Source: Micromonospora globispora
GTDB lineage: Bacteria; Actinomycetota; Actinomycetes; Mycobacteriales; Micromonosporaceae
Assembly (NCBI RefSeq): GCF_003857015.1
Contig: NZ_QGGF01000387.1
Span: forward strand, 1 to 64,000
Reading direction: 5' to 3'
DNA: 64,000 bases
Shown here: positions 1 to 64,000 of the stretch, in pieces
How the letters are laid out: every line of letters starts with the position of its first letter
Numbering within the stretch: position 1 is the stretch's first letter
Program-made: the position numbers and the translations under genes
Notes under the pieces: model-generated
Seen by the model: the letters and a program-made list of their open reading frames with translations, nothing else
The model's database searches: none
What the model was told of the DNA's origin: nothing

Positions 1-1
1 T

Positions 2-21
2 CCCCCCCCCCCCCCCCCCCC
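2..21. repeat. 20-base C homopolymer at the window edge
   Basis: An uninterrupted run of 20 C residues occupies positions 2-21, followed by a short GC-rich alternating stretch. It lies at the very start of the supplied sequence and immediately before a transposase fragment. It may be a contig-end artefact or a real homopolymer at a recombination junction; nothing in the sequence decides between these. Confidence 0.6.
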
Positions 22-30
22 GCGCACGCG

Positions 31-210
31 CACGCGATCCTGGGCTGCGACTCTTTCACGGTCGATTCCGTGTTCCTGCGGCGGCTCTGGGCGACGTTCG
101 TCGTCGAGATTGCCGCCCGCCAGTCCCACGTCGCCGTGGTGACCGCGCACCCGGGCGGCTCAGTAGGCACGCAACCTGCCGTGGCGAGAAGCCGCCACGG
201 CGCGGCGAGA
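31..210 (+). pseudogene. Integrase-type transposase fragment (rve domain)
   Basis: Reading from about position 31, the translation resembles the start of an rve integrase core: a CDSFTVDSVFLRR segment where such transposases carry the first catalytic Asp, then a segment ending VTAHPGG. After about position 160 the frame is lost. A downstream QxARNL motif, normally next in these proteins, reappears in another frame preceded by a stop. No upstream start and no DDE completion are present. It is a decayed internal fragment of an IS3/IS481-like transposase. The 260 bases after it, up to the AraC gene, hold nothing I recognise except an AT-richer stretch around 420-460 that could be the next promoter. 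Confidence 0.65.
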
Positions 211-478
211 CGGTGGACCGGAAGCGGCAGGTTGCGACCAGCGGTACCCTCGCCCAGCGCGCCGGAAGGGATAGGCAGGGTGCTGCCGTCGTCGTACTGT
301 GTTCGCCCACCGGAGTTGGTATGCGGTTCCCGCCCACGCTCGCGGATTCCCGCCCGGCTGGATGGCGGCGCTCTATCGACATCCGCCAACTTGCACGACG
401 AGCTAGGCGTCCGCGAAGTGCATGATGTGTCATTCATTACAGTGCGGTGGCTGTAGTATCTAAGGCCGACAGTTGGGG

Positions 479-1441
479 GTGACCGTGACGACGGGTTCGG
501 CGACGGCCCGACGCCCGGTGAGCTTCAGCACCGGGGGGCTCCCGGAGGCTCAGAGGATCGCGTTGTGGGAGGACCACAACGCGCAGGCATTGATCGGCCT
601 GCGGTGTCACACGCTGGGCGCGGCGCCGTTCGACGGGACCGAGCTCAACCTTCAGCTCGAGCAGATGCACCTGGCCCGCGTCCGCAGCAACGCGCACGTC
701 GTCGAACGTCCGGCCGAAGTGATCCGCAAGCATCCGGCGGACGCGGTCGCGGTCTACCTGACGCTCGTCGGGGAGGCTTTCTTCTACCACAACGACGGCG
801 TGCTCACCCTGCGACCGGGACAGGTCCTGATCTGCGATGCAGATCGTCCATTCATGCGCGGCTTCTCGCATGGCTTGGAGGAACTCGCGATCAAGGTGCC
901 GCGGCCGCTGTTCCGGGAGCTGACCGGCGTCGGTTCGCTCAGCACCCCGCTGGTGCGCGACTTCGCCAGGGGGGATGTGCCGGCACGGACGTTCGCGAGG
1001 CTGATCGACCGCGCCCTGCGTGTCGAGGGAGGCGAGCACGTCGACGAACGAATCGCGCTCGACCTGCTCGCGAGCATGGCAGGCAGCCGTCCGGTCCACC
1101 TCGGCACGGTGCATCTGGCCAACGCGCGTACGTTCATCGAGGATCACCTGACCGACAGTGGCCTGACTGCTGCCCGGGTCGCGGCCGGGATCGGTATCAG
1201 CGAACGCCACCTGTCCCGGGCGTTCGCCTCCACTGGCACCACTGTTCCGCAGTTCGTGCTGGCGCGGCGGCTGGAACGTGCCCGTGCGCTGCTTGCGTCC
1301 TCGCCGCAGATTCCAGTCGGTGAGGTCGCGGCGCGCTGCGGCTTCGGGTCGGCTACTTACTTCTCGCAGGCATTCCGGGCGCGCTTCGGCATGCGCGCCA
1401 CTGACATGCGTCGGCAGGCCCGGGCAGGCCGGCTCCGTTAG
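479..1441 (+). CDS. AraC-family transcriptional regulator
   Basis: A 320-residue regulator. The N-terminal ~170 residues resemble the AraC-binding-like domain (seen in XylS/FeaR-like activators of aromatic degradation) and the last ~100 hold two helix-turn-helix motifs. The C-terminal block VAARCGFGSATYFSQAFRARFG is typical of the second AraC helix-turn-helix and its recognition strand. GTG at 479 is chosen; an in-frame TTG at 473 and GTG at 485 are alternatives and no strong Shine-Dalgarno decides. It lies 134 bases upstream of the hydroxyquinol operon on the same strand and is the obvious candidate activator for it. The effector, probably the aromatic substrate, is inferred only from position. 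Confidence 0.88.
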   Translation: MTVTTGSATARRPVSFSTGGLPEAQRIALWEDHNAQALIGLRCHTLGAAPFDGTELNLQLEQMHLARVRSNAHVVERPAEVIRKHPADAVAVYLTLVGEAFFYHNDGVLTLRPGQVLICDADRPFMRGFSHGLEELAIKVPRPLFRELTGVGSLSTPLVRDFARGDVPARTFARLIDRALRVEGGEHVDERIALDLLASMAGSRPVHLGTVHLANARTFIEDHLTDSGLTAARVAAGIGISERHLSRAFASTGTTVPQFVLARRLERARALLASSPQIPVGEVAARCGFGSATYFSQAFRARFGMRATDMRRQARAGRLR

Positions 1442-1449
1442 TTTCCTGA

Positions 1450-1477
1450 TTCCGCCACAGCTTTGTATTTCCGCCGT
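1450..1477 (+). promoter_or_regulatory. Possible AraC-type direct repeat upstream of hydroxyquinol operon
   Basis: TTCCGCC occurs twice in direct orientation, at 1450 and 1469, in the gap between the AraC gene and the monooxygenase. Spacing is 19 bases, close to two helical turns, which suits AraC-type activators binding tandem half-sites. The repeat is short and this is only a candidate. Confidence 0.25.
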
Positions 1478-1575
1478 GTTACGGCCTCAGCCCTTGCTTT
1501 GGCGGCGGAGCACCCCCCCACACTGGTCGCGCGAGTGGCCAGGACCACACGCCGAGCAGTGGAGTGGGTGAGCTG

Positions 1576-3378
1576 ATGGCAGAGTTCAGCGACGGGATGG
1601 CCGAGACGCCGCTTCCCCAAGGATCGATGGTGACGACCGACGTCGTGGTCGTCGGCTCGGGTCCTGCGGGGGCAGGAGCGGCGTTGTTCTTGTCCACGCT
1701 AGGGATCCCGAACGTCATGATCACGAAGTACCGCTGGACGGCCAACACGCCGCGGGCGCACATCACCAACCAGCGCGCGATGGAGACCTTCCGGGACCTG
1801 GGCATCGAGGATCAGGTGCTCGCCGACGCCACTCAGCACGAGCTGATGGGCGACACCGTGTTCTGCACCTCGATCGCCGGCGAGGAGATCGGGCGGATCC
1901 TCACCTGGGGTACGCATCCCGCCCGGCGGGCCGACTACCAGCTCGCGTCACCGTGCCTGCCGGTCGACATTCCCCAGACCTACCTGGAACCGATCCTGGT
2001 GCGCAACGCCGCAGCGCGGGGAACCCAGGCCCGGTTCTCCACCGAGCACCTGGGGCACCGGCAAGACTCCGATGGCGTCGACGTCGAGGTTCGAGACCGC
2101 CTCACCGGCGAGGAGCACACGATCCGGGCCAAGTACCTCATCGGTGCCGACGGCGCCCGCTCCAAGGTCGCCGCCGACCTCGGCCTTCCGGTGGAGGGTG
2201 CGATGGACATCGCCGGCTCGATGAACATCACCTTCAAGGCCGACATCTCGGCGCACGTCGGGCACCGGCCGTCGGTGCTCTACTGGGTGATCCAGCCCGG
2301 TTCGAACGTCGGCGGAATCGGGGCCGGGCTGGTGCGGATGGTGCGGCCGTGGAACGAGTGGCTCATCGTGTGGGGCTACGACATCAGCCAACCCCCACCG
2401 GTCGTCGACGAGGCCGCCGCCGTCCAGATCGTGCGCAACCTGCTGGGGCTGCCCGACATCGAGGTGGAGATTACCGGCACGTCGTTGTGGGGCAACAACG
2501 AGATGTACGCGACGCATCTGCAGTCGGGGCGGGTGTTCTGTGTCGGGGACGCGGTCCACCGCCACCCGCCGAGCAACGGACTGGGGTCGAACACCTCGAT
2601 CCAGGACTCCTACAACCTCGCCTGGAAGCTGGCAGCCGTCCTCCGTGGGCAGGCCGCGCCTTCGCTGCTGGAGACCTTCTCGGTGGAACGGGCGCCGGTG
2701 GCCAAGCAGATCGTTCAGCGCGCGAACAAGTCCAGCCGCGAGTTCGTCCAGTTCTTCGAGGTACTGGGCCTGCTCGACGCCAAGGACGAGGCCGAGATGG
2801 CCGCGCGCATCGAGGAGCGCAAAGCCAACACTCCCGAGGGGGCGGCGAAGCGGGCCGCGCTGGTGTCGGCCATGGAGCTGAAGCATTACGAGTTCAACGC
2901 CCACGGTGTCGAGCTGGGGCAGTTCTACGAGTCCGACGCGGTGGTTTCCGACGGCACCCGGCGGCCGGAACCGAGCCGGGACCCGGAGCTGTACTACGAG
3001 CCGTCCACGGTCCCGGGATCCCGGCTGCCGCATGTCTGGGTGGGCGATGCCCTGCACAAGGTTTCCACGCTCGACCTGGCGCCGATGACCCGGTTCACGC
3101 TGTTGACCGGCATCGCGGGGGAGCCGTGGGTGGCGGCTGCCGAGAAGGTCGGCCAGGAGCTCGGCGTGCCGCTGGAGGCCGTGGTGATCGGCCCCGGGTG
3201 TCGGGTGACCGACCTGTACTACGACTGGGCGCGGGTGCGGGAGGTCGAGGAGGACGGCGTGCTTCTGGTGCGCCCGGACAAGCACATCGGCTGGCGGTCG
3301 ATGCGGCTGCCCGCCGATCCGGAGCGGGCGCTGCACGAGGCGATGTCGGCGATCCTCGGCCGGGGTGTTGCGGCATGA
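1576..3378 (+). CDS. FAD-dependent phenol/resorcinol hydroxylase
   Basis: A 600-residue class A flavoprotein monooxygenase of the PheA/TfdB/MhpA type. It has the Rossmann GSGPAG motif near residue 27, the DG motif (GADGARSK) and the GD motif (GDAVHRHPP) with NGLGSNTSIQDSYNLAWKL. The C-terminal ~180 residues fit the thioredoxin-fold extension of phenol hydroxylases. Such enzymes use NAD(P)H and O2 to hydroxylate phenols. Because the next two genes are maleylacetate reductase and hydroxyquinol dioxygenase, the likely product is hydroxyquinol, made from resorcinol or a related diphenol. The same trio of functions forms the resorcinol cluster of Corynebacterium glutamicum. ATG 1576 is preferred; GTG 1564 is also in frame. 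It overlaps the next gene by ATGA. Confidence 0.85.
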   Translation: MAEFSDGMAETPLPQGSMVTTDVVVVGSGPAGAGAALFLSTLGIPNVMITKYRWTANTPRAHITNQRAMETFRDLGIEDQVLADATQHELMGDTVFCTSIAGEEIGRILTWGTHPARRADYQLASPCLPVDIPQTYLEPILVRNAAARGTQARFSTEHLGHRQDSDGVDVEVRDRLTGEEHTIRAKYLIGADGARSKVAADLGLPVEGAMDIAGSMNITFKADISAHVGHRPSVLYWVIQPGSNVGGIGAGLVRMVRPWNEWLIVWGYDISQPPPVVDEAAAVQIVRNLLGLPDIEVEITGTSLWGNNEMYATHLQSGRVFCVGDAVHRHPPSNGLGSNTSIQDSYNLAWKLAAVLRGQAAPSLLETFSVERAPVAKQIVQRANKSSREFVQFFEVLGLLDAKDEAEMAARIEERKANTPEGAAKRAALVSAMELKHYEFNAHGVELGQFYESDAVVSDGTRRPEPSRDPELYYEPSTVPGSRLPHVWVGDALHKVSTLDLAPMTRFTLLTGIAGEPWVAAAEKVGQELGVPLEAVVIGPGCRVTDLYYDWARVREVEEDGVLLVRPDKHIGWRSMRLPADPERALHEAMSAILGRGVAA

Positions 3379-4436
3379 GAGTCAGCTTCACACACGAGAC
3401 GCTGCCGCAGCGGGTGGTGTTCGCGTCGTACGAGGCCGCGGGTCACGTGGCCGACGAGGTAGCTCGGCTCGGCGCCGCTCGCCCGATGGTGATCGCCGCA
3501 GAGGCCGACAGCGCGCTGGCCGACCCGTTGGTGGCCGCCCTGCCGGCCGCGGTGCGCCATACCGAGGTGGTGATGCACGTGCCCACCGACGTTGCCGGGC
3601 GGGCCCGCATGGCCGCCGAGAAGCACGACGTCGACGTCGTCGTCAGCATCGGTGGCGGCTCCACCACCGGCTTGGCCAAGGCGGTGGCGCTGACCACCGG
3701 GCTGCCCATCGTCGCCGTTCCAACCACGTACGCGGGCTCGGAGGCCACCAACGTCTGGGGGCTGACCGAGGGCGGCCGCAAGACCACCGGGGTCGACGCC
3801 CGCGTGCTGCCGCGGTCCGTCGTCTACGACGCCAGCCTGATGCTGTCCCTGCCGGTGCCGCTGAGCGTGGCCTCCGGATTGAACGCGCTGGCGCACTGTG
3901 TCGACTCGATGTGGGCGCCGCGGGTTGACCCGATCGACCAGGCGCTCGCGCTGGACGGCATCCGCGCCCTTCGCCAGGGACTCCCCGAGGTCGTGCGCGA
4001 TCCTCGGGGCATCGACGGGCGCGAGCAGACGCTGTACGGCGCCTACCTGGCCGCGGTGGCGTTCGCCTCGGCCGGCTCCGGGCTGCACCACAAGATCTGC
4101 CACGTGCTCGGCGGGATGTACAACCTCCCGCACGCGCAGACCCACGCCGTGGTGCTGCCGTACGTCCTCGCGCTCAACGCACCGTCGGTCCCCGACAGCG
4201 AGCAGCGGATGGCGGCGGCCTTCGGCGAGGCGTCCGCCCTGGACGGGTTGCAGCGCCTGCGGGAGCAGGTGGAGGCACCTCGCGCCCTGCGGGACTACGG
4301 GCTGCGCGAGACCGACATCCCGGCTGCCGTCGACGCTGTCCTGGCGGCCGTGCCGCCGAACAACCCGGCCCCGGTCACCCGCGCGAACCTCGAGGACTTG
4401 CTACGCCGAGCCTGGGACGGAGGGGAGCCACGATGA
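3375..4436 (+). CDS. Maleylacetate reductase
   Basis: A 353-residue iron-type alcohol dehydrogenase family protein. The signature is the TfdF/MacA branch: [11 protein letters not shown] nucleotide-binding region, [10 protein letters not shown], and metal-site blocks around [10 protein letters not shown] and [10 protein letters not shown]. The enzyme reduces maleylacetate, formed by ring cleavage of hydroxyquinol, to 3-oxoadipate using NAD(P)H. Its ATG overlaps the TGA of the monooxygenase, and its own stop overlaps the next ATG, so the three genes are probably translationally coupled. Family length is about 350-360, so it looks intact. Confidence 0.92.
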
Positions 4437-5326
4437 GCATGGAGCAGCAGAACCGCGAGTCACAGCTCGTCGAACGCGTGGTCACGTCGTTCGACAACAC
4501 GCCGGATCCGCGGCTCAAGGAGCTGATGCAGGCGCTCACCCGGCACCTGCACGCCTTTCTGCAGGAGGTGCGGCTGACCGAGCAGGAGTGGCAGCGCGCC
4601 ATCGAGTTCCTCACCGCCGCCGGGCACATAACCGACGACCGGCGTCAGGAGTTCATCCTGCTCTCCGACGTCCTGGGCGCCTCGATGCAAACCATCACCC
4701 TCAACCACGAGGCGTACCGCAACGCCACCGAGGCGACGGTGTTCGGCCCGTTCTTCGTCGAGGGCTCGCCGGAGATCGAGCTCGGCGGTGACATCGGGGC
4801 CGGGGCATCCGGGCAACCGTGTTGGGTCGAGGGCACGGTCACCGACACGCACGGCAACCCGGTGCCGCATGCACGGATCGAGGTCTGGGAGGCCGACGAG
4901 GACGGCTTCTACGACGTCCAGTACGGCGACGACCGGGTCTCCGCGCGTGGCCACCTGTACAGCGACGGGGACGGGAGCTACCGCTTCTGGGGGATCGCCC
5001 CGACGCCGTACCCGATCCCGCACGACGGCCCGGTCGGCCGGCTGCTGGCCGCCACCGGCCGGTCCCCGATGCGGGCCTCGCACCTGCATTTCATGGTCCA
5101 AGCGGAGGGATTCAGGACCCTGGTGACGCACATCTTCGTCCGCGGGGATGAGCTGCTGAACCGCGACAGCGTCTTCGGAGTACGGGACTCGCTGGTTATG
5201 GATTTCGAGCCTCAGCTGGCCGGATCCCCCACCCCCGATGGCCGCGACCTGGGAGACCGCGCGTGGTCACAGGTGCGCTTCGACATCGTCCTGGCGCCCG
5301 CGGCCGCGGCTCACGAGGAGGCTTGA
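4433..5326 (+). CDS. Hydroxyquinol 1,2-dioxygenase (intradiol)
   Basis: A 297-residue intradiol dioxygenase with the N-terminal catechol-dioxygenase dimerisation domain (residues ~20-100) and the Fe(III) catalytic barrel. Candidate iron ligands are Tyr164 (or Tyr160), Tyr193 (in TPYPIP), His217 and His219 (in HLHF). Length and spacing match hydroxyquinol 1,2-dioxygenases, and the neighbouring maleylacetate reductase supports hydroxyquinol over catechol as substrate: intradiol cleavage of hydroxyquinol gives maleylacetate directly. A second in-frame ATG at 4439 could also serve as start. The reading frame is intact. Confidence 0.9.
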
Positions 5327-5329
5327 CCC

Positions 5330-6517
5330 ATGCCCACCGACGTGTATTTGTACGACGCCGTACGCACCCCCTTCGGGAAGTACGGCGGTGCGCTGGCCGG
5401 TGTGCGGCCGGACGACCTGGCGGCGCACGTGCTGCGGGCGCTGGTCGAGCGCGCGCCCGCGCTGGAACCGGACCGCGTCGACGAGATCGTCCTGGGCAAC
5501 GCCAACGGCGCCGGGGAGGACAACCGCAACGTCGCCCGGATGGCCGGCCTGCTGGCCGGCCTGCCAACGTCGGTACCGGCCACGACGGTCAACCGACTGT
5601 GCGGCTCCAGCCTGGACGCCGCCATCGTTGCCTCCCGACAGATCGCCCTCGGCGAGGCGGACGTGGTGCTGGTCGGGGGTGTGGAGTCAATGAGCCGGGC
5701 GCCCTGGGTGCTACCCAAGCCGGAGAAGGCGTACCCGGCCGGCGATGCGACGCTGGTGTCCACCACCCTGGGCTGGCGGCTGGTGAACCCGCGGATGAAT
5801 CCGGAATGGACGGTCTCGATGGGCGAGGCCACCGAGCTGCTCGGGATACGTGAGCAGGTGAGCCGCGAAGCGCAGGACGCCTTCGCGCTGCGCTCGCACC
5901 ACGCGGCTGCCCGGGGCTGGGAGGAAAGGTTCTACGACGACCTCGTCGGCGTGCCCGGGGTGGACCTTGCCCGCGACGAGTCCATCCGGCCCGACACCAG
6001 CCTGGCGAAGCTCGCCGCGCTCAAACCGGTGTTCCGCCCGCAGAACGGCACCGTGACCGCCGGGAACTCCTCGCCCCTCAACGACGGCGCGTCCGCAGTC
6101 TTGCTGGGTTGCCCATCCGCCGAAGGGATCGTCGGTCGGCCGCCGCTGGCGCGCATCGCCGGTCGCGGGGCTGCCGCGAACGACCCGCAGTACTTCGGGT
6201 TCGCGCCCGTGGAGGCCGCCAACACGGCGCTCAAGCGTGCCGGTATCGGCTGGGGTGATGTGGGCGCGGTCGAGCTGAACGAGGCGTTCGCCGCGCAGAC
6301 CGTGGCGTGCATCAATGCCTGGGGCGTCGACCCCGGCATCGTCAACGCACACGGCGGCGCCATCGCCATCGGCCACCCGTTGGGCGCATCCGGGACCCGC
6401 GTGCTCGGCACGCTCGCCCGCTCGCTGCAGGCGGCGGGCAAGCGGTGGGGGGTCGCCGCGATCTGCATCGGTGTCGGGCAGGGGCTCGCCGTGGTCCTCG
6501 AGAACCTGGATACCTGA
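5330..6517 (+). CDS. pcaF: Beta-ketoadipyl-CoA thiolase
   Basis: A 395-residue thiolase with the nucleophile Cys91 in NRLCGSSLDA, the active-site block GGAIAIGHPLGASG near residue 340 and a C-terminal Cys in the CIGVGQG block. It would cleave 3-oxoadipyl-CoA to succinyl-CoA and acetyl-CoA, the last step of the route encoded by the preceding three genes and the following CoA-transferase. It starts 3 bases after the dioxygenase stop, with GAGGAGGC just upstream as ribosome-binding site. General acetyl-CoA acetyltransferase activity cannot be excluded by sequence, but context makes the 3-oxoadipate assignment strong. Confidence 0.88.
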   Translation: MPTDVYLYDAVRTPFGKYGGALAGVRPDDLAAHVLRALVERAPALEPDRVDEIVLGNANGAGEDNRNVARMAGLLAGLPTSVPATTVNRLCGSSLDAAIVASRQIALGEADVVLVGGVESMSRAPWVLPKPEKAYPAGDATLVSTTLGWRLVNPRMNPEWTVSMGEATELLGIREQVSREAQDAFALRSHHAAARGWEERFYDDLVGVPGVDLARDESIRPDTSLAKLAALKPVFRPQNGTVTAGNSSPLNDGASAVLLGCPSAEGIVGRPPLARIAGRGAAANDPQYFGFAPVEAANTALKRAGIGWGDVGAVELNEAFAAQTVACINAWGVDPGIVNAHGGAIAIGHPLGASGTRVLGTLARSLQAAGKRWGVAAICIGVGQGLAVVLENLDT

Positions 6518-6520
6518 GCG

Positions 6521-7219
6521 GTGGTCAGCATCCTGGACAACCCGGCCGAGGCGGTGGCGGGGATCCCTGACGGCGCCACGGTGATGATTGGCGGATTCGG
6601 CACGGCCGGTCAGCCGGTCGAGCTCATTGACGCGCTCATCGCATCGGGCGCCACCGATCTCACCGTGGTGAACAACAACGCCGGAAACGGGGACGTGGGC
6701 CTGGCGGCACTGATCCGTGCGGGCCGCGTTCGCAAGATCGTGTGCTCCTTCCCCCGCCAGCGGGATTCCTGGCATTTCGACCAGAAGTACCGGGCCGGCG
6801 AGATCGAGCTCGAGCTCGTTCCCCAGGGCAACCTTGCCGAGCGCATTCGCGCCGCGGGTGCCGGCATCGGAGCCTTCTACACGCCCACCGGCTACGGGAC
6901 ATCCTTAGCCGACGGCAAGGAGACCCGAGAGGTCGACGGCCATCACTACGTGCTGGAGTACCCGCTGCGAGCGGACTACGCCCTCGTGAAGGCGCACCGA
7001 GCCGACGAACTCGGCAACCTGGTCTACCGCAAGACTGCCCGCAACTTCGGGCCGATCATGGCGGCGGCCGCGACGACGACCATCGTGCAGGCCGAGGAGG
7101 TGGTGCCGGTCGGTGCACTCGATCCGGAGATCATCGTCACACCATGCATCTATGTCGACCGCATCGTCCGGGTGCCGGCGCCCGCGCGGGCGCCTGAGCC
7201 GGTCGGAGCAGGTCAGTGA
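6521..7219 (+). CDS. pcaI: 3-oxoadipate CoA-transferase subunit A
   Basis: A 232-residue family I CoA-transferase alpha subunit with the GGFGTAGQP glycine motif near the N-terminus and the conserved NNNAGNGDVGLA and FYTPTGYGT blocks. With the next gene it transfers CoA from succinyl-CoA to 3-oxoadipate. Start is GTG at 6521, 3 bases after the thiolase stop. Its TGA overlaps the GTG of subunit B, as expected for two subunits made in equal amounts. The thiolase-then-transferase order is the reverse of many pca operons. Confidence 0.9.
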   Translation: MVSILDNPAEAVAGIPDGATVMIGGFGTAGQPVELIDALIASGATDLTVVNNNAGNGDVGLAALIRAGRVRKIVCSFPRQRDSWHFDQKYRAGEIELELVPQGNLAERIRAAGAGIGAFYTPTGYGTSLADGKETREVDGHHYVLEYPLRADYALVKAHRADELGNLVYRKTARNFGPIMAAAATTTIVQAEEVVPVGALDPEIIVTPCIYVDRIVRVPAPARAPEPVGAGQ

Positions 7220-7884
7220 CCGGGGTGACCCGACGCGGGCTCAGCACCGACGAACTCGCCGCCCGCGTCGCGGGCGACGTCCCGCGCGGAGCCTTCGTGA
7301 ACCTCGGTATCGGGCTCCCGACCCGGATCAGCAACCACCTGTCCCCGGACAGCGGCGTCATGCTGCACACGGAAAACGGCATGCTGGGCATGGGACCCGA
7401 GGCGCAAGGGGATATCGTCGACCTCGACCTCATCAACGCCGGCAAGGTTCCCGTGACCGAACTGCCCGGCGCCTCATACTTCCACCACGCCGACTCCTTC
7501 GCCATGATGCGCGGCGGCCACCTGGACGTCTGCGTGCTCGGCGCCTATCAAGTGTCGGCCCGCGGTGACCTCGCGAACTGGCACACCGGCCGGTCCGACG
7601 ACATCCCGGCCGTCGGCGGCGCGATGGACCTTGCCATCGGGGCCAAGCAGACGTTCGTGATGATGAATCTGCTGTCTCGGGACGGGGCTCCGAAGCTGGT
7701 GCCGGAATGTACTTACCCGCTGACCGGTGTGGGGTGCGTCAGCCGCGTCTACACCGACCTCGCGGTGTTCGTCATCGAGGACGAGGGCGTGGCAGTACGG
7801 GAGCTGTTCGACTGCACGTTCGACGAGCTGATGCGTCTTCTCGAGGTGCCGCTCCTGGATAGGACCCGCGAAGGAGACCGATGA
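7216..7884 (+). CDS. pcaJ: 3-oxoadipate CoA-transferase subunit B
   Basis: A 222-residue beta subunit of the CoA-transferase. The catalytic glutamate lies in HTENGMLGMG at about residue 55, with the GGAMDLAIGAK and PLTGVGCVSRVYTDLAVF blocks characteristic of this subunit. GTG start at 7216 overlaps the upstream stop by GTGA. It is the last intact gene of the hydroxyquinol operon; directly after its stop the DNA turns into fragments of unrelated genes, so the operon's downstream border appears to be a recombination point. Confidence 0.9.
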   Translation: MTGVTRRGLSTDELAARVAGDVPRGAFVNLGIGLPTRISNHLSPDSGVMLHTENGMLGMGPEAQGDIVDLDLINAGKVPVTELPGASYFHHADSFAMMRGGHLDVCVLGAYQVSARGDLANWHTGRSDDIPAVGGAMDLAIGAKQTFVMMNLLSRDGAPKLVPECTYPLTGVGCVSRVYTDLAVFVIEDEGVAVRELFDCTFDELMRLLEVPLLDRTREGDR

Positions 7885-7888
7885 CCGG

Positions 7889-8074
7889 TACCTGACACGC
7901 AGCGATGGTCACACGGCCCGCGCCGGCCGCGAGCCGGCGGTGGATCATCATGTCGAGGATCTCCATGCCGTCGATGGCACACCCGTCATCGACATCAAAC
8001 CTTGGTTCACCGCGATGGGACCACGCGGAGAGATCCGCGAACCGCAGTGGGACCCGCGATACGCTGCGCCGTGA
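7889..8074 (+). pseudogene. C-terminal fragment of a TrmO-like methyltransferase
   Basis: Frame 7880-8074 carries an uninterrupted peptide ending in a TGA. Its core, LHAVDGTPVIDIKPW, followed by PRGEIREPQW, resembles the conserved end of TrmO/UPF0066 proteins (tRNA N6-threonylcarbamoyladenosine methyltransferases), where a DGTPVxDIKP motif is diagnostic. No start or N-terminal domain is present because the frame enters directly from the end of the CoA-transferase gene. It is a stranded 3' end left by a deletion or insertion. The stretch from 8075 to the transposase remnant at 8166 holds nothing I recognise. Confidence 0.55.
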
Positions 8075-8165
8075 TGATGTGGGGGCCGAAATCCCATCCA
8101 TAGGACGTGACCTGCCAGTTCGCGGGCGCCTGATGGCCGCTGGGGGTACGCCAGGATGGTCGATC

Positions 8166-8795
8166 GTGCTGCTGCGACTGCCCTACCTGACGCTCACGAG
8201 CGTCTTCGCCTTCATACGCCTGCTGCCCACGAGCGACACGGACAAAGACATCGAGATCCTGACGCTGCGCCACCAGCTCGCCATCCTGCAGCGCCAGATC
8301 GACAAGCCCCGCCTCACCCCGCCCGACCGGGCGTACCTCGCCGCCCTCCTGCACCAGCTGTCCCGCCCCAGGCTGCGCCAGCTCCACCTGATCGTCTCCC
8401 CCGACACCGTCCTGCGCTGGCACCGCGACCTGCTCCGACGCCATCACGCCAACAATCCCGGCCGAAACGGCCCGGCCGGCCACCCACCGTCCGCAGCATC
8501 CAGACGCTCGTCCTGCGCCTGGCGAGGGAAAACACGAGCTGGGGCTACCGGCGAGTCCACGGCGAACTGGCTGGCCTGGGCATCAAAATCGCCCCCTCCA
8601 CCGTCTGGGAAATCCTCAAGACCAACGGGATCGAACCCGCGCCCCGGCGTGGCCATCAGACCTGGGCCGCCTTCCTGCGCCGCCAGGCTCGTGCGATCCT
8701 CGCCGCCGACTTCTTCGAAACCCGAACGCTGACCGGAGCGCGGCTGTACGTGTTCGCTGTCATCGAGCACGCCACCCGCCGGCTTTACGAGCCCC
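8166..8795 (+). pseudogene. Frameshifted, truncated integrase-type transposase
   Basis: GTG at 8166 opens a sequence typical of actinobacterial integrase-core transposases: an N-terminal helix, DKDIEILTLRHQLAILQRQ, then a leucine/arginine-rich HTH region. At about 8450-8480 the homologous reading moves to the +1 frame, where KRPGRPPTVRSIQTLVLRLA and SWGYRRVHGEL continue the family pattern. The rve core begins (AADFFETRTL, AVIEHATRR) but homology stops near 8790, so two of the three DDE residues are missing. Both a frameshift and a C-terminal truncation make it inactive. It marks the border between the hydroxyquinol operon and the sugar-acid operon. Confidence 0.8.
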
Positions 8796-9329
8796 ACAGG
8801 CTCCGACAGAACGCCGTCAGGTCTCGCCGCGCCCACTCCCCCGCCACCGGGACCTCCGTCACCAAGAGGAGGACCTGCGTCTGCCCGTCGCAACCCCGCC
8901 CGCCGTAGGCATGGGGGTTCGTGTCGGCTGATCGACACAAACTAATTCCCCATACCGACCGATCATCGACTTGTATCTAATCCTCGACAAGATCCGCGTG
9001 TTCGGATCACCGTCTTGAACGACATGGCCCCGGCGATAACCGGGGCCATGTCCGTTAAGTACAGGGTAAGCCGACTCCGTTCCGGGGGACGCCGCCAGCC
9101 GAGCAACCGGGAAGCGCGGAGCTGGCCTAGTCGGCCAGGCTACGGCTGGGCCGTTACTGGCGGATGACTCGCGCGCGGCACCCACCCCGCGGCGCCTTGA
9201 CGATCGGCGGTACCGACACGCTAGCCGCCGGCATCGCCGTCCTCCAGCTCACCGCCCTGGCCCTGCTCTGGCAAACGCTCCGGTCCGGCGGGGCGGCACC
9301 CCGCGCTGATCAGCGACGGTAAGGAGCGG
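8796..9329. other. 534-base gap between convergent modules
   Basis: No convincing gene is present. The stretch has an AT-richer segment around 8935-9010 and a perfect hairpin at 9021-9052, listed separately. A 36-codon plus-strand frame from a TTG near 9197 to a stop near 9307 would encode a hydrophobic peptide; it has no clear ribosome-binding site and I do not call it. The segment lies between a plus-strand transposase remnant and the 3' end of the minus-strand sugar-acid operon. Confidence 0.5.
9021..9052. terminator. Perfect 13-bp inverted repeat, terminator-like hairpin
   Basis: GACATGGCCCCGG at 9021-9033 is followed by a 6-base loop (CGATAA) and its exact reverse complement at 9040-9052. 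There is no T-run on either strand, as is usual for high-GC actinomycete terminators. It sits between converging transcription units. It could also be a structural end of a lost insertion sequence. Confidence 0.45.
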
Positions 9330-10628
9330 TCACGCCCCGGCCGGCGCCAAAAGCCGGAACCGGTCGACCTGCACTGGCTCGCTGCCGTCGCCCGTGACGC
9401 CCAGCACCTCGACCTCCAGGTCGCCCTGGTCGCCAAAGTGCAGCAGCGCGAAGCAGTGGAACGTGTTGCTCCGGACCGCCGTCCAGTGCGGTGCCTCCTC
9501 CGTCGCGAAGACCGAGAAGGACTTGTTGATGTTGCTCCGCTTCCCGCCGGGGCTCACCTTGATCCAGAGGGTGCCGTCGCCGGGGTGGTACTCGTCCAGG
9601 GAGGAGGAGGTCGGCGTGTTGGCGGTGGGTACGTCGACCAGGGGGAAGGTGCGCTCGTAGGACTGGTCGTGCGAGGTCAGCACCAGCCGGATGCCGAGCT
9701 CCTCGAAGACCGGGCCGAGCTGGGCCCGGAGCGCCAGGTTGGACGGGTGGTTCTGCCCCTCGGCGAACGGCGCCACGTGCAGCACCGGGATGATCCAGGG
9801 CCGCCCGGCCGCTTGCGCCTTCTTGATGTCGTCCACGACCCAGGCGAGGCGCTCCTCCGGCAGCGGGTCGTCGAACTCGAAGGCGCAGATCGACACGAAG
9901 TGGACCTGGCCGACGTCGTAGGAGTAGTTGAGGCGGCCCTCGCTGCCCTCCGGGGTGGCGAACCGCTCCGCCCACGGCTCGAAGCGCTCCTGGAGCACGT
10001 ACATCAGCTCGTGGTTGCCGTACGTCGGCATCATCGGCGCCTGAGACGCGACCGGCACCATCTGGTTGAAGAAGTAGTCGATCGCCTCCTCCAGCCACTG
10101 GAACCGCCGGTCAGTGTCGAAGTAGGCGAAATCGCCGCCGTGGAGAACCAGCAGCGGGTCATGCCGGGCGATCTCCTGGATCACCTGGGCGGTGCCGTCG
10201 GAGAGCCCGTCGGCGCGTCCGACCAGGCCGGTGTCGGAGACGTAGGCGATGTCCATCGCTGCGTACCCGTCGCGCTCGGGGCCGGTGGTGAACTCGTGGA
10301 CCTCTCCCCAGTTGCCCTCGCCGCACCGGACCCGGTAGGCGTACCGCGTCGACGGCGCCAGGCCGGAGAGGGTGACCTCCTCCAGCGCACCCCGGTCGTC
10401 GGTCATCCGATGCGCGCCCTGGATCGTGATCCATTCGCCGTCGCCGGCAGCCCGGTACGCCAGCGTGGGGATCGACGACGGTTCGCAGTTCCTCCAGATC
10501 ACGGTCATGGTGGTGGCGGTGTCGTACACCCAGGCCAGGTGCAGCTGGTCGGATCCGTGGACGTGCTGGCTGAAGTCGGTCATGTGCTCGGCTCTCTGTG
10601 CTCGCTGTGTCTCGGTCGATGTGGTCAC
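9330..10628 (-). CDS. Purple-acid-phosphatase-like metallophosphoesterase
   Basis: A 432-residue calcineurin-like phosphoesterase with an N-terminal fibronectin-type fold (residues ~15-110) before the metal-binding domain. Visible motifs are SDTG, GGDFAYF, GNHE, LHVAPF and SHDQSYERTFP, in the order found in purple acid phosphatases; the last lacks the usual second His of GHxHxYER. No signal peptide is seen, so it is probably cytoplasmic. It is the last gene of the sugar-acid operon. GTG at 10628 overlaps the previous stop by GTGA and has GGAG about 10 bases upstream; ATG at 10583 is an alternative. A role in dephosphorylating a sugar-acid phosphate is inference from position. Confidence 0.75.
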   Translation of the reverse strand: MTTSTETQRAQRAEHMTDFSQHVHGSDQLHLAWVYDTATTMTVIWRNCEPSSIPTLAYRAAGDGEWITIQGAHRMTDDRGALEEVTLSGLAPSTRYAYRVRCGEGNWGEVHEFTTGPERDGYAAMDIAYVSDTGLVGRADGLSDGTAQVIQEIARHDPLLVLHGGDFAYFDTDRRFQWLEEAIDYFFNQMVPVASQAPMMPTYGNHELMYVLQERFEPWAERFATPEGSEGRLNYSYDVGQVHFVSICAFEFDDPLPEERLAWVVDDIKKAQAAGRPWIIPVLHVAPFAEGQNHPSNLALRAQLGPVFEELGIRLVLTSHDQSYERTFPLVDVPTANTPTSSSLDEYHPGDGTLWIKVSPGGKRSNINKSFSVFATEEAPHWTAVRSNTFHCFALLHFGDQGDLEVEVLGVTGDGSEPVQVDRFRLLAPAGA

Positions 10629-11710
10629 CCGTGTACCTGCTCCGCCAACTGGGCGGCTGGGGCACCGGTGTCCGCGGTTATCTGGCCGATGGTGCGGAAG
10701 AAATCCTGCTTCCGTTGCGTCGTCGATGCCCAGTTGACGGGCGGGCACTGGTAGCCGTCGTGGTAGTTGCCGGCGGCGCCGGGGTCGAAGTAGCCCCAGG
10801 ACGCGTAGTTCTCCAGCGCCAGCCGCAGGTGGCTGTCGCGGGCGTCGAAGTCGAAGTGGTTGTCCTCATTGAAGACGAGGGGCATGGGCCGACCCCGCAG
10901 GTTGTCGCGGGTCTCCCGGATCACCCTCACGAAGACCTCCGGGTCGTGGATGAGGTTGCCGTGCAGCAGCGCCAGGTCGACGACCTCCAGCAGTTCCTCG
11001 GACGGCACTGCATCCTCTGGGAAGCCGGCATAGCTGGCCGACAACGGCACCTCGGTGCGGGTGGACGCCCGGAGTTCGCGGATGAACGGCACGATGCCGC
11101 TGGGGGTGAGCAGGTCGTGGGAGTAGCGCGGCACGTTGCACTCGTTGGCGACCTCGACGATGACGTTGCGGCGGCCCTGGTCGGCGAGCCAGCCCAGCAC
11201 GTTCTCGGCCGCGGTCCGCACCGCCTTCTCGTCACGCAGCCGGTGGTCCTGGCCGAAGTAGAAGAGCCCGAGGATCACGACCATCCCGAGCCGGTCCGCC
11301 TCGTCGAGGACCCGGGTGAGCCGGTCCAGCCAGTCGGGCAGCAGCGAGCCGTCCTCCCTGTACGCCGACACGTGCCACGGCTGCTCGATCGGCACCGGCC
11401 CGCCAGGCCCGGTACCACGGACCGGGTTGCCGCCCTGCAGGTTCAGGGTGAAGCCGAGCAGGCCATGGGGCCGCCACGTGGCCATCTGCGCCAGGAACTC
11501 CCGCACGTTCCGCTCCGGATCCCATTCGGCGGTGTCCGGGTACGCCCAGCGCGACCGGGTCTCCTCATTGACGTCGTCGAACAGGCCCTGCACCAGGCGG
11601 GCGTTGAACAGCAGGCCCTCGACCGGCAACCCGTCGTACTCGCGACCCTCATAGGTCGGGCGGCCGTTGACGTAGAAGCGGTCCCGGTCGATGTGGACGA
11701 CGGTGGTCAC
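10625..11710 (-). CDS. Clan-A glycoside-hydrolase-like (cellulase-fold) protein
   Basis: A 361-residue TIM-barrel protein without signal peptide. VEVANECN supplies an Asn-Glu pair (Glu190) like the acid/base of clan GH-A glycosidases, and VFNEDNHF (Glu282) lies where the nucleophile is expected. Its substrate is unknown. GTG start overlaps the OtnC stop by GTGA, so it is part of the sugar-acid operon. A cytoplasmic glycosidase in an operon with an ABC importer would fit intracellular hydrolysis of an imported sugar-acid glycoside; that is inference. The fold call rests on the two Glu motifs and their spacing. Confidence 0.6.
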   Translation of the reverse strand: MTTVVHIDRDRFYVNGRPTYEGREYDGLPVEGLLFNARLVQGLFDDVNEETRSRWAYPDTAEWDPERNVREFLAQMATWRPHGLLGFTLNLQGGNPVRGTGPGGPVPIEQPWHVSAYREDGSLLPDWLDRLTRVLDEADRLGMVVILGLFYFGQDHRLRDEKAVRTAAENVLGWLADQGRRNVIVEVANECNVPRYSHDLLTPSGIVPFIRELRASTRTEVPLSASYAGFPEDAVPSEELLEVVDLALLHGNLIHDPEVFVRVIRETRDNLRGRPMPLVFNEDNHFDFDARDSHLRLALENYASWGYFDPGAAGNYHDGYQCPPVNWASTTQRKQDFFRTIGQITADTGAPAAQLAEQVHG

Positions 11711-12339
11711 CGCCGGCTCCTTTCCATGGTGGGGTCAGGGTCACGGGGTGTCCGCGGCACGGGTCGCACGCGCCGCCCATCGAGGAGGAGGTACAACCGG
11801 GCGGTCTCCTCGATCTCCTCGATCGCATCCTGGGCGGACGGAAGGTCGGGGCCGGCCACGACCGGTCCGTGATTGGACAGCAACAGGGCGTGATGGTCGA
11901 CGGCGAGCGATCGGACCGCGTCTGCCAGGGCCTGGTCGCCGGGGGCGAAGAAGGGGACGAGCGGCAGCCGCCCGACTCGCATTTCGAAGTAGGCGGTCAG
12001 CGGCGGCAGCACCGCCTCCGGATCCACGTCGGCGAGGCAGGACACCGCGACGGCGTAGGTGCTGTGCAGGTGGACGACGGCGCCGGCGTCGGGGCGCACC
12101 GCATAGATCGCACGGTGGAGGGACGCCTCCTTGGTCGGCTTCTTGCCCGTCCAGGTGCCGGCCGCCAGGTCGACCTCGGAGATGTCGTCGCCGGCCAGGT
12201 CCCCCAGCGACGATCCGGACGCCGTCACCCGCATGAGCTCTCCGCAGCGCACGCTGATGTTTCCGGTCCGTCCGGGAGTGAGACGACGGCTGAACAGCGA
12301 TCGTCCCGCAGCAATGATGTCGCGATCCGGGTTGGTCAA
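11707..12339 (-). CDS. otnC: 3-oxo-tetronate 4-phosphate decarboxylase (class II aldolase family)
   Basis: A 210-residue class II aldolase/adducin-fold protein. Metal-binding His residues are in HLHST, with a further His in SNHGPVVAG, and GRTGNISVR near the N-terminus binds phosphate in this family. Located immediately after a DUF1537-family kinase, it matches OtnC, which decarboxylates 3-oxo-tetronate 4-phosphate to dihydroxyacetone phosphate. TTG start at 12339 overlaps the kinase stop (TTGA), supporting translational coupling. A fuculose-phosphate-aldolase activity cannot be excluded from sequence alone. Confidence 0.82.
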   Translation of the reverse strand: MTNPDRDIIAAGRSLFSRRLTPGRTGNISVRCGELMRVTASGSSLGDLAGDDISEVDLAAGTWTGKKPTKEASLHRAIYAVRPDAGAVVHLHSTYAVAVSCLADVDPEAVLPPLTAYFEMRVGRLPLVPFFAPGDQALADAVRSLAVDHHALLLSNHGPVVAGPDLPSAQDAIEEIEETARLYLLLDGRRVRPVPRTPRDPDPTMERSRR

Positions 12340-13631
12340 CGCAGGGCTCCCTCGCCAACGACGGCGCGGCTCAAGAGGTCCTGCTCACCGAAGTTTCCCG
12401 ACTTGAGCAGGAGGGCGATCGGGGTGGCATCGGTCGTGACGCACCACGGGACGCCGCGGGCCTCCTCCCCCTCGACCCGGACGCCGGTCACGCCGAGGCT
12501 CTGGATCACCGCGCCGGAGGTCTCGCCGCCGGCGACGACGATGCGCCGGGCGCCCAGCTCGCGGGCCAGGCTGGCAACCTCACCGAGGATCTGCTCGAAC
12601 ACGTCCGACCACACGACGCTGTCGACCTCCTCCGGCGCGCGGTCTTCGGGCGGTGCCGACGAATAGACGAGCAACGGGCCGGCGGCGACGTTGTCTCGCA
12701 TCCAGGCGAGTGCGCTGTCACGCATCTCGGCGGGGGTCGGGGTGTGCCGGGGATCGAGCCGATGCGATGGCATCCGGTCGCGGGCGTGGGCGACCTGTCG
12801 CAGGGTGGTCGCCGAGCAACTGCCGGCGAGCACCACCGAGGGCCCGACGGGGAGCGGCGTGGAGGGTCCCACCTCAGTGTTCGCCGCCGGATGCGGTGGC
12901 TGCCCCGGCCGGCGGAGAGCACCGGCGAGGCCCGCCGCACCCGTCAGCACGGGCAGTCCTTCGGAGGCCGCGGCGACGACGTCGAGGTCGGCGTCGTCGA
13001 TGCTGTCGACCACGATGTGCCGAACCCCGTCGGCCGCCATGGCGGCCAGCCTCGCCCGCACCGCATCGCTGCCCGCCCTGACGACGGCATGCGGCAGCAG
13101 CCCCACCCGGTGCGCGGTCTGGCGACCAAGGACGCGCACCAGGTTGGCGTCGGTCATGGGGGTCAGCGGGTGGAACCGCATCGGCGAGTCCGACAGCAAC
13201 TGGTCGTGGACGAACAGAAGGCCTCCGTACACCGTGCGGCCGTGTTGGGGTGAGGTCGGGCAGATGATGGTGGAGCCGGCGCCGGTCCGGTCGAGCAGGG
13301 CGTCGACCACCGGACCGATGTTGCCGCTGTCGGTCGAGTCGAAGGTCGAGCAGTACTTGTAGTAGAGCGTCTCCGCCCCGAGGCCGCGAAGCCAGTCGGC
13401 CGCGGCCAGGGCAGCGCGCACGGCGTCCGCCGCCGGGACGGTGCGGATCTTGAGGGCGACGACGACGGCATCGATACCGTCGAGCCGGATCGGCTGGTTC
13501 GGCTCGCCGCCGAAGACCACCGCCGGCCGGAGCCCGGCTCGCCGGAGCGCGGTGGCCACGTCGGTCGCCCCGGTGTAGTCGTCCGCGATGACCCCGAGTA
13601 CCGGCCCCCTGCTCTCAGGCATCCCCGGCAC
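12336..13631 (-). CDS. otnK: 3-oxo-tetronate kinase (four-carbon acid sugar kinase)
   Basis: A 431-residue member of the DUF1537 four-carbon acid sugar kinase family. It has the N-terminal substrate motif VIADDYTGATDVA, YYKYCSTFDSTDSGNIG, and the C-terminal nucleotide-binding VVAGGETSGAV. Family members phosphorylate 3-oxo-tetronates, and with the next gene (OtnC) convert a tetronate-derived keto acid to dihydroxyacetone phosphate. GTG 13631, with GGAG 6 bases upstream, is preferred over ATG 13622. It overlaps the 3' end of the GntR regulator gene by 17 bases. Confidence 0.85.
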   Translation of the reverse strand: MPGMPESRGPVLGVIADDYTGATDVATALRRAGLRPAVVFGGEPNQPIRLDGIDAVVVALKIRTVPAADAVRAALAAADWLRGLGAETLYYKYCSTFDSTDSGNIGPVVDALLDRTGAGSTIICPTSPQHGRTVYGGLLFVHDQLLSDSPMRFHPLTPMTDANLVRVLGRQTAHRVGLLPHAVVRAGSDAVRARLAAMAADGVRHIVVDSIDDADLDVVAAASEGLPVLTGAAGLAGALRRPGQPPHPAANTEVGPSTPLPVGPSVVLAGSCSATTLRQVAHARDRMPSHRLDPRHTPTPAEMRDSALAWMRDNVAAGPLLVYSSAPPEDRAPEEVDSVVWSDVFEQILGEVASLARELGARRIVVAGGETSGAVIQSLGVTGVRVEGEEARGVPWCVTTDATPIALLLKSGNFGEQDLLSRAVVGEGALR

Positions 13632-14385
13632 TGCCCGCTCCGATCGGCTTGGCGATGGAGTTGTGCTGCATGCTCGCCCAGTGCGCTGCCACGTCGTCGA
13701 GATGGCGGGTCATGGCGAGCACTGCGGCGTCACGGTCGCGCTGCAGGATCGCGTCGAGGATGCGCTCGTGGAGCTCGGCGGCATGCTGGCCGCGGCTCGG
13801 GGAGTGGGCCGCTCCGCGTCGCGCCTCCAGCAGGACGCCTTGCAGCGAGTCGAGCACGACGCAGTACAGGGGGTTGTGGGTCGCCACCGCGATCTGTCGG
13901 TGGAACGCGACGTCGAGCCTGATGGCGTCAGGGGAGGACAGGCCCTCGACCATGCGGGCGTGGGCGTCACGGATCCGCTCGAGGTCCTCGTCGGTCCCCC
14001 GTTCGCAGGCCAGACCGACCACCTCCAGCTCCAGCAGGTGCCGCACCTCGTGGACGTGCTTGTAGTCGAAGCCGCCGTTGAGGCGCATGAACAGGCACAG
14101 CGCATCGGTCACCCGGTCGGAGTTCACCTGGCCCACGCGCACCCCCACGCCGGACCGGGTCTCGACGATCCCTCGCGCCGCGAGTGAGCTGATCGCCTCC
14201 CGGATCACCGTGCGGGAGACCCGGAACTCCTCACCCATCTCCCTGGCCGAGGGCAGTGGGGCGCCGGGGGCCAGGCGCTCGCCGAGGATCTTGCTCAGGA
14301 TCTGGTCGGCGACCTGCTCCGCGAGCGTGGGCCCGGGAAGCACGGTCGCGTCCTCGGGCCGCCAGGAGTCACCGTTACCGAACAT
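13615..14385 (-). CDS. FCD-domain GntR-family regulator
   Basis: A 256-residue regulator with an N-terminal winged helix (PSAREMGEEFRVSRTVIREAI) and a C-terminal helical FCD domain whose metal-binding His/Asp positions are suggested by DVAFHRQIAVATHN and ELHERILDAI. Such proteins typically repress catabolic operons and release DNA on binding a sugar acid. ATG 14385 is preceded by a purine-rich AAGGAA. It is inside the operon it probably controls. A palindrome of the half-site type bound by this family sits at 23104-23116 upstream of the first gene. Confidence 0.85.
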   Translation of the reverse strand: MFGNGDSWRPEDATVLPGPTLAEQVADQILSKILGERLAPGAPLPSAREMGEEFRVSRTVIREAISSLAARGIVETRSGVGVRVGQVNSDRVTDALCLFMRLNGGFDYKHVHEVRHLLELEVVGLACERGTDEDLERIRDAHARMVEGLSSPDAIRLDVAFHRQIAVATHNPLYCVVLDSLQGVLLEARRGAAHSPSRGQHAAELHERILDAILQRDRDAAVLAMTRHLDDVAAHWASMQHNSIAKPIGAGSAGDA

Positions 14386-15241
14386 GCTGAGGTTCCTTCG
14401 TGTGAGTAGCTGACGTGAGCCGGTTGACGTAGTCAAAAGAGAGCTCCGCCGTACGCTCACCGGCATCCTGAGCGTGCTCGAGCGTGATCCAACCTTGGTA
14501 GCCAAGGTCTGCCAGGGCACCGATGATCTTCTCGAACGGCAGCGCACCGGTTCCCGGACGCCCTCGACCGGGGTTGTCGCCGAACTGGACGTGCCCGAGC
14601 CGGTCCCCGCTGGCTCGGATCCCCTGCTCAGCCGAACCGTGCGTCAGGTCGAGGTGGAAGGTGTCTGCGATGACGTCGATGTGAGGGCGGCCGACTCCGG
14701 CGATGAGCTCCAGCGCGGTGTCGACGGTGTTCACCAGGTCGGTCGACTCCGAGCACTGCGGTTCGACGAGCAGGCCCACTTCCCGGCTCGCCGCATAGTC
14801 CGCCAGCTCCCGGAGGGAGCCCGCAGTGGTGGCGAGCCGCTCCTCGCGGGACCGTCCCGGGTTCGCCGCGCCGTCCATGATCCTGCCGAACGAGACGCGC
14901 GTCCCCAGGGTCGCCGCGTGGTCGACCAGGACCTGGAGATCCGCGACCACCTGCTGCCGCCGCTCAGGGTCCGGGTCGCACAGGCTCGCACCCTGAGCAC
15001 CCATCGGCCCGGTCGCCAACGCGGAGATCGCGAGACCGTGCTCCCGGAGCAGGTCGGCCACCTGCTGCACCGGGAAGTCCCGGGGTGAACCGACCTGGAG
15101 CTCGACGCCGTCGTACCCGATCGCGGCGAGGCGCCGCAGTGCCTCGCCGAACGGCGCCGGGTACGCGAGCGGCTGCCGGATCTCCACCTCGGGCGACATC
15201 ACGGTGTAGGCCAGTCGGACCTCGAGAGTGCGGTCGCTCAT
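14375..15241 (-). CDS. OtnI-like sugar phosphate isomerase/epimerase
   Basis: A 288-residue xylose-isomerase-like TIM barrel (AP endonuclease family 2). Metal-ligand-type blocks VEPQCSES, VIADTFHLDLTH and HVQFGDNPGRGRPGTG occur in order. Position beside OtnK and OtnC suggests the role of OtnI, the 2-oxo-tetronate isomerase that makes the 3-oxo-tetronate substrate of OtnK; hydroxypyruvate isomerase homologues share the fold, so the exact substrate is inferred. It overlaps the GntR gene by 11 bases. Confidence 0.75.
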   Translation of the reverse strand: MSDRTLEVRLAYTVMSPEVEIRQPLAYPAPFGEALRRLAAIGYDGVELQVGSPRDFPVQQVADLLREHGLAISALATGPMGAQGASLCDPDPERRQQVVADLQVLVDHAATLGTRVSFGRIMDGAANPGRSREERLATTAGSLRELADYAASREVGLLVEPQCSESTDLVNTVDTALELIAGVGRPHIDVIADTFHLDLTHGSAEQGIRASGDRLGHVQFGDNPGRGRPGTGALPFEKIIGALADLGYQGWITLEHAQDAGERTAELSFDYVNRLTSATHTKEPQHVR

Positions 15242-16299
15242 GCCCGCACCGCCACAGCTTCATCGACCTCGTCGAGGGCGGCGACCACCTGGGCGGTGAC
15301 GTCGCCGGTCGTGGCCGAGCCGCCGAGGTCCGGCGTGAGGGCACGCCGCTCCCCGAGCACGAGCCGGACGGCGGCCTCGACGGCCTCGGCCGCGCGGTGG
15401 TCGCCTAGGTGCCGGAGCAGCATCGCGCCGGAGAGGATCAGGCCGACCGGGTTGGCCTTCCCGGTGCCGGCGATGTCGGGGGCGGCCCCGTGGCAGGCCT
15501 CGAACACCGCGACGTCCGCGCCGTAGTTCGCGCCGGGGCCGAGCCCGACGCTGCCGATGACGGCGGCGGCCACGTCGGAGAGGATGTCGCCGTACTGGTT
15601 GTCGAGCAGGACCACCGATCGTGGGACATCGCCGCGCACGATCGCCTGGCCCAGAGCGTCCACCATCATGTCCTGCAGTTCGACATCGGGGTAGTCGGCG
15701 GCGATCGTCCGCACGACCTCCAGCTCAAGGCCGTCGGTGAGGTTGAGGACGTTGGCCTTGTGGCCCAGCAGCACCCGGTCGTAGCCGCGCTCCCGGGCCA
15801 GCTCGAAGGAGAACCGGGCGATCCGTTCCCAGGCCGGGCGGGTGGCGATCTTAATGGCCTGGGCCACGTCGCCGATGCGGTGCTCGATGCCGGAGTAGAT
15901 GCCCTCCGACACCTCGCGCACCAGCATCAGGTCGAGTTCGGCGCCGGGCCGGCCGACCCCGGGCACGGCGTGGACGGGACGCACGTTGGCGTAGAGCTCC
16001 AACTCCCGCCGGACGGCGTTGTTGATGCTGGGGTACACCCGGTGTCCGTCCGGGCGCAGCTTCACGATCCGGCCGGTCCCCTTGGGTGCCTCGAGTGGGG
16101 CCTTGAGGACGACGCCCAGCTCGCGGAGCCGGTCCATCACCTGGTCCGGCAACGGGTCCCCGGAGCCGGCGGCCGCCACGTGTCCGACTGGCAGGTACTC
16201 GTAGGTCAGCCCGGGCGCCGCGGCACGGAGCACCTGGATCGCCGCCTCGGTGATCTCGGGCCCGATCCCGTCGCCGGGAATGATTCCAATCGTCGTCAA
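15238..16299 (-). CDS. Tartrate/isopropylmalate dehydrogenase-family enzyme
   Basis: A 353-residue beta-decarboxylating dehydrogenase fold. GIIPGDGIGPEI opens the protein, and VREVSEGIYSGIEH, the DNQYGDILSDVAAAVIG metal-binding Asp block and VFEACHGAAPDIAGTGKANP follow. Within the family these fit tartrate dehydrogenase/decarboxylase-like members and relatives acting on hydroxy acids. In this operon it may oxidise the imported acid before OtnI/OtnK/OtnC, which is inference. TTG at 16299 is chosen because AGGAAAGG lies 7 bases upstream and the conserved N-terminus starts exactly there; no ATG or GTG fits. Confidence 0.78.
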   Translation of the reverse strand: MTTIGIIPGDGIGPEITEAAIQVLRAAAPGLTYEYLPVGHVAAAGSGDPLPDQVMDRLRELGVVLKAPLEAPKGTGRIVKLRPDGHRVYPSINNAVRRELELYANVRPVHAVPGVGRPGAELDLMLVREVSEGIYSGIEHRIGDVAQAIKIATRPAWERIARFSFELARERGYDRVLLGHKANVLNLTDGLELEVVRTIAADYPDVELQDMMVDALGQAIVRGDVPRSVVLLDNQYGDILSDVAAAVIGSVGLGPGANYGADVAVFEACHGAAPDIAGTGKANPVGLILSGAMLLRHLGDHRAAEAVEAAVRLVLGERRALTPDLGGSATTGDVTAQVVAALDEVDEAVAVRA

Positions 16300-16982
16300 C
16301 GTGACACCTTTCCTGCCGTATCCGTGGCTTCGGAGTCGGACCGGTCCGAGAGACCGAGCCGGTTCTTCAGCTCGAGGGCCGCCGCGTGCGCTCCGGAGTG
16401 CACCGGTACGCCGAACATGTCGGCGAGCGCGTCGGCGGCCGGGCCGAGCGAGTACTGGGCGAGCACGATCGCGCTCGCACCCTGGTCGATGGCCGTCGCC
16501 ACCGGGTCGCGCCACGACGCGACGTCGGGCTCGCCTCCGACCGGGACCGGGATGACCAGGACGCGGTGGACGGTGACGTCGGCCGCGTCGTAATACCGGA
16601 GCTGGGTCAGCGCCGGGGGGAACGCGGACTCGGTCGAGGCGACCAGGGCCACGGCGTCGGGGCGGTCGGCGGCGACCCGGCGATACATCGCCGCGTCCGG
16701 CTTGACCACCGGTGCGCCGTGGTAGATCTCGGCGACGTCGGTCAGCTCTGAGAAGCTGGAGCAGGTGACGAGGACGCCGTCGGCACCGCCCTCAAGCAGC
16801 ACGCCGAGCAACCCCAGGAACCGCCGCCGCAGCCGCGGCGTGAGCCCGCTCTCCCGCTTCAGGTCGGGCAGCAGCCGATCGTCCAGCAGGTGCCACTGCT
16901 CGACGTCCGGCATCACCTCGGCGCAGGCGAGCGCTGCCGGGGTCTGCGCCAGCGGAGTGGCGTGCAGCATCCCGATCCTCAT
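16296..16982 (-). CDS. Asp/Glu racemase-like protein
   Basis: A 228-residue protein of the aspartate/glutamate/hydantoin racemase and maleate isomerase superfamily. The first catalytic region is GVLVTCSSFSEL, with Cys in the position of the N-terminal catalytic cysteine. The second catalytic Cys is not obvious: the corresponding region reads IVLAQYSLGPA. It may therefore be a one-cysteine variant with a different reaction. It lies between the tartrate-dehydrogenase-like gene (4-base TTGA-type overlap) and an oxidoreductase in the sugar-acid operon. Epimerisation of a hydroxy acid is plausible but unproven. Confidence 0.6.
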   Translation of the reverse strand: MRIGMLHATPLAQTPAALACAEVMPDVEQWHLLDDRLLPDLKRESGLTPRLRRRFLGLLGVLLEGGADGVLVTCSSFSELTDVAEIYHGAPVVKPDAAMYRRVAADRPDAVALVASTESAFPPALTQLRYYDAADVTVHRVLVIPVPVGGEPDVASWRDPVATAIDQGASAIVLAQYSLGPAADALADMFGVPVHSGAHAAALELKNRLGLSDRSDSEATDTAGKVSR

Positions 16983-18073
16983 GAGACTCTCTCCTCCGTC
17001 GGCGACCCGGCCGGGAGCAGCGCGGCGATCTCGTGCTGGTCGAGCGCCTGCCCGGTACGGATCGACTCGTAGGCGGCGAATACCAGCCGCAGCGTCTTCA
17101 GGTTGTCGGCCAGGTCGGTCTCGAACGGCTCCCCGTGCCGCAGTGCGTGCACAAAGCTCGCGATCGCCCGCGCATAGCTGCCGGCGTACGCGTCGGGCTC
17201 GGGCTCGGTGACGTCCTCGTACCGGTGCCCGCCCTCGTCGACCACCACCCGCAGTCGGCCCTCGGCGTCGATGAACGCCGAGCCCCGCGTCCCCTCGACG
17301 ACGACGGTCTCGCTGAGCAGCGGCGGCGCAGCATGCCCCTTTGAGGCGTAGCTTCGGTCGACGACCGCGGTCGCGTCCGGATAGGCGAGCACCACGGTGG
17401 CGACGTCCTCGCCCCGAACCAGATCGCTGACGCGGTGGCTGCGGGCGTAGAGGCCCGTCGGCTCACCGAGCAGGTACCGGGCGACGTCGAGCTGGTGGAT
17501 GGTCGACTCGAGGATGAGGAACCGCTCCATCTCGGCGAAGAACGGCTGGCGCCCCAGGCTGAACGGCACCTTGGGATGGCTGTGCGTGGGGACCGTGCCG
17601 GCGAACCGTGCCGACGATCCCAGGTGGAACACCTCCCCCAGCTCTCCCGCGTCCAGTCGCCGGCGCAGCGCACGAAACCAGCTCCGGAAGCGCCAGTTCT
17701 CGTGGACCATGAGCCTGCCCGGGCCCCGGTCGACCGCCACCTTGATGCGGGCCACGTCCGCGGGCGTCTCGGCGATCGGCTTCTGGCACAGCATGTGTAC
17801 GCCGTGTCGGAGCGCGTGTTCGACGAAGTCGGCGTGGGTGTGGGCTGGGGTGACCACGTCCAGTGCGTCGATGGCGCCGGACTCGATCTGGTCGCGCACC
17901 GAGATTCCACTGTGGGCGATGGCGAACTCGTCCGCCAGGCCGGCGGCGCGTTCGGGAACCGTGTCGGCGACGCTGACCAGGTCCACGCCAGCGAGCCGTC
18001 GCCACCCGGCGAGATGGTGCCGGCTCGCGTTCCCAGCGCCCACGACCGCCACCCGGAGCGTCGCGTCGGTCAC
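16979..18073 (-). CDS. Gfo/Idh/MocA-family oxidoreductase
   Basis: A 364-residue NAD(P)-dependent oxidoreductase. The Rossmann motif VVGAGNASRHHLAGW is at residues ~10-24, CQKPIAETP carries the conserved Lys-Pro of this family, and a C-terminal substrate domain follows with STIHQLDVARYL. Such enzymes oxidise sugars, inositols or sugar acids. GTG start overlaps the upstream stop. In this operon it is a second dehydrogenase besides the tartrate-dehydrogenase-like enzyme and could oxidise a glycoside or sugar-acid intermediate. Confidence 0.82.
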   Translation of the reverse strand: MTDATLRVAVVGAGNASRHHLAGWRRLAGVDLVSVADTVPERAAGLADEFAIAHSGISVRDQIESGAIDALDVVTPAHTHADFVEHALRHGVHMLCQKPIAETPADVARIKVAVDRGPGRLMVHENWRFRSWFRALRRRLDAGELGEVFHLGSSARFAGTVPTHSHPKVPFSLGRQPFFAEMERFLILESTIHQLDVARYLLGEPTGLYARSHRVSDLVRGEDVATVVLAYPDATAVVDRSYASKGHAAPPLLSETVVVEGTRGSAFIDAEGRLRVVVDEGGHRYEDVTEPEPDAYAGSYARAIASFVHALRHGEPFETDLADNLKTLRLVFAAYESIRTGQALDQHEIAALLPAGSPTEERVS

Positions 18074-18912
18074 GAGGCCACCTCCCAGCCGAGCAGCTCG
18101 CAGGCGTTCCGGCAGCCGATGGTCCGCATCTCCTGCGAGGTGAGTCCGGCGTCCGCCAGCGCCTCGGCGAAGCGCCGGAATCCCTCAGCGGGCACCGGGT
18201 TCTGCGGCTGCCCCAGGTCGCTGGCCAGGATGTTCCGCTCCACGCCCACGGCCCGGATCCGCGCCACCAGTTCGGTCAGGCCGATCGTGCTGGTGTGCTC
18301 CCGCGGGATGATGCGTTCGATCAGCGCCCCCCGGGCGGTCAGCTCCTGCTGCAGCGACGGCGGTACGTCGACGTGCCGATGGTCCGGATGGCTGACGACG
18401 AACCGCTCCACGCCGTGCGCCTTGGCGGCCGTGAACAGCGCGTCGACCTCGGTCGGGTCCAGGTGACCGGAGCAGACCACCTGGTCGGTCTCCGCGCAGA
18501 GCCGCAGCACCTCGTGGACGTCCTCGGTCAGGCTCCCGGCGTCCCGGATCGTGACCACGGGTCCGGGGGCGCCCGTCCGGCGGCGGTCGTTCTCGGCGTC
18601 CTGGGTCGGGAACCAGACGACCTTGCCGCCCGCCGCGATCGACGCCTCGACCGCGGCGGGGTTGATGCCTCCGACGGCGTGGTTGAGCGCGACGCCGCCC
18701 GCCGCCCGCAGGCCCGGCCGGGCCCGCTCCAGCAGGGCGGCGGTGCCCACGGTGCTCAGCGAGTGCGACTTGAGCACCAGACCCACGACGTCGTGCTCGA
18801 TGGCGGCCCGGCCCAGGTCGAAGGCGTCGCACCGGCGGGGGCGCGCGTCCGGTCCGGCGTGCACGTGGAAGTCGACCAGCGAGAGGGCCGCGGCGGCTGG
18901 GTCAGCGGTCAC
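18070..18912 (-). CDS. DUF6282-type amidohydrolase-like metal hydrolase
   Basis: A 280-residue protein that starts its domain with DFHVHAGPDARPR, an HxH metal site typical of amidohydrolase/PHP-type barrels, and continues with KSHSLST, ALNHAVGGINP, VCSGHLDP, VSHPDHRHVDVP and LASDLGQPQNP. These match the DUF6282 group whose biochemical role is not established to my knowledge. GTG start overlaps the permease stop by GTGA. Hydrolysis of a lactone or ester of the imported acid is a reasonable guess from context only. Confidence 0.65.
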   Translation of the reverse strand: MTADPAAAALSLVDFHVHAGPDARPRRCDAFDLGRAAIEHDVVGLVLKSHSLSTVGTAALLERARPGLRAAGGVALNHAVGGINPAAVEASIAAGGKVVWFPTQDAENDRRRTGAPGPVVTIRDAGSLTEDVHEVLRLCAETDQVVCSGHLDPTEVDALFTAAKAHGVERFVVSHPDHRHVDVPPSLQQELTARGALIERIIPREHTSTIGLTELVARIRAVGVERNILASDLGQPQNPVPAEGFRRFAEALADAGLTSQEMRTIGCRNACELLGWEVAS

Positions 18913-20654
18913 GGCTGCTTCTCCCCCGTGAGCCGGACGCCCCATAGCCGGGACAGCACGACCACGACCAGGACGATACCGGTGATCAGCAGGCCAACTA
19001 CCGAGCCGGCCTCCATCGAACCCAGGAAGGAGTACTCCAGCATCAGCATCGAGAGCGGCCGGCTGTCTCCCGTGTAGAGCAGGATGATGGTACTGATCTC
19101 GCCGATGGCGTTGAGGAACACGTAGGTCCCCACGGTCATCGCCGCGGGCGCGATCAGCGGCAGCACGACCTTCGCATAGGTCCTGCCCCACGACGCGCCG
19201 GAGACGCGGGCACTCTCCTCCAGCTCGGGGCCCAGCTGCTGGATACTGGACTTGAACAGCATCGTCGAGATCGGCGACTCCTTGAGCGCGATCGCGAAGA
19301 CGAGGCCACCGATGGTGCCGTAGAAGACGCTGCCCAGCGGGGTGTCCAGGAACAGCCAGAGGATCCCGAGTCCGAGCAGGATGCCGGGGACCGCCCACGG
19401 CACCCACATCAAGACGTCGGCCACCCGGTGCCAGCGGGAGTTGCCGCGCACCAGCAGGAAGCTCACGACGGAGTAGAGGAACACCGCCACGACGGCCGAG
19501 GCACCCGCGATGGTCAGGCTGTTGGTGAGCGACTCCGGCAGGATGCTCTGGCCGAGCACGTCCTGCCAGTGTGCGAGCGTGTACGTGTCCGGGAGGTCGA
19601 AGTATCCGTACCGGGTCATGAAGGAGCCGAGCACCAGCAGCACCGTCGGCACCACCAGCCCGATCATGAGGGCACCGTAGACCACGATGGCGACCGGCCA
19701 CCGCGCCTTGCCGAGGCGCATCCGCTGGGCGACGTAGCCCTTGCCGGTCACGGTGGCGTAGCGGCCCGGGACCTTCATGTAGAGGGCGTAGGCGATGCCG
19801 AGCAGGATCAGGATGACGAGGAACAGGCTGCCCAGCGCGGTCGCCTGGCCGTAGTTGGGGACCTCGCCGTTGAGCAGGTTGTAGATCTCGGTCGAGTAGA
19901 CGTCCAGCCCCACCGGCGTCCCGAGGAGCAGCTCGACCTCGAACGCCTCGAGGGACTTGACGAAACCCAGGATGCCGACGCCGATGATCGCCGGCGACAG
20001 CAGCGGCAGGGTGACCCGGGCGAGCATCTGGGCGGTGGAGGCGCCGGCCACCCGGGCCGCCTCCTCCAGCGCCGCGCCCAGCCGCCGGAAGGTGGGCACC
20101 AGCAGCACCACCTGGATGTACACGGTGACCGAGGTCAGGTGGACCCAGGTGATCCCCCAGAAGCTGTAGATGTTGAGCGGTGCCGAGTCCAGGCCGAAGG
20201 TCTCCATCAGCCAGACGTTCACCACGCCGTAGTCGGGGGACAGCAGCAGGATCCAGCCGAAGACCCGCGGCAGCACCGGCAGGAACACGCCCACCCAGAA
20301 GGCGAGCTCGAGCCAGCTGCGGCCGGGAAGGTCGGTCCGGGCGATCAGCCAGGCGATGAGACAGGACAGCGGCAGCGAGATGGCCACGCGGGTGATGCTC
20401 AGCGTGAGGCTGTTCCACAGCGCGTCGCGGATGCCGGCGTTGTCGAACGCCGCCGTCCAGTTGGACAGCCCGTAGTCGTTCGCATCGGTCGGCCCGGCGG
20501 CCGTGTTGAAGCTGTTGAGTACCAGCAGCACCAGCGGCATGGCGACGATCGCGGCCACCACCAGCACGAAGGCACGACCGACGCCGCCTCCCCTGCTGCG
20601 GGTGGCGCGCCGCTTCGCGGGCTGCTTCGTGGGGCGTTCCTGCAGGACGGTCAT
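18909..20654 (-). CDS. ABC importer permease, two fused membrane domains
   Basis: A 581-residue inner-membrane permease of the iron(III)/2-aminoethylphosphonate/thiamine importer type. It contains two tandem permease halves, each with about six hydrophobic segments and an EAA-type loop (EEAARVAGASTAQMLARVTLP in the first half, EESARVSGASWGRTYAKVVLP in the second), so one polypeptide forms the full channel. It overlaps the ATPase gene by 4 bases and lies downstream of a periplasmic-type lipoprotein. The ligand is probably the sugar acid degraded by the downstream enzymes. Confidence 0.88.
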   Translation of the reverse strand: MTVLQERPTKQPAKRRATRSRGGGVGRAFVLVVAAIVAMPLVLLVLNSFNTAAGPTDANDYGLSNWTAAFDNAGIRDALWNSLTLSITRVAISLPLSCLIAWLIARTDLPGRSWLELAFWVGVFLPVLPRVFGWILLLSPDYGVVNVWLMETFGLDSAPLNIYSFWGITWVHLTSVTVYIQVVLLVPTFRRLGAALEEAARVAGASTAQMLARVTLPLLSPAIIGVGILGFVKSLEAFEVELLLGTPVGLDVYSTEIYNLLNGEVPNYGQATALGSLFLVILILLGIAYALYMKVPGRYATVTGKGYVAQRMRLGKARWPVAIVVYGALMIGLVVPTVLLVLGSFMTRYGYFDLPDTYTLAHWQDVLGQSILPESLTNSLTIAGASAVVAVFLYSVVSFLLVRGNSRWHRVADVLMWVPWAVPGILLGLGILWLFLDTPLGSVFYGTIGGLVFAIALKESPISTMLFKSSIQQLGPELEESARVSGASWGRTYAKVVLPLIAPAAMTVGTYVFLNAIGEISTIILLYTGDSRPLSMLMLEYSFLGSMEAGSVVGLLITGIVLVVVVLSRLWGVRLTGEKQP

Positions 20655-21820
20655 GAGTCCCACACCGTTACGCCGTGGGGGTCGATCACGACGCCGGCCC
20701 GCGTGCCGGCGGCGAGGCCGCCCCGGCGCGGACCGAACACCGCGAGCTCTCTGCCCGAGGGGGTGCGGACCTTGTACTCGAGCCGGTCCCCGAGGTAGAG
20801 GACGTCCTCGACGACCACGTCGATCGCGTGCGCTGCGCCGTGCGCGGCCTCGTCGATCCGCAGGTCCTCCAGCTTGCACACCACGTGCACGGGCCTGCCG
20901 GCTGAGCCGACCCCGTCGACCTGGCTCTCGGTGAGCTGCAGGCGGCACCGTTCGGCCGCGATCTCCAGGCTGCCGGCGCCCGCTCCGGGGGTGGTCGTGG
21001 CCTCGAACACGGCCACTCGGCCCAGGAAGTCGCGCACGAACGGCGAGGTCGGGCGTTCGTAGATGTCCGCAGGCGCGCCGAGCTGCTCGACCTTCCCGGC
21101 GTTCATGACGGCGACCCGGTCGGAGAGCATCAGCGCCTCGGTCTGGTCGTGGGTGACGAGCACGACCGCGATGTTCAGCTCCCGCTGGACCCGCTTGATC
21201 TCGCCGCGCATCTGCTCCCGCAGCGTGGCGTCCAGGTTCGAGAGCGGCTCGTCCAGCAGCAGCACGTCGGGCCGGTTGATGATCGCCCGGGCGAGCGCCA
21301 CCCGCTGCTGCTGGCCACCGCTCAGCTGGGTGCTGGGGCGCTCCTCCAGCCCGGAGAGCCCGACCATGTCGAGGGCCTCGGACACCCGACGCCGGATCTC
21401 GGCACGAGACGGCCGGGTCGAGCGGCGGACCTTCAGCGGGAACGCCACGTTCTCGGCCACGGTCATGTGTGGCCAGATGGCGTAGCTCTGGAACACCATG
21501 CCGAGGCCCCGGCGGTCCGGCGGCACCATGGAGCGGGCCGAGGCGATGAGCTGGTTGCGCAGTCGGATCTCGCCGCCGTCCGGATGCTCCAGACCGGCGA
21601 TGAGGCGGAGCGTGGTGCTCTTGCCGCAGCCGCTGGGGCCGAGCAGCGTGAACACCTCCCCGGGCTGCACGTCGAGGCTGACACCCTCCACGGCGAAGGT
21701 CTCGCCGAACCGCTTGGTGAGGCCCCGCAGCTCCAGCACGGCCTGGCCCGTGCCGGACGCTCCTGTCGCCGGCGTCGCCTCCTGTGCTGCTCCGACCACT
21801 GTCGTCGTCCTCGTACTCAC
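20651..21820 (-). CDS. ABC importer ATP-binding protein
   Basis: A 389-residue ATPase with Walker A GPSGCGKST, Q-loop QSYAIWPHMTV, signature LSGGQQQRVALARA, Walker B VLLLDEP and switch His in VTHDQTEA. A C-terminal TOBE-like beta domain follows from about residue 270, as in MalK/FbpC/PotA-type importers. GTG at 21820 is chosen because GGAG lies 9 bases upstream; ATG 21835 is in frame and also possible. It energises the adjacent two-domain permease. Confidence 0.88.
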   Translation of the reverse strand: MSTRTTTVVGAAQEATPATGASGTGQAVLELRGLTKRFGETFAVEGVSLDVQPGEVFTLLGPSGCGKSTTLRLIAGLEHPDGGEIRLRNQLIASARSMVPPDRRGLGMVFQSYAIWPHMTVAENVAFPLKVRRSTRPSRAEIRRRVSEALDMVGLSGLEERPSTQLSGGQQQRVALARAIINRPDVLLLDEPLSNLDATLREQMRGEIKRVQRELNIAVVLVTHDQTEALMLSDRVAVMNAGKVEQLGAPADIYERPTSPFVRDFLGRVAVFEATTTPGAGAGSLEIAAERCRLQLTESQVDGVGSAGRPVHVVCKLEDLRIDEAAHGAAHAIDVVVEDVLYLGDRLEYKVRTPSGRELAVFGPRRGGLAAGTRAGVVIDPHGVTVWDS

Positions 21821-21890
21821 GTCTCGAATCTCCATCTCATGCGCCGCCGGACCCGCCTGCTCGCTGGTGCGGGCGCTGCCTCGCAACGGG

Positions 21891-23063
21891 TCAGCGCTTG
21901 ATCCCGGTCAGGCCGATGAGCTCCTGGAAATAGCCGTCGCTCATCAGCTTCTCGGTGGACTTCCAGCTGGCGGGGTCGATGTACTTCTTGCCGTCCTCGG
22001 GGATCGACTCCTTGGCCGCGATCCAGGAGTTGTCGAGGTCGGCGCGGGTGGAGGGGAAGTTGAGGTTCTCGGCGAAGCTCTGCGCCCCCTGCTTGGTCAT
22101 CAGCCAGTTGAAGAACAGCGCCGCCGCACCGGGGTTGGGGGCGTTTTTGAAGTACTCGATCAGCAGGCCGGTGGAGAACACCCCGCCGTCGTACTTGGCG
22201 CCGTCGAGGTCCCAGATGTACTCGACCGGCTGGCCCTGCTCCTTCAGCGGCTCCACGTCCACGGGGGTGGTGCCGGTGGGCGCCACGATCAGGGAGCTGG
22301 TACCTCGCAGCACCTCCTCCTCCAGCTGCCGGGAGTCCTTGATCACGGTGGAGCTGTTCTGGCTGTAGAGCTTCCCGACGAAGTCGTCGCCCACCATCGC
22401 GCGCAGGAAGTCGACGTTGAAGGCGCCGGAGCCGCCGTGTGGGTCCTTGAGCCCGATGTTGCCGGCGAGGTCGGGGGTGATCAGGTCGTCGAAGCTCTTG
22501 AGCTGCTCGGGCTTGACCAGCTTGGTGTTGTACATCCCGATCGGGACCTTGGCGTTGACCAGCCGCAGCACGTGCGAGTTCTCGGGGTCGATGAACGGCA
22601 GCGGCCCGGTGAGGTCACACCCGACGCAGTTCCACAACTTCGGGTCCTTCACCTCGTCCAGCAGCATCGGCTCCACGGGCGCGAGGAAGCCCTGCTTGTA
22701 GAAGCTGTAGATGCCGGAGTTGCCGTCGACCATGACGTCCACGCTGTAGATGCCCTTTTTCCGCTCGTTCTCGATGCGGGTCTGGAGCTCCTCGCGGCCG
22801 AGGGTGGTGGTGACCTTGACGCCGAACAGTTCCTGGAACTCGTCGGCCACCGCACGCAGACCGGGGTCCGGGCGACCGTAGATGACGAGCTCGCCGTCCT
22901 TTTGCGCAGCGGAGATCAGCTCATCCCACTTGGGATCGCCGACGAACGGGTTGTCGGCGGACACTCCGGCGTCCGACCCGCAGCCGGCGAGAACCAGTGC
23001 CATGGACAGCACTCCCGCTGCGAATGAGAACCGGGCTCGTCCGCTGCGACGGAAAATTTGCAT
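21891..23063 (-). CDS. ABC substrate-binding lipoprotein (Fe/aminoethylphosphonate-type)
   Basis: A 390-residue extracellular binding lipoprotein: basic N-terminus, hydrophobic stretch and a lipobox ending LAGC at about residue 28. The mature protein has the cluster D binding-protein pattern (DGELVIYGRPDPG, VDVMVDGNSGIYSFYKQG, ALFFNWLMTKQGAQSF) shared by iron(III) and 2-aminoethylphosphonate binders; many members bind organic acids. It opens the minus-strand operon. ATG is preceded by GGAGGG at good spacing, and a perfect palindrome lies 41 bases upstream of the start codon. Confidence 0.88.
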   Translation of the reverse strand: MQIFRRSGRARFSFAAGVLSMALVLAGCGSDAGVSADNPFVGDPKWDELISAAQKDGELVIYGRPDPGLRAVADEFQELFGVKVTTTLGREELQTRIENERKKGIYSVDVMVDGNSGIYSFYKQGFLAPVEPMLLDEVKDPKLWNCVGCDLTGPLPFIDPENSHVLRLVNAKVPIGMYNTKLVKPEQLKSFDDLITPDLAGNIGLKDPHGGSGAFNVDFLRAMVGDDFVGKLYSQNSSTVIKDSRQLEEEVLRGTSSLIVAPTGTTPVDVEPLKEQGQPVEYIWDLDGAKYDGGVFSTGLLIEYFKNAPNPGAAALFFNWLMTKQGAQSFAENLNFPSTRADLDNSWIAAKESIPEDGKKYIDPASWKSTEKLMSDGYFQELIGLTGIKR

Positions 23064-23103
23064 ATTTCGCCCTCCAGCAGTACCTCGTCCGGAACGGTGT
23101 CAT

Positions 23104-23116
23104 CCTGTATGACAGG
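23104..23116. promoter_or_regulatory. Perfect palindrome, candidate GntR operator
   Basis: CCTGT-ATG-ACAGG is a perfect 5+3+5 inverted repeat, 41 bases upstream of the ATG of the operon's first gene. FCD-type GntR regulators often bind short TGTnnnACA-like palindromes, and one such regulator is encoded within this operon (13615-14385). The link is inferred. Confidence 0.5.
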
Positions 23117-23268
23117 CTGATAGGAACATCGGTGGGCGTGAGCGTCAAGGGGGCTGCGGGATCTTCTCGCCTGTCGGTACGGCTCGGCGGTTGGGCTGAG
23201 TGGGGCGCGGTGCGCAGACGCCGAATAGCGCTTGGGCGCCCGAGGCCGGCCGACCAAGCGGCCACAGA

Positions 23269-23370
23269 TCAGGGTTTGCTCTGCGCACCGGGCATCATCC
23301 CCGCCAGGTCCTCGGGGTTGAGGAACGACTGGGCGCGGGGCTCGTTGAACAGGCCTGCCGCCGCCGGATG
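23269..23370 (-). pseudogene. Stranded C-terminal coding remnant, family unknown
   Basis: On the minus strand, an in-frame stretch of about 33 codons beginning near 23370 and ending in TGA at 23269-23271 reads smoothly with actinobacterial codon usage (…AGLFNEPRAQSFLNPEDLAGMM…). It has no start; an in-frame TGA lies a few codons upstream. It looks like the 3' end of a lost gene rather than random sequence, but I cannot name the family. Confidence 0.35.
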
Positions 23371-23516
23371 AAACTTGGCTCAACCGTCAAACCCCAGAAA
23401 CCAGGCGAACGCCCAGAAACCAAGCGAACGCTAGCCGTGCAGGCGTCCCGACGGCGGCGCGGCAAGTGCGATCAGCCCCGAGAGGAGGCCGATGCCAGGA
23501 CAATATGGCATATTGA

Positions 23517-24971
23517 TCACAGGCCTTCCATTCCGGGCGTAGCCGCCCCCATGTTGGTGGCATATTCATCGGTCTGGTTGAGGGCGACGACGGTCGAGCC
23601 GGCAATGCCGCTCACCATGCCGTCTTCGAGGAGATCTTGCGGCCGCAGCCGGAACTGCGCGGCCAGAGCCGGCACGTCGGTCTCGTCGCGCTTGAGGATC
23701 GCGGCGGCCGCGTGCGGCGCAATGACGGCGAAGTAACCGTCCGGGGTGATCCACAGTCGATCGGGTGAGGAGAGGGCGAGGGCTCCTCCCGATCCGCCCT
23801 CCCCGATCACGAGGGTCGTCAGCGGCACCCGGGCGCTGGCGGTCGCCGCGAAGAGTCCTGCTATCGCCGGACCTATGCCCGTTAGCTCGGCCGACTCGTC
23901 GTTTGCCGCTCCGGGCGTGTCGACGAGGGTGAGCACCGGAATTCCGAGCCGGTCGGCGAGTTGGACCAGCCGGGTCGCCGTACGGAACCCGGCAGGCGTA
24001 TTCGCCGTTCCCGTTTGCGCGGCGTACGCCATGATCCGACCATCGCGGCGACCGATGCCACACAGCATTCCGGTGTCCACGCCACCAGCACGGTCGCCGC
24101 TGATCGACACCCGTGTCGTGAAATAGTCGTCGAGGTAAGCGGCAGCGCGTGGCCGATCGGGATCACGTGCGTGCCGCACTGCAGTCCAGCCGTCGCGAGG
24201 CAGGTCAGTGCAGCCCAGCGCACGCGGGACAGGGGCCGGAACGCCGTCGGCAAGTCGCCGGCCGGCCGCAGGAGCGAGCAGTTCGACTAGGTCCGCCACG
24301 ACACGCCGCACATCGGCCGGATTCACTAACAGGTCCACCTGACCGGTGCGGTACTTGCCTTCAGCTCGGAAATCATCAGTGTCTTCATGGTCGCCACGCA
24401 CTCGCCGTCCAGCGAAAGCCACCGTGGCTTCCTGAAGCGCGACAACGAAGTCGGCGCCCGCACCGAGCGAAGCCCACAATCCCCCGACGGTGGGGTTCCG
24501 GAGCACGGCGATATGCGGGATGCCCATTATCGCGTTGCGCGAGCACTCTGCGGCGATTCGTTGCAGTTGGCGCAGGGAGTGCATGCCCTCCTGCATTCGG
24601 CTGCCGCCGGTGGCGATCAGCGACACGACCGGGCAGCGCCGATCGCGGGCCTCGGCTAGCGCACGGCATATCAGTGCGCCGGCGCGCTGGCCGATCGATC
24701 CGCCGATGTAGCGGAAGTCGAACGAGATGACGACGACGGTGTGGGCACCGATGCGGGCGGTACCACAGAGCACCGACTCGTCCTCGCCGCTGACTCTTGC
24801 GGCGCGAACGCGGTCGCAGGCGTAGCCCGGCCAGTCCAGCGGGCCATCGCCTTCGCCTGTCACGGCATCAGGCTCGGTTAAGGGCTCGAATCCGGCGGCG
24901 ACGAGGGAAATCGCGGCGCGCGCCCCACGAGGGTGCTCGGCCTCCGCCGCCCGGGGCACAGTGCTAGCCAC
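23517..24971 (-). CDS. Fused carboxyltransferase (AccD-AccA type)
   Basis: A 484-residue protein with two carboxyltransferase (crotonase-fold) domains: a beta-like half (ISFDFRYIGGSIGQRAGALI, GGSRMQEGMHSL) to about residue 235, and an alpha-like half (LTLVDTPGAANDESAEL, GEGGSGGALAL) after it. The N-terminal zinc finger of bacterial AccD is absent. No biotin carboxylase or biotin carrier is encoded nearby, so a role in classical acetyl-CoA carboxylase would need subunits from elsewhere. Next to a malonyl-CoA-synthetase-like ligase, malonyl-CoA decarboxylation or carboxyl transfer is a possible function. GTG start overlaps the ligase stop by 8 bases. Confidence 0.75.
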   Translation of the reverse strand: MASTVPRAAEAEHPRGARAAISLVAAGFEPLTEPDAVTGEGDGPLDWPGYACDRVRAARVSGEDESVLCGTARIGAHTVVVISFDFRYIGGSIGQRAGALICRALAEARDRRCPVVSLIATGGSRMQEGMHSLRQLQRIAAECSRNAIMGIPHIAVLRNPTVGGLWASLGAGADFVVALQEATVAFAGRRVRGDHEDTDDFRAEGKYRTGQVDLLVNPADVRRVVADLVELLAPAAGRRLADGVPAPVPRALGCTDLPRDGWTAVRHARDPDRPRAAAYLDDYFTTRVSISGDRAGGVDTGMLCGIGRRDGRIMAYAAQTGTANTPAGFRTATRLVQLADRLGIPVLTLVDTPGAANDESAELTGIGPAIAGLFAATASARVPLTTLVIGEGGSGGALALSSPDRLWITPDGYFAVIAPHAAAAILKRDETDVPALAAQFRLRPQDLLEDGMVSGIAGSTVVALNQTDEYATNMGAATPGMEGL

Positions 24972-26451
24972 GGTTCACCTCGTCGCCCACCCCGGGCCGG
25001 TGCAGCGCTCGCTTCATCACCTTGCCCATGTCGTTGCGGGGCAGCCGATCCAAAAAGTGGAACTCGCGAGGACGCTTGTGCGGCGTCAACTGAAGCGCGA
25101 TGTACTCGGCAAGCTCGTCCGGTTCCGGCCGGCGTCCCTCGGCCGGCACGATCCAGGCCACGACCCGCTCGCCTAGGTCGGGATCTGGAGCACCCGTGAC
25201 CGCGGCCTCGACCACGCCGGGATGCTCGAGGAGCACATTCTCGATCTCGCCAGCTCCGATCTTGAAACCGCCGCTCTTGATGAGATCGGTGGCGCGCCGC
25301 CCGACGATGCGCAGGTAACCGTCGGCAGCCCTGGTCGCCAGGTCCCCGGTGTGAAACCAGCCGTCCCGCATCACCTCGGCCGTTGCGTCGGGGCGGTTGA
25401 AGTAACCCAGGAAGAGGTTTGGGCCACGCACCGCAATCTCCCCGATGGTCTCGTCGTCACTCACCACGATGCTCTGTCCGTCGTCGTCGACCAGCTTGAC
25501 CTGGACACCGTTCAATGGCAGCCCGACCGTACCGGCTCGGCGGTCCCCGTCGACGCGAACCGCACAGTTCATGATGGTCTCGGTCAAGCCGTATCGCTCG
25601 ACCACACGCTGACCAGTCGCTGTCGCTATGCGCTCGTGGTCGACCTCGGCCAATGCGGCTGATCCAGACACCAGGAGGCGGGCTCCGGCAAGCGCGTGGG
25701 CGATCGTCGAATCGCCCGTGGCCTCGTCGGCGAGTCGGTGATACATGGTGGGCACGGCGAACAGGACGTTCGCTGGGCCACGCAGCGCCTCGGCGACTGC
25801 GCACGCCGAGAACCGGCCAAGGTGATACACCATGCCGCCGCGCCGCAGCGGGCCGAGGACGCCGAGGATCAGGCCGTGCACGTGAAAGAGCGGCAAAGCG
25901 TGCGCCACCACGTCGTCCGCGGTCCACATCCAAGCCTGCGCCAGCGCGTCGAGGTTGCTGGCGATGGCACGCCGGGGCAGCACGACTCCCTTCGGCGGCC
26001 CGGTGGTTCCCGACGTGTAGACGATGACCGCAGGGGTTTCCGGCGACGGTTCGGCAATCGCCGTCACGGCCTCAGGACCGCCAGGGATCGACAAGTCAAT
26101 GATGGAATGAGGACGGTGCCGCACTGCCGCCGGGAGATCGTCGCGTGCCCCGTGCAGCACCAGGTCCGGGTCGGCGTCGGCCAGAATGTGCATGAGCTCT
26201 CGCTCGCCGCTGCGGGGGTTCAGCGGCACCACCGGGACGCCGGCGAGGAGCGCGCCCACGACCCCCACAACGGTCTCCATCGTGGGCGTCGCCCAGACCG
26301 CGACGCGCGCACGAGAGGAAAGCGAGACCGATACTGCCTGTGCGGCAGCCGCCAGCTCCCGGTAGGACAGCTCGCGGTCACCGACGCGCACGGCGGGGCG
26401 GTCGCTGGGCTCTGCCAAGCCTGGCAGCAGGTAAGGGGTAGCATCGGCCAT
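24964..26451 (-). CDS. Acyl-CoA ligase, MatB (malonyl-CoA synthetase)-like
   Basis: A 495-residue ANL-superfamily adenylating enzyme. The P-loop-like VIVYTSGTTGPPKGVV, the HALPLFHVHGLILG stretch characteristic of MatB-type ligases, VERYGLTET, DGWFHTGDLA and the C-terminal catalytic Lys region (PRNDMGKVMKR) are all present, so it should be active. MatB converts malonate (or methylmalonate) and ATP to the CoA thioester; the coupling with a carboxyltransferase fits malonate metabolism. GGAGG lies 8 bases upstream of the ATG. Substrate specificity is not proven by sequence. Confidence 0.8.
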   Translation of the reverse strand: MADATPYLLPGLAEPSDRPAVRVGDRELSYRELAAAAQAVSVSLSSRARVAVWATPTMETVVGVVGALLAGVPVVPLNPRSGERELMHILADADPDLVLHGARDDLPAAVRHRPHSIIDLSIPGGPEAVTAIAEPSPETPAVIVYTSGTTGPPKGVVLPRRAIASNLDALAQAWMWTADDVVAHALPLFHVHGLILGVLGPLRRGGMVYHLGRFSACAVAEALRGPANVLFAVPTMYHRLADEATGDSTIAHALAGARLLVSGSAALAEVDHERIATATGQRVVERYGLTETIMNCAVRVDGDRRAGTVGLPLNGVQVKLVDDDGQSIVVSDDETIGEIAVRGPNLFLGYFNRPDATAEVMRDGWFHTGDLATRAADGYLRIVGRRATDLIKSGGFKIGAGEIENVLLEHPGVVEAAVTGAPDPDLGERVVAWIVPAEGRRPEPDELAEYIALQLTPHKRPREFHFLDRLPRNDMGKVMKRALHRPGVGDEVNRG

Positions 26452-26536
26452 CGGGGGCACCTCCAGAATTGGACAGCAGAAAGTGGGCCGGCGGGCCGGC
26501 GCACACCGCCGCCGGACACCAGCAGTCAAGGCTTGG

Positions 26537-27325
26537 TCAGAGGCCGCGCTCAAGCGCCTCGATGACTTCGTTGAAGTGGATCCACCGCCTGGTCTCGGGC
26601 CCCATTCTCTGCGCGACGGCCTGCAGGGCCGCGGTGTGCCGAATCAGCTGGCGAGGGTATGTGGCGCTCATGATCAACCCGAGCGCGGCGACTGCGTAGT
26701 CCTCGCCTAGGAGAACCGGTACGGCAACCGAGCAGGGGCCGGCCTGCGGTTCCTGCATCATGATCGCGTAGCGGCGTTCGCGGACCTGCTCGAGCTCCCG
26801 CGCCAGCCGCTTCCTCTCCCGCCCAGTGAACCTGGCAGTGCCATCCACCTCACGCGCCAGATACGCCTCGCGCACGTGCTCCCCGTCGAATGCCAGAAGC
26901 GCCATGCCGACGGCGGTGAGGTGCAACGGCAACCGGTCACCGACCTTTCTGGCCCGAAGGGCCTGCTCGGGGCCGTAGAGCCGATCCCGGATGAGAGCCT
27001 GGTCCCCGTCCCGAATGGCGAAGTGACAGGCCTCGCCCGTCAGGCGGATCACCTCGACGAGGTGGGCACGGCCAGTGGCGCGCAGCTCTGGGCCGGCGTT
27101 CTCGCCGACCTTCCCGATGAGCCTGCCCACGCGGTAGCACCCCCGCCCGTCCCGCTTCAGTGCTCCTCCCTCGACGAGTTCTCCCACCAGTCGGTGCGCC
27201 GTCGGCATGGTGAGGCCGGCCACCTCGGCGATCCGGGTGAGCGTCAGGGTTGACTCGCTGCAGTCGAATGCACGCAGTATCGCGAGGACCTTGGAGGTCA
27301 CGGTCCTTGAGGCTTGCTCGCCCAT
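26537..27325 (-). CDS. IclR-family transcriptional regulator
   Basis: A 262-residue IclR protein with an N-terminal winged helix (RIAEVAGLTMPTAHRLVGELVEGGAL) and a C-terminal GAF-like effector domain (LTAVGMALLAF, SVAVPVLLGE). GGAGGG lies 5 bases before the ATG. It sits between the MatB-like gene and the tartronate semialdehyde reductase gene, with a truncated glycerate kinase abutting its 5' end. It is a good candidate for the protein that binds the two palindromes upstream of this operon at 37274-37345. Effector unknown. Confidence 0.87.
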   Translation of the reverse strand: MGEQASRTVTSKVLAILRAFDCSESTLTLTRIAEVAGLTMPTAHRLVGELVEGGALKRDGRGCYRVGRLIGKVGENAGPELRATGRAHLVEVIRLTGEACHFAIRDGDQALIRDRLYGPEQALRARKVGDRLPLHLTAVGMALLAFDGEHVREAYLAREVDGTARFTGRERKRLARELEQVRERRYAIMMQEPQAGPCSVAVPVLLGEDYAVAALGLIMSATYPRQLIRHTAALQAVAQRMGPETRRWIHFNEVIEALERGL

Positions 27326-27349
27326 TCGACCCTCCACCGCCGGTGCTTG

Positions 27350-27743
27350 GGAAAGAACTGTTTCCGCCGCCACGTGCGGAGCCCGGGACGGCGCTACGGA
27401 CCTCACCGGCTCCTCGACTCGAGGCCGCCATCCGCGCGAGTCGACCACCGGAGGGAGCGTGAACCAACAGAACCTCAGCGAGCTCGACGCCCGCCAGGTC
27501 TCCGTGGCGGGCGTATCTGGCGAGCCTGGGCTCACCGGTGGGTCCGCCGACTATCACCTCCACGGGGGTGAAGCTCACAGGGAGTGCGGCAGTCACGGCG
27601 CCTTCGCCGCCGTCTGCTACCGGCAGCTCCACGACGTCGCCCTCGAGATGCCCGCAGGCGATGCCGGCTGCCACAGCAGTGCAGGCCTCCGGCCCGGTGA
27701 GGTGTCCTTTGAACTTGTCGTACGCGACGGCCATGCGGGACAC
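27350..27743 (-). pseudogene. Truncated glycerate 2-kinase
   Basis: A good start (GTG 27743 or ATG 27734, preceded by GGGAGGAG) opens the typical N-terminus of GlxK/GarK glycerate kinases: VAYDKFKGHLTGPEA, then VADGGEGAVTAAL, and a weaker match as far as ASSRGAGEVRSA. Full-length enzymes are about 370-380 residues; here homology ends after roughly 125, close to the promoter of the IclR gene, and the rest of the frame is antisense-like sequence over that gene. The gene is cut off by a deletion or by insertion of the IclR segment. The step glycerate to phosphoglycerate must be supplied from elsewhere. Confidence 0.7.
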
Positions 27744-27754
27744 GTCTCCTCCCG

Positions 27755-28639
27755 TCAGTCCACCTCGCGCCCGGACATGCGCAGGGCACCCCGGAGCAGC
27801 GCGGAGTGGTCAAGGTCACCATCACCTACTGCCACAGCATGCGCCATCAACTGAGCCAGTTGCGCGCCGATCGGCAGGACCACACCCACCTGACGTGCGG
27901 CCGATATGACGATGCCAAGGTCCTTGTGATGCAGGTTGATCCGGAAGCCCGGCTGGAAGGACCGGCCCAGGACGTTGTGACACTTCTGTTCCAAGACCTT
28001 TGATCCGGCAAGTCCACCGCCCAGGACCTGCAGCGCAGCCTTGGTATCGACCCCGTTGGCCTCCAGGAAGACAACCGCCTCCGAGAGTGCCTGGAGGTGG
28101 GCAGCCACCATCAGCTGATTGGCCGCCTTCACCGTCTGGCCAGCGCCGCTGGGTCCGACGTGCACCACGGTCTTACCGACAAGGCCCAAAATGGGTTTGG
28201 CCGCCTCGAATTCGCGCCGCTCACCACCGACCATGATGGAGAGAGCGGCGTTGACGGCACCGACCTCGCCGCCGGACACCGGGGCGTCGAGCATCCGGAA
28301 ACCGTCCGCTGCGGCCCGGGCAGCCAGACTTCGCGCCACGTCGGGACGGATGGTGGAGAAGTCGATGATGAGCGCGCCGGTTTTGGCATGGGCGAGCACT
28401 CCGCCATCACCGGCGAGCACCTTCTCGACGTCGGGTGAGTCCGGGACCATCACGGCGATGACGTCGGCATCCCGAACCGCCTCCGCGACAGACCCGGCTG
28501 CGTGGCCACCGGCGGCGACCAGCGGAGCCGACTTTCCTGGGCTGCGGTTGAACCCGTGGACCCGGTGCCCGGCCCTGGCCAGGTGCACGGCCATGGGGCT
28601 GCCCATGACACCGAGTCCGATGAAGGCGATGGTGGTCAT
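27755..28639 (-). CDS. Tartronate semialdehyde (2-hydroxy-3-oxopropionate) reductase
   Basis: A 294-residue beta-hydroxyacid dehydrogenase. It has the NAD(P)-binding FIGLGVMGSPMAVHL start, the substrate motif DAPVSGGEVGAV and the catalytic-Lys block GQTVKAANQLMVAA, ending with HHKDLGI. The GlxR/GarR subgroup reduces tartronate semialdehyde to D-glycerate; neighbouring hydroxypyruvate isomerase and the glycerate kinase relic support that assignment over 3-hydroxyisobutyrate dehydrogenase. It overlaps the isomerase stop by 4 bases. Confidence 0.85.
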   Translation of the reverse strand: MTTIAFIGLGVMGSPMAVHLARAGHRVHGFNRSPGKSAPLVAAGGHAAGSVAEAVRDADVIAVMVPDSPDVEKVLAGDGGVLAHAKTGALIIDFSTIRPDVARSLAARAAADGFRMLDAPVSGGEVGAVNAALSIMVGGERREFEAAKPILGLVGKTVVHVGPSGAGQTVKAANQLMVAAHLQALSEAVVFLEANGVDTKAALQVLGGGLAGSKVLEQKCHNVLGRSFQPGFRINLHHKDLGIVISAARQVGVVLPIGAQLAQLMAHAVAVGDGDLDHSALLRGALRMSGREVD

Positions 28640-29502
28640 ATCGTCCTTTCGGTGAGTCCTGCTGTCCTGGTCCCTCCGGCCCAGCGTCGGGAACGCCGTT
28701 CACGGGGTAGCCAGTCGAGGCTCGCGAGGGTGGTTGTCTGGGGCTTGTACTCGAGGCCGACCCAGCCCGAGTAGCCGGCCTGCTCGAGGGCGTGCAGCTG
28801 GTGCTCGAGGGGTAGGTCCCCCGATCCGGGCTCGTGCCGCCCCGGAGCATCGGCGATCTGCACGTGGCCGATCCGGCTGGCGTGAGTGGCGATCACGGCG
28901 CCCACATCGTCGCCGTTGACCGCCATGTGGTAAAGGTCCGCTAGGACGGCAAGGTTGTCGACGCTTGCCTCCGCATGGACGCGGTCGATGACCGCGAGTG
29001 CGTCTGCGGCGGTGCGGAGGGGGTATGCGTCCGACCCGCTGATCGGCTCGACCAGAACCGTACCGCCCAGCTTCTCGACCGCCCGAGCGGCGAGGACGAG
29101 GTTGGCGACGGCGACATCGTCCTGCTCCTCGCCTTCCACTCCGGCCACTCGGTTGCCGTAGAGAGCGTTCAAGGAGCGACACCCGAGCTGCTCCGCGATC
29201 GCAACCGCGATGTCGACGCTGTCGACGAACTCCTGGGCGCGAGCCGGCCAGGAGACCAGTCCACGTTCACCAGCGGGCATGTCACCGGCCGCGAAGTTGA
29301 GGCCTACCAGCTTGACTCCCGCATCGGCCACCGACCTGACGAAGAGGTCCACCTCGGAGTCCCGGGGTACCGACTGGGCGAACGGCCACCAGAACTCCAC
29401 GGCGTCGAAGCCAGCCTGTTTGACGGCTGCCGGGCGCTGGAGGACCGGAAGCTCAGTGAACAGGATCGACGCGTTCACGTCGTAGGGGAGGGAGTGCGTC
29501 AT
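28636..29502 (-). CDS. hyi: Hydroxypyruvate isomerase
   Basis: A 288-residue xylose-isomerase-like TIM barrel close to Hyi/OtnI proteins: NASILFTELP, EFWWPF, CRSLNALYGNR, VEPISGSDAYPL, LADLYHMAVNGDD, HVQIADAPGRHEPGSG and GLEYKP. It interconverts hydroxypyruvate and tartronate semialdehyde, feeding the adjacent reductase. ATG 29502 has GGAGG 5 bases upstream; an in-frame TTG at 29514 is less likely. Together with the reductase it places a three-carbon hydroxy-acid route in this operon. Confidence 0.83.
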   Translation of the reverse strand: MTHSLPYDVNASILFTELPVLQRPAAVKQAGFDAVEFWWPFAQSVPRDSEVDLFVRSVADAGVKLVGLNFAAGDMPAGERGLVSWPARAQEFVDSVDIAVAIAEQLGCRSLNALYGNRVAGVEGEEQDDVAVANLVLAARAVEKLGGTVLVEPISGSDAYPLRTAADALAVIDRVHAEASVDNLAVLADLYHMAVNGDDVGAVIATHASRIGHVQIADAPGRHEPGSGDLPLEHQLHALEQAGYSGWVGLEYKPQTTTLASLDWLPRERRSRRWAGGTRTAGLTERTI

Positions 29503-29561
29503 CTGTGCCTCCAATCAGGCGGTCGATCGGTACCACGAGCGCGGCCTGGGCATTCCCAGAG

Positions 29562-29813
29562 TCACGAGGGGTGGACCACGACGTCCGCGACCGCCACGCC
29601 ACGGGAGCGGAGGCCCTCCTTGACGAAGTCACGCAGGGTATCCGGCGTGATGAGGCAGGTTTCGCACTCGGCGTTGCGGCCGGTGTCGTAGTCCAGCTGA
29701 AGTCGGGCGGCTGCTTCCTCGTAGCCGAGCACGCTGACCTTGCCGCCGTCACGGGCGACCAGCTCGTTCATGGCCCCGACCACCTCGTTGATCTCGGCCT
29801 CGTGTTCAGACAT
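29562..29813 (-). CDS. NifU-like miniprotein with CxxC
   Basis: An 83-residue protein. The N-terminal half carries ELVARDGGKVSVLGY, resembling the xxDGGxVxLV segment of NifU C-terminal domains, and the second half has CETC (Cys50, Cys53) followed by TLRDFVKEGLRSRGV, as in the NifU CxxC-x(n)-TLK-x-GIE pattern. Such domains carry Fe-S clusters or act as thiol proteins. It lies between the transporter ATPase gene (19-base gap) and hydroxypyruvate isomerase. A redox or cluster-delivery partner for the CGSC protein of the same operon is a plausible role, not shown. Confidence 0.6.
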   Translation of the reverse strand: MSEHEAEINEVVGAMNELVARDGGKVSVLGYEEAAARLQLDYDTGRNAECETCLITPDTLRDFVKEGLRSRGVAVADVVVHPS

Positions 29814-29832
29814 GTGGCTTCTCCTCCTGTGG

Positions 29833-30853
<1,021 letters not shown>

Positions 30854-30861
<8 letters not shown>

Positions 30862-31909
30862 GACGTTGGTACTCCCCTTCCCCTACGTGCAGAAGCTTTT
30901 CGGTCCGGTGGCAGCTACTGGCGCGGCCGGATCCCAGAGATTTCAACTCGGGGCGCTCGGCTGTGCAGCGGTCGATCGCCCAGGCGCACCTGGGCGCGAA
31001 GGAGCAGCCGGGCGCCGGTTGCATCAGGTCGGGGGGAGACCCGGGGATGGGTGCCAGTCGCCCCGCCTTGTGTCGAGCCTGGGGTATCGATCCGATGAGT
31101 CCGCGCGTGTAGGGGTGTGCAGACTGGGCAAAGATCTCCTCGACGGTGCCCGTCTCACACTCCCGTCCGGCGTACATGACCAGGAGCCGGTCGGCCCACT
31201 CGGAGACCAGCCCGAGGTCATGGGTGATCAGCACGATGCCCATGCCGGTCTCGCCCTGCATCTCCTGTAGCAGTGCCATGATCTGCGCCTGGATGGTCAC
31301 GTCCAGGGCGGTCGTGGGTTCGTCGGCAATGAGCACGTCGGGCTCGAGGGCCATGGCCATGGCTATGCTCACCCGCTGGCGCATCCCGCCCGAGAACTCG
31401 TGCGGATAGTCCTTGAGCCTGGACCTCGCGGCGGGGATGCCGACCCGGTCCAGCAACTCGGCCGCCTTGATGAGTGAGTCCCGGTGCGACATACCGCGGT
31501 GGATCCGGAACGGCTCGGCGATCTGCCAGCCGACGGAGAACACCGGATTCAAAGAGGCGTTCTGGGCGATCAGGGCTATGTCCTCGCCACGGATTCGCCG
31601 CCGCTCCGACTCCGACATCAGCAGGAGATCCTGCCCGTTGAGCAGTACCTCTCCCCCAGCCACCCGAGCCGGCGGAGTCGTGAGGATCCCCAGGACCGCC
31701 TGGGCCGCCACCGTCTTGCCGGATCCGCTCTCCCCCACGATGGCAAGGGTCTCGCCCCTGTGGAGTTGATAGCTGAGTCCGGACACCGCGGTCACCACGC
31801 CGCGCCTGAGGTGGAACTCCACCAGGAGGTCACGGACCTCGAGCAACGCTGCGGAGACCTGCAGGGCGTCGTCGTCCTGGGTGATGAGGCTGGTCACTGC
31901 CTTGCTCAT
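30854..31909 (-). CDS. Dipeptide-type ABC transporter ATPase (DppD/OppD)
   Basis: A 351-residue ATPase with Walker [11 protein letters not shown]-loop [12 protein letters not shown], signature [14 protein letters not shown], Walker B VLIADEP and the C-terminal cysteine-containing block GCSFAPRC. Its family normally works as a heterodimer with the DppF partner encoded next. Starts at ATG 31909, 20 bases after the upstream permease. Confidence 0.9.
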
Positions 31910-31929
31910 GACGTCCCTTTCTGAGCCGT

Positions 31930-32889
31930 TCACTCGGACTCGGCAGCCTTGCGGACCAGTTCCGCCAGCACATTGGTCGCTATCGCCGTCAGGGTGATCG
32001 CGAGGCCAGGCAGCAGAGCAATCCACCAGGCGTGCTGCAGGTAGTTGCGGCCCTCCGCGATCAGACCACCCCAGGTGACGTCCGGCTCATGCACCCCGAG
32101 TCCGAGGAAGCTGAGCGCAGACTCCGCGAGCATCACCAGCGCGAACTCCAGCGTGGCCAGTGCGACCAGCGGGTTGGCGATTACCGGCAGGATCTGGGTG
32201 CACACAATGCGGAGGGACCCTGCTCCGAACGCACGCGAGGCGCGGATGAAGACCCGCTCCCTGACGGCCAGGGTTTCGGCACGTGCCACCCGGGTGTACA
32301 TGGCGATTCGGGCGAGGGCCAGGACCAGGATGAGGGAGCCGAGACCGGCACCGAGGGTGTAGAGCACGATGAGCGCCAACAGCAGTGACGGGAAGGCCAG
32401 CATCACGTCGGCGATCCGCATCGCGACCTTGTCCAGACGTCCCCGGGCATAGCCGACAACTGTGCCGATGAGGGCACCGACCACGGCCGCCGCAATGACT
32501 GCCCCGATGGAGATCAGCAAGGTGGTGCGTGCGGCGACGGTCAGCTGGGCGAGGAAGCTGCGTCCCAGCGCGTCACTGCCGAGGACGTACTCCCAGCCGT
32601 ACTGAGTGCTGAGCGGAGGCACGAACCGCAGGTGCAGGTTCGTGTTACGAGCGGAGTCTGCGAGCACGAAGGACCCGACGACCGTGGTCAGCAACAAGAG
32701 CACCAGGTAGGTCGTCGCCGCGATGCCGAGCACATCTCGACGCAGAAGGTGCCCAACCTTGCGCCACAGTCCGTCAGCGGCTCTGAGTGGCTCCGGGCCT
32801 GATCGGGCTGCCGCCCTCAGGCTGAGCCTGGGAGCCTCTTCGGCCGAGTCATTCTCGACGTTTTCTTGGTCGTTGTTCAATAGCGTCAT
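31930..32889 (-). CDS. Dipeptide-type ABC transporter permease (DppC)
   Basis: A 319-residue permease with an extended cytoplasmic N-terminus (~55 residues), an N-terminal transmembrane helix, the GSDALGRSFLAQL periplasmic block of DppC proteins, and five further membrane segments with the EAA-type loop around ASRAFGAGSLRIV. It overlaps the DppB gene stop by 4 bases. Together the two permeases form the channel. Confidence 0.9.
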   Translation of the reverse strand: MTLLNNDQENVENDSAEEAPRLSLRAAARSGPEPLRAADGLWRKVGHLLRRDVLGIAATTYLVLLLLTTVVGSFVLADSARNTNLHLRFVPPLSTQYGWEYVLGSDALGRSFLAQLTVAARTTLLISIGAVIAAAVVGALIGTVVGYARGRLDKVAMRIADVMLAFPSLLLALIVLYTLGAGLGSLILVLALARIAMYTRVARAETLAVRERVFIRASRAFGAGSLRIVCTQILPVIANPLVALATLEFALVMLAESALSFLGLGVHEPDVTWGGLIAEGRNYLQHAWWIALLPGLAITLTAIATNVLAELVRKAAESE

Positions 32890-33806
32890 TCGCCTAACCC
32901 AATCTGTGGGTTGAGCCAGGAGTAGGCGATATCAATCAGGAAGTTGAGCACGATGATGGCGGCACCGGTAATGAGGACCACAGCCTGGATGACGGCGAAA
33001 TCCCTGCCCTTGATCGCAGTGACCATGAGATTACCGATACCGGGCCATCCGAACACGGTCTCCACCACCAGAGCACCGTTGACCACCTGGGCCGCCAGGA
33101 TTCCGGCGACCGTCAGGATCGGGATTGCCGCGTTACGGAGGGCGTGCTTGTAGATGACGGCGCCCGGGCCCACGCCCTTGCTCTTCGCCACCCGCACGTA
33201 GTCGGAGTCCAACGCATCGAGCATTGACGCCCTGACAACCTGTGTGAGGATCCCGAACGGCCGCAAGGCCAGAGTCAGGAGCGGTAACACCCAGAACTGC
33301 CAACCACCCATCCCAGAGGTGGGCAGGAGATTCCAGTAGACGGCGAACACGGCGACGCCCATCAGGGCGATCCAGAAGTCGGGGACACTGAGCGCTGCCA
33401 TCGACCCGAGCCGCGTGGCGGCGTCACCGTATGAGCCGCGACGGGCCGCACTGGCGGCGCCGACGACGATTGCCAAGGTGACAGCGATGAGCATCGTGAC
33501 TGAGGCCAGCTGCAGGGTCGCCGGGAACCGCTGCAGCACCACCGTAACCGCCGGGTCGCCGTAGAGCAGGGATTCGCCGAAGTCAAGGCGGAAGACTCCG
33601 GCGAGAAAGTGGACGAGCTGAATGTAGAGCGGCTTGTCGAACCCGTTCTCCGCATTGAAGGCGGCCACCATCTGCGGGGACGCGTCCTCGGGCAGATATA
33701 GGTGCGCTGGGCTACCCGTCAGCCGGGCCAGGACGAAGACGAGGAGGACCAGACCGAGCAGGCTGAGAATGCCCTGTCGTAATCTCTGGAGGATGAAGCG
33801 TGCCAC
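32886..33806 (-). CDS. Dipeptide-type ABC transporter permease (DppB)
   Basis: A 306-residue permease. One N-terminal helix is followed by an extracytoplasmic loop containing LDFGESLLYGDPAV, typical of DppB, and five more helices with the EAA-type loop DSDYVRVAKSKGVGPGAVIYKHAL. GTG 33806 is preferred because GGGAGG lies 9 bases upstream; a longer in-frame start at 33845 adds a basic tail with no family counterpart. Confidence 0.88.
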   Translation of the reverse strand: MARFILQRLRQGILSLLGLVLLVFVLARLTGSPAHLYLPEDASPQMVAAFNAENGFDKPLYIQLVHFLAGVFRLDFGESLLYGDPAVTVVLQRFPATLQLASVTMLIAVTLAIVVGAASAARRGSYGDAATRLGSMAALSVPDFWIALMGVAVFAVYWNLLPTSGMGGWQFWVLPLLTLALRPFGILTQVVRASMLDALDSDYVRVAKSKGVGPGAVIYKHALRNAAIPILTVAGILAAQVVNGALVVETVFGWPGIGNLMVTAIKGRDFAVIQAVVLITGAAIIVLNFLIDIAYSWLNPQIGLGE

Positions 33807-33864
33807 GCTGCCGTGCCTCCCGGGGAGTCGGCGGACGCCCGGCACCGGGCGCCCGCTGGGGTGG

Positions 33865-35436
33865 TTACTTCGCGCTCACCTCGGAGATGTCGAGGCGCTC
33901 GCTGCTGGCGAGGTTGGGCGTGTAGGAGACCCGGTCGTTAGTGATGATCATCGTGTCGGCCATGTGCGCGACAGGGACCAGCGCGACGAGCTTGTCGTGC
34001 TCATAGCGGAACGCCTGGGCCAAGAGGTCGGCACGGTGGTCACCGGCCGTCTCGGCAGCCTGCTTGAGCAGCGCGTCGAGCTGGTCGTCACACACGGGGC
34101 TCTGCGGTGCCTTGCATCCGAGCTTGCCCCGAAGGCTCACCAAAGCGTCACCGAGGGAGTTGCCGTGAGCATTCAGCACCACTGCCGGCCCGAACTTCGG
34201 GTCGTTGGCTGACCCGAGCCGGTTGCGCATGGACTCGGTCTCGAGGAGTTGGGTGGTGGCGTTGAAACCGACCTCCTTGAGCATCGCCACGATCGTGTCT
34301 GGCACCTCCGAACCGTTCGAGCCGCGCATGCCCGCCCAGCCGACCACCTTGAACGGAGCCCCGACGTTGACGCCGTCCCGACGCGCTTCGTCGAGCAGCG
34401 CCTTTGCCTGCGCCGGGTCGTAGGGGTAGGTCACGTCGTCGGGGTAGCCGACGGTTGTCGGCACGACAATGGCGTTCGCCGGCTCACCGAGGCCGCCATA
34501 GACGTTCTTGACGAAGGTCGCCCTGTCGATGGCGAGACTCAGTGCCCGGCGGACCCGGATGTCGTTGAACGGTGGCAGGTTGACATCGATCCGGAAGTAG
34601 ATCGTCTCTCCCACCGTGAAGTTGACCGCGCCCTTCGCCTTGGCGTCCTGGTTCGCGATCATGGTGGCGATGTCGACCTCACCCGCGGCCGACATGGCCG
34701 AGCGGACCGAGCTCTCGACCCGTATGGGGTAGGTGACCTGACGGAACTGTGGCGCCTTGCCCCAGTACTTCTCGAAACGCTCGACCTTGACCTCGGCCCC
34801 GGGTTGATAGCTGACGAACTTGTAGGGCCCGGTGCCGATGGGCTTTTGGGTCTTCTTGCCCTGGTCGCCGTCAGCGAGGCCGATCATCACGAAGGCGAGC
34901 CGCTGCGGGAGGATCATGTCCGGGCTGGCGGTGGTGATGTTGACGGTGTCGTCGTCGACCGCGACAGCTTCCTTGACGTTGTCGTCGAGAACGGAGCCGT
35001 AGAGCCAACAGCCGAGCTTCGGGTCGAGGATCCGGTTGACCCAGTCGGCCACGGCCTTGGCGTTCAGGGGGGCCCCGTTGTGGAAGGTCACGCCCTGCCG
35101 CAGCTCGAACTGCCAGGTGTTGGGGTCCACCTGCTTCCAGGACGTGGCGAGCTTGGGCTCGAGCTCGGTCGTCTTGAAGTTCACGTCCACCAACGGCTCG
35201 CCGATGTTCTCGGTCATGAACATGCCGTTCCGTGCCGAGCTGGCATCACAGAGGTCCATGCTCATCGGCTCGTAGCCGAGCGCGACTCGCAGGCTGGTCA
35301 TCTCGCCGCTCGTGCTCGCCGAGGTGCCACCGGCGCATCCGACCATGGCGAGGACGCAGCCGACAGCCACGGTGACCGGCACGAGTCCGGCCTTTGGGTG
35401 CTTCTGCCGCAGTCGGTTGACGGAGAGAGTTCTCAT
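33865..35436 (-). CDS. Dipeptide-type ABC substrate-binding lipoprotein
   Basis: A 523-residue family 5 extracellular binding protein. Signal peptide with lipobox MVGC near residue 34; SWKQVDPNTWQFELRQGVTFHNG is the family 5 signature, followed by GTGPYKFVSYQPG and RRALSLAIDRATFVKNV. It would capture the operon's substrate outside the membrane. The family binds peptides, glycosides, nickel complexes and other solutes, so the ligand cannot be named. ATG overlaps the stop of the CGSC protein gene by 4 bases. Confidence 0.9.
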   Translation of the reverse strand: MRTLSVNRLRQKHPKAGLVPVTVAVGCVLAMVGCAGGTSASTSGEMTSLRVALGYEPMSMDLCDASSARNGMFMTENIGEPLVDVNFKTTELEPKLATSWKQVDPNTWQFELRQGVTFHNGAPLNAKAVADWVNRILDPKLGCWLYGSVLDDNVKEAVAVDDDTVNITTASPDMILPQRLAFVMIGLADGDQGKKTQKPIGTGPYKFVSYQPGAEVKVERFEKYWGKAPQFRQVTYPIRVESSVRSAMSAAGEVDIATMIANQDAKAKGAVNFTVGETIYFRIDVNLPPFNDIRVRRALSLAIDRATFVKNVYGGLGEPANAIVVPTTVGYPDDVTYPYDPAQAKALLDEARRDGVNVGAPFKVVGWAGMRGSNGSEVPDTIVAMLKEVGFNATTQLLETESMRNRLGSANDPKFGPAVVLNAHGNSLGDALVSLRGKLGCKAPQSPVCDDQLDALLKQAAETAGDHRADLLAQAFRYEHDKLVALVPVAHMADTMIITNDRVSYTPNLASSERLDISEVSAK

Positions 35437-37169
35437 CGCATCGCTCCTTGCGCATTTGATGGCCCGGCCCCCGAACCGTGACCCCCTGCTGGCTGTGGGG
35501 TGGTGGTGATCGGCTCACTGTTGGGCTTCTGCCGGGTGGGCATCAGCAGGTCCTTGGCGCGGACGGAGCCGACGACCACGATCGAGTACCACTCGGGCTT
35601 CTCGATGACCGGCATCGTCGTGTGGCGTGCGGCCTCGTCCGACAGCTGGAAGAGCCACTCCCATTCAGGCTTGATCTTGCCGTCCCGGTGGAGCTTGCGA
35701 ACCGGCTCGATCATGCGGGTTACCGGCTCCGCCCCGTGGTAGTACATGAACTTCTCCAGACCCGCCTTGGAGAAGCCGCCCTCCCGGGCCAGCGGCTGAG
35801 CGTGCGGCGGGGCGAGGAAGAGCAGCCGCCCGAGCCCGCTCTCGCCGCTGCCGCCGAGGTTGGTGAAGTACCCGCTGCTGTTGTTGCCACCACTGAACGA
35901 GGCGATGGCCCGAGCCAGTTGCTGCGGGTCGGTGTGCCCCTGGATCGATATGTCCCACTCTCCGCTCGTCCAGAAGACGGTGGCCACGTCGTCCGTCGCC
36001 CGGTAGCCCTGGGAGACGTGGTAGGGCTCCCACGGGCTCTCCTCCTCGTTCTCTGCCACGACCACGATGTGCTTGCGCGTGCTCCCGATCGTGTCGAGAT
36101 CCATCACGCCCGGGTACCACGAGCCGATGTTCTTGAGGCAGAACACCACGGCCCGGCTGATCCGGATGTTCACCTCGTTCTGCTTGCCGGGACCCAGGCA
36201 GGTGCGACCACCATTGATCCCCAGCCGCTTGGCGATAGGGCCGTTGACCAGGATCAGCGGCGCGTAGGCACTGGTCGACATCAACGCGCCACGGGGCACC
36301 GGCCGGATGTTGGCGATGGCGCGCAGCGCGGCCATCACCACCGGCATCTCCTCGGGGCGGCAGCCGGCCATCGCCGCGTTGACGGCGACTTTCTCCACCG
36401 TCGCCTCGCCGTTCCCGGGCGGCAGCATGCAAACCAGGTCGTCCGGATTCCCGTCGACGCCCTCGATCAGGGCGTCGACCGCCCGGCGCGTCGGCGGCCA
36501 AAGCGGGTAGCCATCACCCCAGTCGCGGCTCATGAAGTCCCGGTTGAACTCCAGGAGCAGCGAGGTAGGGTCGCTCGCCTGATACGACCACGAGGGCAGT
36601 GGCTGGCTGTCCAGGCTCAAGCGCGTCCCGGTTTCCCCGACCGTGAGTTTCGCCATCACCTCCTCGACCTTCGGCTCGGTCTGGGCTACCGCCTGCTCCT
36701 CGGTGAGGTTGTTGTAGACCTGAGGCACCACGACGTAGAACGGATCCGGCATGGCAAACGCCCGCGCACTGACCTCCACGTCGTGCTCAAAGCCGTGAGA
36801 GGCGATGATCACCGTGGGAAGACCCTTGCGCTCGATCTGAACGCAGTCATGAGTCATCCACGAGGTGCACGACCCACAGTCGGCGGTACATCCGATCGCG
36901 GCGTCACACTCCTCGACGAGCTGGTCCAGCAGTTCGGGAGAGCAGGGCATCGAGCCGCTGTAGAACTTGAACTTCACATCGGAGTACCGCTCACTGATCA
37001 GCTCCGCCGTCCGGCGCAGGGCCACGTCGCCCATCGCCTTGCCGTTCCACAGCAGCCCGATGGTCCTCCCCTCCAGGCTGTCCAGCCGGGGCGCGGTCTT
37101 CACGGGCGGCCCCCCGTGCTGGTTGGGCCGCGGGTCGAGTACCTCGATCGACGTTCCTGGCGCTGCCAT
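35433..37169 (-). CDS. UGSC-family (CGSC-motif) redox protein, two-domain
   Basis: A 578-residue protein. The first ~175 residues form a UGSC-type domain: LEGRTIGLLWNGK, then a C94-TADCGSC101 segment in which CGSC (98-101) occupies the position where some homologues carry selenocysteine (UGSC), then SHGFEHDVEVSA. The remaining ~400 residues form a second domain with several Gly-rich blocks (MLPPGNGEATVEKVAVNAAMAG, NGPIAKRLGINGG, SFSGGNNSSGYFTNLGGSG) that I cannot assign. No signal peptide is seen. It opens the operon and is divergent from a thioredoxin reductase-thioredoxin fusion, suggesting a thiol-dependent reductase recharged by that system. The reaction and substrate are unknown. Confidence 0.7.
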   Translation of the reverse strand: MAAPGTSIEVLDPRPNQHGGPPVKTAPRLDSLEGRTIGLLWNGKAMGDVALRRTAELISERYSDVKFKFYSGSMPCSPELLDQLVEECDAAIGCTADCGSCTSWMTHDCVQIERKGLPTVIIASHGFEHDVEVSARAFAMPDPFYVVVPQVYNNLTEEQAVAQTEPKVEEVMAKLTVGETGTRLSLDSQPLPSWSYQASDPTSLLLEFNRDFMSRDWGDGYPLWPPTRRAVDALIEGVDGNPDDLVCMLPPGNGEATVEKVAVNAAMAGCRPEEMPVVMAALRAIANIRPVPRGALMSTSAYAPLILVNGPIAKRLGINGGRTCLGPGKQNEVNIRISRAVVFCLKNIGSWYPGVMDLDTIGSTRKHIVVVAENEEESPWEPYHVSQGYRATDDVATVFWTSGEWDISIQGHTDPQQLARAIASFSGGNNSSGYFTNLGGSGESGLGRLLFLAPPHAQPLAREGGFSKAGLEKFMYYHGAEPVTRMIEPVRKLHRDGKIKPEWEWLFQLSDEAARHTTMPVIEKPEWYSIVVVGSVRAKDLLMPTRQKPNSEPITTTPQPAGGHGSGAGPSNAQGAMR

Positions 37170-37273
37170 GTGGTGCACCTCTGCTTCCTGCGTTGTCCGC
37201 GACATGCAGTGAGCGGGCCGCGTTCGATGCCGGGCAGTCAATACGACGAGTGACGCGCCTCACAAACCCAAAA

Positions 37274-37288
37274 TTCCGGTGACCGGAA
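37274..37288. promoter_or_regulatory. Perfect palindrome 1 in divergent promoter region
   Basis: TTCCGG-TGA-CCGGAA, a perfect 15-base inverted repeat, 105 bases upstream of the CGSC gene and 151 bases upstream of the TrxR fusion. The half-site matches the TTCCG/CGGAA type common for actinobacterial IclR operators. The IclR gene at 26537-27325 in the same operon is the natural candidate. Confidence 0.55.
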
Positions 37289-37328
37289 GTGACTTCACCG
37301 GGATGGAAGGAGCTCCCGCCGCAGAACG

Positions 37329-37345
37329 GTTCCGGGCAACGGAAC
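37329..37345. promoter_or_regulatory. Perfect palindrome 2 in divergent promoter region
   Basis: GTTCCG-GGCAA-CGGAAC, a perfect 17-base inverted repeat whose centre is 56 bases from that of palindrome 1. It shares the TTCCG/CGGAA half-sites. Two such sites between divergent genes suggest coordinated control of the CGSC operon and the TrxR-Trx gene. Confidence 0.55.
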
Positions 37346-37439
37346 TTCGCCGTCGCCACCACCTGCACCAGCAAATTAGCCTCGCCCCATTCCATCCCGA
37401 GTCGTCGCGTGGCACCGGCCGCGCTCGAGGAGAGCAACC

Positions 37440-38780
37440 ATGCCCTCACGTCCCCGCAGCCTCGCCATCATCGGCTCCGGCCCGGCCGGATACACCGCAG
37501 GTCTTTACGCCGCGCGAGCCGAGCTCGCTCCCGTCCTCTTCGAGGGCTCGGTGACCGCCGGCGGAGCCCTCATGACGACCCCCACCGTCGAGAACTTCCC
37601 AGGACAGCCCCACGGGATCACGGGACCGGACCTGATGGGCAACATGCGCAAGCAGGCGCAGCGGTTCGGCTGTGAAATGGTCCGCGAAGACGTCACCCGG
37701 CTCGAGTTGACCGGCCGCACGAAGCAGCTCGAGACGGGAGACGACGGGGTGTACACCTTCGACGCGGTCATCCTGGCTACCGGGGCGACGCACAAGCACC
37801 TGGGCCTTCCCGACGAGGAGCGGCTCACCGGTAGCGGGGTGTCCACGTGCGCCACGTGCGACGGGGCCTTCTACCGCGACAGGCCGGTGGCCGTGGTCGG
37901 CGGGGGCGACTCCGCCCTTGAGGAAGCGCTCTTCCTCAGCCGTTTCGCCACGTCGGTCACGCTCATCCACCGACGAGGAAGCCTTCGAGGGTCGAAGGTC
38001 ATGCAGGCGCGGGTGCTCGCCCACCCCAAGATCACCATCCGATGGAACACCGAGGTGACCGGACTCCTCGGCGAGGACCACCTGGAAGCCATCGCGATCC
38101 GCGACGATACCGACGGGCGAACCGCCCAACTCGTCGTCAGCGGTCTCTTCATCGCGATCGGGCGCGTGCCGAACAGCGAGCTCGTCCGCGGGCAGCTCCC
38201 GTTGGACGACGACGGGTACGTCATCGTGGAGCATCCCACCACGGCGACCGGGGTACCAGGGGTCTTCGCCTGTGGCGACCTGGTCGATCGTCGCTACCGG
38301 CAGGCCATCACCGCGGCTGGCTCCGGCTGTGCTGCGGCCCTCGATGCCGAGCACTACCTCTCGGCGCTGCGCCAGCCGGCCGTGCCGAATGCCAGTGAGA
38401 ATGACCCTCCGGGCCCTCCCCCGGTGGGCGCCCGAGCCGACCACAGTGCCCCGACGATCACCGCCGAACTCGTGGACGAGACATCCCTGGCCGACACGAT
38501 GCTGACGAGCACGGTCCCCGTGCTTGTTGACTTCTGGGCCGAAAACTGCGCGCCCTGCCAGCTCATGCACCCTGTCCTGGACCACATCGCCCGGCGCTAT
38601 CAGGACCGGCTCAGGGTCGTGAAGATCAACGTCGACAGCAATCGCGAGGCGGCACGAAACTACGCGATCACCACCGCGCCCACCCTCAAGCTGTTCGTCG
38701 CAGGAAAGGTCGCTCGCACCATCGTCGGGGCCACCCCGGCAAGCAAGCTCGCCACCGAGCTGGAGCCGTTTCTGGGGTGA
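37440..38780 (+). CDS. Thioredoxin reductase-thioredoxin fusion
   Basis: A 446-residue fusion. Residues 1-312 are a thioredoxin reductase: FAD-binding IIGSGPAGYTAGLYAARAEL, redox CATC at 137-140, NADPH-binding VVGGGDSALEEALFL, and GVFACGDL near 277. After a ~25-residue linker rich in Pro and Gly, residues ~340-446 are a thioredoxin with CAPC (370-373) in VDFWAENCAPCQLM; the usual site is WCGPC, so Trp to Asn and Gly to Ala changes may alter its redox potential. Such fusions occur in some mycobacteria. Divergent from the CGSC gene, it probably supplies its electrons. GGAGAG precedes the ATG. The 220 bases after it hold no gene. Confidence 0.9.
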   Translation: MPSRPRSLAIIGSGPAGYTAGLYAARAELAPVLFEGSVTAGGALMTTPTVENFPGQPHGITGPDLMGNMRKQAQRFGCEMVREDVTRLELTGRTKQLETGDDGVYTFDAVILATGATHKHLGLPDEERLTGSGVSTCATCDGAFYRDRPVAVVGGGDSALEEALFLSRFATSVTLIHRRGSLRGSKVMQARVLAHPKITIRWNTEVTGLLGEDHLEAIAIRDDTDGRTAQLVVSGLFIAIGRVPNSELVRGQLPLDDDGYVIVEHPTTATGVPGVFACGDLVDRRYRQAITAAGSGCAAALDAEHYLSALRQPAVPNASENDPPGPPPVGARADHSAPTITAELVDETSLADTMLTSTVPVLVDFWAENCAPCQLMHPVLDHIARRYQDRLRVVKINVDSNREAARNYAITTAPTLKLFVAGKVARTIVGATPASKLATELEPFLG

Positions 38781-39000
38781 CGGACGGGGAGAAGTGACGC
38801 TGCCCGTCGCCTCGCCCCCAGCGCATGCTGGCGTATGCGCCGCCCTCCCGCGAGTGCCACGTTCCCGATCCTGCTCGTCCACAACGGCCCGAGACCACGG
38901 AACACCCGGGCCTTGCGCGTCTGAGTCTTTGAGCCGGGAGCGGTTTGAAATACCCAACCAACCGAGGCTAAGTTGATCAACTCTCAGGAGGTTGGAGCAC

Positions 39001-39336
39001 GTGAGTACCCCAGGACTCAAGCCTGGCCGAAAGCCGCGGAAACGCCTGGCTGCGTCGGAGAAGTAAGAGGTGTTCGTGCAAATCCTCACCGGGCAGGCTA
39101 CCCAGCGGGAGGCCGCCGACAAGTGGGGCGTTGACCGCTCTACGGTGATCTCGATCTGCCGGACCGCGAAGCAGGGTGCCCTGGATGCGCTCGCGGTGGC
39201 GGTGCCGGGCCGGCCCGGGCAGTCCGTGGAGGCTGCCGAGTTGGCGGCGGCGAAGGCGGAGATCGAGCAGCTGCGGGCCACGGTGACCGAGCAGGCCGTC
39301 GTGCAGCTGCACCAGGGAGAATCGCATTGGGACTGA
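39001..39336 (+). pseudogene. IS OrfA with premature stop
   Basis: A GTG at 39001, with AGGAGG ending 13 bases upstream, opens a short HTH transposase OrfA: a lysine/arginine-rich start, then an in-frame TAA at 39064-39066 where homologues have a Tyr codon (ASEK-stop-EVFVQILTG). Beyond the stop the frame continues normally with TQREAADKWGVDRSTVISICR, a transposase helix-turn-helix, and a Leu/Ala-rich coiled segment. It overlaps OrfB by 10 bases, the arrangement of two-ORF IS elements. A single base change explains the inactivation; a sequencing error is possible. Confidence 0.75.
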
Positions 39337-40092
39337 CTGCCGGCCTGGTCCCACCCCGGGTGGACGCGCGCGTCAAGGCCGGTCTGCTCGCCCTGGTTGA
39401 GCACGCGCTGGCGAAGGGCTGGTCGCTGCGGCGCGCGGCGGCGACGCTGGGCCTGGACCACATGCGGGTGCTGCGCTGGCAGACCCGCGCCGCCGCGGGC
39501 CGGATCGACGACCTGCCTGGCGGGCCGGCCGAGGCGCTGCATGCGCCGCTGCCGTGGGAACGCGACGCGGTCGTCAAGCTGGCCGAACAGTGGCTGAGTA
39601 TCGACCGGTCGCATCGCGAGCTGGCCCACCGCGGTTCCCGCCTGGAGCACGTGTCCGAGTCGACCGTGCCGCGGGTGCTGCGCGATGAGGGCATCAGCGT
39701 GCCCGAACGCCCAGCAAGGCCACGGCGGCCGCGCCGCGGGCTGCCCGACTGCGCCGACCTGGTCCCCGGAGTCATCTACATCTACGACTTCACGCACTTC
39801 GCCGGCGTCAAGGGCGCGGTGATAGCGGTGATCGACGTGGTGTCCCGGTACTCGCTGTCCACCGTGGTGTCCGCCGAGGAGACCTCCACCCAGGTTGAGG
39901 TGGCGTTCACCCGCGCCCTGGTCGAAGACGGCAAGGCACACCTGCTCGACGGGCCGCTGCTGGCCGAACTCGCCAGCGGCGTCGTGCCCGATCACGACGG
40001 GCTGCCGGTGCTGCTGGCCATGAGCGACAACGGCCCGCAGATGACCAGCAGAGCCACCGCCGTGTTCCTGGCCTCGGTGCGCATCGCAGTGG
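39327..40092 (+). pseudogene. IS OrfB (integrase core) truncated at its 3' end
   Basis: Starts at an ATTG/TTG-type position overlapping OrfA and encodes an IS3-like OrfB: HTH region KGWSLRRAAATLGLDHMRVLRWQ, then the rve core with the first catalytic Asp in VIYIYDFTHF and the second in AMSDNGPQMTS. Homology stops near 40092, before the third catalytic residue (Glu) and the C-terminal ~60 residues; the frame runs on into DNA antisense to the aldehyde dehydrogenase gene and ends at 40118. The element's right end has been deleted, and the meta-pathway operon begins right at the break. Confidence 0.8.
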
Positions 40093-40098
40093 TGCCTT

Positions 40099-41541
40099 CT
40101 ACCGATCGATCTGCATGACGATCGCCTTGGGTTCTGTGAAGAACTCGCGGCTGAAGTTGCCGCCTTCGCGGCCGACTCCGCTGTCGCCGACGCCGCCGAA
40201 CGGTGTGCGCAGGTCGCGGATGAAGAAGCAGTTCACCCAGACCGTTCCGGCCCTGAGCCGCGATGCCACGCGGTGTGCGCGCGAGAGGTTCTCGGTGAAC
40301 AGCATGGCGTTTAGGCCGTAGCGGGTGTCGTTAGCGAGGCTGATGGCCTCCTCCTCCGACTCGAACCGGTTGACGACGCAGACCGGACCGAAGATCTCCT
40401 CGCAGTACGCGGGGGCGGTCAGCGGCAGGTCGGTGACGATGGTCGGCCGTACCAGCCAGCGGCCGTCGGGGTCGACGCCCCCTGTGAGTACCTTGCCGCC
40501 ATAGAGGCCGATACCGTCGACGTACGACGCCACCTTGTCGAAGTGCTTCTTGCTCGCCAGGCTGGAGAACTTCGTGGACGGATCGAAGGGGTCGCCGATC
40601 GTCAGCGCCTCGGCGGCGGCTACGAACCGCTCCATGAACTCGTCGTAGATGCGGGAGCCCACGAAGAGCCGGGAGCCTGCCAGGCAGATCTGGCCGGAGT
40701 TGCAGAAGATGGCCTCCACCGCCCAATGCACGGCGTTGTCGATGTCGGCGTCATCGAAGACGATGTTGGCCCCCTTGCCGCCGAGCTCAAGGGAGATGGG
40801 CGCGAGGTGGGCGGCGGCCGATGCCATCAGGTGCTTGCCCGTCGCCGAGGATCCGGTGAATGTCACCCGGTCGACCCGGTCGTCGGCTACCAGCGACGAA
40901 CCGGTAGGCGTGCCGTGCCCGTTGAGGACGTTTATGACGCCGGGAGGAAGGCCCGCCTCCGTGGCGAGCCTGCCGAGCATCGTGACAGATGCTGGCGTGT
41001 CCTCGGAAGGCTTGATGATGCAGGTGTTGCCCCAGGCGATCGCCGGGGCGACCTTCCAGCTCGCCATCATCAGCGGGAAGTTCCAGGGACTGACGGCGGC
41101 TACGACGCCTGCCGGTCCGTACTCGCTGTAGGTGTGGTGCCCCGAGTCCATCGGATACACCTCGCCGCAGTGGTCGCGCTGATGGTCGGCGAAGAAGCGG
41201 AAGTTCCACACCGAACGGCCGACGTCGTGCCTGGCCTGGGCGAAGGGCTTGCCCATGTTGCGGGTGTCGAGGGTGGCGAGCTCGTCTGCCCTGTCAGCCA
41301 TCACGTCGGCCAGGCGGTGAATGGCGGCCGCGCGCTCGACACGCCCCAGGCGCGGCCAGGGGCCTTCGTCGAAGGCGCGACGGGAGCTCGCGACGGCACG
41401 CGCGGCGTCCTCCGGTCCGCCCTCGGCGGCTTCGGCCCACACCTCCTGGGTCCAGGGGTTCCAGACCTCGAAGGTGGCGCCGTCTACGGACGGCACCTCC
41501 TCCCCGTCGATGACGTGGCCGAAGAACTGTCGCTCGCTCAT
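40099..41541 (-). CDS. dmpC: 2-hydroxymuconate semialdehyde dehydrogenase
   Basis: A 480-residue aldehyde dehydrogenase. The catalytic Glu is in LELGGKGANIV, the catalytic Cys in IFCNSGQICLAGSR, and NAD-binding blocks SPWNFPLM and FTGSSATGKH are present. It matches the HMSD branch (DmpC/XylG) of the family and sits at the end of a meta-cleavage operon, where it would oxidise the ring-fission semialdehyde to 4-oxalocrotonate. Its 3' end abuts the broken insertion sequence. Overlaps the tautomerase stop by 4 bases. Confidence 0.87.
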   Translation of the reverse strand: MSERQFFGHVIDGEEVPSVDGATFEVWNPWTQEVWAEAAEGGPEDAARAVASSRRAFDEGPWPRLGRVERAAAIHRLADVMADRADELATLDTRNMGKPFAQARHDVGRSVWNFRFFADHQRDHCGEVYPMDSGHHTYSEYGPAGVVAAVSPWNFPLMMASWKVAPAIAWGNTCIIKPSEDTPASVTMLGRLATEAGLPPGVINVLNGHGTPTGSSLVADDRVDRVTFTGSSATGKHLMASAAAHLAPISLELGGKGANIVFDDADIDNAVHWAVEAIFCNSGQICLAGSRLFVGSRIYDEFMERFVAAAEALTIGDPFDPSTKFSSLASKKHFDKVASYVDGIGLYGGKVLTGGVDPDGRWLVRPTIVTDLPLTAPAYCEEIFGPVCVVNRFESEEEAISLANDTRYGLNAMLFTENLSRAHRVASRLRAGTVWVNCFFIRDLRTPFGGVGDSGVGREGGNFSREFFTEPKAIVMQIDR

Positions 41542-41747
41542 GACGTGCCTCCCTGCTTCTGCTTTCGTTCGGCGATGGTCACGTCGCCGGCAGCCCAGTG
41601 CGTGTCCGGCACTTCACGGACGACGACGCGGACGCTTTCGAGCGGGGCATCGATCGCCTCGCAGGCGGCTGTCGTCAGGCTGCTGATCAGGGCGCGCAAC
41701 TGGTGGGCGCTTCGGCCCTCGGTCAGGGTCACCTCGATGAGCGGCAT
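41538..41747 (-). CDS. dmpI: 4-oxalocrotonate tautomerase
   Basis: A 69-residue tautomerase. ATG 41747 gives MPLIEVTLTEGR, so removal of Met exposes the catalytic N-terminal Pro; a longer GTG start at 41756 would bury it and is therefore rejected. Conserved Arg residues (about positions 12 and 43, in TEGR and VRVVVREV) fit the family. It interconverts 2-hydroxymuconate and 2-oxo-3-hexenedioate between the dehydrogenase and the decarboxylase encoded on either side. Confidence 0.88.
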   Translation of the reverse strand: MPLIEVTLTEGRSAHQLRALISSLTTAACEAIDAPLESVRVVVREVPDTHWAAGDVTIAERKQKQGGTS

Positions 41748-41752
41748 CGTGC

Positions 41753-42535
41753 TCACACTCCCCCGTTGATGAAGATCGAGCCCAGGTTGGTGAAATGGAC
41801 GGCGATCGAAGATCCGGGCGGTGCCGGTACGGCGTCCGTCATCCCACCGGTCAGGACGATCCAGCCGGGCTCCAGGGCATGGCCACGCCGGGCCAGCTCG
41901 TTCGCCGCCAGGGCAAGGGCCTCTCCTGGGTGACCCTGCACCGCGGCCCCGGTCGCGGAGTCGACGATGACCCCGTTCACCTCCACCAGGGCCGCCTCAA
42001 GGGTGAGGTCGATCTCCGCAGTGGGCAGCCCCACGGGGCCGGTGACGAAGGCACCTGAGGAAGCGTTGTCAGCAGCCACGTCGCCGGCCTTGAACCGGAA
42101 GTTCCGGTAGCGGCTGTCGATGATCTCGGCCCCGCCCCACACCGAGTCGACGGCCGCCATCGCCGTGGCACAACTGACTCCCGGGCCACTCAGACGGTCC
42201 CGCATGACGAACACGACCTCGGGCTCGATCCGGGGATGGATCAACCGCGACTGCGGCACCGGCTCGCCCGCCGGAAGCAGCATCGCATCGGTCAGCCACG
42301 CGACGAAGGGGACGTGTACGCCCATGCGTTCCTGCTTGGCCTTGCTGGTCAGGCCGAGCTTCACGCCCACCAGGGTCTCGCCTCGTGCCAGTCTGGCCTG
42401 GAGGTTCAGGTCCTGGATCTCATAACCGGTGTCGAGGTCGAGCTCGGGCCACTCGTCGGTGAACGGGGGTCGGTCGACCCGCTCGTCCTCGCAGCGGAGC
42501 AGCTCGGCCGCGACCGACGCGACATCCCAGGCCAT
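41753..42535 (-). CDS. dmpH: 2-oxo-3-hexenedioate decarboxylase
   Basis: A 260-residue member of the hydratase/decarboxylase family. VGVKLGLTSKAKQERMG, HPRIEPEVVFVM with the metal-binding Glu pair, [25 protein letters not shown] and VLTGGMTDAV are the family blocks. It resembles the other such protein at 44671-45474; here adjacency to the tautomerase supports the decarboxylase role (with hydratase as complex partner in known meta pathways). Start overlaps the aldolase stop by one base. Confidence 0.8.
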   Translation of the reverse strand: MAWDVASVAAELLRCEDERVDRPPFTDEWPELDLDTGYEIQDLNLQARLARGETLVGVKLGLTSKAKQERMGVHVPFVAWLTDAMLLPAGEPVPQSRLIHPRIEPEVVFVMRDRLSGPGVSCATAMAAVDSVWGGAEIIDSRYRNFRFKAGDVAADNASSGAFVTGPVGLPTAEIDLTLEAALVEVNGVIVDSATGAAVQGHPGEALALAANELARRGHALEPGWIVLTGGMTDAVPAPPGSSIAVHFTNLGSIFINGGV

Positions 42536-43674
42536 CAGCGCACCCCCGCCGCAGCCAGGTCTCCGAGCTGCTGCTCCTCGGACAGCTGCAGCGCGACGTC
42601 GATGATCATGTCCTCCTGGCCGCCGACGTAGCCGAGTTCGCCGACGCGCTGCAGGATTGCGTGCGCCGGCACGCCGTACCGCTCGGCCGCTCGCTCAGCG
42701 TGCAGCAGGAACGACGAGTAGACGCCTGCGTAGCCCTGGGTGATCGAGGCCCGGTCCATCCAGGGCAGCCGGGGAATGAAGGGACGCACGACCTCCTCGG
42801 CAGCTGACAGCACCTCCCCGAGGTCGACACCCGTGCGGATGCCCATGCGTTCGAAGGTCGCGGCGAGCACCTCCGTGGGCGAGTTGCCCGCACCGGCGCC
42901 GAGGGCGCACAGGGCACCGTCGATCTGCCTGGCGCCTGCCTGATAGGCCAGGACCGAGTTGGCGATCCCCATGCTCAAGTTCTGGTGACCGTGGAAGCCC
43001 ACCTGGGCGCCGTCGCGGCTGACCTCGTCGATCACCGCCTGAATCCGCTCCTGGGCATCCGAGAGCACCAGCGCGCCGGCGGAGTCGACGACGTACACGC
43101 ACTCGGCTCCGGCATCGACCATGATCCGGGCGTTTTGGGCGAGCACCTGGGGCGACGCCCGGTGCGCCAACATCAGGAAGCCGACCGTCTCCATCCCGAG
43201 ATCGCGAGCCTCCGAGAAGTGCTGGATGGATACGTCAGCCTCGGTGCAGTGCGTGGCGATCCGCGCAACCGACGCACCCGCCGCGTGCGCCCGCTTGAGA
43301 TGCTTCACTGTGGCCAGCCCGGGCAGCATGAGTACGGCGATCTTCGCCCGGGTGGCCTCGTCCACAGCGGCGGCGATCAGGTCGAACTCATCCACCAGGC
43401 TGAACCCGTAGTTGAAGCTGGAGCCTCCGAGTCCGTCACCGTGGCTCACCTCGATCACCTGGACGCCGGCGCGGTCCAGCGCGGAGACCACGCCGCGTAC
43501 CTGCTCCTCGGTGAACTGGTGACTCATTGCGTGCGAACCATCACGCAGCGTGGAGTCGGTGATGCGCAGATCCGTCGGTCCGCCCGCGGTGGTCGCGTGC
43601 GCGAGCACCTCGCTCTCGGTGACGTCGCGGCCGACGACCGGCGCATCCTCCGGTCGGATACTCATGTCGCCCAT
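42535..43674 (-). CDS. dmpG: 4-hydroxy-2-oxovalerate aldolase
   Basis: A 379-residue HMGL-type aldolase. RITDSTLRDGSHAMSHQF supplies the catalytic Arg and metal Asp, and VGFHGHQNLSMGIANS the metal His residues; the C-terminal communication domain follows. It splits 4-hydroxy-2-oxovalerate into pyruvate and acetaldehyde and channels the latter to the dehydrogenase encoded immediately upstream. Family members are usually about 340 residues; the extra ~30 are at the N-terminus. ATG 43674 is used; ATG 43665 is also possible. Confidence 0.92.
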   Translation of the reverse strand: MGDMSIRPEDAPVVGRDVTESEVLAHATTAGGPTDLRITDSTLRDGSHAMSHQFTEEQVRGVVSALDRAGVQVIEVSHGDGLGGSSFNYGFSLVDEFDLIAAAVDEATRAKIAVLMLPGLATVKHLKRAHAAGASVARIATHCTEADVSIQHFSEARDLGMETVGFLMLAHRASPQVLAQNARIMVDAGAECVYVVDSAGALVLSDAQERIQAVIDEVSRDGAQVGFHGHQNLSMGIANSVLAYQAGARQIDGALCALGAGAGNSPTEVLAATFERMGIRTGVDLGEVLSAAEEVVRPFIPRLPWMDRASITQGYAGVYSSFLLHAERAAERYGVPAHAILQRVGELGYVGGQEDMIIDVALQLSEEQQLGDLAAAGVR

Positions 43675-43678
43675 GCGC

Positions 43679-44674
43679 TCAGACCCCTGCTCTCTCGGGT
43701 GCGGATGCGTCGGCGGGTTGCTCACCGAGCTCCGAGGTGGACTTCCACGACGTCGCGATGCCGAGCCGGTGGGCGACCAGGAGGTCACCGACGCGGGCCG
43801 CCGCCGCGGTGATGATGTCGAGGTTTCCGGCGTAGTCGGGAAGGTAGTCGCCGCCGCCTTTGACCTCGATGGGGATGAAGACTCGCGCCTGTCCGCGCCA
43901 CGTCGACCGGGCGGGGTCGAACTGGGGGTCGGACCGCAGGTGATAGCCGGATACGTATTCCTGGACGGTGCGCACCATCGCGTGGATCGACTCGAGGATC
44001 CGGTCCTGGAGCGCCCCCGGCTCGCCCGCCTCCTCGGGGATCGCACAGAAGACCGAGTTGCGCATCATCAGCGGCGGCTCGACAGGGTTGAGGATGATGA
44101 TCGCCTTGCCCTGCTCCGCGCCCCCGATCACCTCCACCGCGGCGGCCGTGGTCTCGGTGAACTCGTCGATGTTGGCCCGGGTCCCCGGACCGGCCGAGCG
44201 GCTCGAGACCGAGGCCACGATCTCGGCATACGGCACCGGGACGACGGAGGACACCGCGTGCACCATCGGCACGGTCGCCTGGCCCCCGCAGGTGATCATG
44301 TTGACGTTCGGCGCGTCCAGGTTGAAGGACAGGTTCACCGGCGGACACAGGTAGGGACCGACGGCTGCCGGAGTGAGGTCGACGGCCAGGATGCCTGCCT
44401 CTGCGTACCGTGGCGCGTTGGCCTGGTGGGCCCTCGCCGAGGTGGCCTCGAAGACGATGTCGGGGAGCTCTTCCTGGGACAGCAGCCAGTCGACCCCCTC
44501 GGCGCTGGCCTCCAGCCCGAGCCGCTTGGCCCGCGCGAGCCCGTCGGAGGTGGGGTCGACCCCGACCATGAAGCGGGGTTCGATGATCGTGCTGCGGCGC
44601 ATCAGCTTGAACATCAGATCCGTACCGATGTTTCCCGGTCCGACGATCGCCGCCGTCGCCTTGGTCTTGCTCAT
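43679..44674 (-). CDS. dmpF: Acetaldehyde dehydrogenase (acylating)
   Basis: A 331-residue CoA-acylating dehydrogenase. [18 protein letters not shown] is the NAD-binding motif; the catalytic Cys lies in [17 protein letters not shown]. It forms the channeling complex with the aldolase encoded 4 bases downstream and converts acetaldehyde to acetyl-CoA, finishing the meta pathway. Length is slightly above the usual ~310 due to a short C-terminal tail. Confidence 0.93.
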
Positions 44675-45474
44675 CGGGTGTCCTCTCGGCTGCTGGCGAA
44701 GCGGGCGGTGACCGAGCCCAGGCCGGCGAAGGTGGCAGTGAACGTGTCGCCCGGGTCGACCGGAACCATGGCGCACACCGAACCCGGCAGCACCACGTGA
44801 CCCGCCTCGAGCGTGACGCCGCGGGCGCCGACGGTGTTGGCCAGCCAGACCAGGGATGTCAACGGGGAGCCGAGCACCGCGCCGCCTGCGCCGGTGCCGA
44901 CCACGGCGCCGTTGCGCGTCATGACGGCGCCCGCGAGGCGCAGGTCCACCTCGGTGAGCGGCGTCGGGGTGGACCCGAGCACCAGCGCCCCGGAGCTCGC
45001 GTTGTCGGCGATGGTGTCCGCCAGACCGATCTTCCAGTCCGCGATCCGGCTGTCGACGATCTCGAGGGCAGGCAGCACGAAGTCCACGGCGGCGATTGCT
45101 TCCTGGACGGTCACACCCGGTCCGCGGAGCGGATGCTTGAGGACGAAGGCCACCTCCGGCTCGATGCGGGGCTGCAGGAACCGGTCGAGCGGAATGGGCG
45201 CGTGCTCGAGGAAGAAGAAGTCGTCCAGGAGATGGCCGTAGTCCGGCTCGTGCACCCCCAGCATCCGCTGCATCGCGGCGCTGGTCAGGCCGACCTTGTG
45301 GCCCTTGACAGTCCGTCCCGAAGCGAGCCATTCCTCGACCTGGAGGAGCTGGATCGCATACGCGTCCTCGACCCCGAGGTCGTCATGCGTGCCGGTCAGC
45401 GGCGCGATCGGCTTCCCGGTCGCGTAGGCCTCGATCAACGATCGGGCAGCCGCTGACCTCAACTGCTGGTCCAT
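44671..45474 (-). CDS. dmpE: 2-hydroxypenta-2,4-dienoate (2-oxopent-4-enoate) hydratase
   Basis: A 267-residue hydratase/decarboxylase family protein with [31 protein letters not shown] (metal Glu pair), [25 protein letters not shown] and [12 protein letters not shown]. Grouping with the aldolase and acetaldehyde dehydrogenase supports the hydratase role, in contrast to the homologue at 41753-42535 beside the tautomerase. ATG 45474 is preferred to an adjacent TTG. It overlaps the dehydrogenase start by 4 bases. Confidence 0.82.
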
Positions 45475-45496
45475 CAATGGTCTTCTCGCTTCCTGG

Positions 45497-46465
45497 TCAC
45501 AGCTCGAGTTCGAGCCGCGTGCATGTCGGGCGCGAAACGCAGATGAGCATCCGGTCCATGGTTGCTTTCTCCTTCTTGGTCAGCACGAGGTCGCGATGAT
45601 CGACGGTGCCTGAGTGGACCGGGGTGATGCACGACCCGCAGATGCCGTCACGGCAGTCGTTGTCGACCTCGACACCCAGTGCGAGCACGACCTCGAGGAT
45701 GTTCGCCTCCGGCGCCAGCCGGAGCGTGTGCCCGGACTTGGTGAGGACCAGCTCGTAGTTGTCGGCGTCGAGCGCCGCGGGCTCGGTCGACTCGACCCCG
45801 GCACGGCTGAACAGCTCGAACCGGACGATGTCCTGGTCGACGCCCTGGATCTTTTCGGCTGCGCCCTGGACAGCCCGGAGTAGCCCCAGGGGTCCGCATA
45901 CGTAGACCAGGCCACCCTCGGGGAGCTCCTTGACGAGCTGCTCGAGGTCCGGCCGGCCGTCGGCGTCCTCGGCGAGGAAGGTGACCCGGTCACCGAGACC
46001 TGCCAGACGTGAGCGGAACGCCATGGAACCGGACGTTCGGCCACCGTAGGTCAGGTGGAAGGGGTGACCGTCGCGGTGCAGCCGCTCGGCCATCGCCATG
46101 ATCGGGGTGATCCCGACCCCGCCGGCGACCAGTGCGTGGTAGGGCGCTTCCTCGAGGACGAAGTTGTTCTTCGGCCGGGTCACCAGCAACCGGTCGCCCA
46201 CGCGCAACTCGTCGTGCACGAAGCTTGACCCGCCCCGGCTCTCCGGCTCGCGAAGCACCGCGATCTGCCAGGAGGACAGGTCGTCCGGGTCGCCGCACAG
46301 GGAGTACTGCCGGGTGCTGCCGTCCGGGACGTAGACGTCGATGTGGGCGCCCGGCTCCCACTCGGGCAGCGGGTCGTCGCTCTCGATCCGCGTCAGCCGG
46401 ACCGACACCACTCCCTCGGCCTCCCAGGTCATCTGGGCGACCCGGAGCTCGCGCTGCTCAACCAT
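45497..46465 (-). CDS. Phthalate-dioxygenase-reductase-type Rieske oxygenase reductase
   Basis: A 322-residue reductase of the class IA (PDR/VanB) type: FMN-binding RQYSLCGDP, NAD-binding GGVGITPIMAMA with VYVCGP, then a C-terminal plant-type [2Fe-2S] domain with Cys271, Cys276, Cys279 and Cys309. It passes electrons from NADH to the Rieske oxygenase encoded two genes upstream, so oxygenase and reductase make a two-component system without separate ferredoxin. It overlaps the HAD gene by 8 bases. Confidence 0.9.
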   Translation of the reverse strand: MVEQRELRVAQMTWEAEGVVSVRLTRIESDDPLPEWEPGAHIDVYVPDGSTRQYSLCGDPDDLSSWQIAVLREPESRGGSSFVHDELRVGDRLLVTRPKNNFVLEEAPYHALVAGGVGITPIMAMAERLHRDGHPFHLTYGGRTSGSMAFRSRLAGLGDRVTFLAEDADGRPDLEQLVKELPEGGLVYVCGPLGLLRAVQGAAEKIQGVDQDIVRFELFSRAGVESTEPAALDADNYELVLTKSGHTLRLAPEANILEVVLALGVEVDNDCRDGICGSCITPVHSGTVDHRDLVLTKKEKATMDRMLICVSRPTCTRLELEL

Positions 46466-47129
46466 CTCTGCCCTCCTCCATTACCGGCAGACCCAGGAGC
46501 TTGCGGACCTCGGCGTACGAAGCATCGGGATTGGCGACGTCGAACCACACTGACGGGATGCCCAGCGCTTCGGCCCCCCGGATGTTGGTGGCCTGGTCGT
46601 CGAGGAAGACCATGTCGGCGAAGGCGACCCCGAGTCGCTGGGAGAGCAGCTCGTAGAGCCGCGGTGCGGGCTTGAGGTGCCCCTCGATCGACCCGTCGAC
46701 GACCACGTCCACGTCACCGACAATCTCGATCTTCTCGATCCAGTCCTCGGAGTGGAACGCCCGCAGGTCGTTGGTGAGGATCCCGACCGGGATGCCTGTG
46801 GCCCGGGCATCGCGGACCAGGGCCCGCGCCTGCTCCCGCACGAGCGCAGGCCGAGCAGGCTCATACAGATGGGCGATCATCGCGCGTATGTCCGGCTCGT
46901 GCCCGCCCGACTCGTGCCACTGCGCCGCGCGCGCGGCCCAGTAGGCGCGCTCGGTGATCCGCCCCGCCTGTAGGTCCTCCCAGGCCGGGTCCGGCTGCTC
47001 CGCCGCGGCCAGCGGGCCACGTTGATTGAGCAGCGCGTACGCCGGCGTCCCCGATTCGGCGGCGGCCAGCTCGAAGGGAGTCAGCAGCACCGGACCACCG
47101 AAGTCCAGCACGAGAGCGGGGCTCGTCAT
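46458..47129 (-). CDS. HAD-superfamily hydrolase
   Basis: A 223-residue HAD protein. Motif I is VLDFGGPVLL, where the first Asp is the nucleophile but the usual second Asp is replaced (DFGG), as in dehalogenase- and epoxide-hydrolase-type members; motif II is GILTNDL, motif III has HLKPAPRLY, and motif IV VFLDDQATN. The helical cap (~residues 20-100) is present. It is embedded between the zinc-ribbon and reductase genes of the aromatic operon. It could remove phosphate from an aryl phosphate or act as a housekeeping phosphatase; the missing second Asp makes phosphatase activity less certain. Confidence 0.75.
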   Translation of the reverse strand: MTSPALVLDFGGPVLLTPFELAAAESGTPAYALLNQRGPLAAAEQPDPAWEDLQAGRITERAYWAARAAQWHESGGHEPDIRAMIAHLYEPARPALVREQARALVRDARATGIPVGILTNDLRAFHSEDWIEKIEIVGDVDVVVDGSIEGHLKPAPRLYELLSQRLGVAFADMVFLDDQATNIRGAEALGIPSVWFDVANPDASYAEVRKLLGLPVMEEGRDG

Positions 47130-47425
47130 CAGTGCTCCGGCTCCTCAATGACGGCGCGGTCGAAGAGCACCACGTTGCCGGTCCACCGGCACTCGGCACA
47201 CCAGGTGAGGAAGACCCGGTCCTTCCCGCTCCACCACTCCGAGGTCAGGCCGCGCTCCAGCGACGCGGAGCAGCGCGGACAGAATTTCGGCCTGTCCAGG
47301 AGGTGGTGGGCGGCGTCGGAGGCGAACCAGTCGCCCGGTGGCGGCAGGCGATGCGGGTCGGGAGGCAGCGCGGGCATCGGCCCGTGATGGGCCCCGCGCC
47401 GTGCTTCCTCATCGAGGTCACGCAC
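47129..47425 (-). CDS. Zinc-ribbon miniprotein in the Rieske operon
   Basis: A 98-residue protein with a short Pro-rich N-terminus and a four-cysteine zinc-ribbon: Cys49-PR-Cys52 and Cys76-AE-Cys79, separated by 23 residues containing EWWSG. No enzyme domain is present. GTG 47425 overlaps the 3' end of the Rieske oxygenase gene by 8 bases, and the TGA overlaps the HAD ATG, so it is translated within the operon. I know no named family; an accessory or regulatory subunit of the oxygenase or kinase is possible. Confidence 0.6.
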   Translation of the reverse strand: MRDLDEEARRGAHHGPMPALPPDPHRLPPPGDWFASDAAHHLLDRPKFCPRCSASLERGLTSEWWSGKDRVFLTWCAECRWTGNVVLFDRAVIEEPEH

Positions 47426-48674
47426 CGGACCCGACCTTCTCGCGTGCGGCTGCCGCGTCACGATGAAGTGCGAGCAGCTGTTCACGGATCGGGCTGTAGC
47501 GCATCGAACCGCCGTTGATCCACTGGTCGGTGAATGCGGTCCCGGCGCCGAACTTGTCCTTCTCGCACGGCAGCTCGATGATCTCGTGCTTCTCGCGCAC
47601 CACACCGGGCGGGTCCTCGCCGTCCTCGACCGCGGCCATCGCTTCCTTGAACATCTTGCGCAGCATCGCCACCCCCTGGTCGGAGCGTCCGAGATGCTCC
47701 TGTGAGCGGTCGGTGATGGCGCCCTGGGAGACCCAGGCCATGACGTCCTGGCCCTCGACGTAGTCGGTGATGAACTCGCCGTTCTCGTCGCGGAACGGGT
47801 ATTCGTAGACCACGGGGCGTTCCTGCTTCTCCCACACACCACCCTCGGGGTGGTGGACGGAGTAGAACAGCTTCCAGGTCGTGGTGTCGTCGATGGGCAC
47901 CCGGATCTGCATCTGGTCGATCCACATCCCGCCGACCCGCATGCCGTAGGGGAACATCAGCGGGTGGCCGATGGCCCAGTCGTCGTTCTCCTCGGTGTGT
48001 CCCTCAAGGACGCGGCGCTTGATGATGCCGTACTCGAACTCGTCGAACGCCACTTTGATGTGCTTCTTCTGGAACGATTTCGGGGCATCGAAGCCCTGGG
48101 TCTGGCCGAGGAACTCAAAGTAGTAGCCGTGCAGCCACTCGACGTGGTGCGGGTCGACGGAGTTCTCCATGATCTGGAGCCAGTTGCACGGCAGTGTCGC
48201 CACGCCCACGTCGCGGATCCCGTCGAGGACGTAGACATCGAACCGCGGCAACTCGGGCACCGGCGCCGGACCGACGTACACCCAGACCATGCCGCCCATC
48301 GTCTGCGCGACGCCGGCCTTGGCCTTGATCTTGTCCCGGAACGTGGTGTTGTCGTTCTCCGCGGGCTGCTCCACGCACTGCCCACTGAAGTCGTACTTCC
48401 AGCCGTGGTAGCCGCAGCGGATGCCGTCCTCGTGCACCACGCCGTAGGTCAGCGACGCACGCCGGTGCGGACAGGCCTCGCCGATGATCCCGTACCTGCC
48501 GGACGGGGTCTTGTAGAGCGTCCAGTTCTCGCCCAGCAGCCGCACCGTCTTACTGGGCTTGGTGTCGAAGTCCTGCTCGAACGCGATCGGGTACCAATAG
48601 CGGCGCAGCAGCTCGCCCATCCGGGTGCCGGGACCGACCCGGGTCAGCTCTTCGTTCTGCTCGACAGTCAGCAT
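47418..48674 (-). CDS. Rieske non-haem iron oxygenase, alpha subunit
   Basis: A 418-residue Rieske oxygenase of the phthalate 4,5-dioxygenase/vanillate demethylase type (alpha-only). The Rieske centre is Cys68-Pro-His70 and Cys87-Gly-Tyr-His90; the mononuclear iron site is E170-N-x-x-D174-x-x-H177-x4-H182 in the catalytic domain. Partner reductase is at 45497. In this operon it lies between a phenylphosphate-synthase-like kinase pair and extradiol dioxygenases, so it probably makes the catechol that these cleave. Whether its substrate is the phenol itself, an aryl phosphate, or a methoxyphenol is not visible. Confidence 0.9.
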   Translation of the reverse strand: MLTVEQNEELTRVGPGTRMGELLRRYWYPIAFEQDFDTKPSKTVRLLGENWTLYKTPSGRYGIIGEACPHRRASLTYGVVHEDGIRCGYHGWKYDFSGQCVEQPAENDNTTFRDKIKAKAGVAQTMGGMVWVYVGPAPVPELPRFDVYVLDGIRDVGVATLPCNWLQIMENSVDPHHVEWLHGYYFEFLGQTQGFDAPKSFQKKHIKVAFDEFEYGIIKRRVLEGHTEENDDWAIGHPLMFPYGMRVGGMWIDQMQIRVPIDDTTTWKLFYSVHHPEGGVWEKQERPVVYEYPFRDENGEFITDYVEGQDVMAWVSQGAITDRSQEHLGRSDQGVAMLRKMFKEAMAAVEDGEDPPGVVREKHEIIELPCEKDKFGAGTAFTDQWINGGSMRYSPIREQLLALHRDAAAAREKVGSGA

Positions 48675-48742
48675 GAATGTTCTCCTTCGCGCCTGGTGGT
48701 CTCAGGTGGTCTGCGTGGACTGGGGAGAGCGCAGGTGCGCCC

Positions 48743-50554
48743 TCACTCCAGGACCGTGACCTTCCCGGTGTTGCCGTCGACCCGGATCAGCTGTCCGGTC
48801 CTGATGTTCTTGGTCCCGAACGCGGTGCCGGTCACGGCGGGCAAGCCGTACTCGCGGCAGACGATGGCTGCGTGGCTCATCATGCCGCCCACGTCGGTCA
48901 CGGTCGCCTTGATCTTCCCGAAGATCGGTGCCCAAGACGGTGCCGTCAAGGGGGCCACTAAGATCTCGCCGTCCTCGATCTCGCTGATCTGGTCGGCGGA
49001 GAAGATCACCCGGGCCGGACCCTCGACGAGGCCCGGGGATGCGGCGAAGCCGCTGAGCTCCCCGTCGGCACCACCCTCGCCCGAGCTGAGCCAGGCCGAG
49101 ACAGAGTCCGACGTGATGCCCCAGAGCATGACCGTGAAGGGCTCAGTGACCACCTCCGGCGGGATGCCGAGCGCAGGCGGCGCCGACCACTGCTTGAGCG
49201 CCTCGTGGATGCCGCGGCGGCGTTCGATCTCCGCCGGCCAGTAACCCGGCCCACGCGACGGCGCTCCGACGGCCCAGCCCGCGTAAAGGTCCCACAGCAC
49301 GTCGGACACCTCAGCGCGCTTCAACATGAAGACGTCGTCGGTGTTCACGATGAAATCGGCCGCCTTGAGCACCTTGCCGACGTCGCGCATCTTGCGCCAC
49401 AGCACGGAGTGTGCCCAGTGCTCGACGTAGAAGTTGTGGTTCTCGACGTACGGAAAGACGGTGCGCGACAGACCGAGCTTGGCGTCGAACGCCTCCCGGT
49501 CCTCATCGGAGTCGAGCAGTTCGCGGTATTCGGCGACGACCCTGTCGCGCTCGGCGTGCAGGGCCTGGATCGGGCGGTCGAGGTCCACGCCGTCCCTGAC
49601 CTTGGTGATGTAGTCGGCGATGTAGCCGACCGGAACCTCGACGTTCTCGATCCAGATCTTGTCGGAGTGGTAGAAGCCCGAGCCGGTCGAGAAGTTGAAC
49701 CACGGCTCGGCGGCCTTCTCCCACTCGGCGATCCAGGCGCGGCCCGCCTCGTCGGACTTCAGCTTCTCCCAGGTCGTCGCCACGTCGCCCGCGTCGAAGC
49801 GGTCGTCGATGCCCGAGCTCACCGCCAGCCGCGCGAGCTTCTTGAGCTCGTCGTCGGGCCGGAACAGGTCGACATCGACACCGGCGACCATCTTGGCGAT
49901 GGCCAGGTCGGGGATCGAGGGGAAGGCCGTCTTGCAGAAACCGAAAAAGTCCAGGTACGCGGCGTAGCCGAGGTTGAGGAACTCGAAGTGGTACTGCCAC
50001 AGGGTGAGGGCGAGGTCGAGGAGGCGGTGGTACGACGCGAGCAGCTCGTTGCCCGATCCCTTGCCGACACCGGACGTGATGACCTCGAGGTCCTCGAACT
50101 GCGGCAATGGCTCCAGGCGGAGCTCACTCATCTCCTTGACAAGGTCACGGATCTTGACCAACCAGTCGTCGTACAGCCGGTTCCAGTTGCCGAAGTAGAA
50201 GCCCGCCCGCTCCATGAACAGCGGCACGCGGCTCTCGATGTCCTCGGGCGGCGCCGGTACCGGGCTGAGGTACACGTAGCCGTTGAGGATGCGGAAGTCG
50301 ACGCCGTACGCCGGCGGGATGATGTAGTGCCGCGTGTTGTACTGCGACAGGGAAGCGAGCGCGAACTCCAGGAACGTGGTGTCCCAGGGAGTCAGTGCCT
50401 CGGGCCAGTGCACGCCGTCGTGGAACCAGAAGGCGCCCTCCTCGTATTCGCGTCGTTCCTCGCAGAAGAGCGACGAGTAGGTGTAGAGCTCCTGCCAGCC
50501 CTCCGCCCCCTCGGGCGTCTGGATCTCGAACGGGCTGGGGAAACGATCGGCCAT
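48743..50554 (-). CDS. Phenylphosphate-synthase-like protein 1 (PEP-synthase mobile domain)
   Basis: A 603-residue protein (about 68 kDa). The C-terminal ~100 residues are a PEP-utilising phosphohistidine domain with His561 in TDVGGMMSHAAIVCREYGLPAV; the preceding ~480 residues have no ATP-grasp and no PEP/pyruvate TIM barrel. This size and layout match protein 1 (70 kDa) of Thauera phenylphosphate synthase, which carries the phosphohistidine and transfers phosphate to phenol. Its ATP-binding partner is the next gene. The substrate is inferred to be a phenolic compound from the operon. Confidence 0.8.
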   Translation of the reverse strand: MADRFPSPFEIQTPEGAEGWQELYTYSSLFCEERREYEEGAFWFHDGVHWPEALTPWDTTFLEFALASLSQYNTRHYIIPPAYGVDFRILNGYVYLSPVPAPPEDIESRVPLFMERAGFYFGNWNRLYDDWLVKIRDLVKEMSELRLEPLPQFEDLEVITSGVGKGSGNELLASYHRLLDLALTLWQYHFEFLNLGYAAYLDFFGFCKTAFPSIPDLAIAKMVAGVDVDLFRPDDELKKLARLAVSSGIDDRFDAGDVATTWEKLKSDEAGRAWIAEWEKAAEPWFNFSTGSGFYHSDKIWIENVEVPVGYIADYITKVRDGVDLDRPIQALHAERDRVVAEYRELLDSDEDREAFDAKLGLSRTVFPYVENHNFYVEHWAHSVLWRKMRDVGKVLKAADFIVNTDDVFMLKRAEVSDVLWDLYAGWAVGAPSRGPGYWPAEIERRRGIHEALKQWSAPPALGIPPEVVTEPFTVMLWGITSDSVSAWLSSGEGGADGELSGFAASPGLVEGPARVIFSADQISEIEDGEILVAPLTAPSWAPIFGKIKATVTDVGGMMSHAAIVCREYGLPAVTGTAFGTKNIRTGQLIRVDGNTGKVTVLE

Positions 50555-50642
50555 GGTGGCCTCCTCAGGTCAGGCAAAGCGGGTGGTGGAATGGTGAATC
50601 TCTGCCGCCGGTACCTGTGGCGGGCGGGGTCCCGATCTCGAG

Positions 50643-51746
50643 TCAGGCCGGCAGTTTCCGCCTTCTCGCGTACAAGGGATTGACCAAGGTGTCGACGATG
50701 GACGCCGTGGCATCGGTCTTCGCTCCGACGCGGTGGCGCTTCTTGCTCCACACCGTCTCGGGACGGGCCTGCAGCAGTACCGCGTCCTCGCCCGCAGGGA
50801 GGTCGTCGTCCACGGCCCATTCGATGTCCTGGGGACAGCCGTAGTGCTTCTCGGCAGCTCGGGCGAGCTTGGCGATGGCGACGATTTCATCGTCCGTGAG
50901 CGACGGCACGTTGACCTGGTCGTCCGGCAGCTGCACCCGGCTGACCCGCGGACAGTGGGAGCCCTCAACCTCGGTCAGGAGGTGCGCGTGCGTCTTGGGG
51001 CTGATGATGCGGCGGTTGATCGACCACATCACCTTGTCGACCAGGAAGTTGTCGGGGGTGACGTCACCCGAGACGACACCTTCACCGAAGCCCCAGGCCG
51101 CGTCGATGCAGATGCCGGAACGGTCACCGTTGGTCGGGTCCAGGGTGAAGGCGACCCCCGCAGCCCGTGGACGGATCATCTTCTGCACGGCGACGGCCAT
51201 GTCCACCCGGTCGTGGTCGTAGCCCATCTCGTTGCGGTAGGTGATCGCCCGTTCGGTGAACAGGCTCGCCCAGCACCCACGGACCTTCTCGAGCACGTCG
51301 TCGATGCCGCACACCCACAGGTAGGTGTCGTGCTCACCGGCGAACGAGGCGTCCGGCGAGTCCTCCACCGTTGCCGAGGACCGTACGGCGACCGGCACGT
51401 CCTCGGTGCCGCATAGGGCGCAGAGGTCGGCGTACATCTGCCGGAGGCGGTTCTCGTGCTCCTCGGACAGCCTCCAGCTGCGCACCATCTCGCGGGCCCG
51501 GCTCGCCGCACTCACCAGGGCGGTCTGGTCGTCGGTGTCGACGTTGGTGATCAGGTCCTTGATCCGGGGCATCAGGCCCGAGCCCTGCTTGGCGTCGGCG
51601 AAGACGTCGATGGTGACCGCGAAACCCGGCGGGACCGGGAGGCCGGCCTGGCTCATCGTGCCGAGCGAGGCGCACTTGCCGCCCACGAGTGGGTGCTGCT
51701 CGGTCACGAGGCATTCGAAGGGGATGGCGGTGAGACGGTCGGGCAT
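50643..51746 (-). CDS. Phenylphosphate-synthase-like protein 2 (PPDK/PEP-synthase ATP-grasp)
   Basis: A 367-residue protein (about 40 kDa) equivalent to the N-terminal half of PEP synthase. LVGGKCASLGTM and PVPPGFAVT open it, VRSSATVEDSPDASFAGE (121-138) is the ATP-binding block, and PRAAGVAFTLDPTNGD with VLLQARPETVW completes the ATP-grasp region. It lacks the swivelling phosphohistidine domain, which is in the preceding protein. In phenylphosphate synthase the two proteins together convert ATP and phenol to phenylphosphate, AMP and phosphate; the C. glutamicum 4-cresol (cre) and the bacterial acetovanillone pathways use similar pairs. ATG 51746. Confidence 0.82.
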   Translation of the reverse strand: MPDRLTAIPFECLVTEQHPLVGGKCASLGTMSQAGLPVPPGFAVTIDVFADAKQGSGLMPRIKDLITNVDTDDQTALVSAASRAREMVRSWRLSEEHENRLRQMYADLCALCGTEDVPVAVRSSATVEDSPDASFAGEHDTYLWVCGIDDVLEKVRGCWASLFTERAITYRNEMGYDHDRVDMAVAVQKMIRPRAAGVAFTLDPTNGDRSGICIDAAWGFGEGVVSGDVTPDNFLVDKVMWSINRRIISPKTHAHLLTEVEGSHCPRVSRVQLPDDQVNVPSLTDDEIVAIAKLARAAEKHYGCPQDIEWAVDDDLPAGEDAVLLQARPETVWSKKRHRVGAKTDATASIVDTLVNPLYARRRKLPA

Positions 51747-51751
51747 GGACG

Positions 51752-52801
51752 TCACTCCTGGAAACGGGGGTCGGAGTTGGGAGGCAGGGCATCGAGGTCG
51801 GGGATGACGACCTCCTGGACACGGTTCCGGTAGAGGACGAGGGCGGTGGTACCGCCGGCCACGAGCCGCACGCGGACGAACTCGGTGTTGAACGGCTCGC
51901 CGGGGTCGTAGCCCATCGCCAGAGTGGCGAAGGCGCGGATCGGGCCCGAGTGCGTGGCGACGACGACAGTCCGGGCGGAGGTCTGGGCGTGGACGGTGAG
52001 GATGCCGCGCCAGAACCGGCGTACGCACGACACCGGTGGCTCGAAGTACATCATCGGCATCGTGAGCCAGTGGGTGATCGGGTCACCGCCGCCCTGCTGG
52101 ATGCCCCAGAAGCGGTCGATGTCGACAAGCCACCCGGGCCGCTCGCCGAGTCCGACCCGCTCGTACTTCTCCATCTCCCGGTGGTAGATCCGGAAGGCGC
52201 TGGTGACGTCGCGGGGACCCTCCGGCGTCGCGACCTCGAAGTTGCGGAAGTTCTGGTCGTCGCGGAGTTGCCCGATGCTGGGGTTGCCCCGGCCGTACAG
52301 TTCGATGTTATCGAGCAGGCCGCGGCGCAGATGCTCGCCGGTCTGGCGCGCGCGGTTCGTCGGCGCACACAGCAGCTCGACCGTCATGCCGTCGGTGACC
52401 CGCCGGGCGAACTCCTGGCCGCGCCGGTGTGCCTGCCAGGAGCCCAACGGCGTGAGGCCCGACTCCGAGGAGTAGCCCTGGGTCTCTCCGTGCCGGACCA
52501 GGTAGATGTCGCAGTCGATCGTGGCGAGCTGGTCACGCCGCTCCGGCACGATCTCCTTGGTGCGGGTCACCTCGGCCCAGGCGCGCGACGAGCCGACCAC
52601 GTTGCCGTCATACATGACCGGGTCGCTGCGATGGTCCCGACCGCGGAACTGGCGCAGGTAGAGCGGGATGGATTCGTCCTGCTCGTCCGGCACCGCCGCT
52701 GGCACCGAGCGTCGCGCCCGGTGGCGGGTCAGGTACGCCGGCGCGTCGGGGCGCTCGGTGCGTGGCAGCGCCGACGAACTGCTCTGGTCCTCGATGGTCA
52801 T
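51752..52801 (-). CDS. Histidine phosphatase family protein
   Basis: A 349-residue member of the histidine (acid) phosphatase superfamily, branch 1. The phosphate-binding RHGE (Arg103, His104) lies in YLVRHGETQGYSS after a 90-residue N-terminal extension, and the second catalytic His is in VVATHSGPIRAF. Located 5 bases upstream of the kinase ATP-grasp gene, it is a candidate to hydrolyse an aryl phosphate, by analogy with the phosphohydrolase of the C. glutamicum cre cluster. It could alternatively remove over-phosphorylated substrate. The activity on aryl phosphates is inference. Confidence 0.8.
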   Translation of the reverse strand: MTIEDQSSSSALPRTERPDAPAYLTRHRARRSVPAAVPDEQDESIPLYLRQFRGRDHRSDPVMYDGNVVGSSRAWAEVTRTKEIVPERRDQLATIDCDIYLVRHGETQGYSSESGLTPLGSWQAHRRGQEFARRVTDGMTVELLCAPTNRARQTGEHLRRGLLDNIELYGRGNPSIGQLRDDQNFRNFEVATPEGPRDVTSAFRIYHREMEKYERVGLGERPGWLVDIDRFWGIQQGGGDPITHWLTMPMMYFEPPVSCVRRFWRGILTVHAQTSARTVVVATHSGPIRAFATLAMGYDPGEPFNTEFVRVRLVAGGTTALVLYRNRVQEVVIPDLDALPPNSDPRFQE

Positions 52802-52812
52802 CTCCAGGCCTC

Positions 52813-53724
52813 TCAGCTGTGCACCGTGAGGAACTGCTGGTTGACGACGCCGTCGTAGTAGAACATCGCCCTGCCCATCTCAGCCTCGGTCCAGGTGATC
52901 GGCTCGGCCCCGGGGTCGACCCAGTAGCCGCCGGTGAACATCTCGTTGCGGTTGCCCACCGGATCGAAGAAGTAGAGGCACTGGCCGCGGGTGGCGCCGT
53001 GTCGCGTGGGGTTGGTCTCGACGTGGACACCGTGGTAGACGCACACGTCGGCGGCACCCCGCAGGTCGTTCCAGCCGTCGACCCAGTAGGCGAAGTGGTG
53101 CAACCCGTGGTTCGGGCCGGTGATGAACGCGATGTCGTGCGAGCGGTGGGACACCTCGAGCCAGCTCGCGATCTGGAACCCGTCGTCCCCGAGGACCTGC
53201 TCGGTGAGCCGGAAGTCGAGGTGCTCGCTGAGGAAGCGGGTGTTGGTGTCGACCTCCTCGGCGGTCAGGAAGATGTGGTCGACCCGCGGCGGCGCGATGC
53301 CGACCAGGCCCATCGGCCGCGGCGGCGGGTTGGTTTGCGGGAGCAGGTTGCCGACCTGCTGCATGCCGTAGACCAGCTCCATCTCGTGGCCGCTGGGCAG
53401 CGTGAAGCGGATCGATGTCCCGTGGCCGGGCGCCCACTCGTCCGCGGCGAAGCGGCGAACGGCGACGCCGGCGGCTTCGAGACGCGCCTGATAGTGGTCG
53501 AGGTCCTCGGCGTCGGTGACCTTGAACCCGAAGTGGTTCAGGCCGTGGGTGGGCTCCAGGGTCAGGATGACGCTGTGGTGCTGGTGCTCGTCCCAGCACT
53601 TCAGGAAGACCCGGGAGGAGTCCCTCCCGGTCTCGATCATGCCGATGACCTCCGAGTAGTAGGCAGTAGCCAGCTCGAGATCGGGGACACGGATCTCGAC
53701 GTGGGAAAGTCGCAGAATTGTCAT
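52813..53724 (-). CDS. Catechol 2,3-dioxygenase (extradiol), copy 2
   Basis: A 303-residue VOC-fold type I extradiol dioxygenase made of two modules. Iron ligands of the C-terminal module are His150 (RVDHIFL), His210 (LHHFAYW) and Glu261 (NRNEMFTGG). The enzyme cleaves a catechol meta to give a hydroxymuconate semialdehyde or, for 3-substituted catechols, a ketone. It starts one base into the stop of the paralogue encoded upstream and resembles it throughout (LKCWDE, ATRGQCLYFFDP), pointing to tandem duplication and specialisation. Confidence 0.9.
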   Translation of the reverse strand: MTILRLSHVEIRVPDLELATAYYSEVIGMIETGRDSSRVFLKCWDEHQHHSVILTLEPTHGLNHFGFKVTDAEDLDHYQARLEAAGVAVRRFAADEWAPGHGTSIRFTLPSGHEMELVYGMQQVGNLLPQTNPPPRPMGLVGIAPPRVDHIFLTAEEVDTNTRFLSEHLDFRLTEQVLGDDGFQIASWLEVSHRSHDIAFITGPNHGLHHFAYWVDGWNDLRGAADVCVYHGVHVETNPTRHGATRGQCLYFFDPVGNRNEMFTGGYWVDPGAEPITWTEAEMGRAMFYYDGVVNQQFLTVHS

Positions 53725-54806
53725 CAGGTGTGCACTCTCATGAAGCGGTCGTTGAGCTCGCCCTCGTAGTAGAAGACGGCGCGGCCGATGTTGTCCTCGG
53801 TCCAGGTCAGGGTCGGGAAGTCGGGATCGGGGCGATAGCCACCGGTGAAGACCTCGTTGCGCGTCCCCAGCGGGTCGAAGAAGTAGATGGTCGAGCCACG
53901 GGTGATGCCGTGCCGGGTCGGACCAACGTCAAGCTGGATGCCGTTGTAGGCGAGGATGTCCGCCGCATCGCGCACGTCGTCCCAGTCGTCGAGCCAGAAC
54001 GCAAAGTGGTGGAGGCCGCCGTTGGCGCCCTGGACGATCGCGAGGTCGTGGGGCGAGTGCGACCGCTCCAGCCAGGTGCCCAACTGGTGTCCGTTCCCGT
54101 CGAGGAGCTGCTCCGTGATCCGGAAGCCGAGCACGTCCATGTAGAACCGCGTCGACTCTCCGACCTCCTCGGCGGTGATCAGCATGTGGTCCATCCGTGG
54201 CGGCGCGATCCGGTCTCGCGCGAACTGGCCGTCGTCGCCCAACGAAGGATCGGGCTGGTGCCGGGGCCGCGACGTGCCGACCTTCTCGACGTCGGCCACG
54301 AGCTCCATGAGCTGCCCGCTCGGGGTGGAGAAGCGGATCGACTCTCCCTGGCCCACGGCCTCGCCCTTGCTGATCCGCTCGACAGGGAACCCGTACCGGG
54401 AGACCTTGTTCTCCAGGTCGGCGAGGTCGTCCTCGTGGTGGACCTTGAACGACATCAGGTGCATCCCCATCCGGGGCGCGTAGCGCAGCCGCAGCGAGTG
54501 GTGGTCCTCCTCGTCCCAGCACTTGAGGTAGACCGAGTCCTCGGTGAGCGCGCTGATCTCCATTCCCATGACGCCGGTGTAGTAGGCCGCGGCCAGGTCG
54601 AGGTCGGTGACGGTCACGTCGACGTGACCGAGGCGCAGGATGCCGCGCGGAGGGCCGGCCACCGTGCTGGGCCGCGCCTGGCGTGTGTCGGACGGGTCGA
54701 ACCTTGCTCCGTCGGGCGGGGCGTCGGGCGCGAAGATGCGCCGCGTGCCCGCCGGCGTGCCCTCGACCAGATCGCGGTGACCTGTGGCGCCGTTCACATC
54801 TTCCAT
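53724..54806 (-). CDS. Catechol 2,3-dioxygenase (extradiol), copy 1
   Basis: A 360-residue type I extradiol dioxygenase. Iron ligands are His207 (RMDHMLI), His267 (LHHFAFW) and Glu318 (TRNEVFTGG). Compared with its neighbour it has an extra N-terminal stretch of about 55 residues rich in Pro, Asp and Arg before the first VOC module starts at GILRLGHVDV. ATG 54806 was chosen; an even longer in-frame start at 54890 would overlap the divergent promoter. It is the first gene of the minus-strand meta-cleavage operon, downstream of an IclR-type palindrome. Confidence 0.88.
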   Translation of the reverse strand: MEDVNGATGHRDLVEGTPAGTRRIFAPDAPPDGARFDPSDTRQARPSTVAGPPRGILRLGHVDVTVTDLDLAAAYYTGVMGMEISALTEDSVYLKCWDEEDHHSLRLRYAPRMGMHLMSFKVHHEDDLADLENKVSRYGFPVERISKGEAVGQGESIRFSTPSGQLMELVADVEKVGTSRPRHQPDPSLGDDGQFARDRIAPPRMDHMLITAEEVGESTRFYMDVLGFRITEQLLDGNGHQLGTWLERSHSPHDLAIVQGANGGLHHFAFWLDDWDDVRDAADILAYNGIQLDVGPTRHGITRGSTIYFFDPLGTRNEVFTGGYRPDPDFPTLTWTEDNIGRAVFYYEGELNDRFMRVHT

Positions 54807-54847
54807 GTCGGAGAACGTACGCAGTGGTTTCTGACCGCGGCTCCACT

Positions 54848-54864
54848 GTTCCGCTATGCAGAAC
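54848..54864. promoter_or_regulatory. Candidate IclR operator between divergent aromatic operons
   Basis: GTTCCGC-TAT-GCAGAAC is a 17-base inverted repeat with one mismatched pair, in the 98 bases between the C23O gene and the divergent unknown gene. TTCCG…CGGAA (54849-54868) gives an alternative overlapping palindrome. It resembles the two sites at 37274-37345 and the usual actinobacterial IclR operators; the IclR gene at 55561 is the likely binder. Confidence 0.5.
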
Positions 54865-54904
54865 GGAAGATGGTCGATCGGGCCAGACACGTCATTCTTG
54901 CAGG

Positions 54905-55564
54905 GTGAGTGATGAACCGCCCCCCGCTCGACCGGAGGCGATGCGCGACCTCGTCAGGGAGTACGTCTGCGCCCTGCACACGACGTACCTTGACCATGTC
55001 GGTCACCTGCCGCCGGCCGAGCGTGGAGCACTACCCCTGGTCGCTGCCGGCGAGGTCACCGTGGTCGCGGCGGCCGCCCAACGGCTGCACCTCGTCGCCA
55101 CCACCGAACCGCTGCCCGCGCCGCAGGGTCCGGAGGTGGAGTTCGCCGACGAACACCACGGCATCGCCTGGACGGTGCGGTTCTACGACCCGTCGGTCCT
55201 GCCCGAGCTGGGTCTCCTCGCCGAGGACGCCCCCAAGGACGTACGACGCATCCTCGGGATCACCAACACCGTCTACCACCTCACCGTTGCCGTCGGCGGC
55301 GGCCTAAGCGGGCACCACGCCCAGCACTCGGGCGTCGCCCTCGCCAACCAGCACGCCAAGACCTTCCGCGACCTCGACCGGATCCGGCGCGCGCTGCCCC
55401 GCCAGCAGCGCACCGTCGACGAGTTCGGCGTGTGCGCACGCCTCGGCCTCGACCGCGCCGCCGCCCTCCTCGCCGCCGACCTCACCTCCGGGCGGGTCGC
55501 CCCCGAGGCAGGAGCGCCAGCCGCCTCCTGCCTCGCAGCAGTCCTGGACGACGTCACCCGATGA
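54905..55564 (+). CDS. Conserved-looking protein of unknown function, divergent to meta operon
   Basis: A 219-residue soluble protein without signal peptide. Visible segments are VTVVAAAAQRLHLVATTEP, EFADEHHGIAWTVRFYDP and ILGITNTVYHLTVAVGGGLSG followed by HHAQHSGVALAN. I do not recognise the family. GTG 54905 is chosen (frame open from further upstream; ATG 54941 is an alternative with an over-close GGAGG). Its TGA overlaps the ATG of the IclR gene, so both are co-expressed. A sensor or accessory role for the aromatic operon is possible from position. Confidence 0.55.
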   Translation: MSDEPPPARPEAMRDLVREYVCALHTTYLDHVGHLPPAERGALPLVAAGEVTVVAAAAQRLHLVATTEPLPAPQGPEVEFADEHHGIAWTVRFYDPSVLPELGLLAEDAPKDVRRILGITNTVYHLTVAVGGGLSGHHAQHSGVALANQHAKTFRDLDRIRRALPRQQRTVDEFGVCARLGLDRAAALLAADLTSGRVAPEAGAPAASCLAAVLDDVTR

Positions 55565-56340
55565 GCACGGGAACCTCACCAGGCGCCGAGCGGCTCTCGA
55601 GCGTGACCGCGGCCGCGCGGATCCTCCGGGAGTTTGGCAAGCACAGCACCCAGCTCGGCGTGACCCAGCTGGCCGGCCGCGTCGGCGTGGGCAAGAGCAC
55701 CGCCCACCGGATCATCTGGACTCTCGTTGAAGAAGGTCTACTCGAGAAGGTCGAGGAGACCGGGCTCTTCCGGCTGACGACGACGATGCGCTCACTCGGG
55801 GCCAGCGCCGAGACCGCCCAGCGCCTGCACGAAGCGGCGACGATCCCGCTCGACCAGCTGCGCACCAAGACGGCCGGCACCCTGCACATCGCCATCCTCG
55901 ACGGCATCGATGTGCTGTACGTCGAGCGGAGGGAGGGGCCGGGCGCCATCCCGGTCTTCCGGGCGGTCGGCAGCCGCAACGCGGCGCACGTGACGTCCAG
56001 CGGCAAGGTGCTCCTGGCCTTCCTCCCGGCTGACCACCAGAAGCGCCTCGTGCAAAGCATGCGCCTCACGCCCAGGACTCCCCGCACGATCACCTCCAAG
56101 TCGGCGTTCCTTGCCGAACTGACCCAAGTCCGGCGCCAGGGATACGGCGAGAACCGCGGGGAGTCCCAGCCCGGCATGTGCTCGATCGCGGCGCCGATCC
56201 GCGATCCCCTCGGCCGGGTGGTCGCCTCGGTGTCCGTGGCGGAGTACGTCGAGGACGTGGAGGCCGGGCTGCGACACCTCATCCGCCCCATCGTGGAGAC
56301 CGCCATGCGCATCTCCGCAGGACTGGGATGGCACGAGTGA
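55561..56340 (+). CDS. IclR-family transcriptional regulator
   Basis: A 259-residue IclR protein: winged helix with TQLAGRVGVGKSTAHRIIWTLVEEGLLEK, then effector domain with VLYVERREG, HVTSSGKVLLAF and CSIAAPIRDPLGRVVASVSV. ATG overlaps the previous stop, and its stop overlaps the next gene's GTG. It is divergent from the meta-cleavage operon with a 17-base palindrome in between, so it probably regulates that operon in response to an aromatic compound or catechol intermediate. Confidence 0.88.
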   Translation: MSTGTSPGAERLSSVTAAARILREFGKHSTQLGVTQLAGRVGVGKSTAHRIIWTLVEEGLLEKVEETGLFRLTTTMRSLGASAETAQRLHEAATIPLDQLRTKTAGTLHIAILDGIDVLYVERREGPGAIPVFRAVGSRNAAHVTSSGKVLLAFLPADHQKRLVQSMRLTPRTPRTITSKSAFLAELTQVRRQGYGENRGESQPGMCSIAAPIRDPLGRVVASVSVAEYVEDVEAGLRHLIRPIVETAMRISAGLGWHE

Positions 56341-57575
56341 GCGGAACATGGGAACGCGTCTGTCGCGTCGAAGAGGTCGTGCCCGACCAGCCGGTCGGGA
56401 AGGTCATCGGCGACTCCGGCCAGGACCGGGACCGGGTCTGCGTGGTGGCCAGGGACGACGGGGAGTTCGTCGCACTGCTCGACCGCTGCCCGCACCGCGA
56501 CATCGCGCTCTCACGCGGGATCGTGAAGAATGGGACGCTCGTCTGTCCCGGGCACTTCTGGCGCTTCGACCTCACCACGGGAGAGCGCACCGATCTGCCC
56601 GACCACGGCGCGACGGTCTATCCCACCCGAGTCGTCGACGGCTGGGTCGAGGCGCTGCTCCCGCCGCTCAAGCCCTACCGGTCGATGCGTGCATGGCTGC
56701 TTGCCCAAGCCAGAGAAGGGAAGCCCACCATGCAGGAGACTGCTCCTACTAGCCCGGAGATCGGCGAAGCCGTCGACGTCAACGGAATCCGCACCAACTA
56801 CCACGACATCGGCTCCGGAGACCCCATCGTCCTCATCCACGGGTCCGGTCCCGGTGTCAGCGCGTGGGCCAACTGGCGACTCACGCTGCCGTCCCTGTCC
56901 GAGCGTTTCCGCGTCCTCGCCCCGGACGTGCTGGGCTTCGGCTACACCCAGCGTCCGGAAGGCGTGCGCTACGACCTCGCGACCTGGACCGACCATCTGG
57001 TCGGCTTCCTGGACGCACTCAGCCTCGAGCGGGTGTCGGTGGTGGGCAACAGCTTCGGCGGCGCGCTCGCCCTCAGCCTCGCCACGAGCTTTCCGCGGCG
57101 GGTCGACAGGCTCGTGCTCATGGGGAGCGTCGGCGTGCCGTTCGAGCTGACCCCGGAGTTGGACGCCGTCTGGGGCTTCGAGCCGTCCCTGCCCAACATG
57201 CGTGCGATCCTCGATGTCTTCGCGCATGACCGCTCACTCGTGGACGACGACCTCGCCCGGCTCCGTCTCGAGGCCGCCACCCGTCCCGGAGTACAGGAGG
57301 CCTACCGCGCCATGTTCCCGGCTCCGCGACAGGCCGCCGTCGATGCCATGACGCTCGATGAAGGGCTGATCCGCGCGATCGAGCACCCCACCCTCGTCGT
57401 GCACGGACGCGACGACCGCGTCATCCCCCTGCGCAACTCCCTGCGCTTGCATGACCTGATCAGCAAGTCTCAGCTCCACGTTTTTGGCCGGTGCGGGCAC
57501 TGGGTACAGATCGAGCACGCCCACGAGTTCAACCGACTGGTCGCCGACTTCCTCGACCCGTGTCATGGCCGGTGA
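56337..57575 (+). CDS. Rieske domain fused to meta-cleavage product hydrolase
   Basis: A 412-residue open frame. Residues 1-110 are a Rieske ferredoxin domain with Cys51-Pro-His53 and Cys70-Pro-Gly-His73 in CPGHFWRFD. After a linker (~111-131) the rest is an alpha/beta hydrolase of the DmpD/XylF/TodF type: oxyanion HGSGPGVSAWANW, nucleophile Ser239 in GNSFGG, acid Asp in HGRDDRVIPL, His388 in CGHWVQ. The hydrolase cleaves ring-fission products of substituted catechols. An internal ATG at 56730 with GAAGGGAAG upstream could yield the hydrolase alone. Start is GTG 56337 (GTGA overlap with IclR); ATG 56328 is alternative. No frameshift separates the parts. Confidence 0.8.
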   Translation: MSGTWERVCRVEEVVPDQPVGKVIGDSGQDRDRVCVVARDDGEFVALLDRCPHRDIALSRGIVKNGTLVCPGHFWRFDLTTGERTDLPDHGATVYPTRVVDGWVEALLPPLKPYRSMRAWLLAQAREGKPTMQETAPTSPEIGEAVDVNGIRTNYHDIGSGDPIVLIHGSGPGVSAWANWRLTLPSLSERFRVLAPDVLGFGYTQRPEGVRYDLATWTDHLVGFLDALSLERVSVVGNSFGGALALSLATSFPRRVDRLVLMGSVGVPFELTPELDAVWGFEPSLPNMRAILDVFAHDRSLVDDDLARLRLEAATRPGVQEAYRAMFPAPRQAAVDAMTLDEGLIRAIEHPTLVVHGRDDRVIPLRNSLRLHDLISKSQLHVFGRCGHWVQIEHAHEFNRLVADFLDPCHGR

Positions 57576-57819
57576 CCTCCACCGCAGGGCTTCTGGAGTG
57601 AACGTGGGATCCTCACCGTGTGGGTGATCTTGTGGTGAGAACTACCTACCAAGGGCCCCACGCCCACTTCCAGCACTGCCCGATCTCATCGCTTTCGCCC
57701 GTGTCGCGCCAATCAACACTTTCGCGTTGCCGGGATCAGCTCAGTGGGGTTCCGCCCGACTGGCGAGGCAATGGTCGGCTCAACGCGGAGGCCATTCAGC
57801 CTGAGGTGCCAGTTGGCGG

Positions 57820-58719
57820 TCAGGCCGGGTATCGCGGGATGACCGGCGTGTGGTTGATGTCGGGACCGAAGAACATGAACACCACCAGGTCGGTCGTGCC
57901 GATGTTCTCGACGATGTGCGGCAGCGTTGCCACGTCGTGGCTCACGAGAAGCTCGTCCCGGTCGGCGTCGCCGCCCCGGACGTCGTGGCCGCAGTACCGC
58001 CCGCTACCCGACCAGACAAGGAGCGAGTAGACGCCGTTCTGGGTCATCGTGTGTCGGGCTCCGGGCGGGACGACGATTTTCTTTCCGCTGAGCTTCCGGT
58101 TGTTGTAGAAGATCCACCACTCGCGTCCGCCGCCCGATCCGGTGTCGATGGGTTGCGGAGGCAGGTGGTTGTTCTCGTAGAAATACGGGTCACCGTTCAG
58201 GTCCCACTCGACGAAGCCGAACGGGAGGCGCTCGCCGTGGGTGCGCCGGTCCTCCGGGCATACGTCCTTGAAGAGCAGCTCCTTTGAGATGATCCGGCCG
58301 GCATTGAGGGCCTGGAACATGGCGAAGACGTCAGAGTCCTCCTGGAGTTCGACGGTCAGCGCCGTGCCCGGCCCGTGCAGCACCCCGGACGGCACCTGGA
58401 AGCCCTCGCCCGGCACCTGCAGCTCAGCGCGCGAGTGCCGCAGGATCAGGTCGCTGTCCCATTTGACGAGGTACGGCAGGAGCACGTCGTACGCGCGCTC
58501 GCGGACGATCCACGGATGCACACCGAAGAACGTCTCCGGGTGCGGACCGGTGTCGACGCCGGTGGGGAAGAAGTAAGCCTCGTCCTTCGACCGCCTGCCT
58601 ACCAGCTCGGCGAAGCGCTGCGGCGGGTGGAGGTGGTACGGGATGCGGGCACCATAATCGAGCAGCTTCGCCAGGCGCCCGAGGCCGTGCGGGTGGCTCG
58701 CCGCGTACGCCTCGCCCAT
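57820..58719 (-). CDS. Cupin-type (mannose-6-phosphate-isomerase-like) protein, possibly 5'-truncated
   Basis: A 299-residue protein with phosphomannose-isomerase-like cupin features: IPYHLHPPQRFAEL with metal-type His residues, KDEAYFF with a Glu, a VPSGVLHGPG block, then a second barrel (WWIFYNNRKLSGKKIVVPPGARHTMTQNG). No gene-specific reaction can be named. The frame stays open for ~12 codons upstream of ATG 58719, reading smoothly (RDAVAADPAAI) to a TGA without another start, which suggests the natural N-terminus has been lost. It converges on the hydrolase fusion; the 244-base gap between them holds nothing I recognise. Confidence 0.6.
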   Translation of the reverse strand: MGEAYAASHPHGLGRLAKLLDYGARIPYHLHPPQRFAELVGRRSKDEAYFFPTGVDTGPHPETFFGVHPWIVRERAYDVLLPYLVKWDSDLILRHSRAELQVPGEGFQVPSGVLHGPGTALTVELQEDSDVFAMFQALNAGRIISKELLFKDVCPEDRRTHGERLPFGFVEWDLNGDPYFYENNHLPPQPIDTGSGGGREWWIFYNNRKLSGKKIVVPPGARHTMTQNGVYSLLVWSGSGRYCGHDVRGGDADRDELLVSHDVATLPHIVENIGTTDLVVFMFFGPDINHTPVIPRYPA

Positions 58720-58915
58720 GATCGCGGCGGGGTCGGCGGCGACCGCGTCCCGGCCGGACCCCCTTCACCTGACACGTCCTCATTGCGATGCCGATCGTGA
58801 TGGGGGTCTGGATGCTGCCATCGCGCGTGCGAGTCGCTCTGATGCCGAGCTGCCCGCTGGTGACAAACGCGCTGGGCCCTGAGGTTCGGCAGGAAAGAGC
58901 GGGGTAACTCCGGTC

Positions 58916-60085
58916 ATGGGCGCTGATCGAGACGGCCGGCCCGGCCCCGACACCGTCACCGAGCAGGCCAAGGGCATCACGGCGCGGGCCCGGCGCCGTG
59001 GTGGTGAGGCGGGCAAGCTGCGGCTGCTTCACCTCGAGGTCATCCTGGTCGTCGCCGTCCAGTGCGGGCTTGCCGCTGCGCTGTCCTGGGTGATCGCGCA
59101 CGAGGTGCTGGATAGGCCAGCGCCGGTCTTCGCGCCGAGCGTGGCGGTCGGCACGATCGTCGCCGCCCTCGGTCAGCGTGCCAAACGTACGTTCGAGCTG
59201 ATGCTCGGCGTCGGGCTAGGCCTGTTAGTCAGCGATCTTCTGGTGCTCTTCATCGGGTTCGGGCCCTGGCAGATCGGCTTGATGGTGGCGCTGGCCATCG
59301 CCGTCGCACTGCTGCTGACCGGACGCAGTGGCGCGCTGGTCGCCCAGGCCGGCAGTACCGCTGTGCTGATCGCCACGCTGTCACCGACCACACGAGACCT
59401 CGAGTTGCCCCGGATCCTCGACGCCGTAGTGGGCGGCGTCGTGGGGTTGGTAGTGGTCGCGGTGCTGCTGCCGATCAACCCGATGCGCGTTCTCGACCGC
59501 GCGGCGCACCGGTAGTCGAAAGGCTCTGCGGGCAGCTTCGGGAGATCGCAGGCGCACTCACAGAACGGAACCCGGACCGCGCGATACGGGCACTGGAGCA
59601 ACTCCGTGGCATGCAGCCCGACCTGGCCCGGCTGCATGAGGCACTGGGTGGCGCCAAGGAGGTGGTGACGATCTCGCCGTCGCGCTGGCGTGGCCGACGC
59701 GATGTGGAGCGTTACCAGCGTGGCATGCAGCACTTTGACCGCGTGACGCTCGAGTGCCGGGAGCTGGCCCGCTGGGCCAGCACCAGCCTGCAGTACGACG
59801 AGCCGGTGCCGGAGGAAGTCGTTGCCGCCGTGGAGCGGCTCGGCCAGGCGGTCCAGCTACTGCACCAGGAAACCCGGCAGGGCCAGCCACAGGAGCAGAC
59901 ACGCCAGGCGGCCCTGGACGCCGCGCGCTTGGCCGGCCGGGCCCGCGCAAGAGGCGTGAACTCGTACGCCAACGGCATGGTGACCCAGCTCCGCACGGCC
60001 GCGAGTGACCTCCTTCGAGCGACCGGGTACGAGCCGAAGACGGCCAACCGGATGGCGCGCGAGGCGGCGCAGGGGGGCTCCGCCT
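58916..60085 (+). pseudogene. FUSC-family membrane protein with frameshift
   Basis: The first 199 codons (58916-59515) encode a cytoplasmic N-terminus and about five hydrophobic helices: VILVVAVQCGLAAAL, APSVAVGTIVAAL, LMLGVGLGLLVSDLLVLF, GLMVALAIAVALLL and VVGGVVGLVVVAVLLPINP. This is the first half of FUSC/aromatic-acid-exporter-type proteins. The frame then stops at TAG 59513-59515. In the +1 frame a natural continuation (VVERLCGQLREIAGAL… to MAREAAQG) resumes at once, so loss of one base, apparently a C near 59507, breaks the gene. It may be a real mutation or a sequencing error. The 196 bases upstream hold no clear gene. Confidence 0.65.
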
Positions 60086-60108
60086 ATAGGCCTGACGCGG
60101 GTATGGCG

Positions 60109-60432
60109 CAGCGGGCTGGGCACCGCCTGCACGAGGTCGACCATGGCCGGCTGGTCACGCAGCAGGACACGGTAGATGAGCAGGTCGTGGGCGTCGATGA
60201 CGGCGGTGTCGGCGTGCAGCCGCTACGCCATAGTCAGCGCCTCGCGGGCCTCCTCGTAGGAGCGGGCGATGCCGTACAGGCCGGGGTGCGGGCGGCCGAC
60301 CGCCACCTGCCACCGCAGGCCACGCGGCAGCCGGTCCAGCTCCGCGTGCATCAGCCGGCCGAGGTTGTCCACCGAGGCGCCCTCGCCGGAGCCCCGGTCA
60401 GGCGTCACCGTGCCCGCCGGGGCGATAACCCC
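60109..60432 (-). pseudogene. PucR-family regulator remnant
   Basis: On the minus strand an in-frame stretch matches the GGDEF-like/CdaR segment of PucR regulators: GRLMHAELDRLPRGLRWQVAVG, GIARSYEEAREAL, then after an in-frame TAG (60223-60225) RLHADTAVIDAHDLLIYRVLL and MVDLVQAV. The N-terminal domain and the C-terminal HTH are absent, and sequence homology ends near 60109 at the border with the FUSC remnant. It is a decayed fragment. Confidence 0.65.
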
Positions 60433-60487
60433 GAGTAGCCTGCTGGCTCCTGAGCGAGACGGCCGGGGGCTGCTCTGTCGGGAGCAC

Positions 60488-61270
60488 TCACCCGGACCAC
60501 GGAGCCGCAGCGCGCCCACTGAGTCGTGCGGCCAAGTCTGTAGCGACCGCATTGAGCGCGTTCACGTACCGCTGCACGTCGGCCCGATCGAACCGGGCGG
60601 TCGGCACCGCGACCGTGAACGCCAGCCTGGTGCATCCGTCCGGGCTGGGCACGGTGACGCCGACGCCGCTGACGCCCGGTTCGGTCTCCTCAAGGTTGGT
60701 GCCGTAGCCCAGCCGTCGCACCGTCGACAGGTGGCGGGTGAGCGCCTCGACCGTCGTGTAGCGGGCGGTCGGCCACGGCGGCAGGCCGTCGCGGTAGAGG
60801 CGCTTCAGGTCGTCGGGGCAGAGGGCGGCGAGAAGTGCCTTACCGCCCGCCGAGCAGTGGGCCGGCATGCCCACACCGATTCGTACGCCGACACGCAGCG
60901 GTGCCTGGCATTCGATTCCGTCGATAAACCGGATGTTGACGCCCTGCAGCTCCATGACCTGGGCCGTTTCCTGTACCCGCTGTTGTAGCAGCTGCAAAGA
61001 CGGGCGGGCGAGGTCCCGGAGGGCGGCCTCGGATAGACCCAGTTGTCCCCCGACACCCCAGGCCGGTCCGGCGTGGTAGCGGCGGTCGCGATCCTGGACG
61101 GCGAACCCGCGGTGCACCAGGGCGGCGAGGAGTCGGTGGGCGGTGGACGGGACAACGTTCAGCCGCTCGGCCGCCGCCTTCACGGTCAGCGGCCCGGCGT
61201 CCCGCAGAAGGATCGCCAGCTGCAGCGCGCGGTCAACCGATTCCAGAGGTGGTGAGGTGTCGTTGTTCAT
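60488..61270 (-). CDS. IclR-family transcriptional regulator
   Basis: A 260-residue IclR protein with the winged helix AAERLNVVPSTAHRLLAALVHRGFAV and an effector domain containing HCSAGGKALLAAL and VGVTVPSPDG. It is the last gene of a minus-strand unit beginning beyond the window with acetoacetyl-CoA synthetase and the amidohydrolase, 27 bases after the latter. It is probably a local regulator of that unit. Confidence 0.87.
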   Translation of the reverse strand: MNNDTSPPLESVDRALQLAILLRDAGPLTVKAAAERLNVVPSTAHRLLAALVHRGFAVQDRDRRYHAGPAWGVGGQLGLSEAALRDLARPSLQLLQQRVQETAQVMELQGVNIRFIDGIECQAPLRVGVRIGVGMPAHCSAGGKALLAALCPDDLKRLYRDGLPPWPTARYTTVEALTRHLSTVRRLGYGTNLEETEPGVSGVGVTVPSPDGCTRLAFTVAVPTARFDRADVQRYVNALNAVATDLAARLSGRAAAPWSG

Positions 61271-61297
61271 GGTGAGGTTGGGTCTTTCCTGAGGAGA

Positions 61298-62185
61298 TCA
61301 GGCTAGCCGCAGTAGCCGGGCCGCGTTGTCCTTCAAGATCAGCTGTCGGACATCGTCCTTGATCTCCAGGTCTGCGAAGGCGGCGAGCCACCGGTCCGGG
61401 GACAGGACTGGATAGTCGGAACCGAACAGCACCTTGTGCTTGAGTAGCGAACCGGCCTGCCGCACGAGTTGCGGTGGGAAGTACTTCGGTGACCAGCCGG
61501 ACAGGTCGATGTACATGTTGGCCTTGTGCGTGGCGATAGAGATGGCCGAGTCCACCCATGGCACGGACGGATGGGCCATGATCATGTTGAGCTGCGGGAA
61601 GTCGGCGGCGACGTCGTCCAGCAGCATCGGGTCAGAGTAACGCAGCTTGATCCCTCGGCCGCCAGGTAACCCACTGCCGATGCCGGTCTGTCCGGTGTGG
61701 AAGAGGGCGATAACGCCAAGCTCCTCCAGCGCGGCGTACAGCGGATAGAACTGCCGATCGTTCGGCTCGAACGCCTGCAGGCTCGGGTGGAACTTGAACC
61801 CGCGGACGCCGTACTCGCTCACCAGGCGTCGGGCCTGCGTCACGGCGTCCCCGCCGCGCCACGGGTCGACGGAGCCGAACGGGATGAGCACGTCGGCGTG
61901 GCTGGCGGCCTGCTCGGCGATCTCCTCGCTGGACAGCGGCGGATGTCCCAGGCCCGTCGACGCGTCCACGGTGAACACGACTGCGGCGATGCGCCGGCTC
62001 CGGTAGTGGTCGGCCAGCTCCTCGATGGTCGGCGTGCGGTTGTCACTGGAGCGGAAGTACTTCGCGGATGCCTCGAGCAGTTGATCGTCCAGGGCGAAGT
62101 TGTGGTGGTGGTCCGCCTCGATGTGGGCGTGGACGTCGATCGCGGAGATCTGTTCCAGGTCGATGCGGGGCTGATAGCGACTCAC
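61298..62185 (-). CDS. Amidohydrolase-2-family protein (decarboxylase/hydrolase-like)
   Basis: A 295-residue metal-dependent TIM barrel. IDVHAHIE gives the HxH metal motif, HPSLQAF and FHTGQTG the next His residues, MAHPSVPW another, and FGSDYPVLSP the catalytic Asp, the pattern of the ACMSD/gamma-resorcylate decarboxylase group. Such enzymes decarboxylate aromatic acids or hydrolyse lactones such as 2-pyrone-4,6-dicarboxylate. GTG 62185 overlaps the upstream stop by GTGA. Coupling with a CoA-ligase suggests a catabolic role, but the substrate is not evident. Confidence 0.8.
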   Translation of the reverse strand: MSRYQPRIDLEQISAIDVHAHIEADHHHNFALDDQLLEASAKYFRSSDNRTPTIEELADHYRSRRIAAVVFTVDASTGLGHPPLSSEEIAEQAASHADVLIPFGSVDPWRGGDAVTQARRLVSEYGVRGFKFHPSLQAFEPNDRQFYPLYAALEELGVIALFHTGQTGIGSGLPGGRGIKLRYSDPMLLDDVAADFPQLNMIMAHPSVPWVDSAISIATHKANMYIDLSGWSPKYFPPQLVRQAGSLLKHKVLFGSDYPVLSPDRWLAAFADLEIKDDVRQLILKDNAARLLRLA

Positions 62186-64000
62186 TGGAGGTTCCCTTCG
62201 GCTGCCCGGGCGCGGCTCAGGGCGATGAAGGCATCGATCGCGCCCGCATCGGCGAGCGCATCGCGATCGGCGACGGTGTCCGGGTTCTCGCCCCGCAGGA
62301 TGCGCTTCACCGGCAACTCCAACTTCTTTCCAGTACGGGTATGGGGGACGCGCGCCACCCGGACGATGCTGTCCGGGACGTGCCGGGGCGAGAGCTTCGT
62401 GCGTAACGCGTTGTTCAGCTCGCGCCGAAGGGCATCCGTCAGCGGGCCGCCATCGCTGGTCACCACAAAGAGCAGCAGTTCACCCATGCCGCCCGCCGGG
62501 TCCTCCAGGTGGATCACCAGGCTGTCGGCGACGCCGTCGATCTCCTCGACGACCCGGTAGAACTCGGCCGTGCCGAGCCGGACGCCACCCCGATTCAGGG
62601 TGGCGTCCGAGCGCCCGGTGATGACGCAGCTGCCGACGTCGGTGAACCGGATCCAGTCGCCGTGCCGCCAGACGCCGGGATAGGTGTCGAAGTAGGCGGC
62701 ACGGTATCGGCTGCCGTCCGGGTCACCCCAGAAGCCGACGGGCATGGAGGGCATCGGCGTGGTGATCACCAATTCGCCGAGCTCGCCGACGACGGCGTGG
62801 CCCACCTCGTCGAAGGCCCGCACGTCCGCGCCGAGGCTGGCGCCGGAGATCTCCCCCACCCAGACCGGCAGCAGCGGATTGCCCTGCACCAGTCCGGTGC
62901 AGACGTCGGTGCCGCCGCTGCCGACGTTGAGCAGGACGTCGTCGCCGAGTTGCTCGTTGATCCAGCGGTATCCCTCGGCTGGCAACGGGCTGCCCACCGC
63001 GCCCACCTGCCGGATGCTGGACAGGTCGAAGTCCTTGCCCGGAGAGAGCCCTTCCCGGCGGCAGGCCATCACGAACCCGGAACTCATGCCCATCAATGTG
63101 GGGCGGGTCTCCTCCGCGAGCCGCCACTGGGCGGTCAGGTCCGGGAACTGCGGGTTCCCGTCGATCATGACGATCGAGGCGCGGACCAGCAACGCCGATA
63201 CCAGCGCGTTCCACATCATCCATGTCGTCGTGGTGAACCAGAGCAGCCGGTCACCGGCGGCCAGGTCCCAGTGCAGGGCGTGGTTCTTCAGGTGCTCCAG
63301 CAGGACGCCGCCGTGGCCGTGGACGATCGGCTTCGGCTGGCCGGTGGTGCCGGAGGTGAACAGGACCGACAGCGGGTGGTCGAACGGAACCGCTTCGAAC
63401 GCCAATTTCTCGATCTCGGTCGAGGGCACGCCCGGATCGAGGAGCCGGTCCCAGTCGGTTCCGGCGGGCGCGGCGAAGTGTCCGTAGGCGACCCCGATTA
63501 CGTGCTCGAGGGTTGGCAGCCCGGCCGCGATGGCGCTCGCCTGCTCGCGGCGGTCGACGTCCTTGTCGCCGTACCGGTAGCCGCCGACCGCGAGCAGCAC
63601 CTTGGGCTCGATCTGCCCGAACCGGTCGATGACGCTGGGTGCGCCGAACTCGGGGGCACAGCTGGCCCAGACCGCGCCGAGGCTCACCGTTGCCAGGTAC
63701 GCCACCAGCGTCTCTGGGATGTTGGGCAGGTAGGCGACCACCCGGTCACCGCGCCCGACGCCGAGCCGGCGCAGCCCGGCCCGGGCCCGGCGGACCTGGT
63801 CGGTCAGTTGACCGAAGGTGAGCTCGACCGGTGGTCGGGTCTGGGAGTGGGCGATGACGGCCGTGTGGTCGGCGTCCTCGGCCAGTCCGAGCGCGTGTTC
63901 GGCGTAGTTCAGCGTGGCGCCGGGAAACCATTGCGCGCCCGGCATGTCCCGTGAGTCGAGCACCTTCTGGTACGGAGAGTGCGCCTTGACGCCGGAGAAG
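62182..64000 (-). CDS. Acetoacetyl-CoA synthetase, 5'-partial at window end
   Basis: The visible 605 codons of an ANL-superfamily acyl-CoA synthetase close to acetoacetyl-CoA synthetase. WFPGATLNYAEH is the family N-terminal block, VLFTSGTTGQPKPIVHGHGG the P-loop-like motif, TTTTWMMWN and SGGTDVCTGLV the aminoacyl-CoA recognition region, and HTRTGKKLELPVK holds the catalytic Lys near the C-terminus. The frame runs off at 64000 without a start; about 40-50 N-terminal residues are missing. It activates acetoacetate, or another beta-keto acid, to the CoA ester and is cotranscribed with the amidohydrolase and IclR genes. Confidence 0.9.
   Translation of the reverse strand, partial: FSGVKAHSPYQKVLDSRDMPGAQWFPGATLNYAEHALGLAEDADHTAVIAHSQTRPPVELTFGQLTDQVRRARAGLRRLGVGRGDRVVAYLPNIPETLVAYLATVSLGAVWASCAPEFGAPSVIDRFGQIEPKVLLAVGGYRYGDKDVDRREQASAIAAGLPTLEHVIGVAYGHFAAPAGTDWDRLLDPGVPSTEIEKLAFEAVPFDHPLSVLFTSGTTGQPKPIVHGHGGVLLEHLKNHALHWDLAAGDRLLWFTTTTWMMWNALVSALLVRASIVMIDGNPQFPDLTAQWRLAEETRPTLMGMSSGFVMACRREGLSPGKDFDLSSIRQVGAVGSPLPAEGYRWINEQLGDDVLLNVGSGGTDVCTGLVQGNPLLPVWVGEISGASLGADVRAFDEVGHAVVGELGELVITTPMPSMPVGFWGDPDGSRYRAAYFDTYPGVWRHGDWIRFTDVGSCVITGRSDATLNRGGVRLGTAEFYRVVEEIDGVADSLVIHLEDPAGGMGELLLFVVTSDGGPLTDALRRELNNALRTKLSPRHVPDSIVRVARVPHTRTGKKLELPVKRILRGENPDTVADRDALADAGAIDAFIALSRARAAEGNLQ

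What the first reader, a model, noticed from the sequence alone, without database searches (positions are those of the whole stretch)
48743..52801. Aryl phosphate kinase paired with a histidine phosphatase
The histidine phosphatase gene lies 5 bases before the kinase ATP-binding subunit gene, so the operon both makes and could break a phosphoester. It has a ~90-residue N-terminal extension before RHGE. A make-and-hydrolyse pair resembles the cre pathway, where oxidation occurs on the phosphorylated compound and the phosphate is later removed; alternatively it protects against accumulation.
Basis: inference. Interest (0 to 1): 0.6.

Follow-up and report, generated by a model that had tools for sequence, protein, structure and literature searches.

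The report
Phosphate-tagging pathway for breaking phenols
A gene set kept together in many actinobacteria appears to put a phosphate on a phenol, oxidise the tagged ring with a Rieske oxygenase and then free a catechol for ring opening; the histidine phosphatase noticed here is one of its most constant parts, but its substrate is unproven.

Summary
The pair is real. A branch-1 histidine phosphatase (HP, 51752-52801, minus strand) ends 5 bases before the ATP-grasp subunit (50643-51746) of a two-subunit aryl dikinase; the swivel subunit is 48743-50554. The operon is larger than the finding: two catechol 2,3-dioxygenases, HP, kinase, a phthalate-dioxygenase-like Rieske oxygenase, a zinc ribbon, a HAD protein, a reductase and a meta-cleavage route. 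In the 80 related loci kept of 153, HP directly follows a catechol dioxygenase in 78 of 78 with upstream sequence, and precedes the kinase in 69 of 79 with downstream sequence. Where the cluster is split, HP stays with the ring-cleavage genes. In a Pseudonocardia group a different kinase lineage stands near the same HP set. Of 21 relatives of this Rieske, 13 have a kinase and no GFO/IDH dehydrogenase nearby, six the reverse, one neither, one is cut. Best reading: a tag-oxygenate-untag phenol pathway in which HP frees catechol from a phosphorylated intermediate. Main rival: HP is a safety valve, as the hydrolase of aniline dioxygenase systems. The window's HP has Asn where two alignments place the usual catalytic Glu. 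Nothing was assayed. My paper searches found no description of this combination.

The parts
51752..52801 (-). histidine phosphatase (HP), branch 1, with a conserved N-terminal extension of about 92-102 residues
50643..51746 (-). aryl dikinase ATP-grasp subunit (KinN; CreI/PpsB/HpeI-like)
   Evidence: PPDK_N
48743..50554 (-). aryl dikinase swivel and substrate subunit (KinC; CreH/PpsA/HpeH-like), GGMMSHAAI
47418..48674 (-). Rieske oxygenase alpha subunit, phthalate-dioxygenase/LigXa_C type
47129..47383 (-). small zinc-ribbon-like protein that accompanies this Rieske type (start codon uncertain)
   Evidence: no Pfam hit; found after Rieske in 51 of 53 loci with room and beside kinase-free relatives
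46458..47129 (-). HAD-family hydrolase, second candidate phosphatase
45497..46465 (-). flavin/NAD reductase with C-terminal 2Fe-2S domain, presumed Rieske reductase
52813..53724 (-). catechol 2,3-dioxygenase 2 (VOC2)
   Evidence: TIGR03211 366.9 bits, cut-off 320.2
53724..54806 (-). catechol 2,3-dioxygenase 1 (VOC1; start codon uncertain)
   Evidence: TIGR03211 359.8 bits, cut-off 320.2
44671..45477 (-). 2-hydroxypentadienoate hydratase-like (FAA_hydrolase fold)
43679..44668 (-). acylating acetaldehyde dehydrogenase
42535..43680 (-). 4-hydroxy-2-oxovalerate aldolase (HMGL-like, DmpG_comm)
41753..42535 (-). probable 4-oxalocrotonate decarboxylase, a relative of the hydratase
   Evidence: no Pfam hit; the same loci regions match both this and the hydratase; name inferred
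40099..41541 (-). aldehyde dehydrogenase, probable hydroxymuconic semialdehyde dehydrogenase
   Evidence: Aldedh; specific name inferred
54905..55564 (+). conserved unknown gene, divergent from the operon (start codon uncertain)
   Evidence: no Pfam hit; hit in 68 of 80 loci
55561..56340 (+). IclR-family regulator, divergent (start codon uncertain)
   Evidence: IclR_C and HTH_IclR on 55648-56340
56328..57575 (+). Rieske ferredoxin-like domain fused to an alpha/beta hydrolase (start codon uncertain)

Best explanation
The operon is a tag-oxygenate-untag route from a simple phenol to catechol. Step 1 (inferred from homology): KinN and KinC transfer a phosphate from ATP through the swivel histidine to the phenolic OH. 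Step 2 (inferred from gene linkage): the Rieske oxygenase with its reductase oxidises the aryl phosphate, for which the phosphate plays the part of the carboxylate of phthalate-type substrates. Step 3 (inferred): HP hydrolyses the phosphorylated oxidation product, for example catechol monophosphate, to catechol. Step 4 (annotation): catechol 2,3-dioxygenases and the meta-cleavage enzymes take it to central metabolism. Shown here: gene order, domain content, conservation and co-occurrence. Not shown: any activity or substrate. Roughly: 0.65 that the Rieske enzyme uses a product of the kinase; 0.45 that HP is the main-line phosphatase after the oxidation.
For: Gene set and order conserved across actinobacterial relatives: of 80 loci kept (153 found), HP follows a catechol dioxygenase gene in 78 of 78 with upstream sequence (77 labelled VOC2, one VOC1, L111) and precedes KinN in 69 of 79. 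When the cluster is split (L088, L096, L098, L108), HP stays with the dioxygenases while KinN-KinC-Rieske-zinc ribbon form a separate unit about 10-13 kb away, as expected if HP feeds ring cleavage. Eleven of 12 genomes checked because HP lacks an adjacent kinase, or because it is divergent, still hold a KinC match at E<=1e-10. In G293 and Pseudonocardia dioxanivorans the nearby KinC is only 28-30 percent identical, yet HP (51 percent) and Rieske (60-62 percent) are kept: the set keeps a kinase while the kinase lineage changes. Of 21 relatives of the Rieske, 13 have a kinase and no GFO/IDH dehydrogenase, 6 the reverse, 1 neither, 1 cut (Fisher 3.7e-5, rows not independent). Precedent: HpeD prefers the modified phosphorylated product over the kinase product (PMC9618137, passages).
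Against: No biochemical evidence. In the window and nine other rows (10 of 54) the position that hhalign and MAFFT put under the catalytic Glu of E. coli CobC is Asn (43 Glu, 1 Asp), so this HP may be slow or use another acid. A HAD protein in the operon could be the phosphatase (after Rieske in 38 of 48 loci with room). G102 has a kinase, Rieske and HAD without HP, so HP is not needed for kinase plus Rieske in general. If dioxygenation takes the phosphate-bearing carbon, phosphate would leave by itself and no phosphatase is needed. G325 (L089, 2.8 Mb, draft MAG) shows HP without any kinase match.
Confidence: 0.45

Rival explanations
1. Safety valve. The Rieske enzyme dioxygenates the aryl phosphate at C1-C2, phosphate is lost spontaneously and catechol forms directly; HP only hydrolyses excess aryl phosphate back to phenol, as AtdA2-type hydrolases do with gamma-glutamylanilide in aniline dioxygenase systems.
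For: Close architectural parallel: ATP-dependent tagging enzyme, tag hydrolase, Rieske dioxygenase, reductase, meta cleavage. In the 1-naphthylamine system the hydrolase NpaA2 is not needed for turnover, and the introduction states that the GAT-like enzyme keeps gamma-glutamylanilide at a tolerable level (PMC11335346, passages). HP is next to the kinase in 69 of 79 loci. Kinase-type Rieske loci lack the GFO/IDH dehydrogenase of their relatives, which fits loss of the tag doing the re-aromatisation. Asn at the acid position suits a low-activity valve.
Against: In split clusters HP leaves the kinase and stays with the catechol dioxygenases. HP is kept in loci with every kinase lineage that also carry these dioxygenases, whereas G102, with kinase and Rieske but no such dioxygenase seen in its 20 kb stretch, has none.
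Confidence: 0.3
2. The HAD protein is the pathway phosphatase, like HpeD, and HP serves another phosphate ester or a regulatory role.
For: HAD gene downstream of Rieske in 38 of 48 loci with at least 1.6 kb of room; HpeD of the known Hpe pathway is a HAD enzyme (PMC9618137, passages); G102 has HAD and no HP.
Against: HAD is missing in 10 of those 48 loci while HP is in all 80 by selection of the scan and is contiguous with the dioxygenases. The HAD motif is D-x-G-G in 56 of 57 rows, without the second Asp common in HAD phosphatases (the meaning of that Asp is recalled).
Confidence: 0.15
3. The Rieske enzyme is an O-demethylase: guaiacol is phosphorylated, demethylated to catechol monophosphate and released by HP.
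For: The Rieske protein matches LigXa_C (51.3 bits, cut-off 27) and weakly VanA_C, families named after O-demethylases; DdmC is among its solved relatives.
Against: Its closest solved relatives are phthalate-type dioxygenases. No formaldehyde dehydrogenase was seen among the recurrent gene families of the 80 loci, judged by eye from the cluster list. Kinase-free relatives stand beside a GFO/IDH dehydrogenase, which speaks for dioxygenation.
Confidence: 0.15

Closest known systems
Cre pathway of 4-cresol catabolism (Corynebacterium glutamicum; cre-type loci on Rhodococcus plasmids NZ_CP021355 and NZ_CP129900)
   Same: Two-subunit aryl dikinase (KinC about 56 percent identical), oxidation presumed on the phosphorylated compound, separate phosphatase, IclR regulator.
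   Different: There a P450, SDR, ferredoxin, FAD reductase and an HD-domain protein stand beside the kinase; here a Rieske oxygenase and a histidine phosphatase. No HD-protein or P450 relative in the window. That the HD protein is CreD is recalled; Du et al. 2016 is not held.
Hpe pathway of hydroxyphenylethanones (HpeHI, HpeCBA, HpeD)
   Same: Kinase type (46-47 percent in KinC) and a phosphatase acting after modification of the ring substituent (PMC9618137, passages).
   Different: There the modification is carboxylation and the phosphatase is HAD. A Hpe-like set lies on the same contig just beyond the window (L014).
Anaerobic phenylphosphate pathway (PpsAB, phenylphosphate carboxylase)
   Same: Kinase type (50.6 percent KinC in Azoarcus KH32C).
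   Different: There phenylphosphate carboxylase genes and no HP; here oxygenases.
Aniline dioxygenase systems (AtdA/TdnQTA/NpaA)
   Same: Works alike: ATP-dependent tagging, tag hydrolase, Rieske oxygenase, reductase, catechol cleavage (PMC11335346, passages).
   Different: The tag is glutamate made by a glutamine-synthetase-like enzyme, and the hydrolase is a GAT-like protein; no shared tagging enzyme.
Phthalate dioxygenase (7fhr, 7fjl) and relatives with a GFO/IDH dehydrogenase
   Same: Rieske alpha subunit type, zinc-ribbon companion in L146, L147 and L152.
   Different: Kinase-free relatives have a GFO/IDH dehydrogenase; kinase-type ones do not.

Membership tests
Two-component aryl dikinases (CreHI, PpsAB, HpeHI) | separate ATP-grasp subunit | tested here: met
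   PPDK_N 351.9 bits, cut-off 27
Two-component aryl dikinases (CreHI, PpsAB, HpeHI) | swivel subunit with catalytic His motif | tested here: met
   GGMMSHAAI in the window; GGx(M/L)SHAAI in 69 of 76 rows; of the other 7, six have C or A before the His (L067, L143, L121 seen; L122, L140, L141 by identity or kinship to L121) and L058 is cut before the motif
Two-component aryl dikinases (CreHI, PpsAB, HpeHI) | phosphorylation of a phenol | not testable with these tools
   needs assay
Histidine phosphatase superfamily, branch 1 | family profile and fold | tested here: met
   Pfam 51.5 bits over 21.7; PhoE Z 16.3, rmsd 3.7, 183 aligned
Histidine phosphatase superfamily, branch 1 | RHG, second Arg and second His | tested here: met
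   R103, H104, R150, H284 in 54 of 54 rows
Histidine phosphatase superfamily, branch 1 | catalytic Glu/Asp as proton donor | tested here: inconclusive
   aligned position 184 is Asn in the window and in 10 of 54 rows, Glu 43, Asp 1; alignment there is gapped
Cre pathway | P450 oxygenase beside the kinase | tested here: not met
   no window hit at 1e-10 with the P450 of L006
Cre pathway | HD-type phosphatase | tested here: not met
   the L006 HD protein hits only L006 and L007 among 93 loci and the window
Hpe pathway | biotin-dependent carboxylase and HpeD-like HAD-IIA in the operon | tested here: not met
   HpeD-like query: no window hit; no carboxylase domain among the operon proteins scanned; such genes are in L014 outside the window
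Anaerobic phenylphosphate pathway | UbiD-type phenylphosphate carboxylase | tested here: not met
   no UbiD hit among the operon proteins scanned; wider genome not searched
Phthalate-dioxygenase-like Rieske oxygenases | Rieske CxH-x16-CxxH and D-x2-H-x4-H iron site | tested here: met
   64 of 64 rows
Phthalate-dioxygenase-like Rieske oxygenases | reductase with flavin/NAD and C-terminal 2Fe-2S domain | tested here: met
   NAD_binding_1 and Fer2 at 244-314 of 322
Aniline dioxygenase systems | glutamine-synthetase-like tagging enzyme and GAT-like hydrolase | tested here: not met
   none among the operon proteins scanned; it works like, but is not, such a system

The most novel reading that the evidence does not exclude
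The phosphatase replaces the dihydrodiol dehydrogenase. The Rieske enzyme would make a cis-2,3-dihydrodiol of the aryl phosphate, which is an enol phosphate; HP hydrolysis gives a hydroxyenone that loses water and becomes catechol. Re-aromatisation would then be driven by dephosphorylation and dehydration, without NAD and without a dehydrogenase. This accounts at once for the kinase, for HP beside the catechol dioxygenases, and for the near absence of the GFO/IDH dehydrogenase that accompanies kinase-free relatives of the same Rieske enzyme. Against it: an SDR lies beside the HAD gene in some split or Pseudonocardia-type clusters (L034, L088, L096, L098, L137, L148, L149), and L048 has a weak GFO/IDH-like stretch (29 percent) about 2.3 kb after its Rieske gene.
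Probability: 0.1. Interest if true: 0.8.

Novelty: new variant of a known kind. Interest (0 to 1): 0.6.

Why it matters
If right, it is an aerobic phenol route in which a Rieske oxygenase acts on an aryl phosphate, in soil Nocardioides and many MAGs named as actinobacteria, Nanopelagicales and Acidimicrobiia. It would join kinase-first pathways (Cre, Hpe, Pps) and tag-first Rieske systems (aniline) in one scheme, and suggest that three kinase pathways took up three unrelated phosphatases: HD, HAD and histidine phosphatase. It gives a direct way to test why cells spend ATP to phosphorylate phenols before degrading them, which the HpeHI authors call unclear (PMC12167813, Discussion).

Tried and rejected
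Cre membership: rejected, no P450 or HD relative in the window. Plasmid relatives of HP: none. Solved relatives of HP by sequence: none at E<=0.001 with the profile, one chance-level hit with the single sequence. The general acid: I first read N187 (invariant) as the replacement by eye; hhalign and MAFFT put position 184 there instead, so it is left open. In one search no own-genome phosphatase passed my filter; three did, and one (L174) is evidently a wrong reading frame. The Rieske basic-residue comparison gave no clear phosphate-binding signature; only H274 separates rows of HP-type clusters (61 of 61, plus L033, L137 and L148_14091) from the other eight rows, and this is unexplained. The kinase tree has very long branches (L137 among them); the split of HP-linked kinases from Cre, Pps, Hpe and other rows has 88/91 support, below the tool's star mark, so kinase clade membership is only suggestive. 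Paper searches that found no such pathway: (open-licence full texts only).

Rows dropped: in the Rieske context table only the top four of 27 plasmid records were examined; G584 is cut by its contig end and L153 has neither partner. HP statistics use the best 80 of 153 relatives, which were selected by HP, so HP presence there is by construction. Not every locus covers the whole operon.
Full report
Observation. HP (51752-52801, minus) is a branch-1 histidine phosphatase whose stop ends 5 bases before the ATG of KinN, the ATP-grasp subunit; KinC, the swivel subunit with GGMMSHAAI, follows. RHGE begins at residue 103.

Surroundings. Reading leftwards on the minus strand the set is VOC1, VOC2, HP, KinN, KinC, Rieske, zinc ribbon, HAD, reductase, hydratase, acetaldehyde dehydrogenase, aldolase, a hydratase-related protein and an aldehyde dehydrogenase. 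Both VOC proteins exceed the TIGR03211 cut-off for catechol 2,3-dioxygenase. A divergent side carries an unknown gene, an IclR regulator and a Rieske-ferredoxin/hydrolase fusion. So the expected end product before ring cleavage is a catechol.

Kinase. KinC is 56 percent identical to cre-type, 51 percent to pps-type and 46-47 percent to hpe-type proteins, which are placed in these groups by their neighbours. On a tree of 76 rows the HP-linked kinases fall apart from those references with 88/91 support, which the tool does not star, and several long branches make the base unsure. HpeHI, the studied relative, accepts many phenols, phenol itself slowly (PMC12167813, abstract, Discussion and the substrate section).

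Conservation. A scan of 84,980 species genomes found 153 relatives of HP; the best 80 were kept. HP directly follows a catechol dioxygenase gene in 78 of 78 loci with upstream sequence (77 labelled VOC2, one VOC1), and KinN directly follows HP in 69 of 79 with downstream sequence. The zinc ribbon follows Rieske in 51 of 53 with room, HAD in 38 of 48. In the window's own genus HP was found in none of 36 congeners, while window proteins are about 75-95 percent identical to those of the nearest Nocardioides loci, and an rve-type transposase gene abuts the left end (39327-40118); together this suggests horizontal gain.

Split clusters. In L088, L096, L098 and L108 the kinase-Rieske-zinc-ribbon unit stands about 10-13 kb from HP on the same contig, and HP remains with the dioxygenases. 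In G293 and Pseudonocardia dioxanivorans the nearby kinase is a divergent lineage (KinC 28-30 percent, KinN 37-40 percent), yet the Rieske (60-62 percent) and HP (51 percent) are kept. Two Pseudonocardia MAGs (G329, G331) hold such a divergent kinase too. Of the 12 genomes checked, 11 have a KinC match at E<=1e-10; the exception, G325, is a 2.8 Mb draft MAG.

Rieske partners. To avoid selection by HP, I collected relatives of the Rieske protein: 5 of 298 genomes of the order, 13 of 396 of the phylum, own genome included, and the four best of 27 plasmid records. Of these 21 distinct loci, 13 have a kinase nearby and no GFO/IDH dehydrogenase, six have a GFO/IDH dehydrogenase and no kinase (G058, G511, G563, L151, L152, L154), one has neither (L153), one is cut (G584). 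Fisher's p of 3.7e-5 ignores kinship and is only a guide. A weak GFO/IDH-like stretch is in the window 30 kb away, and one is 2.3 kb after the Rieske gene of L048. G102 has a kinase, Rieske, reductase, HAD and a 4-hydroxybenzoate-hydroxylase-like gene but no HP. HP thus goes with the catechol dioxygenases rather than with kinase and Rieske alone.

HP itself. The AlphaFold model is confident from about residue 90 on and poor in the extension; the domain matches PhoE (Z 16.3, rmsd 3.7, 183 aligned) and RosC (Z 16.1). R103, H104, R150 and H284 are invariant in 54 rows; position 184, which two alignments place under the usual catalytic Glu, is Asn in the window and nine close rows, Glu in 43 and Asp in one. 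The extension carries an invariant PLYLR motif, perhaps a docking site (inference).

Phosphatases of kinase-first pathways. HP is absent from seven cre-, hpe-, pps-type or unassigned kinase loci (L006-L010, L014, L143), and the HD and HpeD-like proteins of the cre- and hpe-type loci are not found in the 80 HP loci or the window.

Reading. Kinase, Rieske and HP form one pathway with probability about 0.65; HP as main-line phosphatase after oxidation 0.45; valve 0.3. The aniline systems are the best working analogy for the valve (PMC11335346, passages), HpeD for the main line (PMC9618137, passages). The boldest reading, dephosphorylation-driven re-aromatisation, is open at about 0.1.

Noticed in passing
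window 54905-55564 (+): Unknown gene divergent from the operon, hit in 68 of 80 related loci, no Pfam match. AlphaFold model confident (mean pLDDT 91.3); Foldseek best E 0.31 against PDB and VIA best Z 4.5. H62, H125, H137 and H141 are invariant and H150 nearly so in 31 rows, which could be a metal site.
   Followed up: partly
L014 (own contig, 64001-84000, just right of the window): A second aryl-kinase set of Hpe type: kinase pair, HAD-IIA phosphatase-like, carboxyltransferase-like, biotin carboxylase and biotin carrier genes. Two phosphate-first pathways lie side by side.
   Followed up: partly
L035 6347-6478 (own contig near position 110347-110478): A 44-residue stub matching the C-terminus of KinC (66 percent) overlapping a transposase-like reading frame.
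   Followed up: no
window 39070-40118 (+): Transposase-like genes (rve domain, 33.1 bits, cut-off 32.6) abutting the left end of the catabolic cluster.
   Followed up: no
window 47129-47383 (-): Zinc-ribbon-like protein that accompanies this Rieske type with or without a kinase; function unknown.
   Followed up: partly
L147 8444-16623: Divergent kinase pair with Rieske, reductase and HAD next to a 4-hydroxybenzoate 3-monooxygenase-like gene, without HP: perhaps another phosphate-first pathway.
   Followed up: partly
window 56328-57575 (+): Rieske-ferredoxin-like domain fused to an alpha/beta hydrolase; in several relatives the two hits lie as neighbours, in others apart.
   Followed up: no
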